Assembly (NCBI RefSeq): GCF_000970465.2
Contig: NZ_LAJE02000335.1
Span: 1-33,728 of the forward strand
Reading direction: 5' to 3'
Origin: Devosia insulae DS-56
GTDB taxonomy: Bacteria > Pseudomonadota > Alphaproteobacteria > Rhizobiales > Devosiaceae
DNA: 33,728 bases
Position numbers and translations under genes: made by a program. The notes beneath the pieces were generated by a model, which was not told the DNA's origin, ran no database searches, and was given only the letters and a program-made list of their open reading frames with translations. Of this stretch, positions 1-33,728 are shown piece by piece. Positions within the stretch are counted from its first letter, which is position 1, and each line of letters opens with the position of its first letter.

Positions 1-37
1 GTCTGGTGAGGTCGCCCATGCCACGGACCCAATCGAG

Positions 38-58
38 GGCCCCCTCACCCGGCGCTGC
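38..58. repeat. Partial extragenic palindrome arm
   Basis: These 21 bases match the outer arm of the complete palindromic element at 4426-4567 (CCCCCTCACCCGG core followed by CGCTGC). Only one arm is visible here; the rest of the first 122 bases shows no gene. It sits just downstream of the end of the minus-strand transporter operon. Confidence 0.55.
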
Positions 59-122
59 CCACCGCCAGCCTCTGCCCCAGCTCTGGGGTTTCGTCTGCCC
101 TGTCGCGGTCGCAGCGTCCATC

Positions 123-1637
123 TCAATGTCCCGCCATGTGTTGTCCGATGGTGTTCCGGTCGGTGTCCTCGATGCGGGCCACGTAGTTGATCGTGCCACC
201 GCTCATCACCGCCACCCGGTCGGCGAGTTCGAGGATCTCGTCGAGGTCCTCGCTCACCAGCAGCACCGCCGCCCCGCGGTTGCGCTGCTCCATGATCTGG
301 CTGCGGATATCGGCCACCGAGGCGAAATCCAGTCCGAAGCAGGGGTTGGCGACGATCAGCACGTCGACATCGCCGCTGAGCTCGCGCGCCAGCACCGCCC
401 GCTGCACATTGCCGCCCGACAGCGTCTCGATCGGCGCATCCGGCCCCTGGGTTTTCACCCGATACTTGGCGATCAACTCCTTGGCCTTCTCACGCATCGG
501 GCCGGGTGACATCCACCAGCCGAGCTTGGCCACCGGCGGCTTGTCGAAGGAACGGAACGCCAGGTTCTCGGCGACGCTCATCCGCGGCACGGTGGCGTTC
601 TTCAGCGGCTCCTCGGGCAGCCCGAACACCTTGTAGCGGTCGAACGAGCCGCGCTTGGGCCTAAAGAACTCGCCATTGATGTAGATGCCGCCATCCGACA
701 GCGGCCGCTGCCCACTGAGCGCCTCGACCAGTGCCGATTGCCCGTTGCCCGATACCCCGGCAATGCCGACGATCTCGCCGGCTTTCACCTTGAGATTGAC
801 CGCTTTGATCGCCGGCAGCCCGTCATTGTCCTCGGCGAACAGCCCCGCGAGCTCCAGCCGGTCGGCCCCTTCATTGTGCTTCTTCCGTGCCGCGCGTTCG
901 CGGATCGCCGTGTCGCCGATCATCATGGCGCTCATATCCGGCACACTCACCGTCTTGGCGTCGCCCGCCCCGGTGAAGCGGCCGCGCCGCAGCACGGTGA
1001 AGTGGTCGCAGAACGCCTTCACCTCGCGGAACTTGTGCGAGATCATCAGCACGGTGATCTCCTTGCGGTCGGCCATGCCGCCCAAGAGCCCCAGCATCTC
1101 GTCGGCCTCGCCCGGGGTCAGCACCGAGGTCGGCTCGTCGAGGATCATGAAGCGCTGGTCGAGATAGAGCAGCTTGAGGATTTCGAGCTTCTGCTTTTCG
1201 CCCGCCGACAGCGACGAGACCGGCGTATTCATCGGCACCCGGAACGGCATCTCGGCCATGAAGGCCTCGAGGTGCTTTTTCTCTTTCGCCCAGTCGATGA
1301 TCGCCGGCGCATCGGCGCGCGAGATCACCAGGTTCTCCGCCCCGGTGAGACAGGGCACCAGGGTGAACTGCTGGTAGACCATGCCGATGCCATTGGCCCG
1401 CGCGTCCCTGGGCGAGCGGATCGACACCTCCTGGCCGTCGAGCCTGACCTGTCCCTTGTCGGCGCTGTAAAAGCCCATGATGCATTTGACCAGCGTCGAC
1501 TTGCCGGCGCCGTTCTCGCCCAAGAGCGCATGGAACGAGCCCGCTTCGACCTTGATCGACACCTCGTCGAGCGCCACCAGCGGCCCGAACACCTTGGTCA
1601 TGCCGATGGCTTCGAGCGAGGGTGCGCGACCGGCCAT
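123..1637 (-). CDS. BMP/nucleoside-type ABC importer, double ATP-binding subunit
   Basis: This 504-residue protein is the energy-coupling subunit of the importer encoded by the same operon. It has two ATPase halves, as in RbsA and NupO-type proteins. The first half is intact: Walker A GENGAGKST at residues 40-48, signature LSAGEKQ at 143-149 and Walker B MILDEPT at 164-170. The second half has a degenerate P-loop (GVSGNGQS) and a signature LSGGNVQR, which is normal for this family. An ATG at 1637 is preferred over an upstream in-frame start, because it overlaps the amidohydrolase stop codon as TGATG and follows immediately on that gene; translational coupling is likely. It is the last gene of the operon. 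Family assignment is secure; the substrate is not visible in the sequence. Confidence 0.93.
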   Translation of the reverse strand: MAGRAPSLEAIGMTKVFGPLVALDEVSIKVEAGSFHALLGENGAGKSTLVKCIMGFYSADKGQVRLDGQEVSIRSPRDARANGIGMVYQQFTLVPCLTGAENLVISRADAPAIIDWAKEKKHLEAFMAEMPFRVPMNTPVSSLSAGEKQKLEILKLLYLDQRFMILDEPTSVLTPGEADEMLGLLGGMADRKEITVLMISHKFREVKAFCDHFTVLRRGRFTGAGDAKTVSVPDMSAMMIGDTAIRERAARKKHNEGADRLELAGLFAEDNDGLPAIKAVNLKVKAGEIVGIAGVSGNGQSALVEALSGQRPLSDGGIYINGEFFRPKRGSFDRYKVFGLPEEPLKNATVPRMSVAENLAFRSFDKPPVAKLGWWMSPGPMREKAKELIAKYRVKTQGPDAPIETLSGGNVQRAVLARELSGDVDVLIVANPCFGLDFASVADIRSQIMEQRNRGAAVLLVSEDLDEILELADRVAVMSGGTINYVARIEDTDRNTIGQHMAGH

Positions 1638-2359
1638 CACAGCACCTCGATCAGGGCGGCAGACGTCGCAACCGCGCCGAACACCCCGCCCTGCATCTTG
1701 ATCATGTCGATGGCGGCGAGGTGGTTGTCGTATTTGGTGGCAGCGCAGCAATCCTCGAGCAGCACGCATTCGAAGCCGCGATCATTGGCCTCGCGCATCG
1801 TCGTGTGGACGCAGACATCGGTGGTGATGCCGGTGAGCACGATATTGCGGATGCCCTTGAGCCGAAGGATCAGCTCGAGGTCGGTAGAGGCAAACGAGCC
1901 CTTCCCCGGCTTGTCGATGATCGCTTCACCCGGTGCCGGCGCCAGTTCCGGGATGATCTCCCAGCCCGGCTCACCGCGTACCAGGATGCGCCCCTGCGGC
2001 CCCTGGTCGCCGATGCCGGCGCCGATCCGCTGCGAGCGCCAGCGCTTGTTGGCCGGCAGGTCGCTGAGATCAGGCTTGTGGCCCTCGCGGGTGTGGATGA
2101 TCGGATAGCCCTTGGCCCGGAACGCGGCCATCAGCCGTTTCAGCGGTTCAATGGGCGCCCTGGTGAGCGAAATGTCGTAGCCCATCGAGTCGACATAGCC
2201 GCCCGGCCCGCAGAAATCGGTCTGCATGTCGATGACCACGAGCACCGTGTTGTCGGGTCGGAGGTCGCCGTCATAGGGCCACGGATAGGGCGTCGAGGCG
2301 ATGGTTCTGCCACCGGGCACCGCAGCAGCATCGATCCGTTCGTCCATGGAACTGCTCAT
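1637..2359 (-). CDS. Isochorismatase-like cysteine amidohydrolase, biuret hydrolase (BiuH)-like
   Basis: This 240-residue cytoplasmic cysteine hydrolase should cleave a C-N amide or ureide bond. The family triad is visible: D44 ([10 protein letters not shown]), K150 ([10 protein letters not shown]) and C183 ([12 protein letters not shown]). From memory, the sequence closely resembles rhizobial biuret amidohydrolase. The offset between my recalled BiuH triad (D36, K142, C175) and this one is a constant 8 residues. Long stretches such as [18 protein letters not shown] also look alike. Triuret hydrolase and RutB (ureidoacrylate) are related alternatives. The ATG at 2359 follows a CCGGAG ribosome site; a second ATG lies at 2347. 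The gene sits inside a transporter operon, 11 bases after a permease stop and overlapping the ATPase start by one base, so its substrate is probably derived from the imported compound. Confidence 0.85.
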
Positions 2360-2370
2360 CGTCTCCGGCC

Positions 2371-3288
2371 TCACTTGGTGATCGACAGTTCGCCCGGCAC
2401 ATCCCGCGCCGCGGCTTTCGAGCCGGCGGAAATGATCATGATGATCAGCGTCAGGATGTAGGGGGCGGCGTTGAAGAAGTAGTAGCCCTGCGAAATGCCG
2501 ATCGATTGCAGCGACGGCCCGAGGGCTCCGGCGGCGCCGAACAGCAGGGCGGCGAAGATGCACTTGATCGGGTCCCAGCGTGCAAAGATCACCAGCGCCA
2601 CCGCCATCAGCCCCTGGCCGGAACTGAGGCCCTGGTTCCAGCTGCCGGGGTAATAGAGCGACAGGAACGCCCCGCCGATGCCGGCAAGAAAGCCGCCTGC
2701 CGCGGTGGCGAGGAACCGCACCAGGTCGACCGATACGCCCATCGCCTTGGCCGAGGCGGCGCTGTCGCCGGTCATCCGGACGATCAGCCCCCAGCGGGTA
2801 TTCCTGAAGGCCCAGAACATGAACACGGCAAGCGCGATGCCGACAAAGAACAGCGGGTTGACCTGCAGCGCCTGCGCCAAAGCCGGGTTGCCGGTCCAAT
2901 CGCCCAGCGGAATGGCGTCGAGCCGCGGCGCGGTGGGCTGGATGAACGGCTTGCCGAAAAAGAAGGCGAGGCCGGTGCCGAAACTCATCATGGCGATGCC
3001 GACGGCGATATCGTTGACCCGCGGCAGCTTGCAGATATAGCCGTGCAACGCCCCGAGGAAGATCCCCGAACCGCCGGCGGCGAGGACGCCCAGCCAGGCA
3101 TTGCCGCTGAGGTAGCTCACCGCATAGGCCACCATGGCGCCGAGCACCAGGTTGCCCTCGAGCCCCAAATTGATGCGCCCCGATTTCTCGGTGAGCGTTT
3201 CGCCCAAAGCCACGAACATGAAGGGCGTCGACACCCGGATGGCGCCGCCGAGCATGGCGATGAGCACGGTGACCAATGCGTTGTCCAT
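2371..3288 (-). CDS. BMP/nucleoside-type ABC importer permease 2
   Basis: This 305-residue inner-membrane permease belongs to the BPD_transp_2 family (NupQ/RbsC-like). It has several hydrophobic segments and the family-typical early stretch [15 protein letters not shown] near residues 34-48. It should pair with the permease at 3288-4403 to form the membrane channel. Its ATG overlaps the upstream permease stop as TGATG, so the two are probably co-translated. Length is normal for the family. The substrate cannot be read from the sequence; related permeases import nucleosides and other small nitrogenous or sugar compounds. Confidence 0.9.
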
Positions 3289-4403
3289 CAGGCCCGCTGC
3301 CCCGTTGCCTTGGGCTGGAAGAGCTTCAGCCGCCCGTAGAAGGTTTCAGACACCAGCAGCACCACGAACATCATCCCCTGCAGCACCAGGATTGTCGCAT
3401 CGGGCATCCCCATCCGCCGCTGGATCACCCCGCCGGCCGCCGCCAGCGCCCCGAAGAGGATCGCCACCGGGATCACTGCCAGCGGGTTCTGCCGGGCAAG
3501 GAAGGCGACGAGGATGCCGGTAAAACCATAGCCGGCGACCAGCGAGGCATTGGCCTGGCCGTGGATCGCCGCCACTTCGAAGAAGCCGGCGAGCCCGGCG
3601 GCGGCGCCGGCAATGGCGCAGCACACCACCATCAGCCAGCCCACCGGCAGGCCCTGCGCCCGCGCCGCCCTGAGGTTGCCGCCGGTCATCCGCGCCGCAA
3701 AGCCGAACGTGGTGCGGCTCATCAGCACCCAGAGCAGCAGCGCCAGCACCACCCCCGCCGCAAAGCCCCAGTGCACATCGGTGCCGGGGATCGAACCGAT
3801 GCGGTAGGCATCACCGATCGGCATGGTCGAAGGCTTGTTGGCCGAGGCCGGGTCGCGCAGCGCGCCCTCGACGAAGAAGTTCATGATGGCAATGGCGATA
3901 TAGCTCATCAGCAGCGAGGCGATGGTCTCGTTGACGCCGCGCGCATATTTGAGCCAGCCGGTGAACCCCACCCAGAGCCCGCCGGTCAGCACCGCCGTCA
4001 GCGCCATGACGAGCAGCGTCAGCGGGGGCGGCACGGCGTTCGAGACCAGCGGAATGGCGATGGCGGCAGCGCTGAAGCCGCCCAGCACCAGTGCCCCCTC
4101 CCCGCCGATCATGGTGAGCCCGATGCGCGCCGGAATGGCGAAGGCCAAGCCGGTGAGGATCAGCGGCGCGGCGCGCTGCAGCGAATTCTGAATCGAGAAC
4201 GACGAGCCGAAGCCGCCGGTCCAGATCAGCTGGTAGAACTGCAGCGGGTCCTTGCCGATGGCGACGAGGAACAGCGCGAACAGCAGCGCCGAAACCACCA
4301 GCGCCCCAATCGGGATGCTCACCGCCTCGGCGAAGCGGAGCAGGCCGAGGCTTGGCCCGGCCTTGGCCGGGATCGCAGCGGTGTCGGCGGTTTCAGCGGT
4401 CAT
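3288..4403 (-). CDS. BMP/nucleoside-type ABC importer permease 1
   Basis: This 371-residue permease is the larger partner of the one at 2371-3288, of the NupP/YufP type. It has a first membrane segment at about residues 25-55, a periplasmic stretch, and a conserved central region containing [18 protein letters not shown]. The ATG at 4403 is chosen because a GGGA ribosome site lies just upstream; an in-frame TTG at 4427 has no comparable site and falls at the edge of a palindromic repeat. The gap to the binding-protein gene is 187 bases and is filled by that repeat, which may reduce permease expression relative to the binding protein. Confidence 0.9.
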
Positions 4404-4425
4404 CGTCCCACGCTCCACGCTTTGC

Positions 4426-4567
4426 AAAAGGCCCCCTCACCCGGGTTGCTGACGCAACCCGACCTCTCCCCCGAAGGGAGAGGTGTTCGCGTGGCACGAT
4501 CTCGCCCATGCATCACCTCTCCCTTGGGGGAGAGGTCGGCGCGCAGCGCCGGGTGAGGGGGCCTTTT
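4426..4567. repeat. Compound extragenic palindrome (BIME-like) inside the transporter operon
   Basis: The ends are a near-perfect inverted repeat: AAAAGGCCCCCTCACCCGG on the left and its complement, ending in TTTTT, on the right. Each half also contains its own hairpin (ACCTCTCCC/GGGAGAGGT). It lies between the binding-protein gene and the first permease gene. A 21-base piece of the same element occurs at 38-58, and related elements lie at 8074-8197 and 10478-10765. The runs of A and T at the ends could make it act as a partial terminator in either direction. Confidence 0.8.
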
Positions 4568-4590
4568 TCGCGACATGCCCTGGAGCCCGC

Positions 4591-5694
4591 TTAGGTAATC
4601 GACCCCTGCACGCCCTCGAGCAGCCAGGTCATGCCGTCGAGATACGGGTCGTAATTGTCGTAGTCCTTGTCGACGACGACGTTGCCGGCATTGTCCTTGA
4701 GCGTGCCCTTGTAGATCGGGGCGCCGGCGACCAGCGCGGCGATGGCGGCATCGGCCGCGGCGATCGCCTCGGGCGTCGCGCCTGCGCCATAGGGCGTGGT
4801 GCGCAGCATGTCGTTATTGTAGCCGCCGACGAGGAAATTGGGCGGGGTTTTGCCGGCGGCGATATCGTCGGCGTAGGATTTGTAGATCGTCTCCCACTTG
4901 TATTCGGCGCCGGTGATGAACCCCTTGGGCGCCAGCGGCGCCTGGCTGGCATTGTGGCCGGCGGTCTTCACGCCGCGCCCCTCGGCGGTCTCGATCACCA
5001 CCTTGGGGCTATCCACATGGCAGGTGATGACTTCGCAGCCGGCGTCGACCAGCGCGTTGGTGGCCTCCGCCTCGCGCACCGGCAGGCTCCACTCGCCGGT
5101 GAAGATCACTTGCACCGTGGCATTGGGGTTCACCGAACGCGCGCCGAGCAGCGCCGAGTTGATGTTGGACAGCACCGACGGAATGGGCTTGGCCGCCACG
5201 AACCCGATCTTGCCGCCCGACGAGAGCCCGGCTGCGACGCCGTTCACGTAATGCGCCTGGTTGAGGTACGGGAAATACGAGCCGGCATTGGCCGGGTCCT
5301 TGTCCTTGTTCCACAACGGCGCCGCGTGCCGGAAGGTGACATCCGGATACTTCTTCGCCAGTTCGACCACGAACGGGTTGTAATAGCCGAACGAGGTGGC
5401 GAGGATCAGGTTGGCGCCATCGAGGTTGATCATCGACTCCATGGACTTGGCCACGGCGTCGGTCTCGGGCACATTCTCTTCTTCCACCACGGTGATGCCG
5501 GGCAGTGCCTTCAGCGATTCCACCGATACGGCATGCGCCTGGTTCCAGCCGAAATCGTCCTTCGGCCCGACATAGACAATGCCCAGCACGACATTGGTCT
5601 GCGCCCGGGCGATCCCGAATGGCAGCGCCGATGCGGCAAGCCCGGCTGCACCGACCTTGAGCAACCTGCGGCGTGAGATAGCGGTTAGTGTCAT
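4591..5694 (-). CDS. BMP-family substrate-binding protein, Tat-exported
   Basis: This 367-residue periplasmic lipoprotein-family-like (BMP/Med/PnrA) binding protein captures the substrate for the importer encoded downstream. The N-terminus has a twin-arginine motif, SRRRLLK at residues 7-13, then a hydrophobic stretch and an AxA-type cleavage site (IARAQT), so it should leave the cell folded through Tat. There is no lipobox cysteine. The mature part starts VVLGIVYVGPKDDFGWNQAH, as expected for the BMP family. The ATG at 5694 has a strong AGGGGAAG ribosome site. It is the first gene of the operon and is transcribed away from the Rieske gene at 5982. Members of this family bind purine nucleosides and other compounds; the ligand here is unknown. 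Confidence 0.92.
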   Translation of the reverse strand: MTLTAISRRRLLKVGAAGLAASALPFGIARAQTNVVLGIVYVGPKDDFGWNQAHAVSVESLKALPGITVVEEENVPETDAVAKSMESMINLDGANLILATSFGYYNPFVVELAKKYPDVTFRHAAPLWNKDKDPANAGSYFPYLNQAHYVNGVAAGLSSGGKIGFVAAKPIPSVLSNINSALLGARSVNPNATVQVIFTGEWSLPVREAEATNALVDAGCEVITCHVDSPKVVIETAEGRGVKTAGHNASQAPLAPKGFITGAEYKWETIYKSYADDIAAGKTPPNFLVGGYNNDMLRTTPYGAGATPEAIAAADAAIAALVAGAPIYKGTLKDNAGNVVVDKDYDNYDPYLDGMTWLLEGVQGSIT

Positions 5695-5917
5695 GACGTC
5701 TTCCCCTGGATTGCACCTTTGGGCGCCGCCTTCTGAGCCCGGCGCCGGTATCCATGAAGGTCAATGCAATCCATGTGCCAAGCCGGAGCGGCGCCCGATC
5801 AGCGCCATTCCATCAACGATTCCAGCGCTTTGCGTGGAATGACCGGAGAATGCCGCTTGCCCGGCCCGAGCAATGAATGCTTAATGCATCCGCACGACCG
5901 ATCCGGTTGCCTAACAT

Positions 5918-5947
5918 TTGATCACAAGCCTGCGTGTTGCATACAAT
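5918..5947 (+). promoter_or_regulatory. Sigma70-like promoter of the Rieske operon
   Basis: TTGATC at 5918-5923 and TACAAT at 5942-5947 are separated by 18 bases, placing transcription start near 5954, some 28 bases before the ATG. The -10 box is embedded in a small inverted repeat GCAT-ACA-ATGC (5939-5949), a position where a repressor could block it. The rest of the 5695-5981 gap shows no gene, and I could not place a convincing promoter for the minus-strand operon. Confidence 0.5.
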
Positions 5948-5981
5948 GCGTTGACCATCGCTAACCAAGGACGTCTCGCCC

Positions 5982-6590
5982 ATGGCTGACTGGATACCGA
6001 TTGCCCTGAGCCGCGACGTGCCGGTCGGCATTACCCGGGCGGTGATCGTCGACACCCGCGAGGTGATGATCTGGCGTGGCGAGGATGGCGTGGCGCAGGT
6101 CTGGGAGGATCGCTGCCCGCATCGCGGCATGCGGCTGAGCCTCGGCTTCGTGCGCGGCAATGCGCTGAACTGCCTCTATCACGGCTGGCAGTATGGCGCC
6201 GGCGCCAATTGCCTGCGCATCCCGGCCCACCCGGATCTGACCGTGCCGCCCACCATCCGCGCCAATGCCTTTGCCGCGGCCGAGACCGGCGGCATGGTGT
6301 GGATGAGCGACGACAGCGCGGCCCCACCGCCGCAACTGCCCGCGCTGACCCCGGTGATCAGCCTCGCCATCGAAGTGGCGCCGGAACGCGTGCTTGCCGA
6401 ACTGGGCGGCTCGACTGCCGAGCCGCTCATTGAGCTGCCCTTCGCCGCCGACACCCTGCAGATCGGCTGGCACCGCGTGCATGCCGCAAAGACCATGCTG
6501 CACGCGACTGGCGCCGGCGCCGATATCGGCGCCGCCACGGCACACCTGCGGGCCCTGCGCCAGAACCTCGAACAGGGAGTCGCCGCATGA
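5982..6590 (+). CDS. Free-standing Rieske [2Fe-2S] protein with C-terminal extension
   Basis: This 202-residue protein carries one Rieske cluster site: C45-x-H47 and C64-x-x-H67 (CPHRG and CLYHGWQ), with 16 residues between the two motifs. The Rieske fold covers about residues 1-110. The remaining 90 residues are of unknown type and do not include an oxygenase iron site. It probably passes electrons to the catalytic subunit encoded next, whose start overlaps this stop by four bases (ATGA). The Rieske part resembles the N-terminal domain of ring-hydroxylating oxygenases more than a short ferredoxin. A weak AAGGA ribosome site lies 10 bases before the ATG. No signal peptide is seen, so it is cytoplasmic. 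Confidence 0.88.
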   Translation: MADWIPIALSRDVPVGITRAVIVDTREVMIWRGEDGVAQVWEDRCPHRGMRLSLGFVRGNALNCLYHGWQYGAGANCLRIPAHPDLTVPPTIRANAFAAAETGGMVWMSDDSAAPPPQLPALTPVISLAIEVAPERVLAELGGSTAEPLIELPFAADTLQIGWHRVHAAKTMLHATGAGADIGAATAHLRALRQNLEQGVAA

Positions 6591-7450
6591 GCCTCACCGA
6601 CGACCGGGCCGCGCTCGACCAGTGGTACACGCTCGGCGCGCTCCAGGATTTTCCTGATGGCGCCGAAGTTCACTCACGCCTGCTCGGGGAAGACCTCACC
6701 GTGCGCCGGCTTGCCGATGGCGTCGAGGTCCGCGCCGCCGGCCGCGCCCTCCCCGTCCGCACCGAGTACGGGCACCTGTGGACCAGTTTCGGCACGCCCG
6801 AACGTAACCTGTTTGAGCTACCGGAAAGCCGCGAACCGGATCGGCGCTGGATCCATTGCGGCCCGGTCCGCGTCCGCGCCTCCGGCCTGCGGCTGGTCGA
6901 GAATTTTCTCGATCTCGCCCACTTCCCCTATGTCCACACCGATATCCTCGGTTCCGAGGCGCATCCGGAGGTGGCCAAATACGAGGTCGAGCAGCGCCGC
7001 GATGTCGATGAGCTCTGGGCCACCAAATGCGAGTTCTACCAGCCCAAGGCCGCCGCCGCCTCCGACGAGGGGCAGATCAGCAAGTACATGTACCGGGTGG
7101 TGAGCCCCTTCAACGTCATGCTCTACAAGACCCCACCCACCGCGCCCGACCGCTGGGACGTCATCGCGCTGTTCGTCCAGCCGGTCGATGAAGCCGTCTC
7201 GGTGGCGAATGCCTTCATGCTGGTGATCGACGACACCAGCACCGACGCCGAACTCAGCGCCTTCCAGCAGATGATCTTCGTCCAGGACAAGATCGTGCTC
7301 GAGAACCAGCGCCCCTCATTGCTGCCGCTGCAGCCGGGCCGCGAAACCCCGACCCGCGCCGATCTCAGTTCGGTGCTCTATCGCCGCTGGCTCAAGGAAA
7401 AACAGCTCCGCTTCGGCACGGAACCACGCACGGATCTGCCCAATGCCTAA
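6587..7450 (+). CDS. Rieske-oxygenase catalytic subunit lacking a Rieske cluster (NdmC-like architecture)
   Basis: This 287-residue protein has the mononuclear iron site of Rieske oxygenases: the bridging-type N106 and D109, ligands H112 and H117 (NFLDLAHFPYVH), and a probable third ligand D234 (QDKIVLENQRP). Its first 80 residues look like a Rieske domain start (DQWYTLGALQDFPDG... GEDLTVRRLADG), but the CxH and CxxH cluster motifs are absent, as if the cluster loop had been cut out. It must therefore take electrons from another protein, most simply the Rieske protein encoded just upstream. Known Rieske enzymes with this split are NdmC/NdmD, which N-demethylate 7-methylxanthine. The reaction here could be demethylation or hydroxylation; the substrate is not evident. 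Confidence 0.87.
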   Translation: MSLTDDRAALDQWYTLGALQDFPDGAEVHSRLLGEDLTVRRLADGVEVRAAGRALPVRTEYGHLWTSFGTPERNLFELPESREPDRRWIHCGPVRVRASGLRLVENFLDLAHFPYVHTDILGSEAHPEVAKYEVEQRRDVDELWATKCEFYQPKAAAASDEGQISKYMYRVVSPFNVMLYKTPPTAPDRWDVIALFVQPVDEAVSVANAFMLVIDDTSTDAELSAFQQMIFVQDKIVLENQRPSLLPLQPGRETPTRADLSSVLYRRWLKEKQLRFGTEPRTDLPNA

Positions 7451-8066
7451 GCTCTACGACTACGTGCTCTCGGGCAGCTGCTACAAGGTGCGCCTGCTGC
7501 TCAACATGCTCGGCATCGCCTACGAAACCCAGGCCGTCGATTTCTTCCCCGGCCGCGAGCACAAGCGCCCGGAATTCCTGGCGCTCAACCCGCTCGGCCA
7601 GCTGCCGGTGTTCGAAGATGCTGGCCTCGTCCTCCGCGACGCCCAGGCCATCCTCTGCCACCTCGCCAGCAGCTACGACGCGTCAGGCCAGTGGCTGCCG
7701 CGCGACGTGCGCTTCGGTTCCGTGATGATGTGGCTGAGCTTTGCCGGCGGCGAGCTGATGGCCATCTCCGGCGCCCGGATGATCGCCATGCTGAACTACC
7801 CCGGCGATCTCGCCACGCTGCAGGCCAAGGCCCGCACCGCCCTCCGCCTCCTCGACGACCACCTCGCCGACCGCGCCCAGGCCGGCGGGCTATGGATCGT
7901 CGGCGCCACCCCCACCATCGCCGACATCGCCAGCTTCCCCTACGTCGCGCTGAGCCACGACGCCGGCATCGGCCACGAGGATTATCCGGCAATCAACCTG
8001 TGGCAGCGCCAGGTGCGGAAACTGCCGGGGTTTGTGGGCATGCCGGGGGTGCCGGGTTATTTCTAG
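7443..8066 (+). CDS. Glutathione-S-transferase-like protein (NdmE-like by context)
   Basis: This 207-residue protein has the GST layout: a thioredoxin-like N-terminal domain with SGSCYKVRLLL at residues 10-20 and NPLGQLPVFED (cis-proline P55), followed by an all-helical C-terminal domain from about residue 88. The glutathione gamma-glutamyl contact, usually Glu/Asp-Ser, reads D66-A67 here, so glutathione binding may be weak or absent. The start overlaps the oxygenase stop by eight bases, so it is tightly coupled to the oxygenase. In the NdmCDE complex a GST homologue has a structural role and does no conjugation; the same role is inferred here. A true transferase or reductive dehalogenase function remains possible. 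Confidence 0.85.
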   Translation: MPKLYDYVLSGSCYKVRLLLNMLGIAYETQAVDFFPGREHKRPEFLALNPLGQLPVFEDAGLVLRDAQAILCHLASSYDASGQWLPRDVRFGSVMMWLSFAGGELMAISGARMIAMLNYPGDLATLQAKARTALRLLDDHLADRAQAGGLWIVGATPTIADIASFPYVALSHDAGIGHEDYPAINLWQRQVRKLPGFVGMPGVPGYF

Positions 8067-8073
8067 CTATTGC

Positions 8074-8197
8074 GCGCTTGGCGCCCCTCACCCTGGCCCT
8101 CTCCCCAGAGGGGCGAGGGGACGATAGACGCACCGGCAGTGCCACAGCGCCCCCTCTCCCCTCTGGGGAGAGGGTTGGGGTGAGGGGCGCCAAGCGC
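8074..8197. repeat. Compound extragenic palindrome
   Basis: The outer arms GCGCTTGGCGCCCCTCACCC and its complement enclose two internal hairpins of the CCCTCTCCCC/GGGGAGAGGG type. The element lies between two convergent genes, the GST-like gene and the acylphosphatase-like gene, where it could help terminate both transcripts. Confidence 0.75.
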
Positions 8198-8210
8198 ACG
8201 GAACCAAGCC

Positions 8211-8516
8211 TCAGCCCCGCACCTCAAACCCATTCCCCACTGGGCCCACCTCGTCCACCGCCTCGATCGTCTCGACCAGCGCTTCGAGCGGCCCCAGCGT
8301 ACACGCCATTTCCAGCGCTCCGACCAGCGCCTCCGGCCCCGCCGCGACCAGCGTTACCGCCGATCCCTCAGCGCTCACCCAGCCACGGATATCGAGCCAG
8401 CGCGCCCGTTCGGCGACGAATTCCAGATAGCTCGCCACCTCCAGCCGGCCGCTGATCGCAAAACGCCGGTGCACCGGCGCGCCGCCTTCGACATCGGTGG
8501 AGTATTGGTTACGCAC
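8211..8516 (-). CDS. Acylphosphatase-like protein lacking catalytic residues
   Basis: This 101-residue protein matches the acylphosphatase fold by pattern: ISGRLEVASYLEFVAERARWLDIRGWVS aligns with the family's GRVQGVxFR...GWVxN region, and the C-terminal half has the spacing of the family. The catalytic arginine falls on L31 and the catalytic asparagine on A49, and the glycine-rich phosphate loop is gone, so hydrolysis of acyl phosphates is unlikely. It starts at a GTG (8516) with a weak ribosome site; no better start is visible. It converges on the GST gene and is separated from it by the palindrome. A role as a non-catalytic regulator or binding protein is speculation. Confidence 0.65.
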   Translation of the reverse strand: MRNQYSTDVEGGAPVHRRFAISGRLEVASYLEFVAERARWLDIRGWVSAEGSAVTLVAAGPEALVGALEMACTLGPLEALVETIEAVDEVGPVGNGFEVRG

Positions 8517-8555
8517 GCTGCCAGCCTATCGTCGCCACCTCGAGCCCGAAAGGGC

Positions 8556-8789
8556 TCAAGCGATGGCCGGCGGGCGACGCGCCAGCACCAGCCGCCCGAG
8601 CTGCACCAGGTTCAGCACGATGAAGAACACGTTCCACGCCACGACGTTCAACATCGGCACGGGCTGGCTGTAGAAATACACGGCGAGACAGCAGGCCGCG
8701 GTCACCGTGAGGAGGCGCAGGCGCAGCATGTCCATGGTGAAATAGGCGATCACGTAGAGCACGTTGGCCGCGTTGATGAGGATGTCCAT
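8556..8789 (-). CDS. Small multi-pass membrane protein, Popeye-like membrane region
   Basis: This 77-residue protein is almost entirely hydrophobic, with about three membrane segments (residues 6-22, 26-43 and 48-68). The pattern NVLYVIAYFTMDMLRLRLLTV... followed by VAWNVFFIVLNLVQLGRL resembles the membrane region found before cyclic-nucleotide-binding domains in Popeye-type proteins, but no such domain follows here. The ATG at 8789 has a GAGAG ribosome site. It lies 55 bases downstream of the exported AhpD-like gene and is probably in the same transcript. The function is unknown. Confidence 0.7.
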   Translation of the reverse strand: MDILINAANVLYVIAYFTMDMLRLRLLTVTAACCLAVYFYSQPVPMLNVVAWNVFFIVLNLVQLGRLVLARRPPAIA

Positions 8790-8844
8790 CGAATTCTCTC
8801 ATGGCTGGAAGCTGGCGCCCGGTGCGAGACCGGGCGCCGCATGG

Positions 8845-9288
8845 TCAGTCGCCGCCGAATTCGGACTTGAAGGTCGCAAAGTCGATCTGCATGCCGTTGA
8901 GCACGGTGCTCCAGTGGCGGACATAGGCGGCCTGCGCCACCGCCTCGGCGACCTCGGCATCGGTAGCGCCGCTGCCCTTGGCGGTCTTGGTCTCGAGCCA
9001 GATGCAGTACTGGCACGGGATCTGCGCCGCGACCGCGAGATTGATCAGCGCCTTGACCTTGGGCTCGAGCACGTTGCTCTCGTCGAACAGCAGGCCCTTG
9101 GTCATCGCCCAGGCGCCGGCCACCGCCGATGGCGGGTAGGCCTTCACATGGCTCGGCAGCACGCCGAGCGTCGCCTCTACATCCTGGTAGGTCTCTTCCG
9201 CGGTCGGGAACTCGGCAGCGCCGGCGAACGAGAACAGCGACAGCGTGGCAGTGACGGCGAGCGCCGCGATGGTGATGGTCGTTTTCAT
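8845..9288 (-). CDS. Exported AhpD/carboxymuconolactone decarboxylase-like protein
   Basis: This 147-residue protein has a clear Sec signal peptide (residues 1-25, ending SFAGAAEF) and a CMD/AhpD-type helical domain. The redox pair C92-x-x-C95 is in the usual place (PCQYCIWLETKTAKG). The histidine that normally follows the second cysteine is replaced by E99. AhpD-type proteins are usually cytoplasmic peroxidase-reducing partners, so the signal peptide implies a periplasmic thiol redox or peroxide function. The gene is divergent from the GlxA-type regulator at 9413, with 124 bases between the starts, and is the first gene of a likely two-gene unit with the small membrane protein. Confidence 0.82.
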   Translation of the reverse strand: MKTTITIAALAVTATLSLFSFAGAAEFPTAEETYQDVEATLGVLPSHVKAYPPSAVAGAWAMTKGLLFDESNVLEPKVKALINLAVAAQIPCQYCIWLETKTAKGSGATDAEVAEAVAQAAYVRHWSTVLNGMQIDFATFKSEFGGD

Positions 9289-9412
9289 GGTTGGTCCTTG
9301 TCTTTCAGGTTGTGGCGGCTGACGTGCCGCCGATGGACCAGCCGTCTAGTCGTGTGGCCGCCTGGCTGATAGGCTGGTTTCCGACGAAAACGGTTCAGAT
9401 CGGACACAACGC

Positions 9413-10453
9413 ATGCCAAACGCCGACGAAAAGCCATTGCTTGTCGCCGTCGTCGCGACGCCGCACACCGGCACGGCCGGCACCTTCATCGCCATGGATC
9501 TGCTCGCCACGGTGGGCATGTATTGGGAAATGCTGCATGGCGAAGCGGGCGGTATACCGCGGTTCCTGCCGCGGCTCGTCACCTTCGATGGCGAGCCCTA
9601 TCGCGATTATCACGGCGTGCTGATCACCCCGCATGGCGCCTTCGCCGATTTTCCTGCGCCTGACATCGTCATGATCCCCGACCTGACGCTCAGCCCGCAC
9701 GAGCCGATCCCCAACACCTTCGCGCCGATCGCCGACTGGATCCGTTCGACCTACGAGCAGGGGGCGATCGTCGCCTCGATGTGCTCGGCCACTTTGCTGC
9801 TCAGCGAAACCGGCCTGCTCGATGGCGAGGAAGCCACCTCGCATTGGGGCTTCTGCGATGTGATCAAGGCGCGCCACCCCGGCATCGTGATGCGCAAGGA
9901 GCGCGTGCTGGTGCTGGCCGGCGAAGGCCACCGGCTGATCACCACCGGCGGCTTCGCCTCCTGGCACGATCTGCTGCTCTACCTGGTGAGCCGCCTTGCC
10001 GGCGCCGAGGAAGCGAGGCGGCTTTCAAAGCTGTTTCTGCTCGATTGGCACAGCGACGGCCAGCTCCCCTACGCGGCGTTGACGGTCGGCCGCAAGCACG
10101 ACGATCCGCTGGTTACCGCCGCGCAACTCTGGGTCGCCGACAACTATCGCACCCCCAACCCGGTCGCCACCATGGCCGCCGAGAGCGGCCTCACCGAACG
10201 GAGCTTCCTCCGCCGCTTCAAGCGCGCCACCGGCCAGGCGCCGATCGAATACGTGCAGACGCTGCGCATCGAGGAGGCGAAGCAAATGCTGGAAACCAGC
10301 GACGCGCCCTTCGACGAGATCGCCGCCGAGATCGGCTACACCGAGCCCTCCGCCTTCCGCCACCTGTTCCGCAAGCTGGTCGGCGTCACCCCGTCAGCCT
10401 ACCGCCGCCGACACCAGCGGCCGGTGTCGGAGGCAGAGCGGCAGTCGGGGTGA
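9413..10453 (+). CDS. GlxA-type AraC-family transcription regulator with DJ-1/PfpI domain
   Basis: This 346-residue regulator has an N-terminal DJ-1/PfpI-like ligand domain (about residues 8-190), including the family's nucleophile-elbow position at C124 (IVASMCSATLLLSETGLLDG), and a C-terminal AraC double helix-turn-helix (about 232-335, ending HLFRKLVGVTPSAYRRR). GlxA-type regulators often control catabolism of nitrogen compounds such as carnitine, glycine betaine or arginine. The simplest target is the divergent AhpD-like operon. The Rieske locus 1.3 kb away is another candidate, since no regulator lies next to it. The ATG at 9413 has only a weak GGA upstream. Confidence 0.88.
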   Translation: MPNADEKPLLVAVVATPHTGTAGTFIAMDLLATVGMYWEMLHGEAGGIPRFLPRLVTFDGEPYRDYHGVLITPHGAFADFPAPDIVMIPDLTLSPHEPIPNTFAPIADWIRSTYEQGAIVASMCSATLLLSETGLLDGEEATSHWGFCDVIKARHPGIVMRKERVLVLAGEGHRLITTGGFASWHDLLLYLVSRLAGAEEARRLSKLFLLDWHSDGQLPYAALTVGRKHDDPLVTAAQLWVADNYRTPNPVATMAAESGLTERSFLRRFKRATGQAPIEYVQTLRIEEAKQMLETSDAPFDEIAAEIGYTEPSAFRHLFRKLVGVTPSAYRRRHQRPVSEAERQSG

Positions 10454-10477
10454 GGCGGCGCCAGTCACGGACCGTGC

Positions 10478-10765
10478 CCCAGCGTCCCCTCGCCCCCTAG
10501 CGGACGCGAGAGCGTCCGCTAGGGAGAGGGCCAAGGTGAGGGGCGCCAAGCACACTGGCATGAGCGGTGAGCATCTCAGGCGTCACAGTCGGGGTCCCTT
10601 CTCCCCTCAGGGGAGAAGGTGGCCGAAGGCCGGTTGAGGGGTGAAGCGATGCCACATGCTGGACGAGCCAGCATGCTGAGAAGGTGAACCCCTCACCCGA
10701 GCTCCGCTAACTCGCCTTCGCTCGCAAGCTGCGCTTGCCCTCTCCTCTCAGGGGAGAGGGAGCCC
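10478..10765. repeat. Cluster of extragenic palindromes between convergent genes
   Basis: Three palindromic pieces lie in tandem. The first (about 10478-10556) contains a perfect 13-bp stem at 10495-10507 and 10512-10524 (CCCTAGCGGACGC, loop GAGA). The second (about 10590-10650) has a CCTTCTCCCCT/AGGGGAGAAGG hairpin. The third (about 10684-10765) has CCCTCTCC/GGAGAGGG. No gene is seen in 10454-10747. The last piece runs into the LacI-family gene and supplies its final codons and stop. Confidence 0.7.
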
Positions 10766-11743
10766 CACCCGCGCCGTAGACCCCCGCTCGACCAGTGTCA
10801 CCGGCAGCACTAGGTCCTCGACCGGCCGCTGCCGGTCGTCGAGCCGGGAGATCAGCAGGTCCGCAGCGCGGCTGCCGAGCTCGGCCAGCGGCTGGCGGAT
10901 GGTGGTGAGGTCGATCAGCGGCCAGCTCGCCCATTGCATGTCGTCAAAGCCGAATACCGAGACATCACCCGGCGCGCTCATGCCGCTGTCCTTCAAAACG
11001 CTCAGCGCCGCGATGGCGACGAGGTCGTTGACGCAGGCAATCATCGTCACCTCACGCCGGCGGATCGCCTCGACCGCCACGGGTGGCAGTTGCGGCACGA
11101 GGTGCACGTTCACTTCCCACACCAGTTCCACCCGGCCAGCTGCCGCGTCGACGAACCCCTGGCGGCGCTCGAAACTGCTGGTGAGATCCTGGAAGCCCGA
11201 GAGCATGCCGATGCGGCGATGCCCGAGGGCGATGGCGTGCTCGGCCATCAGCCGGCCGCCCGCATAGTGATCGGCATGCACGCTGTCGAGCCCGGGGAAT
11301 TTCGCGTCGAGCGAAACGATCGGGAACAGCGGCGGGTCGGCTGGCTTGAACTTCGGATGCAGCAGCGCCACCGCGCCGTCGACGCCGTGCTTGGCGAGGG
11401 TGCGTACCACCTTCTCCTCCCGCATCGGCGCATTGCCGGAATCGATCACCAGCGTCGCATAGCCATGCGCCTCGGCGCGCAGCTGCACCGCCTGGGCGAT
11501 CTCCGGGAATACCGGGCTGGTCAGCGTGGGCAGGATGCAGCCGATAATGTTGTTGCGGCCGGTCTTCAGCGCCCGCGCTGCATTGTTGCGCGAGTAGCCG
11601 AGTTCCTTCGCCACGCGCCGAACCAGCGCATCAACTTCCGGCGTTACCTTGTTGAGATCGTTGAGAACATAGGACACCGTCGCCGAGGAGACCCCGGCGA
11701 CTTTCGCCACATCCTTGATGGTCGGGCTCCTGCCCCTGCTCAT
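10748..11743 (-). CDS. LacI-family transcription regulator of the BMP/ADP-ribosylglycohydrolase operon
   Basis: This 331-residue regulator has an N-terminal LacI helix-turn-helix (TIKDVAKVAGVSSATVSYVL, residues 8-27), a hinge helix (NNAARALKTGR) and a periplasmic-binding-protein-like effector domain from about residue 62. The ATG at 11743 is chosen because it has a GGGGA ribosome site and leaves the usual seven residues before the DNA-binding domain; two upstream starts add only a non-conserved tail. It is divergent from the binding-protein gene at 11919, so it most likely represses that operon and responds to its substrate. The final residues (GLPLP and stop) are encoded by an extragenic palindrome. 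Confidence 0.92.
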   Translation of the reverse strand: MSRGRSPTIKDVAKVAGVSSATVSYVLNDLNKVTPEVDALVRRVAKELGYSRNNAARALKTGRNNIIGCILPTLTSPVFPEIAQAVQLRAEAHGYATLVIDSGNAPMREEKVVRTLAKHGVDGAVALLHPKFKPADPPLFPIVSLDAKFPGLDSVHADHYAGGRLMAEHAIALGHRRIGMLSGFQDLTSSFERRQGFVDAAAGRVELVWEVNVHLVPQLPPVAVEAIRRREVTMIACVNDLVAIAALSVLKDSGMSAPGDVSVFGFDDMQWASWPLIDLTTIRQPLAELGSRAADLLISRLDDRQRPVEDLVLPVTLVERGSTARVGLPLP

Positions 11744-11771
11744 CTGATCCCCATGCCCCGCCGTCGCCATC

Positions 11772-11787
11772 TGTGGACGAAGTTCAC
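11772..11787 (+). promoter_or_regulatory. Shared 16-bp motif, copy 1
   Basis: TGTGGACGAAGTTCAC lies within an imperfect 19-bp palindrome (CTGTG...CACAG, 11771-11789). The same motif, with one base different, occurs at 19210-19225 ahead of the other LacI-controlled operon. It lies 132 bases before the binding-protein ATG and about 29 bases upstream of the divergent regulator start, so it could act on either promoter. Confidence 0.5.
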
Positions 11788-11827
11788 AGCGCTGCCAAGC
11801 GTTTAGCACGTTTCGGTGAAATGCATC

Positions 11828-11857
11828 TTGACTCCCCCTATAGCACCTCGCTTATCT
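11828..11857 (+). promoter_or_regulatory. Candidate promoter of the BMP/ADP-ribosylglycohydrolase operon
   Basis: TTGACT at 11828-11833 is a good -35 element. The best -10 candidate, TTATCT at 11852-11857 with an 18-base gap, is weak. Transcription would start near 11864, about 55 bases before the ATG. Confidence 0.4.
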
Positions 11858-11870
11858 ATTTACACGATTA

Positions 11871-11885
11871 AACGACCTGATCGTT
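11871..11885. promoter_or_regulatory. Candidate LacI-family operator
   Basis: AACGA-CCTGA-TCGTT is a perfect 5-bp inverted repeat just downstream of the predicted transcription start and ahead of the GGAGGAG ribosome site. This is a typical place for a LacI-family repressor, and the divergent regulator gene is adjacent. The repeat is short, so it is only a candidate. Confidence 0.4.
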
Positions 11886-11918
11886 CAGTTTCATCGGATC
11901 GCTCTGGAGGAGTTTTTC

Positions 11919-13028
11919 ATGACTAAATCGGTAACCCGCGTGGCGCTGCGCCGCGCTGCCCTCGGGCTGGTCAGCGCCACCGCGCTGCTCGCCGCCACTG
12001 CCGCCGGCGCCCTCGCCGCCGACAAGGTGCTGCTGCTGGTCAATGGCGCGCTCGGCGACAAGTCGTTCTTCGACTCGGCGAACAAGGGCATCGAGGAAAT
12101 CAAGGCCAAGTACGGCGACGAGGTCGAGACCAAGGTGCTCGAGATCGGCGACGACCCGACCGGCTGGGAGCCGGCGCTGCTCGAAGTCTCCGAGCAGGAT
12201 TGGGACCTGATCATCGGCGGCACCTTCTCGCTCTCGGAAACCCTGGGCGCCGTGGCCGAGCAGTACCCGGACAAGAAGTACATCCTGTTCGATGCGAGCC
12301 TGCCCTTCGAAGGCGGCGCCTACCCCAACGTTTACGCCGTGCAGTACAAGCAGAACGAAGGCTCCTATCTCGGCGGCATCCTCGCCGCGGGCCTGCTGAA
12401 ATCAGGCCTCCCAGCTGACGCCGGCACCGCGCTCGGCTTCCTCGGCGGCATGGATATCCCCGTCATCAACGACTTCCTCGTCGGCTACATCGCCGGCGCG
12501 CAGTCGGTCACCCCTGACGTCAAGGTGTCGGTCGCCTATGCCGGCTCGTTCACCGATGCCGCCAAGGGCAAGGAACTGGGGCTCGCCCAGTATCGCTCCG
12601 GCGTGGCGCTCGGCTTCATCGCCGCCTCGCAGGCCGGCCTCGGCCAGGCCGCTGCCGCCAAGGAAACCGGCAAGTTCGTGCTCGGCGTCGATTCCGACCA
12701 GGAAGCCATCTTCGCCGAGAGCGATCCGGCGATTGCCAGCCAGGTGGTGAGCTCGGTGCTGAAGAACGTCGACGTCAGCCTCGTCCGCGCCTACGACCTC
12801 TACAAAGAGGGTAAGCTCCCCTTCGGTTCGGCCGAGACGGTCGGCCTCGCTGAAGGCGCCGTCGGCATCGTCGAGACCGGCAATTACGAAAAGCTCGCTT
12901 CGGCCGAGACCAAGGCCGCCATCGCCGACGCCAAGGCCAAGATCGCCGCGGGTGAGGTGGTCGTGCCGACCGCCTTCGGCATGGACACCGCCGCGATCAA
13001 CGCCATCCGCGACGCCGTCCGTCCGTAA
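11919..13028 (+). CDS. BMP-family substrate-binding protein
   Basis: This 369-residue periplasmic binding protein has a Sec-type signal peptide (residues 1-34, ending AAGALAAD). The mature domain begins KVLLLVNGALGDKSFFDSANKG, the BMP/Med pattern. It differs clearly from the BMP protein at 4591-5694, which has a Tat signal and the pattern VGPKDDFGWNQ, so the two importers probably take different ligands. A strong GGAGGAG ribosome site precedes the ATG. It is the first gene of a five-gene operon ending at 17986. Relatives bind nucleosides; the hydrolase at the end of the operon supports an N-glycoside ligand. Confidence 0.92.
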   Translation: MTKSVTRVALRRAALGLVSATALLAATAAGALAADKVLLLVNGALGDKSFFDSANKGIEEIKAKYGDEVETKVLEIGDDPTGWEPALLEVSEQDWDLIIGGTFSLSETLGAVAEQYPDKKYILFDASLPFEGGAYPNVYAVQYKQNEGSYLGGILAAGLLKSGLPADAGTALGFLGGMDIPVINDFLVGYIAGAQSVTPDVKVSVAYAGSFTDAAKGKELGLAQYRSGVALGFIAASQAGLGQAAAAKETGKFVLGVDSDQEAIFAESDPAIASQVVSSVLKNVDVSLVRAYDLYKEGKLPFGSAETVGLAEGAVGIVETGNYEKLASAETKAAIADAKAKIAAGEVVVPTAFGMDTAAINAIRDAVRP

Positions 13029-13034
13029 CCGCCG

Positions 13035-14579
13035 ATGAGCAACTCGCCGCAAATGGCCGAGGGCCCCATCGTCTCGTTCCGGGGAGTGTCCAAAACCTAC
13101 CCGAACGGCACCGTGGCCCTCACCGATGCCACCTTCGATATTCGGAGGGGGTCGATCCATGCCATCTGCGGCGAGAACGGCGCCGGTAAATCGACGCTGA
13201 TGAAGATCCTGTTCGGGCTCGAAAGCCCGAGCGCCGGACAGGTCCTGATCGATGGCGCCGCGGTCGACACCGCGACACCAGACTTCGCCGGCAAGCACGG
13301 CATCGGCATGGTGCACCAGCATTTCTCGCTGGTCCCCATCCTCACCGTCACCGAGAACATCATCCTCGGCCACGAGCCGCGCCGCGCGATCTTCATCGAT
13401 CGCAATAAGGCGCACCGCCAGGTGGTTGAATTGACTCAGCGCTTCGATCTCGCGGTCGACCCCGATGCGCGCACCGACACTCTGTCGGTCGCAGCGCAGC
13501 AGAAGGTCGAGATTTTGAAGGCGCTGTCGCGCGATACCCGCCTCCTGATCCTCGACGAGCCCACCGCGGTACTGTCGCCGCCTGAAATCGAGGAGTTGTT
13601 CAACCGCCTACGCGACCTCTGCGCCGCCGGCATGACCATCCTCTTCATCTCGCACAAGCTGCACGAAGTGCGGGCGCTGGCCGAAACCGTCACGGTGCTG
13701 CGCGCCGGCAAAGTGGTCGGCACCACGCCGCTCGCCGAAGTCGACGACACGACAATCACCCGCATGGTGATGGGCCGCGATGTCGATGTGCCGCGCCGCC
13801 AGCGCCAGCGCACCGACGCGCCGGTGGTGCTCGAACTCGACAATGTCTCGACCCGCGCGCGCGACCCGGCCGACCGCATCGAGGACATTTCTCTCAGCAT
13901 CCGTGCCGACGAGATCGTCGGCATTGCCGGGGTCGATGGCAGCGGCCAGCGCGGCCTCGTCGGCGTGCTGAGCGGGCTGATGCGCCCGGCTTCTGGCAGC
14001 ATTCGTCTCGATGGAACCGACATGACGCGCGCCGGTACACCCGGCTGGCGCGAGGCCGGTCTCGCCTATCTCCCGGCCGATCGCCACGCCCGCGGCGGCA
14101 CTGCCGCCTTGAGCCTTGCCGACAACGCCATTGCCGGCACCGATGGCGACAAGGCGCTGCAATGGGGCCCGTTCCTGCGTCGCGGCGCCATCCGCAGGCG
14201 GGTGCAGCAGATGATCGCCGATTACGCCGTGCGGGCCGGCGGCACCGGCGAGCGGCTGGATTCGCTGTCGGGCGGCAACGCCCAGAAGCTGATCGCGGCG
14301 CGCGAGCTCGCCGGTTCGCCGAAACTGCTGATCGCCGACCAGCCGACCCGCGGCGTCGATGTCGCCGCCGCTGCCCTGCTGCATGGCCGCATCGACCTCG
14401 CCGCCCGCGACGGCGCCGCCGTGCTGCTGATCACCGCCGATCTCGATGAACTGCTGCGCCTCGCCGACCGCGTGCTGGTGCTGTTCAACGGCAAGATCGT
14501 CGCCGATCTCGCAAACCATCCCGGCCTGACGCCGGCTGCGCTCGGCCCCTATATGCTCGGGCTGGAGACAGCCGCATGA
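13035..14579 (+). CDS. BMP/nucleoside-type ABC importer, double ATP-binding subunit
   Basis: This 514-residue double ATPase energises the importer. The first half has Walker A GENGAGKST at residues 46-54, Walker B LLILDEPT and an altered signature (LSVAAQQK), as is common in this family. The second half has a degenerate P-loop (GVDGSGQRG) and signature LSGGNAQK. It starts six bases after the binding-protein stop and has no obvious ribosome site, so it probably depends on coupling. Its stop overlaps the next gene by four bases (ATGA). Confidence 0.92.
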   Translation: MSNSPQMAEGPIVSFRGVSKTYPNGTVALTDATFDIRRGSIHAICGENGAGKSTLMKILFGLESPSAGQVLIDGAAVDTATPDFAGKHGIGMVHQHFSLVPILTVTENIILGHEPRRAIFIDRNKAHRQVVELTQRFDLAVDPDARTDTLSVAAQQKVEILKALSRDTRLLILDEPTAVLSPPEIEELFNRLRDLCAAGMTILFISHKLHEVRALAETVTVLRAGKVVGTTPLAEVDDTTITRMVMGRDVDVPRRQRQRTDAPVVLELDNVSTRARDPADRIEDISLSIRADEIVGIAGVDGSGQRGLVGVLSGLMRPASGSIRLDGTDMTRAGTPGWREAGLAYLPADRHARGGTAALSLADNAIAGTDGDKALQWGPFLRRGAIRRRVQQMIADYAVRAGGTGERLDSLSGGNAQKLIAARELAGSPKLLIADQPTRGVDVAAAALLHGRIDLAARDGAAVLLITADLDELLRLADRVLVLFNGKIVADLANHPGLTPAALGPYMLGLETAA

Positions 14580-15655
14580 CCCGCGCCATCCTCGCCGGCC
14601 TCACCGAATTCGCCCTCACCGCCCTGGTCATTGGCCTGGTGATCCTCGCCGTGCTGGTGCCGCTGGCGCTGTCGCAGCCCGACCCGCTCGAGGTGCTGCG
14701 GCTGTTCGTCCTCGGCCCGTTCGGCACCATTCGCCACATGGGCAATATCCTCGAGGCGGCAACGCCCACCATGATGACCGGGCTCGCCGCCACCATCATC
14801 TTCCGTGCCGGCATGTTCAACCTGGGCGTCGAGGGCAGCTTCTTTCTCGGCGGCCTCGCTGCCGCGGCGACTGCCGTGCTGCTGCCGCTCACCGGGCTCA
14901 TTGCAACGCCCGCCGCCATCCTGATCGGCGCCCTGGTCGGCTCGCTCGCCTGTATCGTGCCGGGCTACCTCCGCGTGCGCTTCGGCGCCTCCGAGATGGT
15001 CAATTCGCTGGTGCTGAACTTCGCCTTCCTGTTCGCCGGGGTGTATTTCCTCAACTACGTGCTGCGCGACCCCAATGCCGGGGCGCTGATGTCCTACAAA
15101 CTGCCTGGTGATTTCACCCTCGATCGGCTGCTGCAGGGCACCCGCCTCCATACCGGCGTCATCATCGCCTTCGTTGCGTGCCTCCTCGGCGGCATCTGGC
15201 TCTACGGCACCCGCTCCGGTCTCAATGTTCGCATCGTCGGCTGGAGCCCCGGCTTTGCCAGCCATCTCGGCCTCGCCTCCTCGAAACTCTTGATGCAGGC
15301 GCAGATCGCCGGCGGGCTGATCGCCGGCATGGCCGGCGCCATCGAAGTGCTCGGGCTCTATAGCCGCTTCTCCTGGACCGGGCTGCCCGGCCATGGCTGG
15401 ACCGGCATCACCGTCGCCATCCTCGCCCGCGAGAACCCGTTCCTCGTCATCCCCGCCGCTTTGTTCCTCGCCTACCTCCAGGTCGGTGGCGACATGCTGG
15501 CGCGCAACCTCGACGTGCCCAGTGAGATCGTCGGGCTGGTGACCGCCGCCATCATGCTGGCGGTGACCGCCGCCGCCATCTTCCGCCACCCGGCCTTCCT
15601 GCGGCTGATCCGCGACATCAAGGGCAAAGAAGCGGGCGAGGAGCAAGGCGCATGA
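14576..15655 (+). CDS. BMP/nucleoside-type ABC importer permease 1
   Basis: This 359-residue inner-membrane permease of the NupP-like type has many hydrophobic segments and the family stretch FRAGMFNLGVEGSFFLGG around residues 75-92. It forms the channel with the permease encoded next. Both of its ends overlap neighbouring genes by four bases (ATGA), so the ATPase and two permeases should be made in step. Confidence 0.91.
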   Translation: MTRAILAGLTEFALTALVIGLVILAVLVPLALSQPDPLEVLRLFVLGPFGTIRHMGNILEAATPTMMTGLAATIIFRAGMFNLGVEGSFFLGGLAAAATAVLLPLTGLIATPAAILIGALVGSLACIVPGYLRVRFGASEMVNSLVLNFAFLFAGVYFLNYVLRDPNAGALMSYKLPGDFTLDRLLQGTRLHTGVIIAFVACLLGGIWLYGTRSGLNVRIVGWSPGFASHLGLASSKLLMQAQIAGGLIAGMAGAIEVLGLYSRFSWTGLPGHGWTGITVAILARENPFLVIPAALFLAYLQVGGDMLARNLDVPSEIVGLVTAAIMLAVTAAAIFRHPAFLRLIRDIKGKEAGEEQGA

Positions 15656-16572
15656 TCGAGTTCTTCAGCGCCATCGCCGACCCCGCCGTCTTCGCCACCG
15701 TGCTCCGGGTAATGACCCCGCTGCTGCTGGCCGCGCTCGGCGTGCTGATCTCCGATCGCGCCGGGGTGCTCAACATCGGCATGGAGGGCATCATGCTGTC
15801 GGGCGCGCTGATCGGTGTGCTGGTCAGCGCCGCTACCGCCAACCCGTTCCTCGGGCTCTTCGCCGCGCTCATCGGCGGCGGCCTGCTCGGCGCGCTGATG
15901 GCGTTCTTCATCAACGGCCTCGGCACCCAGTTCATCATTACGGGCATCGCGTTGAACATGGCGGCGCTGGCCGCGACGACGCTCGGCCTGTTCCTCGCCA
16001 CCGGCGACAAGGGGATGTCGGGCGCCCTGAAAAGCGGCGTACTGCCCAATATCGACATCCCCTTGCTCGGCGGTGTGCCGATCCTCGGCCCGCTGCTGTC
16101 GGGGCACCATATGCTGACCTATCTCGCCATCCTCGCGGTGCCGGCCGTCGCCATCATGCTGGCCCGCACGCCGTTCGGCCTCCACATCCGCGCCGTCGGT
16201 TCCGACCCCAAAGCGGCAGCAGCCGCCGGCATCTCGCGTAACCGCGTGCAGCTCTATGCGCTGACCCTTTCGGGTGTGCTGGGCGGTGCTGCCGGCGCTT
16301 ATCTCTCAATGGGTTATGTCAGCTGGTTCGCGCAGAACATGACGGCCGGGCGCGGCTTCATCGCGCTTGCCGCAGAGGTGATGGGCATGGGCACCGCCTG
16401 GGGCACCTTTGCTGCCGCCGCCGTGCTCGGCATTGCCGAAACCGTCGCCATCACCATGCAGACCAAGGGCCTGCCCAGCGAGCTGATGCAGATGATCCCC
16501 TACATTGTGCCCGCCGTCATGCTCACCGTTTACGCGGCGCGCCGGCAAGCCAAAGCCCGCAAGATTTCCTGA
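15652..16572 (+). CDS. BMP/nucleoside-type ABC importer permease 2
   Basis: This 306-residue permease of the NupQ-like type has the conserved early region SDRAGVLNIGMEGIMLSGA at about residues 34-52 and multiple membrane segments. It overlaps the preceding permease by four bases. The hydrolase gene follows 25 bases later. Compared with the permease at 2371-3288, it has the same length and domain layout but a clearly different sequence, consistent with a separate transport system and not a recent copy. Confidence 0.91.
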   Translation: MIEFFSAIADPAVFATVLRVMTPLLLAALGVLISDRAGVLNIGMEGIMLSGALIGVLVSAATANPFLGLFAALIGGGLLGALMAFFINGLGTQFIITGIALNMAALAATTLGLFLATGDKGMSGALKSGVLPNIDIPLLGGVPILGPLLSGHHMLTYLAILAVPAVAIMLARTPFGLHIRAVGSDPKAAAAAGISRNRVQLYALTLSGVLGGAAGAYLSMGYVSWFAQNMTAGRGFIALAAEVMGMGTAWGTFAAAAVLGIAETVAITMQTKGLPSELMQMIPYIVPAVMLTVYAARRQAKARKIS

Positions 16573-16597
16573 CCACCCCTAGAACCGAAGGTAGCCC

Positions 16598-17986
16598 ATG
16601 AAAGCCTGGGAACTGACCCGCGACCTGCTGCGCGACACCCTGCCGATCGTCCGCACTGCCGAAGAGCAGACCTGGGACGCCAGCGCCATCATGAATGGCG
16701 GCGACATGCTGATGGCGATGTACTGGCAGAGCAACGTGCCCGGCTCCGCCGCGCCCGAATGCCTGATGGCCGGCGCGCTGCAATCGCTCGAGAGCAAGGG
16801 TTTCGTGCTCGCCCCCTATGGCGAGCTGCTGCAGCAGGGCCTCGATGCCCTGGCCAGCAAAGACTACGAAACGCTCTACACCATCGACTTCCGCCTCCGC
16901 GCCATCATGCGTGCCGCCGTGGCCGACCCCAATCACAAGAGCCAGCAGACCCTGCGCTATGTCGACTGGGCGGCCTTCGACGCCGACGTCAGCTGGCCTG
17001 CCGATACCGCCGTCGATGTGGCGAGCCCGGACTTCGCCGACCGCACCCGCGCCGCCTGGCTCGGCCAGCTGGTCGGCGCTGCTGCCGGCACGGCGCTCGA
17101 GGGCTATACCGCCGAGAACATCGCCAAAGTGTTCGGCCCGATCCGCGATTACGTGCGCGAGCCCAACACCTATAATGACGACATCACCTTCGAGATCGCT
17201 TTCCTCGAGGCCTTCGCCGACAAGGGCCATGCCGTCACCGGCGCCGATATCGCCGAACGCTGGACCGCGCTGATCCCGATGGGCTGGTCGGCCGAAGCGG
17301 TGGCGCTCGCCAGCATCCGCCGTGGCCTGCTGCCGCCGCTCACCGGCGCGCTCGATAACCCGTTCGACGAATGGATCGGCGGCCAGATGCGCGGCACCAT
17401 CTGCGGCATGGTCGCCCCCGGGCAGGCGCGCGAAGCCGCCCGCCTCGCGTACCTCGACGCCGAAATCTCCGCCGCCGGCAACGGCATCCTCGGTGAAGTG
17501 TTCAACGCCGTGCTCGCCGCTCGCGCCTACACCGAAACCGACAGTAAGGCGCTGCTGGTTTCAACCATCGAGCTGTTCTCGACCCGCACCGAATACGGCG
17601 CCGTCCTCGCCTTCGCCCTCGAAGCCTGCCGCAATTCGCCGGACTGGCAGACCGCCTGGGCCAAATGCGACGCCGAGTACATCGAGTACAACTGGATCCA
17701 CGTCTACCCCAATGCCGCCGCGCAAGTGGTGGCGCTGTGGTTCGGCAATGGCGATTTCGACCTGACGCTGGAGATCATCTGCGGCATCGGCCACGACGTC
17801 GATTGCAACGCCGCCCAGATGCTTTGCGTGCTCGGCATCCAGCAGGGCAGTTCGATCATCGCCGACCGCTGGTCCGCCCCCCTCCTGGTCGACGACATCG
17901 TCACTTACATGCGCCGCCCGGCCAAGATCGCATTTGACGATCTGGTGGGGCAGACGGTCGAGGCGGTAAGGAAGGCACGGGGGTAG
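16598..17986 (+). CDS. ADP-ribosylglycohydrolase-family enzyme with N-terminal extension
   Basis: This 462-residue protein has a DraG/ADP-ribosylglycohydrolase domain from about residue 149 (RTRAAWLGQLVGAAAGTALEG). The metal-binding motifs are NDDIT at 193-197 and GHDVDCNA at 398-405. The first 148 residues are not part of the usual domain and I do not recognise them. The family cleaves N- or O-glycosidic bonds of ribosyl compounds with a dinuclear magnesium site. In E. coli, yegU of this family sits with a nucleoside transporter (yegT) and a kinase (yegV), a similar context. With no signal peptide and a position at the end of an importer operon, it probably hydrolyses the imported N-glycoside in the cytoplasm. 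A role in protein de-ADP-ribosylation is less likely. GAAGG serves as the ribosome site. Confidence 0.86.
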   Translation: MKAWELTRDLLRDTLPIVRTAEEQTWDASAIMNGGDMLMAMYWQSNVPGSAAPECLMAGALQSLESKGFVLAPYGELLQQGLDALASKDYETLYTIDFRLRAIMRAAVADPNHKSQQTLRYVDWAAFDADVSWPADTAVDVASPDFADRTRAAWLGQLVGAAAGTALEGYTAENIAKVFGPIRDYVREPNTYNDDITFEIAFLEAFADKGHAVTGADIAERWTALIPMGWSAEAVALASIRRGLLPPLTGALDNPFDEWIGGQMRGTICGMVAPGQAREAARLAYLDAEISAAGNGILGEVFNAVLAARAYTETDSKALLVSTIELFSTRTEYGAVLAFALEACRNSPDWQTAWAKCDAEYIEYNWIHVYPNAAAQVVALWFGNGDFDLTLEIICGIGHDVDCNAAQMLCVLGIQQGSSIIADRWSAPLLVDDIVTYMRRPAKIAFDDLVGQTVEAVRKARG

Positions 17987-17997
17987 CTGCTCCGCGG

Positions 17998-18032
17998 GCC
18001 CGCCCCGGCGGGCGCGCTCGCGTCCGGTTTTT
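17998..18032 (+). terminator. Possible terminator after the ADP-ribosylglycohydrolase gene
   Basis: A GC-rich stem GCCCGC/GCGGGC (17998-18003 and 18008-18013, loop CCCG) starts 11 bases after the stop. The T-run (18028-18032) is about 14 bases after the stem, further than in a classical rho-independent terminator. Confidence 0.35.
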
Positions 18033-18123
18033 GACGAAAGCGGCGTCCCCAGTACCCAGCTACCGCCATGCCATGCTAGGTGCGATTGCGTTGCCGCGTG
18101 CCCGCGGAACGGCAGGGGGTTGC

Positions 18124-19140
18124 ATGAAGACGCAGAAAACGGCGCGGTCTGCTGATGTGGCGCGGCTGGCAGGGGTCTCCCGTTCGGCCGTGTCGCGGAC
18201 CTTCACCGAGGGCGCCTACGTGTCCGACGAAACCCGGGCCAAGGTGCTCGCGGCGGCCCGGATGCTCAACTACAGCCCCAACGCCATCGCCCGCAGCCTG
18301 TCCAAGCGCTCCACCGGCCTGGTCGGCATCATCGCCGCCGACCTCTACAACCCGGTCCACGCCGAAATGCTCGAGCGGATGAGCCGAGAACTGCAGGCGC
18401 GTGGCCTCGGCATCCTGCTGCTGGTGCCCGATACCTCGAACTTCGACGAGTTCATTCCGCGGCTGATGTCCTACCAGGTCGACGCCGTCATCACGACCGT
18501 CTCGACGCTCGATACCAATCTGCCGCTGGCCGCACTCCAGACCGGGGTGCCAGTGGTGATGATGCAGCAGATCCTCGGCACCAACGCCCTCAACTCGGTG
18601 TCCGGTGACGACTATGGCGGGGGCTACGCCGCCGGCAAGCTGTTGTGCGAAACCGGTCACAGGCGGATCGCCTTCCTGTCCGGTCGTTCCGACACCGCCA
18701 ACAACCGCGACCGCGAACGCGGCCTCAAGGACGCGCTGGCGGCGCACCGCATGGCGCTCCATGCCGAAGAACCCGGCTTCTTCAGACTGGACGGCGCCGC
18801 CGCCGCCGCCAGGAAGCTGCTGTCGCTGCCAGTGCCCCCAGACGCGATCTTCTGCGCCAACGACAACATGGCGCTGGTCGCGCTGCAGGTAGCCCGCACC
18901 GAGTTCGGGCTGGCCATCCCCGAGCAACTGGCCATCGTCGGCTACGACAACTCCGACCCGGCCAGTTGGTCTGCCCCCGGCCTGACATCAGTCGGGCCCG
19001 ACATGTCCGAGATGGTGCACCTCACCATCGACATGGTCGCCCGCAAGATCGCCTCCGGTGACGGTTCGGTCGAACACCTGCTCGTGCCTGTTCGCCTGGT
19101 CGAGCGGCAGACCACCCGCCCGCGCCGCGGCAACACCTGA
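18124..19140 (+). CDS. LacI-family transcription regulator of the nucleoside hydrolase operon
   Basis: This 338-residue regulator has a LacI helix-turn-helix (SADVARLAGVSRSAVSRTF, about residues 9-27), a hinge helix (NAIARSLSKRSTG) and an effector-binding domain with the typical end GYDNSDPASWSAPGLTSV. Recognition-helix residues (SRSAVSR) differ from those of the other LacI protein here (SSATVSY), so operator sequences should differ. The ATG at 18124 has an AGGGGGT ribosome site; a longer in-frame form from 18031 adds a non-conserved tail. It lies directly upstream of, and in the same direction as, the transporter operon starting at 19348. Confidence 0.92.
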   Translation: MKTQKTARSADVARLAGVSRSAVSRTFTEGAYVSDETRAKVLAAARMLNYSPNAIARSLSKRSTGLVGIIAADLYNPVHAEMLERMSRELQARGLGILLLVPDTSNFDEFIPRLMSYQVDAVITTVSTLDTNLPLAALQTGVPVVMMQQILGTNALNSVSGDDYGGGYAAGKLLCETGHRRIAFLSGRSDTANNRDRERGLKDALAAHRMALHAEEPGFFRLDGAAAAARKLLSLPVPPDAIFCANDNMALVALQVARTEFGLAIPEQLAIVGYDNSDPASWSAPGLTSVGPDMSEMVHLTIDMVARKIASGDGSVEHLLVPVRLVERQTTRPRRGNT

Positions 19141-19147
19141 GACCAGA

Positions 19148-19159
19148 CTGCACGCGGGT
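19148..19159 (+). promoter_or_regulatory. Second copy of the operator-like core CTGCACGCGGGT
   Basis: These 12 bases are identical to 19307-19318 inside the perfect palindrome. The copy lies eight bases after the regulator stop and 159 bases upstream of the first. Its right arm is less symmetric (GTTCAC). Paired operators at such spacing are common for tetrameric LacI-family repressors that loop DNA. Confidence 0.4.
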
Positions 19160-19209
19160 TCACAAATCTACCTGATTGCGCCCGCTGCCCCGGTTCGTAT
19201 CCTTCACCT

Positions 19210-19225
19210 TGTGGACGAAATTCAC
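19210..19225 (+). promoter_or_regulatory. Shared 16-bp motif, copy 2
   Basis: TGTGGACGAAATTCAC differs by one base from 11772-11787. Like that copy, it lies upstream of a TTGACT box (53 bases here, 41 there) and about 125 bases before a binding-protein ATG. A further small inverted repeat, CTAAC-AATA-GTTAG, follows at 19231-19244. Confidence 0.5.
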
Positions 19226-19277
19226 TAGCACTAACAATAGTTAGGCGCGGACAGCTGGCGCGTTAGCAGATCCGCTC

Positions 19278-19306
19278 TTGACTCCTTAGCCGACCTGGAT
19301 GAGTTT
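19278..19306 (+). promoter_or_regulatory. Candidate promoter of the nucleoside hydrolase operon
   Basis: TTGACT at 19278-19283 is a good -35 box. The -10 region at about 19300-19306 (TGAGTTT) is poor, so strength or dependence on an activator cannot be judged. The predicted start near 19313 falls in the palindrome at 19303-19326. Confidence 0.35.
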
Positions 19307-19326
19307 CTGCACGCGGGTGCAGAAAC
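19303..19326. promoter_or_regulatory. Perfect 24-bp palindrome, probable operator
   Basis: Two exact 10-bp arms, GTTTCTGCAC and GTGCAGAAAC, flank the four bases GCGG. It overlaps the predicted -10 and start region and ends seven bases before the GGGAGGA ribosome site of the binding-protein gene. A repressor bound here would block transcription; as RNA, it would form a hairpin next to the ribosome site. The adjacent LacI-family regulator is the natural candidate. Confidence 0.6.
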
Positions 19327-19347
19327 CTGCGACTGGGAGGAATCCAC

Positions 19348-20622
19348 ATGCACATCATCAAGTCGGGAACGCTGGTCGGGCTGACCGCCATGTTCCTTAG
19401 CTCCACCGCCGGCCTTGCCATGGCCGAGCCGGTGACCATCAATTTCCTGACGGCCGAGGCCGATGGCAGCTTTGACGCCGCCATTGCCGCCTTCGAGGCC
19501 GAGAACCCCGACATCAAGGTCAATTTCGAGACCGTGCCGTTCGACAGCATGGTACCCACGATCGAGTCGCGCGTCGGCGGCAAGGATTCGTCGCTCGATC
19601 TGTTCCTCGTCGATACGCCCCGCGTACCGGCCATGGCGAACAGCGGGTATCTGCGTGACATCAGCGACCGGCTCGGTGCGGTCGAGGCAGTTGCCAGCGA
19701 AGCCGCGCAGTCCGTGCTCAAATACAACGGCACGCTCTACGCCCTGCCGCTTTGGACCTCGACGCAGCTCATGTACTACAACAAGGATCTGTTCGACGCT
19801 GCGGGCATCGCCTACCCGTCGTCGGATGCGGCTGCGCGCATGACCTACGACGAGACTGTCGCGCTGGCCAGGCAGGTGATGGCCGGATCGGACGCCAAAT
19901 ATGGCTTCGTGCCGGAACAGATCGACCGTTACTACCAGCTTCAGCCCATCTTCGAGGGCAATGGCGGCGGCACCGGGCTGACCGGCGAGGGCAACCTCAC
20001 CCCCGACGTCGCCAACGACAAATGGATCGCTGCCGGCAAGTTCTACTCGTCGCTGTTCGAGGACGGGTTGGCTCCTCGCGGCATCGCCGTCGACCAGATG
20101 CAGTCGGTTTTCACCAGCGGCGAGACCGTGTTCTATGTCACTGGTCCCTGGCGCCTGAAGGCCTTTGACGAAGCCACGAACCTCAACTTCGGGCTCGCCC
20201 CCATTCCCTACTGGACCGACAGCAAGGCGCAGACCCCGACGGACTCATGGGCCGTCGGGATCAGCCCCTACGCGGCGCATCCGGAAGCGGCGCTGAAGTT
20301 CGCCGAGTTCATCACCCTCAACCCTGCCGGTGTTGGTCTCGTGCTCGAGAGCATTCCCAACGTTCCGGTCAACCAGCAGGCCTATGGTCCCTATATCGAC
20401 TGGCTCGCCGGCGAGAATCCGGCCGTCGGCGACGACCTGAAGAAGATCATGACCTATGAACTGGCCGATACGCCGGTGCCTCGCCCGCGCTCGATCGGCT
20501 ACGTGGCCTTCGAGACCGTGCTGAACCGGGCCTTCTCGGATATCCGCAACGGCTCGGATGTCGCCTCGACCCTGCAGCAGGCGCAGCAGCAGCTCGGCTC
20601 GCAGCTCCGCCGTATCCAGTAG
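19348..20622 (+). CDS. Family 1 extracellular solute-binding protein
   Basis: This 424-residue periplasmic protein has a Sec signal peptide (residues 1-26, ending GLAMAEP) and the bacterial SBP family 1 (MalE/UgpB-like) fold: VTINFLTAEADG at the mature start, KYNGTLYALPLWTSTQLMYYNKDLFDAAGI in the middle and the usual WAVGISPYAAHPEAALKFAEFI region. Proteins of this family bind sugars, oligosaccharides or glycosides. The co-transcribed nucleoside hydrolase suggests a ribosyl compound. A strong GGGAGGA ribosome site precedes the ATG, and a stem-loop lies between this gene and the permease gene. Confidence 0.93.
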   Translation: MHIIKSGTLVGLTAMFLSSTAGLAMAEPVTINFLTAEADGSFDAAIAAFEAENPDIKVNFETVPFDSMVPTIESRVGGKDSSLDLFLVDTPRVPAMANSGYLRDISDRLGAVEAVASEAAQSVLKYNGTLYALPLWTSTQLMYYNKDLFDAAGIAYPSSDAAARMTYDETVALARQVMAGSDAKYGFVPEQIDRYYQLQPIFEGNGGGTGLTGEGNLTPDVANDKWIAAGKFYSSLFEDGLAPRGIAVDQMQSVFTSGETVFYVTGPWRLKAFDEATNLNFGLAPIPYWTDSKAQTPTDSWAVGISPYAAHPEAALKFAEFITLNPAGVGLVLESIPNVPVNQQAYGPYIDWLAGENPAVGDDLKKIMTYELADTPVPRPRSIGYVAFETVLNRAFSDIRNGSDVASTLQQAQQQLGSQLRRIQ

Positions 20623-20638
20623 CCACGCGATCACGGCC

Positions 20639-20659
20639 GCCGGGGCCCTGCGCCCCGGC
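20639..20659 (+). other. Stable stem-loop between binding-protein and permease genes
   Basis: GCCGGGGC and GCCCCGGC flank a five-base loop in the 56-base gap. There is no T-run, so it is unlikely to stop transcription fully. Such a structure can protect the upstream binding-protein message from 3' decay. Confidence 0.55.
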
Positions 20660-20678
20660 CGGTCGGTTCAGGTACATC

Positions 20679-21533
20679 ATGACCAGATGGTCCAACATTC
20701 GCGTCGCGGCGCTCTTCCTGCTGCCGGCGGTCGTTTCGGTCGTCCTGCTGCGCCTGTGGCCGGCGGCAATCGCCGTGCACCAGTCGCTGCTGGCGCCGCG
20801 CGCCTCGAGCTACAGCCTCGAAAACTATCTCTACATCTTCACCGACCCGAGCTTTCTCAACTCGGTCTGGGTGACCCTGCTGTTTTCCTTCATCATCAAC
20901 CCGCTGCAGATTGCGGCAGCGCTGGGCCTCGCCATCCTGTTCAACAACAAGCTGCCGATGACCGGGTTCTGGCGCACCGCCGTACTGTTGCCGGTCGCCA
21001 TTCCGCAGAGTGTTTCCGCCGTCATCTGGGCCGTGGCCTACCGACCCGACGGGCTGCTCAACAGCCTGCTGCAGCTGGTGGGTATCGGCCCGCAACGCTT
21101 CGTCACCTCACCCGAGCAGGCGCTGGGCTCGATCATGCTGGTCGTGAGCTGGATCGGCGTCGGCTACTGGATGACCATGCTGATTGCCGGGCTGCAGGAC
21201 ATACCGAAGTCGCTCTACGAGTCGGCGACGATCGACGGCGCGAATGGCTGGCACAAGTTCTGGTACGTGACGCTGCCCCAGTTGCGCCGGCCCCTCACCT
21301 TTGTCCTCGTCGCCGATACGGTCGCCAACTTCCTGGTCTTTGCCCCGGTCAACATCCTGACCGGCGGCGGCCCGCAGGGTTCGACCGACCTGATCATGAA
21401 CCAGATTTACACCAACGCCTTCGTCAACGGCGACCAGGGGTCGGCCGCCGCCGCCACGGTGGTTCTCGTAGCCCTGGTGCTGGTGATCGTGCTGATTCAG
21501 TTCCGCCTGATGGGCGACGGGAGCGAGCGCTGA
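20679..21533 (+). CDS. Sugar-type ABC importer permease, MalF-like
   Basis: This 284-residue inner-membrane permease has about six hydrophobic segments and the EAA-type cytoplasmic loop (KSLYESATIDGANGWHKFWYVTLPQL) that contacts the ATPase. It pairs with the next gene product, whose start overlaps this stop as TGATG. A modest AGG ribosome site lies before the ATG. The importer lacks its own ATPase in this window, so a shared MsmX/UgpC-type ATPase elsewhere is expected. Confidence 0.92.
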   Translation: MTRWSNIRVAALFLLPAVVSVVLLRLWPAAIAVHQSLLAPRASSYSLENYLYIFTDPSFLNSVWVTLLFSFIINPLQIAAALGLAILFNNKLPMTGFWRTAVLLPVAIPQSVSAVIWAVAYRPDGLLNSLLQLVGIGPQRFVTSPEQALGSIMLVVSWIGVGYWMTMLIAGLQDIPKSLYESATIDGANGWHKFWYVTLPQLRRPLTFVLVADTVANFLVFAPVNILTGGGPQGSTDLIMNQIYTNAFVNGDQGSAAAATVVLVALVLVIVLIQFRLMGDGSER

Positions 21534-22369
21534 TGGACCGCATCACTCCACGCCAGGCCCTGCGAATGGTGGTCATCGCCGCCACCGCGCTGTGCTTCCT
21601 CATGCCGCTTTACTGGCTGACGATCTCGGCGCTGCGGCCGGAGGCCGACATCTTCCGCTTCCTCAATCCGTTCGGCCCATGGACGCTGATCCCTAACCAG
21701 CTGACCGCCGACAACATCGTCGGATTGTGGAGCGGATCGTTCTCGCGAGCCATCGTCAATTCGATCGTCGTTGCCCTCGTCACCGTCATTGCCGGCCTGA
21801 TGGTCTGCGCCTCGGCCGCCTTTGCCCTGGCCGTGATCGAGTTTCCCGGCCGCGGCGTGGTGTTCACGACGATGATCGTCAGCTTCCTCATCCCCTTCGA
21901 TGCCATCGCCGTGCCGCTCTATTCGATCATGCGTGGCTTCAATCTGCAGAACTCCTATGCCGGGCTGGTCCTGCCGGGGATCGGCAACGGCCTCGCGGTG
22001 TTCCTGCTGCGCCAGTTCTTCCAGGGCATTCCCAAGGAACTGCGGGAGGCCGCGATGGTCGACGGCATGGGTTGGTTCCGCATCTTCTGGAGCATCTACT
22101 TGCCGCTCTCGAGGCCGGCCCTCGTCAGTGCCGCGCTCATCATGTTCATCTTCCAGTGGCAGGCCTATCTCTGGCCGCTGCTGATCGCCCCGTCCAACGA
22201 CATGAAGGTCGCGGCGGTGGCGCTGGCGCAGTTCTCGAGTGCCTACAATGTCAGCTTCGGCCTGATCTTTGCGGGAGCGGCGTTCCTGTCGCTGATCCCG
22301 ATGCTGATCTTCGTCTTCTTCCAGCAATATTTCACCAGTTCCGTTGCCGCGACCGGCAGCAAGGAGTGA
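21533..22369 (+). CDS. Sugar-type ABC importer permease, MalG-like
   Basis: This 278-residue permease has six predicted membrane segments and the EAA loop (KELREAAMVDGMGWFRIFWSIYLPL). The ATG at 21533 overlaps the previous stop by one base; a long upstream in-frame extension is an open frame within other genes and is not conserved protein. Its end carries the AAGGAG that serves as the ribosome site of the nucleoside hydrolase. Confidence 0.92.
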   Translation: MDRITPRQALRMVVIAATALCFLMPLYWLTISALRPEADIFRFLNPFGPWTLIPNQLTADNIVGLWSGSFSRAIVNSIVVALVTVIAGLMVCASAAFALAVIEFPGRGVVFTTMIVSFLIPFDAIAVPLYSIMRGFNLQNSYAGLVLPGIGNGLAVFLLRQFFQGIPKELREAAMVDGMGWFRIFWSIYLPLSRPALVSAALIMFIFQWQAYLWPLLIAPSNDMKVAAVALAQFSSAYNVSFGLIFAGAAFLSLIPMLIFVFFQQYFTSSVAATGSKE

Positions 22370-22371
22370 CT

Positions 22372-23319
22372 TTGTCCAGCTCTTCGAATTCCCGTCCTGT
22401 CGTTCAGCTCTCCGAAGCCGAGCGGCTCAAGATGCTGGCGCCGCGCGCCGGTCGGCTGCGCTGCGTGCTCGATACCGACACCTATAACGAGATCGACGAT
22501 CAGTTCGCGATCGTGCAGATGCTGCTGTCGCCTGACCGTTTCGAGCTCCAGGCGATCTATGCCGCGCCCTTTCATAACGACCGGTGCAACAGCCCCGGCG
22601 AAGGCATGGAGCTGTCATACGTCGAGGTCCTGCGCCTGCTCGACCGGCTCGACACGCCGCCCGATGGCCTGGTCTATCGGGGCGTCACCGACTATGTCGG
22701 CCCCGACAAGCTCGCCCGGCCGGCCGCCGCCGTCGATGACCTCGTGGCGCGCGCCCGCGCCAGCACTCCCGACGATCCGCTGCACGTCGTCGCCATTGCC
22801 GCCCTCAGCAACATCGCCTCGGCGCTGCTGGTGGCGCCCGAGATTGCCGACCGCATGGTGGTGATCTGGCTGGGCGGTCACGCCCTCGATTGGCCGCATC
22901 AGCAGGAGTTCAACCTGCGCCAGGACGTCGGAGCCGTGCAGGTCGTTTACGACTCGGGCGTGCCGATGGTCGTCGTCCCCTGCATGGGGGTGGTATCGCA
23001 CCTGCACAGCACCATTCCCGAGATCGAGGACCAGGTCGAGCCGCATGGCGAGATCGGCCGGTTCCTGGCGCAGCGATTCAAGCAGTATAACGTCGACAAT
23101 GCCGTCGGCTGGTCCAAGGAGATCTGGGATATGGCCCCGGTCGGCTGGCTGCTCGATCCCGATTGGGCGCCGAGCATTCTGGTGCCGACGCCGATCATGA
23201 CCTCGGACACCACCTACAGCTTCGATCGGTCGCGCCACCTGATGCGCTACGTCACCTTCGTTCATCGCGACCCGATCCTGCGCGATCTGTTCGCCAAGCT
23301 TGCCGCGCGAATGCACTGA
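22372..23319 (+). CDS. Divergent inosine-uridine nucleoside hydrolase family protein
   Basis: This 315-residue protein belongs to the nucleoside N-ribohydrolase fold. The calcium-binding Asp cluster near the N-terminus reads DTDTYNEIDD (residues 34-43). It is two residues longer than the usual DTDPGxDD, which marks a divergent branch. The catalytic-site region continues with the FVHRDP motif near the C-terminus. The start is set at a TTG (22372): AAGGAG at 22361-22366 is ideally spaced for it, and no ATG lies between there and the conserved region until residue 21. As the last gene of an importer operon with no signal peptide, it probably splits an imported nucleoside-like compound into base and sugar. 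The exact substrate may be a modified or non-ribosyl glycoside. Confidence 0.85.
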   Translation: MSSSSNSRPVVQLSEAERLKMLAPRAGRLRCVLDTDTYNEIDDQFAIVQMLLSPDRFELQAIYAAPFHNDRCNSPGEGMELSYVEVLRLLDRLDTPPDGLVYRGVTDYVGPDKLARPAAAVDDLVARARASTPDDPLHVVAIAALSNIASALLVAPEIADRMVVIWLGGHALDWPHQQEFNLRQDVGAVQVVYDSGVPMVVVPCMGVVSHLHSTIPEIEDQVEPHGEIGRFLAQRFKQYNVDNAVGWSKEIWDMAPVGWLLDPDWAPSILVPTPIMTSDTTYSFDRSRHLMRYVTFVHRDPILRDLFAKLAARMH

Positions 23320-23333
23320 CGCCCGGCAACGCG

Positions 23334-23360
23334 CCGACACGCGCGGCTACCCGGTGTCGG
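23334..23360 (+). terminator. Stem-loop after the nucleoside hydrolase gene
   Basis: CCGACAC and GTGTCGG form a 7-bp stem 15 bases past the stop. There is no T-run, so it is at most a weak or rho-assisted terminator. Confidence 0.3.
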
Positions 23361-23442
23361 CCGCCGGAGTATGGGCAGCGGTGAGGGCGACCCGATCTGT
23401 ACAGCGCCGCGCTCAGTCCCCGCGACCCCACACTCACCGAAT

Positions 23443-23468
23443 TCAGGATTCCTTCAGAACAGCCTCAG
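23443..23468 (+). promoter_or_regulatory. Triple TCAG direct repeat with 11-bp period, copy 1
   Basis: TCAG occurs at 23443, 23454 and 23465, exactly 11 bp apart, within TTCAG-N6-TTCAG-N6-CTCAG. It lies 73 bases before the ATG of the 85-residue protein. A second such array lies at 23911-23936, and the two share TCAGAAC, GCCTCAGG and the spacing. Direct repeats with one helical turn between them are the standard binding pattern of OmpR/PhoB-family proteins. Confidence 0.55.
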
Positions 23469-23537
23469 GACCCCGGGCGCGTCCCCGAGGCAAATGCTCC
23501 CATCACGCCGGGATCTCCGGCAAGCTTGGAGGAGCAA

Positions 23538-23795
23538 ATGGCTGGATATGGACTTTTGGCGCTTGCCCATGCCGCGGTTCGCGGCCACCGCCGGATCGCC
23601 GGCGACGTGCGAACCGTCGCCGGATTGGACATGGTCGCCCAGATCGAGGCGGAGCACGCCCTTTGGTGGCAGCGGGGTGAGCCGCATCCGGCCGATGCGG
23701 GCGCTGACCACTACATCGCCAGGATGCTCGCCGCCATTGGCGCCGGCCTCGCACTGCGCCGCCCAATTCACGGCGGCCGGCGGAGGCGGGCATAA
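23538..23795 (+). CDS. Small uncharacterised protein, 85 residues
   Basis: The reading frame begins at an ATG (23538) with a strong GGAGGAG ribosome site six bases upstream, good evidence that it is translated. The protein has no recognisable domain. It has a moderately hydrophobic start (MAGYGLLALAHAAVRG), an acidic middle around VAQIEAEHALWWQRGEPHPADAGADHYIARM, and a short basic tail (GGRRRRA). No signal peptide or clear membrane segment is visible. It shares the triple TCAG promoter motif with the exported protein encoded at 24013, so the two may be co-regulated. The gap 23796-24012 shows a short inverted repeat near 23838-23870 (GAACGCCGCCGT... ACGGCGGCGTTC) that may terminate this gene. 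Confidence 0.6.
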   Translation: MAGYGLLALAHAAVRGHRRIAGDVRTVAGLDMVAQIEAEHALWWQRGEPHPADAGADHYIARMLAAIGAGLALRRPIHGGRRRRA

Positions 23796-23837
23796 CATCG
23801 CCCGACGGTTCCGAGGCCATCAGAACCCTATGCCTTG

Positions 23838-23871
23838 AACGCCGCCGTGGCATCGCCTACGGCGGCGTTCG
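23838..23871 (+). terminator. Stem-loop after the 85-residue protein gene
   Basis: GAACGCCGCCGT and ACGGCGGCGTTC are exact complements of 12 bases around a loop of about 10. No T-run follows. It may define the end of the small transcript. Confidence 0.45.
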
Positions 23872-23910
23872 CGATTCCAGGTCGTCCTCGTGGCCGCCCT
23901 CCTGCAGAAC

Positions 23911-23936
23911 TCAGAAAAGCATCAGAACTGCCTCAG
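23911..23936 (+). promoter_or_regulatory. Triple TCAG direct repeat with 11-bp period, copy 2
   Basis: TCAG occurs at 23911, 23922 and 23933. The array lies 80 bases before the ATG of the head-GIN-domain protein, nearly the same distance as copy 1 from its gene. A possible -10 element, TCTAGA, lies at 23956-23961, so the repeats would overlap or replace the -35 region, as for a class II activator. Confidence 0.55.
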
Positions 23937-24012
23937 GTGTCCCTGGAGGTTGGGGTCTAGAGCACGGGCAACGCCGCACAACGCGACGCAGAACCCAACC
24001 AAAGGACTTCAA

Positions 24013-24723
24013 ATGCTTCGCCCCATTCACGGTGCTTTGCTCACCGCCGCCCTCATCGCCGCCCTGAGTGCCACCACAGCCCTCGCCGAGACACGCAGCT
24101 TCGCGTTCGAGCCGTTCACCGGAGCGAGCTTTGCCTCCGACATCGACGCCACCATCGTCGCCGGTGCCGCTCAGAGCGTCACAGTCGACGCCCGCAACGC
24201 CGCCGACCTCGAAGATCTCCGTATCGAGGTCGTCAACGGCAAGTTGAACGCCTGGGTCGAGCGCGACCTGTGGGACGTCTTCGCCTCTCGCGACCGGCAG
24301 ATCAGCGTGGTGGTCTCGGTGCCGGTGCTCGATCAGCTCGATGCCAGCGCCGGAGCCTCCGTCGAGGCGACCGGCATGAGCGGCAACATCGTTATCGATG
24401 CGTCGAGCGGCGGCACGCTGGTGCTGCGCGCGGTCGATGCCAGGTCTGCGAGGATCAACGCCTCGAGCGGCGCCAAACTGTCGCTCACCGGCCAGTGTCT
24501 CACAGCCGACATACAGCTCTCGAGCAGCGCATCCGTGGCTGCCGAGGGTTTTGAGTGCGGCGACCTCGACATCGAGGCGTCGAGTGCCAGCAGTGCGACG
24601 TTTTTTGCCAAGGGGCATGTCAACGCCACCGCCTCGAGCGCCGCCCGGATCAGCCTTGCCGGTCATCCGCGGCACGTCGACGACGAGGTGAGCAGCGGCG
24701 GCGACGTCGACGTTCTCTACTGA
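24013..24723 (+). CDS. Exported head-GIN-domain (DUF2807) protein
   Basis: This 236-residue protein has a signal peptide (residues 1-26, ending TALAET) and then a right-handed beta-helix-like repeat region typical of DUF2807. The repeats are marked by recurring SSG/SSA turns: DASSGG, NASSGA, LSSSAS, EASSAS and TASSAA, each one strand-turn apart, and the protein ends EVSSGGDVDVLY. The family is exported, poorly characterised, and often under envelope or stress control. The ATG at 24013 has an AAGGA site; the frame upstream of it is not conserved. It has the triple TCAG motif in its promoter and precedes a CPBP-family membrane protease by 76 bases, possibly in one transcript. Confidence 0.85.
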   Translation: MLRPIHGALLTAALIAALSATTALAETRSFAFEPFTGASFASDIDATIVAGAAQSVTVDARNAADLEDLRIEVVNGKLNAWVERDLWDVFASRDRQISVVVSVPVLDQLDASAGASVEATGMSGNIVIDASSGGTLVLRAVDARSARINASSGAKLSLTGQCLTADIQLSSSASVAAEGFECGDLDIEASSASSATFFAKGHVNATASSAARISLAGHPRHVDDEVSSGGDVDVLY

Positions 24724-24799
24724 TCCAGCGCATCAATCTGACGATCCGCTGGCCGCCCCCTTCGGCGTGCCACGGATCGCCTCACGAGGGAGATTTCCA

Positions 24800-25636
24800 A
24801 TGAACGACATCGCCAAGGCCTCGATCTTTTACGCCATGACACTCGCGCAATCGGTTGCCGTCGCGCTCTTCGTCACGCCTGTCCTCGGCCAGTTCGCCGT
24901 GGCGCTGGTCATGTTCACGCCGCTCATTTCGGTGCTGGTGATGAAGCTCGTCATTACCCGCGAGGGCTATCGCTTGAGCGGCTGGTCCGAGCTCGGCCTG
25001 CGGCGCCTTGGCCTGCGCCAGTGGCCCATCGCTGCCGGGCTTCCGCTGCTCGTCCTGGTTTTCGCCTACGGCGTGGTCTGGTCGCTGGGGATTGCTGAGT
25101 TCAACCCTTCCGGCTTCCGCACCGACGGTATCCTCGACATCCTCCTCAGCCTCGGCGTTACGCTCATCTTCTGCTTCGGCGAAGAGATCGGCTGGCGCGG
25201 CTATCTGCTGCCCAAGCTGATGTCGCTCGGCCATCGCAAGGCCCTGCTGCTCAGCGGCCTGATGCAGGCGATCTGGCACCTGCCCTTCATCCTGTTCACC
25301 AGCTTCTACCACGGCGAGGGAAACACCTGGATCATCGTGCCGCTGTTCCTCACCACGATGACCATCGCCGGCATCCTGTTCGGCTACCTGCGCATCGTCT
25401 CGAAGAGCACCTGGCCGGCGGTCATCGCGCATGCCGTGTTCAACGTTTACTGGAACCTGTTCAATGCCATGACCATCGCCGCCTCCCCTCTGGCCTACGA
25501 ATACCTGGCCGGCGAGAGTGGGCTGCTGACGCTGGCTGCAGTGGCGCTCTCGGCCTTCATCCTGATCCGCCGGATGGAGGACCCACGCCACGGCGTCAGC
25601 CTCTCCACCGACCTGCCGAACCGCGCGCTGGCCTGA
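24800..25636 (+). CDS. CPBP-family intramembrane metalloprotease
   Basis: This 278-residue membrane protein has about seven hydrophobic segments and the complete CPBP (Abi/Rce1-like) motif set: E128-E129-x-x-x-R133 (GEEIGWRGYLLP), H160 (AIWHLPFI) and H211-x-x-x-N215 (HAVFNVYW). These residues make up the active site of the family, which cleaves within or near the membrane. The ATG at 24800 has a GAGGGAGA ribosome site. Its substrate is unknown; the upstream exported protein is one possibility by proximity. A strong terminator follows it. Confidence 0.9.
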   Translation: MNDIAKASIFYAMTLAQSVAVALFVTPVLGQFAVALVMFTPLISVLVMKLVITREGYRLSGWSELGLRRLGLRQWPIAAGLPLLVLVFAYGVVWSLGIAEFNPSGFRTDGILDILLSLGVTLIFCFGEEIGWRGYLLPKLMSLGHRKALLLSGLMQAIWHLPFILFTSFYHGEGNTWIIVPLFLTTMTIAGILFGYLRIVSKSTWPAVIAHAVFNVYWNLFNAMTIAASPLAYEYLAGESGLLTLAAVALSAFILIRRMEDPRHGVSLSTDLPNRALA

Positions 25637-25662
25637 CCTGGCGGCCGACGCCCGCGGAAAGG

Positions 25663-25688
25663 AAGAAGACCCTCGCGAGGGTCTTCTT
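25663..25688 (+). terminator. Strong hairpin terminator after the CPBP gene
   Basis: A 26-base perfect palindrome (GAAGACCCTC core) is flanked by A-rich sequence on the left and TTCTTTGTT on the right, beginning 27 bases after the stop. It ends the upstream transcript before the regulator gene. Confidence 0.7.
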
Positions 25689-25716
25689 TGTTGTCGGCCT
25701 GATGTTGCGCTATGCT
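25688..25716 (+). promoter_or_regulatory. Candidate promoter of the winged-helix/TPR regulator
   Basis: TTGTTG at 25688-25693 and TATGCT at 25711-25716 are 17 bases apart. Transcription would start near 25723, which would exclude the in-frame ATG at 25702 and favour the one at 25756. Confidence 0.4.
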
Positions 25717-25755
25717 TGCCTTCCGCCGGGAGTGCACAGCGTGGCTGCCGAGACA

Positions 25756-27261
25756 ATGCCCGCCGACCAGGTCTTCGAGTTCGGAGCGTTCCGGCTCGAC
25801 GAACGCAAAGGCATCCTCGCGGAAGGCAGCGAGCAGAGATTTCTTCGCCCCAAGGCGCACTCGCTGCTGGCCCATCTGGCCCGCAACATGGGCCGTGTGG
25901 TGCCGAAGTCCGAGCTCATGGACACGGTGTGGCCCGACGTCTACGTCACTGAGGATTCCCTCACTCAATCCATCAGCGAAATCCGCAAGGCACTCGGCGC
26001 CGAAGGCCAGGAGCTGATCCGGACCGTCTCGAGACGAGGCTACATGCTGAACGGCAAGCCCGACGCGATACCCGAAACGACCGGCCAGCCGATCGTCGCC
26101 GTGCTCCGCTTCCGCAACGAAAGTGGTGACCCCGCGCGCCAGCCGATCGTCGACGGCTTTGCCGAGGACATCATCACCGGCCTCGCGCACTACGGCTCCT
26201 TGACCGTATTGGCGCGCAACTCATCTTTTCAGTTCGCCTCCTACGAGCCTCAGTCCTGGTCCGAGGTCACTGCGCGGATCGGCGCCGACTACCTCGTCGA
26301 AGGCTCGGTTCGCTGGTCCGACTCTGGGGCGGTGGTTGCGGTCAGCCTCATCGATGCCAAACAGCTGCGGCAGCTGTGGGGCGAACGCTACGAAGCCGCG
26401 GACGTCGAGGTGTTCGCCGTGCAACGCGAGATCGGCGAGCAGATCGTCAACAGGCTGGTGTCGCGTCTCGACGCCGACAGCATCGCCCGTTCCGCGGTCA
26501 AGCCGGCCGCGAGCCTCGCCGCTTATGCGTTGGTGACGCGGGCCGTCGCCGATATGCGGGGCCACAACTATCACCGGCCGCAATCGGCGAGGGCAGACCT
26601 CGAGCTCGCCATCGCCAAGGATCCGACCTACGGGTTGGCCTACGCCTATCTGGCGCTCGCCAACCTGATGGAGGGAGGCTATGGCCGAGCCCCCAAAAAG
26701 GTGCTGGAAGAAACCTTGGAGACGGCGACCAAGGGCACCACGCTCGCCCCGACCCAGGCGGTAGGGCCGCGGGTGACTTCACTGATCAGGCTTTTCCTCT
26801 GCCGTCACGCCGGGGCCGAAGCCGACCTCCGGCGGGCGCTGTCGATCAACCACTATGACGCCGACGCAGTCGAACAGATGGGCTTCCTCTTGACCCTGCG
26901 CGGCAAGCCGCTCGAGGCGCTCGACTGGATCGGGCGGGCGAAGCGCCTCAATCCGATCTTCCCCGACTGGTATCACTACGATGCCGGCCTCGCGCTCTAC
27001 GGTCTCTGCGAATTTGCTGCCGCGGCTGAGGCGTTTGAGCAGCCGATCCGCCTGCCGCCCTGGGTCGAAGGCCGCCTCGCTGCCTGTTACGCCCAGATGG
27101 GGAAGATGGATAAAGCCGGGCTTCACATCGAAAAGGCCCGCACCAACCCCGATCACCCGAACTTCGACCCGCTCCACGATGCCGAGCACTTCATGCCGTT
27201 CGAGCACCGGGCCGATCTCGACCATCTGCTCGAGGGCATCGCGCAGGCCATGCGGGCGTAG
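25756..27261 (+). CDS. Winged-helix (OmpR-type) regulator with TolB/cyclase-like and TPR domains
   Basis: This 501-residue cytoplasmic protein has an OmpR/CadC-type winged helix at residues 5-99 (ending LIRTVSRRGYML), a middle domain at about 112-235 (PIVAVLRFRNESGDP... FAEDIITGLAHYGSLTVLARNSSFQF), as found in adenylate-cyclase-associated and TolB-like proteins, and helical TPR-like repeats from about 265 to the end. There is no receiver domain or membrane segment, so it is not a standard response regulator or CadC. The ATG at 25756 is preferred because the likely promoter lies downstream of the alternative ATG at 25702. Its winged helix is the type that binds 11-bp-spaced direct repeats, such as those at 23443 and 23911. 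Confidence 0.85.
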   Translation: MPADQVFEFGAFRLDERKGILAEGSEQRFLRPKAHSLLAHLARNMGRVVPKSELMDTVWPDVYVTEDSLTQSISEIRKALGAEGQELIRTVSRRGYMLNGKPDAIPETTGQPIVAVLRFRNESGDPARQPIVDGFAEDIITGLAHYGSLTVLARNSSFQFASYEPQSWSEVTARIGADYLVEGSVRWSDSGAVVAVSLIDAKQLRQLWGERYEAADVEVFAVQREIGEQIVNRLVSRLDADSIARSAVKPAASLAAYALVTRAVADMRGHNYHRPQSARADLELAIAKDPTYGLAYAYLALANLMEGGYGRAPKKVLEETLETATKGTTLAPTQAVGPRVTSLIRLFLCRHAGAEADLRRALSINHYDADAVEQMGFLLTLRGKPLEALDWIGRAKRLNPIFPDWYHYDAGLALYGLCEFAAAAEAFEQPIRLPPWVEGRLAACYAQMGKMDKAGLHIEKARTNPDHPNFDPLHDAEHFMPFEHRADLDHLLEGIAQAMRA

Positions 27262-27371
27262 CGGCGATCGGTAGCTCCCACGGCTCGGCTGTCGCCTCCC
27301 TCGCCAACGCGGTAGGGGGCGCTGACTGCAAGACCGGCGATCAGACCCGCTGCAATCGCTGCAAACTCGGT

Positions 27372-27452
27372 GTCATCCCAGCGAAAGCTGGGACCCAACT
27401 CACCGCCGGCTCGGGCTGCGAAATGGGTTCCTGTCGCTTTCGCTGGGATGAC
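27372..27452. repeat. Second-type extragenic palindrome (TCATCCCAGCGAAAGC family)
   Basis: GTCATCCCAGCGAAAGC and its complement GCTTTCGCTGGGATGAC form the outer arms; inner sequence contains GGGACCC and GGGTTCC. About 50 bases to the left also resemble the region before 33507, so the repeated unit is longer than the palindrome. It lies between convergent genes; the gap 27262-27521 holds no gene. Confidence 0.75.
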
Positions 27453-27521
27453 AGCCGGTGGGTGAGCGAGAAGGTACCAAACCCCCGGCCCGTCCCCAGG
27501 AAGCTCAACGGCAGCGATGCC

Positions 27522-28277
27522 CTACCCCGCCTTGAGCAACCTCACAAATACACCCCCCACCCGGAAGTCTGCCAGCGTATACCGGTCGCCATGTGCCTGC
27601 ATTGCGGCGATCGCGGACGCTTCGTCGAAATGCCCATCAACTCGCTCCGTCCATTCGACGATTGTAAACGGCGAGGCCGCCACGATGCGCCGGGTCTCGC
27701 TGGGGGAAAGCCGCGACAGATCGGGGCGGTGATAGATCTTGCGGATGCAGGTCTCGGGATCGAAGGGCAGCTTGTCGCAACTCGCGAGGAAGGCGCGCAT
27801 GCCGTCGGCGTCGAGACCGATGTGCTGGTAGGCATCGAGGATGGCATTCACCGCGGGGTTGGCGTGCTCGAAATGGTGCCCGGTGCGACTGGTCCAGAAC
27901 GGCGCTTCGAAGAATGAGTAGACCCCACGCGCCGTGAGGATCGCAAAAGCCTCAGCCAGGAAAACCTCGAGTTCGGCGACATGCTCCATGACCGCGATCG
28001 AAAATACGAAGTCGAACGTTTCCGGACCGAACAGCCGGTCGTTCAGGCTGGCGTGGACGAAGCTGAGATTGTCAAGGCCGGCGGCGCTGGCGACGTTCTG
28101 CTTGGCCTCGGTGCTGTAGCGGAAGTCGATCGAGATGAACTGCTTGTCGGGATAGGCCTGCGCCAGGGCGATGGCCCGCCGGAAGTCTCCGCCGCCCACC
28201 TCCAGAATTCGGCGCGCGCGCTGGAACTCGCTTTGACCCTCCATGAGGCGGCAGCCCCAGTCGCGTTCGAACGCCAT
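27522..28277 (-). CDS. Class I SAM-dependent methyltransferase
   Basis: This 251-residue protein has the Rossmann-type methyltransferase signature: motif I ILEVGGGDF at residues 24-32, an acidic residue after strand 2 (FISIDFRY), and a later FDFVFSIAVMEHV segment typical of Methyltransf_11/23 proteins. The acceptor cannot be told. It starts four bases after the DUF4239 gene stop, so the two are one transcript. Surface-glycan genes lie beyond on the opposite strand, so a sugar or lipid acceptor is possible but not shown. Confidence 0.85.
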   Translation of the reverse strand: MAFERDWGCRLMEGQSEFQRARRILEVGGGDFRRAIALAQAYPDKQFISIDFRYSTEAKQNVASAAGLDNLSFVHASLNDRLFGPETFDFVFSIAVMEHVAELEVFLAEAFAILTARGVYSFFEAPFWTSRTGHHFEHANPAVNAILDAYQHIGLDADGMRAFLASCDKLPFDPETCIRKIYHRPDLSRLSPSETRRIVAASPFTIVEWTERVDGHFDEASAIAAMQAHGDRYTLADFRVGGVFVRLLKAG

Positions 28278-28281
28278 GGCG

Positions 28282-29085
28282 CTACGTCCGCCAGCGGTCG
28301 TAGTGATCGGCCGGCGTTGCGGCCAGCGAGCGCCGGAGATTTTCCAGCGGCGCCTGGCTCTCCTTGACGAGGCCCAGGGACGGACGGTCGATATCCAGCA
28401 TCAGCAGCAGCGCCAATGCCAACAGCAGCAGCAGCATGCCGGCCGCTACCTGCCGCCGCGGACCGACCAGGACAAAGCCCAGTATGGCGCTCGCCGCGAG
28501 AGTGAACAGCAGGAGCAGCGCGAACACCTCTACCGGCACCCGCGCATCCCGCGCCGTTTGCCGTGAGGTATCGGTGTCGATGACGGCGTTGATCGAGTCG
28601 AGATAGGCCGTCGAGAAATCGTAGACCCGGATCGTGTCGAACGCCGCCGCAGCGGCAGCCCAGAGGTCGGCGAGCAACTGGTCGTTATGCGTCGACCTGG
28701 CCTCCAGTTCCGCATCCGCCAGCCCCACGAGACCAAGGCGATTGTCGAGGTAGTCGACGATCAATCGGCTCAGCCGGCCGCGATGTGGCTCAGCCAGCAA
28801 CTGGGTGCGCAGGTACGCCGTTCCGATAGCGTTCGCTTCCACCAGAACGAGGGCGCGGCGGGTTTCGAAGCGGTCAAGCGACAGCGACAGGGTGAAGCCC
28901 ATCAAGAGGGCCAGCAGGCCAAGCACGGCCGACACGATGTAGGCTTCCTGTCCGTCGCTGCCGTTTGCCGACCCAAGGCCCATGATCCGACGCAACCGGT
29001 AGCCAAGCAATGCTGCAGCAGCCAGGCTCAGCAGGATAAGCAAAAGCAGCAGATAGATGGGGATGTCATCGACAAGGGCCGCCAT
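28282..29085 (-). CDS. DUF4239 (bestrophin-like) membrane protein
   Basis: This 267-residue protein has two membrane segments near the N-terminus (about residues 8-28 and 50-68), a soluble helical middle containing LSLSLDRFETRRALVLVEAN and GTAYLRTQLL, and two segments near the C-terminus (about 185-205 and 213-232), followed by DRPSLGLVKESQAPL. This is the DUF4239 layout. The molecular function of the family is not established, though a distant link to bestrophin channels has been proposed. The ATG at 29085 has an AAGGTGA site. It is the first gene of a pair with the methyltransferase. Confidence 0.82.
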   Translation of the reverse strand: MAALVDDIPIYLLLLLILLSLAAAALLGYRLRRIMGLGSANGSDGQEAYIVSAVLGLLALLMGFTLSLSLDRFETRRALVLVEANAIGTAYLRTQLLAEPHRGRLSRLIVDYLDNRLGLVGLADAELEARSTHNDQLLADLWAAAAAAFDTIRVYDFSTAYLDSINAVIDTDTSRQTARDARVPVEVFALLLLFTLAASAILGFVLVGPRRQVAAGMLLLLLALALLLMLDIDRPSLGLVKESQAPLENLRRSLAATPADHYDRWRT

Positions 29086-29382
29086 GGCTCACCTTGAGCC
29101 ATACCCGGAAAGCTGGTCCGTCATCCGTCCCTCCTTCATCCCAGCCCATCCAAGGACAGAAGCCTGCCTCACATTGCCTTAGCGATCGACCAACGCCGGC
29201 CACTCAGCTTGAGCTAAAGCCGCTGCGCTATCGCATTGAATTTTCTGGACATAGTCGGGGAAGTTTGACGGCGGACGCTAACCCGGGGACAACCGTGCGG
29301 CCGGCCATTGCCTGACCTGCTCCATTATTGTGCGTAGGGTGGCCGCACAGGGTCAAACGCAACATTGCACAAGGAGGTGACG
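29086..29382. other. Divergent intergenic region, no gene seen
   Basis: These 297 bases separate the minus-strand DUF4239 gene and the plus-strand small exported protein. I see no reading frame with a ribosome site, no strong palindrome and no clear promoter pair; base composition is slightly less GC-rich than the genes around it. Confidence 0.5.
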
Positions 29383-29655
29383 ATGGATTCCGTCGCCCGC
29401 TTTTTGTCCCTTTTGACCATCGCAACTGCCGCCGGCGCCGGCTCGGCCCAGGCTCAGTCCGATCCCCTGGCCATGGCTGAGGCCCATAAGGAGCAACTGA
29501 AAATCCAGTGTCAGGCAGGGGTCAACGACGCCTGCCGGGAGCTCGATCTATGGACCATGCTGCGGCCGGTACCCGGCTCCGACGGCAGGCGATATTTCGT
29601 CCTTGCTGAGCCGACCCCCTCGCCTGACACCCTGGGCAGTCCGAACATCTATTAG
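29383..29655 (+). CDS. Small exported protein, 90 residues
   Basis: The ATG at 29383 follows a near-ideal ribosome site, AAGGAGGTGA at 29371-29380. The product has a signal peptide (residues 1-25, ending GSAQAQSDP), so the mature protein is about 65 residues. It contains two cysteines (QIQC-like IQCQAG and DACREL), which could form a disulfide in the periplasm, and a proline-rich tail. I do not recognise a family. It lies eight bases before the large glycosyltransferase gene and probably shares its transcript. Confidence 0.75.
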   Translation: MDSVARFLSLLTIATAAGAGSAQAQSDPLAMAEAHKEQLKIQCQAGVNDACRELDLWTMLRPVPGSDGRRYFVLAEPTPSPDTLGSPNIY

Positions 29656-29663
29656 CCAGTCCG

Positions 29664-31721
29664 ATGGAACTCGACGTCGTCTATCTGGCGGACTTCGCCG
29701 AGAGCGACGAGGCGCAGTTGCGCCTCGTCGAGGAGGTTCGGCTCAATCGGCAACTCGGCCATCGTACCGGACTCATGCATCTGGGCCGGCGCGATGCGCC
29801 GATCGCACCGGCCGTAACCGAACTCATCGACAGCGAGATCGCGCTTTCTCTCGACTATTTTGAGCCGGTGAGCGCGAGCCTCGTGCTCGTCGCGGATCCG
29901 GTTTTCGTGGCCCGGGCCAGACCGCGCCTGCCGGTGCGCCTTGCCGCCTCGCGGGCTGTCGCCATCCTCGAGACGCCTCAGCCCGCTCGCCGCCTCGAAC
30001 TGGTGCACCGGCGCCTGGTCCAGTTTCTCGGCGAGGTGATCACCTGGTCGGCGACAACTTATGATGCGCTGCGGAACCTGCGCGACGCAGGCCTGCCGAC
30101 CCTCGGCACCATCTGGGAATCGTATGGCCAGGTCACCCCCTCGCCGGCGGCGCTGCACTGGCAGGATGGCTCCCGCCCCATCGTTGGAACAGCGGTCGGG
30201 CCGGGTATCGACCACTGGCCCGGAGACGCCGAAACGCGGGCTCGCCTGTGGGATGAGCGCCGCTATCGCATCCACGTCGTCGGCACCCCGCCACAGCCTG
30301 CTCCGGGTTGGGCAATTCTGGCGCCTGACGCCCGCCACCACATCCGTTTCGTTTCCCGTCTCGCCGCGTTCATCTACTATCCCGAGGGCCGCCCGGCGAG
30401 CCTGCCGCTCACGGCCATCGGCGCCTGCACTGCGGCCGACATCCCCGTCTATCTGGCACCGCATCTCAAGCCGGCGATCGGCAAAGGCCCGCACTATGTC
30501 GAGGCGGCGGCGGTGGCCGAGGCGATCGTCAAAGGCCTCTCGAGCCCCATCCGGGCAGGCTCGGCGGCCTTTGATCCGCTCGAGATGCATCGGCGGCGCA
30601 TGCGCTTCTGGCTGGGCGCCCCCGCCGCTCCGCCGGCACGGCGCAGGCAGCGGCGGGTCATGCTCTTCGCCTCGAACGGCGACGGGCTCGGGCACATTAC
30701 CCGGCTGATCGCCATCGCCCGCCGGCTGCCCCCCGATGTGTCCCCCAGCTTCGTGACATTGAGCAGCGGCATCAGCCTCGTCGAGGATGCCGGCTTCCCG
30801 GTCGAAATGCTCCTCTCGCACCGCTATGCCAATCTCGACCCGGCCGTCGCCTATCCCTGGATGGCCGACGAGCTCACCGAGATGCTGGCCCGCCAGCAGC
30901 CGGACGCATTCGTCTTCGATGGCGGCAATCCGTACCGGTTCATGACCGATGTCGCCGCCGTCCGCCGCGGCCCGGCTTTGCTCTGGCTGCGCCGCGGCAT
31001 GTGGCAACCGAGCCAGGACAATGCTCCGGTGCTCGCCAAGGAGAAGTATTTCGACGCCATCCTCGAGCCGGACGACCTTGCCGCCAGCCGCGACCAGGGG
31101 GCCACGGCGAACCGGCGCGACGGTGTGATCCGCACCAGCCCGATCCGCATCGTCGACGACGGCGAGCAGTTGTCGCAGCCGGCCGCCCGGGCAGAACTCG
31201 GCCTGGATCCGGCACGGCCAGCGGTACTGGTGCAGCTCGGCGTGGGCAATGTCCGCGACGTCAGCGACGCCTTCAGCCAGGTGATATCCGTGCTGCGCCG
31301 GCACCCCGAAATCCAGGTGATCAACCTGGTGCCGCCGATCAGCCACCGGCCGATCCGGCATGTCGAGGGCGTGCGCGATATGTCGATCTACCCGGCGGCG
31401 CGCTACCTCAGGGCGTTCGACTTTGCCATCTCGGCGGCGGGCTACAACAGCTTTCACGAACTGATCGGCGCGGCCATGCCGACCATCTTCGCCGTCACCA
31501 TGCGGCCCGAACTCGATGACCAGATGGCCCGGGCCTCCTATGCCGAGGCGGCGGGCTGCGGCTACGCCCTCGGCACCGACGACCTCACCTCGCTTGCCCA
31601 CCACGTCGACGAGCTGATGCGGCCGCGCCATCGCCAGGAGCTCAGCCGCAATTGCGCGCGTCTTGCCACCCCCAACGGGGCCATTGCGGCGGCTCAGCTG
31701 ATTGCCGAGTTCGCCCGATGA
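29664..31721 (+). CDS. Large glycosyltransferase with two GT-B-like halves
   Basis: This 685-residue protein looks like two units joined. The C-terminal half (from about residue 328) is a GT28/UGT-like GT-B fold: a glycine-rich start LFASNGDGLGHITRL, and the nucleotide-sugar-binding end SAAGYNSFHELIGAAMPTIFA near residue 589. The N-terminal half (about 1-310) resembles the tail of a GT4/CgeB-like enzyme, with VVGTPPQPAPGWAIL... RLAAFIYYPEGRPASLPLTAIGACTAADIPVYLAPHL. Whether the first half is active is unclear, since no EX7E motif is visible. The next gene overlaps its stop by four bases (ATGA), suggesting a paired role in a surface polysaccharide or glycolipid. No signal peptide or membrane segment is seen. 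The ribosome site is weak. Confidence 0.75.
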   Translation: MELDVVYLADFAESDEAQLRLVEEVRLNRQLGHRTGLMHLGRRDAPIAPAVTELIDSEIALSLDYFEPVSASLVLVADPVFVARARPRLPVRLAASRAVAILETPQPARRLELVHRRLVQFLGEVITWSATTYDALRNLRDAGLPTLGTIWESYGQVTPSPAALHWQDGSRPIVGTAVGPGIDHWPGDAETRARLWDERRYRIHVVGTPPQPAPGWAILAPDARHHIRFVSRLAAFIYYPEGRPASLPLTAIGACTAADIPVYLAPHLKPAIGKGPHYVEAAAVAEAIVKGLSSPIRAGSAAFDPLEMHRRRMRFWLGAPAAPPARRRQRRVMLFASNGDGLGHITRLIAIARRLPPDVSPSFVTLSSGISLVEDAGFPVEMLLSHRYANLDPAVAYPWMADELTEMLARQQPDAFVFDGGNPYRFMTDVAAVRRGPALLWLRRGMWQPSQDNAPVLAKEKYFDAILEPDDLAASRDQGATANRRDGVIRTSPIRIVDDGEQLSQPAARAELGLDPARPAVLVQLGVGNVRDVSDAFSQVISVLRRHPEIQVINLVPPISHRPIRHVEGVRDMSIYPAARYLRAFDFAISAAGYNSFHELIGAAMPTIFAVTMRPELDDQMARASYAEAAGCGYALGTDDLTSLAHHVDELMRPRHRQELSRNCARLATPNGAIAAAQLIAEFAR

Positions 31722-33436
31722 CGCCGCCACCATCAGAGCCTCGGCCGCCCGATCTCGCGAGAATCCTCGCCCGGGCCCTGCGCGATCTCGAGGCCCAGGC
31801 CACGGCGTTACGCAGCGCCAGCGCGTCGCTCGCCGAAGCCCAGGCGCAGCGCGCCGAGACGCGGCGGATCGGCTTCGGCACGCTGCGCAGCGAGCCCCAG
31901 GCCGACGACGAGAGACCGCAGCCGCGCCTCGCACCCCGCGCCAGCTGGGCGCGGCAGCTGCTTGCTGCCCCGCCCCTCACCAGACCCACTCTCTTCGCCT
32001 ATCCCGGCCATATGGGTGCGGCCATCCAGGAGCAGCCCTACCTCGCGGTCGGCTACATTCTCGGCGGCGAGACCGAGGCCGAGATCGAGGAGGCGGTCGA
32101 GACGGTGACCGTGGTGTCGCGCAGCAGACGCGATTTCACCCCGGTCTTCATCACCGGATCCACCCATTTCTCCCCCTTCCTCAGGCATGGCTACAGCTTC
32201 GAATACCTGCCGCCGCGCCGCCATTTCGGCGGTGACGACGCGAGCTATGCGCTATGGCGGCAACGCCGGCTGGATTTCATCGCCGCCAAATGGGGCCTCG
32301 CCAGCATGACGGTGCTCGGGGACAGCCCGGCGGCTGTCGCGGCGGGCCCGCTGCTGCTGTTCTTCCCGGATTATCGCGCGGCAAATCCGTACCAGGCACT
32401 GATGTATGCCGGGCTCGAAACTGAGATCGAGGTTGCAGCGGGGACGCTCGAGGCGGCCCTCGCCACGGCCGGTGGCCGACCGACGATCTTTCATCTCCAT
32501 TGGCAGGACGCCGTCACCCAGCAGGCCCGGGTCATCGACCAGCCCGCTGCGATGGCCGCTTTCGTCCACTTGATTGACGCGTTTCGCGCCCGCGGCGGGC
32601 TGTTTGCCTGGACCGTCCACAACGACGATCCGCATGACAGCCCCGACTTGGAGCTCAGCCGCGCCTTCGCCAGCCAGTTGCTGGCGCGCGCCGACCTGGT
32701 GCATGTGCACGACGCTCTCGCGGCCGAGCGGCTGCGGCCAATGTTGCCGAGCGACGCGAAGATAGTGGTGATTTCGCACCCGGCTTACGCTGCGGCCGAT
32801 ACCGCCCCGGATCGCGCCGGCACGCGGCTTCGGTTGGGCGTCCCCGACGACGAAACGCTGTTTCTCACCCTCGGCAATATCAGGCGCTACAAGGGCATCG
32901 AACCGCTGCTGCACGTCGCCGCCGAGCTGGCCGATCTGCCGGTGCGGTTCCTGCTGGCCGGCCGCGCCGGCCGCTACGACCCACGCGCCGCGGCCCCGGG
33001 CAACTGCATCGTGCTCAGCGGACACCAGACCGATGACGAGGTTCGCGACCTGCTGGCCGCCGCCGATTTCGTCCTGTTGCCATTCGAGGAGGTAAGCACG
33101 TCGGGCAGCCTGATGCTGGCGCTGTCGGCCGGACTGCCCCTCATCAGCCCGGCGCTCGGAGCTATCGCGGCGATCATCGAGGATCAGCGCGAGGGTTATC
33201 TCTACTCGAGCGACGAACCCGGTGCGCTCGCAGCGGCCATCCGCCGCGCCGCAGCGACCCCGGCCTGGCGCCGCGAGGCAATGGCCCTGGCCGCCACCGC
33301 GACGGCCGGCCTGCATCAACCCCGGCAGTTCGCCACCGAGATCGCCGCTGCTTTGATGTCGCTGGTCGCGCCTCCGGTGCGGACCCGCCCACGAGATCAT
33401 CAGGCAGCTGAGACGATGCGCAAGGCGCGGCAGTAA
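31718..33436 (+). CDS. GT4-type glycosyltransferase with N-terminal helical extension
   Basis: This 572-residue protein has a GT4 (GT-B) C-terminal domain from about residue 350: LTLGNIRRYKGIEPLLHVAAEL, then FLLAGRAGRYDPRA, and ADFVLLPFEEVSTSGSLMLALSAGLPLIS with the donor-binding glutamate. The first 60 residues are a polar, alanine- and arginine-rich helical stretch likely to form a coiled coil (LARILARALRDLEAQATALRSASASLAEAQ). The middle part (about 85-340) would be the acceptor domain, including TIFHLHWQDAVTQQ and FAWTVHNDDPHD. It starts inside the previous gene's stop. Together the two genes look like part of a polysaccharide cluster; no flippase or polymerase is in the window. Confidence 0.82.
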   Translation: MTPPPSEPRPPDLARILARALRDLEAQATALRSASASLAEAQAQRAETRRIGFGTLRSEPQADDERPQPRLAPRASWARQLLAAPPLTRPTLFAYPGHMGAAIQEQPYLAVGYILGGETEAEIEEAVETVTVVSRSRRDFTPVFITGSTHFSPFLRHGYSFEYLPPRRHFGGDDASYALWRQRRLDFIAAKWGLASMTVLGDSPAAVAAGPLLLFFPDYRAANPYQALMYAGLETEIEVAAGTLEAALATAGGRPTIFHLHWQDAVTQQARVIDQPAAMAAFVHLIDAFRARGGLFAWTVHNDDPHDSPDLELSRAFASQLLARADLVHVHDALAAERLRPMLPSDAKIVVISHPAYAAADTAPDRAGTRLRLGVPDDETLFLTLGNIRRYKGIEPLLHVAAELADLPVRFLLAGRAGRYDPRAAAPGNCIVLSGHQTDDEVRDLLAAADFVLLPFEEVSTSGSLMLALSAGLPLISPALGAIAAIIEDQREGYLYSSDEPGALAAAIRRAAATPAWRREAMALAATATAGLHQPRQFATEIAAALMSLVAPPVRTRPRDHQAAETMRKARQ

Positions 33437-33506
33437 GGGCCCGGGCGCGAGGGGTCTTGACTGCAAGTGCTGGCGGTCAGGCCCACCGCAATGCCCAAAA
33501 CTCGGT

Positions 33507-33524
33507 GTCATCCCAGCGAAAGCT
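33507..33524. repeat. Truncated second-type extragenic palindrome
   Basis: These 18 bases, GTCATCCCAGCGAAAGCT, match the left arm at 27372, and the preceding 50 bases are also similar (GACTGCAAG, ACTCGGTG). The match stops abruptly at 33525, where the insertion sequence begins. Confidence 0.75.
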
Positions 33525-33728
33525 CACTAGTGTCCGGGATTTTTGTTTGTTTGGGGTGGTGCAAGGCAGGCACCGCCAGGTGATCTGGCATAAAATCGAG
33601 TTGCGAGACTTGATTTGGAGCCTGCCATGCCATTTGAGCCTAATGGTTTCCTGCGCTTTCTGCAGCCCCTCAATCGGCACTCGATCGATCGAGCAGTGGA
33701 ACGTCACCAGGGCAATCGAGGGGTCGGC
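33525..33728 (+). mobile_element. Left end of an insertion sequence, probably IS4-type, cut by the window edge
   Basis: From 33525 the sequence (CACTAGTGTCCGGGATTTTT...) has no match to the palindrome it interrupts and has a lower GC content than its surroundings. About 100 bases in, a new reading frame begins. The other end and any target-site duplication are outside the window, so the exact boundary is uncertain by a few bases. Confidence 0.6.
33627..33728 (+). CDS. Transposase, N-terminal fragment (IS4-type, DUF4372-like start)
   Basis: Thirty-four codons are visible before the window ends. The start MPFEPNGFLRFLQPLNRHS followed by IDRAVERHQGN resembles the N-terminus of IS4-family transposases with a DUF4372 domain (a phenylalanine, a short Leu/Pro stretch, then an amphipathic helix and RHxG/D). 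The DDE catalytic domain would lie beyond the window. GGAGCC upstream may serve as a weak ribosome site. The assignment rests on a short stretch. Confidence 0.5.
   Translation, partial: MPFEPNGFLRFLQPLNRHSIDRAVERHQGNRGVG

Follow-up and report, generated by a model that had tools for sequence, protein, structure and literature searches.

A putative split Rieske oxygenase with a GST-like partner in Devosia insulae, a proposed free-Rieske variant of NdmCDE

Three overlapping genes of Devosia insulae DS-56 appear to encode a Rieske oxygenase that is split over two chains and accompanied by a glutathione S-transferase (GST)-like partner, a reading that is well supported. They lie in a 33,728-nucleotide stretch (the window) of a draft genome of 5.75 Mb in 410 contigs. 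On the + strand, a stand-alone Rieske [2Fe-2S] protein of 202 amino acids (5982–6590; PF00355, 67.7 bits against a cut-off of 20.3) is followed by a catalytic subunit of 287 amino acids (6587–7450; PF19112, 73.9 bits against a cut-off of 23.5) and an NdmE-type GST-like protein of 207 amino acids (7443–8066; Pfam GST_N/GST_C). The overlaps of 4 to 8 bases given in the first-pass annotation were confirmed by the ORF coordinates as 4 bases (ATGA) and then 8 bases. Among the matches listed, the closest named relative was Devosia sp. Root413D1, with a catalytic protein 96% identical to that of the window. By analogy, the trio is best read as a variant of NdmCDE with a free Rieske protein, which would work like NdmCDE without its defining fusion. 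We regard the full model, in which this split oxygenase N-demethylates purine-derived heterocycles for nitrogen, as having about an even chance of being correct.

The cluster ligands assigned to the first protein (C45/H47 and C64/H67) were present, and were invariant in all 55 aligned Rieske homologues. The protein consists of an oxygenase-type Rieske domain (residues 1 to about 109) and a C-terminal domain of ~90 amino acids. Its best PDB matches were SxtDIOX (GxtA) and SxtT, over the N-terminal half, followed by NdmA. An ordinary Rieske ferredoxin was disfavoured, because oxygenase Rieske domains scored far higher (138.6 bits for SxtDIOX versus 34.8 bits for the CarAc ferredoxin). The second small domain was present in the AF2 model (pLDDT 94.7), which Foldseek aligned to SxtT/GxtA with TMq values of 0.65–0.77 over 245–273 columns, gaps included. 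Judging from this model, the C-terminal domain may be an eroded, shrunken oxygenase catalytic fold, which we infer from the overall alignment because Foldseek prints no ranges.

The catalytic subunit carries the iron site that had been described for it (D109, H112, H117 and D234), invariant in 61 of 61 aligned homologues, and the reported absence of Rieske ligands held throughout this set, none of whose 61 members has a C-x-H…C-x-x-H motif. Residues 53–277 aligned strongly to residues 105–332 of SxtDIOX (GxtA) and residues 4–41 weakly (2 bits) to residues 3–40, with about 50 residues—the cluster-binding part—absent between the two matching segments. From this alignment, the N terminus looks like a vestigial Rieske base without its cluster-binding part. 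The AF2 model (pLDDT 88.4) gave Foldseek TMq values of 0.80–0.85 to SxtT/GxtA and 0.71–0.75 to NdmA/NdmB. A hidden Rieske site in the 287-residue protein was rejected, given the missing cluster motif and the match of the model to the Rieske oxygenase fold. The residues of both cofactor sites are present in the system on two chains, not on one as in an alpha subunit of the SxtT/NdmA type, and the Rieske and catalytic proteins look as if two oxygenase chains had eroded in a complementary manner, which makes them a natural test of inter-subunit electron transfer. SxtT and GxtA (SxtDIOX), the best solved-structure relatives of both Devosia halves, hydroxylate C–H bonds; unlike the Devosia proteins, they hold both cofactors on a single chain and act on saxitoxin-type substrates. 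NdmA and NdmB, which rank next in structural similarity to the catalytic subunit, carry out purine N-demethylation but likewise have both cofactors on one chain.

The first-pass annotation had proposed an NdmCDE-like three-part oxygenase. According to a review (PMC4408171), NdmCDE was the first oxygenase reported to have a detached Rieske domain, which in that case is joined to a reductase; the review also counts 18 organisms, mostly Sinorhizobium and Mesorhizobium, with ndmCDE-like clusters that have no known function. NdmCDE-like homologues as such are therefore not new. The Devosia trio shares with NdmCDE of Pseudomonas putida CBB5, the N7-demethylase that completes caffeine degradation, a catalytic subunit without a Rieske cluster, a Rieske domain on another chain and a GST-like third protein, but differs in its free Rieske protein, the lack of a reductase in the locus and its other neighbours. 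Thus, the proposal stood in that each of the three proteins has its homologue in an NdmCDE-type set, but because the defining Rieske–reductase fusion is absent, the trio is not filed as NdmCDE proper. That the donor Rieske domain is separate from the reductase, as had been suggested, is borne out by a free protein of 202 amino acids with one Pfam domain only. Comparisons were made with proteins of the NdmCDE architecture from the P. putida Tik1 plasmid and gave identities of 47% for the catalytic subunit, 42% over 105 residues for the Rieske domain and 45% for the GST. When the D. insulae genome was searched with the Tik1 Rieske–reductase fusion, the window gene came first; the NdmD-type fusion matched the locus only over fusion residues 6–118 and elsewhere in the genome matched single domains weakly. 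A catalytic subunit, a long Rieske protein and a GST occur in this order on plasmids of P. putida (L036/L037), Sinorhizobium (L038/L039) and Mesorhizobium (L041), and the long protein of L036 has Rieske, NAD-binding and Fer2 domains. A plasmid cluster of Paracoccus alcaliphilus (L040) resembles the Devosia locus in having separate Rieske, catalytic and GST genes together with a BMP transporter, but has in addition an 8-oxoguanine deaminase and a PDR/VanB-type reductase of its own.

At the position of the usual E-S glutathione contact, the window GST indeed has D66-A67, as first noted. In aligned segments, D-A was found in 16 of 92 GSTs from non-fused loci and 5 of 16 from fused loci, and the canonical E-S pair in 5 and 0 of these, respectively; four genomes are represented twice among the 92, and counting each once leaves D-A at 13 of 88 and E-S at 5 of 88. 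(A recount made without alignment overlooked this motif in 69 of the 88 rows and was left unused; the aligned segments agree with the counts.) The rarity of the E-S contact in these sequences is compatible with a structural role, though no proof of one. A search of the D. insulae genome with the Tik1 GST returned the window GST first, at 46% identity, with the next best at 28%.

Catalytic homologues were widespread in the family of the window (71 of 136 genomes at E ≤ 1e-10) and were found in 8 of 385 genomes, its own included, of an even sample of the class at E ≤ 1e-30. Among 20 longer family loci, the free Rieske form occurred in 8 genomes of the genus, and the fused form in 3 genomes of the genus and 9 of another genus. 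We also used the 80 named relatives that were the most window-like of at least 542; for this reason, counts over these 80 are not a census. Within 10 kb of the catalytic gene, a Rieske gene was found in 76 and a GST gene in 77 of them, and the fusion cluster in none. A free Rieske protein is thus the usual form among these best named relatives, unlike in fused NdmCDE, and an origin of the GST and oxygenase from unrelated, independently occurring families is not borne out, as the catalytic, Rieske and GST genes stay together in most relatives. There are exceptions, such as L034, which has a catalytic gene with neither Rieske nor GST gene nearby. Residue conservation together with this gene association led us to reject chance or a pseudogene as an explanation. 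Distances between Rieske proteins correlated with those between catalytic proteins (Pearson 0.66, 1,081 pairs of 47 sequences), a value that includes shared ancestry and for that reason is not taken as proof.

In a quick tree of 118 rows (114 of them different, one Komagataeibacter protein having been entered twice), the window fell among 96 rows, none of them fused, that group together with an SH-aLRT of 99. Outside this group were the 17 fused rows, which did not form one clade (2 changes), as well as a second copy from Komagataeibacter and an extra one from Sinorhizobium; the root of the tree is unsafe because the outgroup branches are extremely long. This placement bears on whether the trio could be the 7-methylxanthine N7-demethylase of a caffeine pathway. 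The 45–47% identity of GST and catalytic subunit to the NdmCDE-type set would agree with such a role, but the position of the window apart from fused rows, a window in which no full-length NdmA/NdmB-like oxygenase was found, and neighbours that are transporter, biuret and nucleoside genes make it decidedly improbable.

Preceding the trio, a region of 287 bp (5695–5981; presumed control region from ORF coordinates and sequence) separates it from a divergent transporter operon on the − strand. This operon encodes a BMP/PnrA-like ABC transporter substrate-binding protein (4591–5694; PF02608, 95.9 bits against a cut-off of 24.1), two ABC transporter permeases (3288–4427 and 2371–3288; both PF02653), the biuret amidohydrolase BiuH (1637–2248, start inferred from the family match) and an ABC transporter ATP-binding protein (123–1769; PF00005). 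BiuH scored above the cut-off of its NCBIfam equivalog NF050097 (380.4 versus 370 bits) and matched 6azo, the structure of BiuH from Rhizobium leguminosarum 3841, with 369.8 bits. The NCBIfam model nearest to the ATP-binding protein, NF047930, gave 396.6 bits, under its cut-off of 670, and the true start of this protein is probably further in, because the ORF as listed runs 133 bases into BiuH.

The gene for the BMP protein adjoined the trio in all nine non-fused loci of the genus that were examined, and in the eight other than the window the protein was 88–99% identical to that of the window. Of the distinct non-fused genus loci that extend far enough, 7 of 7 encode BiuH and 5 of 5 a second, TrtA-like hydrolase further on; the one in L042 matched the triuret hydrolase structure 6xix (TrtA; PMC7948467) with 309.4 bits. 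In Salinarimonas ramus (L127), a single strand carries, in order, Rieske, catalytic, GST, 8-oxoguanine deaminase, BMP protein, permeases, BiuH, ATPase and TrtA genes, with transporter, BiuH and TrtA 70–80% identical to those of Devosia (BMP protein 75%, BiuH 78%, TrtA 80%). Because the sets are collinear there, the arrangement suggests by analogy that the trio and the divergent BMP/BiuH operon of the window form one functional unit. We consider it very unlikely that the two are unrelated neighbours and that the trio has another substrate: they do lie on opposite strands, and the gene sets that accompany the trio differ among relatives, but the constant adjacency of the BMP gene in the genus, the collinear Salinarimonas set and the presence of both within about 11 kb in R. 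calliandrae (L086) argue against it.

Neighbourhoods were compared by ORF clustering over 112 loci, a set that holds four Devosia genomes twice (L081–L084 with L042, L044, L046 and L047). Among the best 80 named loci of at least 542, the BMP substrate-binding protein was present in 64, an 8-oxoguanine-deaminase-like hydrolase cluster in 43, an adenine-deaminase-like group in 36, a guanine-deaminase cluster in 28 and xanthine dehydrogenase in 17. At least one of the three deaminase-like groups was found in 61 of these 80 and in 58 of the 70 of near-full length; 12 of the 70, one of them from Devosia, had none of the counted purine genes. The chance of a guaD-like match was about 1% per 20-kb window, an estimate from 21 matches in 7 genomes of 4.0–5.9 Mb, not a measured control, and one that covers guaD-like matches alone, with the adenine-deaminase-like group outside it. 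Assignments within these groups varied: hydrolases of L040, L116, L127 and L091 passed the 8-oxoguanine deaminase cut-off, and those of L035, L175, L131 and L103 fell under the cut-offs of named families, making the hydrolase cluster a mixed one; the guanine deaminase of L041 was above its cut-off and that of L125 just missed it; and an adenine-deaminase-like example was under its own. Neither a purine deaminase nor a xanthine dehydrogenase was found in the window or in long loci from its own clade (L042, L043, L045, L048 and L049), and the purine inference therefore comes from more distant relatives and Salinarimonas. On another contig of the D. insulae genome, a guanine-deaminase-like gene adjoins an adenine-deaminase-like gene.

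N2,N2-dimethylguanine hydrolases (NdmH) with 12 named active-site residues were reported in a 2026 paper (PMC13054789). In an alignment of 54 hydrolases, all 12 residues of poNdmH were present in those of L031, L035, L154, L158, L159 and L160, in L035 (R. leguminosarum WSM1325) at the numbering of that paper, and on these residues we predict the six to be NdmH candidates. In all six loci, the Rieske, catalytic and GST genes are followed by the hydrolase gene and then the BMP transporter, the order in L154 being read through over-long ORF starts; the same order occurs on pRL10 of R. johnstonii 3841, where the trio is RL_RS29070–RL_RS29080. The main text of PMC13054789 contains no mention of an oxygenase, operon, transporter, gene cluster or genome neighbourhood, and announces follow-up work on genomic context. 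Among five genomes of the Devosia genus searched at E ≤ 1e-20, an NdmH-like hydrolase was absent from four, D. insulae included, and the fifth had a 30% match.

By analogy with these relatives, whose neighbouring genes suggest the catabolism of purine nitrogen and not of caffeine, a purine-derived substrate of the trio is likely. Our best single guess for the substrate class of the family is N7-methylguanine/7-methylxanthine-type bases from RNA turnover. N-demethylation would be the best single reaction for the trio, an assignment that could equally well prove right or wrong: it is not implied by sequence alone, and distant relatives include HpxD, annotated as a xanthine hydroxylase. The trio might instead be a purine-ring oxygenase that, like HpxD or SxtT, hydroxylates or cleaves the ring, turning an 8-oxopurine (urate or 8-oxoguanine) into fragments that include triuret and biuret, the substrates of TrtA and BiuH. 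The HpxD-annotated relatives, the consistent BiuH and TrtA-like genes of the non-fused genus loci and the 8-oxoguanine deaminase of the Salinarimonas operon would suit this alternative. We nevertheless think it unlikely, as the closest architecture is of the NdmCDE type, BiuH-like matches occurred in only 13 of the 112 loci (two of them weak), and the cell may import biuret and triuret ready-made.

The recurrence of guanine- and 8-oxoguanine-deaminase-like genes, the dimethylguanine hydrolase and BMP transporters suggests that a system for scavenging methylpurines may have given rise to the caffeine N7-demethylase by recruitment. Among the papers listed by our literature search, with subscription journals covered only in part, there was neither a stand-alone or split Rieske demethylase nor a Rieske-dependent methylguanine route. 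What becomes of modified RNA bases in soil bacteria, and possibly where triuret originates, can now be tested in a laboratory Rhizobium strain. A broader scheme, to which we give only a slim chance, is a hitherto undescribed alphaproteobacterial pathway in which the split Rieske oxygenase, served by a general ferredoxin/FNR pair instead of a dedicated reductase, attacks methylated or 8-oxo purines (RNA-derived methylguanines, 8-oxoguanine, urate) and is the source of triuret in Devosia and Salinarimonas; if so, purine oxidation would be the enzymatic step, missing so far, that yields triuret, supplying nitrogen through TrtA and BiuH.

For complex formation, electron path, reaction, substrate and transporter cargo, we infer the following mechanism. 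The BMP-type ABC transporter adjoining the trio would take up the substrate. The [2Fe-2S] cluster would sit in the free Rieske protein, from which electrons would cross between subunits to reach the mononuclear iron at D109/H112/H117/D234. The catalytic subunit with this iron site lacks the cluster-binding part of its own Rieske domain, and the GST-like protein would act as a structural partner, as proposed for NdmE. N-methyl groups would leave purine-derived heterocycles as formaldehyde, the product of N-demethylation, or purine-derived compounds would be oxidized in another way. The products would feed purine and ureide nitrogen catabolism through deaminases and xanthine dehydrogenase in relatives, BiuH here and TrtA in relatives within the genus. 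A Rieske-to-iron distance of ~12 Å is given in PMC12445004.

The electron donor would probably be a general ferredoxin and a small FNR-like protein encoded elsewhere in the genome. The first-pass annotation had noted that a reductase is missing from the window, and we likewise recognised no dedicated oxygenase reductase at the locus, nor genome-wide with VanB-type, PF00175, PF14759 and PF00111 queries. Among the best 80 named loci of at least 542, a VanB-type or NdmD-type reductase was matched in two, partially in L151 and weakly in L159; the other matches came from the plasmid loci L033 and L040 and from loci with the fusion. PF14759 had no match in D. insulae and, across five genomes searched, a single one in G087. 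The best match in D. insulae to a VanB-type reductase was 29% identical (E = 3.6e-7). The genome has five [2Fe-2S] PF00111 matches and two PF00175 proteins, neither of which has a Fer2 domain (they are not among the PF00111 matches). As read from the letters, one of the two PF00175 genes adjoins a sulfite-oxidase-like gene. The other encodes a 225-amino-acid FNR-like protein, a candidate electron-supply partner that is 70–97% identical in five other non-fused genomes of the genus, two of which have no other PF00175 match.

The trio of Rieske protein, catalytic-subunit and GST-like genes is adjoined in the window by an acylphosphatase-like open reading frame (8211–8516, minus strand; 24.0 versus 22.5 bits). 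Such a reading frame lies near the trio in many relatives, with tblastn matches (E ≤ 1e-6) in 54 of the 112 loci, a set that includes the window and contains four Devosia genomes twice. It occupies 16240–16545 in the Paracoccus alcaliphilus plasmid cluster (L040) and 7225–7491 in L175, the locus of another relative, and an acylphosphatase is already annotated at some of these loci. Directly 3′ of the GST gene, at about 8083–8203, we read by eye an imperfect inverted repeat of the type CCCTCACCC...GGGTGAGGGG, maybe a terminator or a dispersed repeat. Downstream of the trio, the window also encodes a CMD/AhpD-like protein (8845–9288, minus strand) and a DJ-1-domain regulator of the AraC type (9413–10453, plus strand); for neither did tblastn give a match (E ≤ 1e-6) among the 111 remaining loci.

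Farther along, a second BMP-type ABC transporter (11919–16569) is followed by an ADP-ribosylglycohydrolase (16598–17986), accompanied by LacI regulators, with a nucleoside hydrolase domain beyond. Together, these segments (11919–19137 and 21727–23319), which adjoin the trio, look like a nucleoside-salvage region.

Among relatives, L131, L133, L139, L140, L143–L149 and other loci carry a larger conserved cluster, with additional genes for a TPP protein resembling sulfopyruvate decarboxylase, a GMC oxidoreductase, an aldehyde dehydrogenase and a protein similar to xanthine dehydrogenase; the example proteins score under the cut-offs of the named families. This cluster possibly represents a complete, so far undescribed catabolic pathway. 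Locus L033 lies on the conjugative plasmid pKNA08 of Komagataeibacter nataicola from a kombucha tea culture. Besides two Rieske/catalytic/GST sets, it encodes Rieske oxygenases of full length together with a single VanB-type reductase, a gene content that provides a lead to a genuine methylxanthine pathway.
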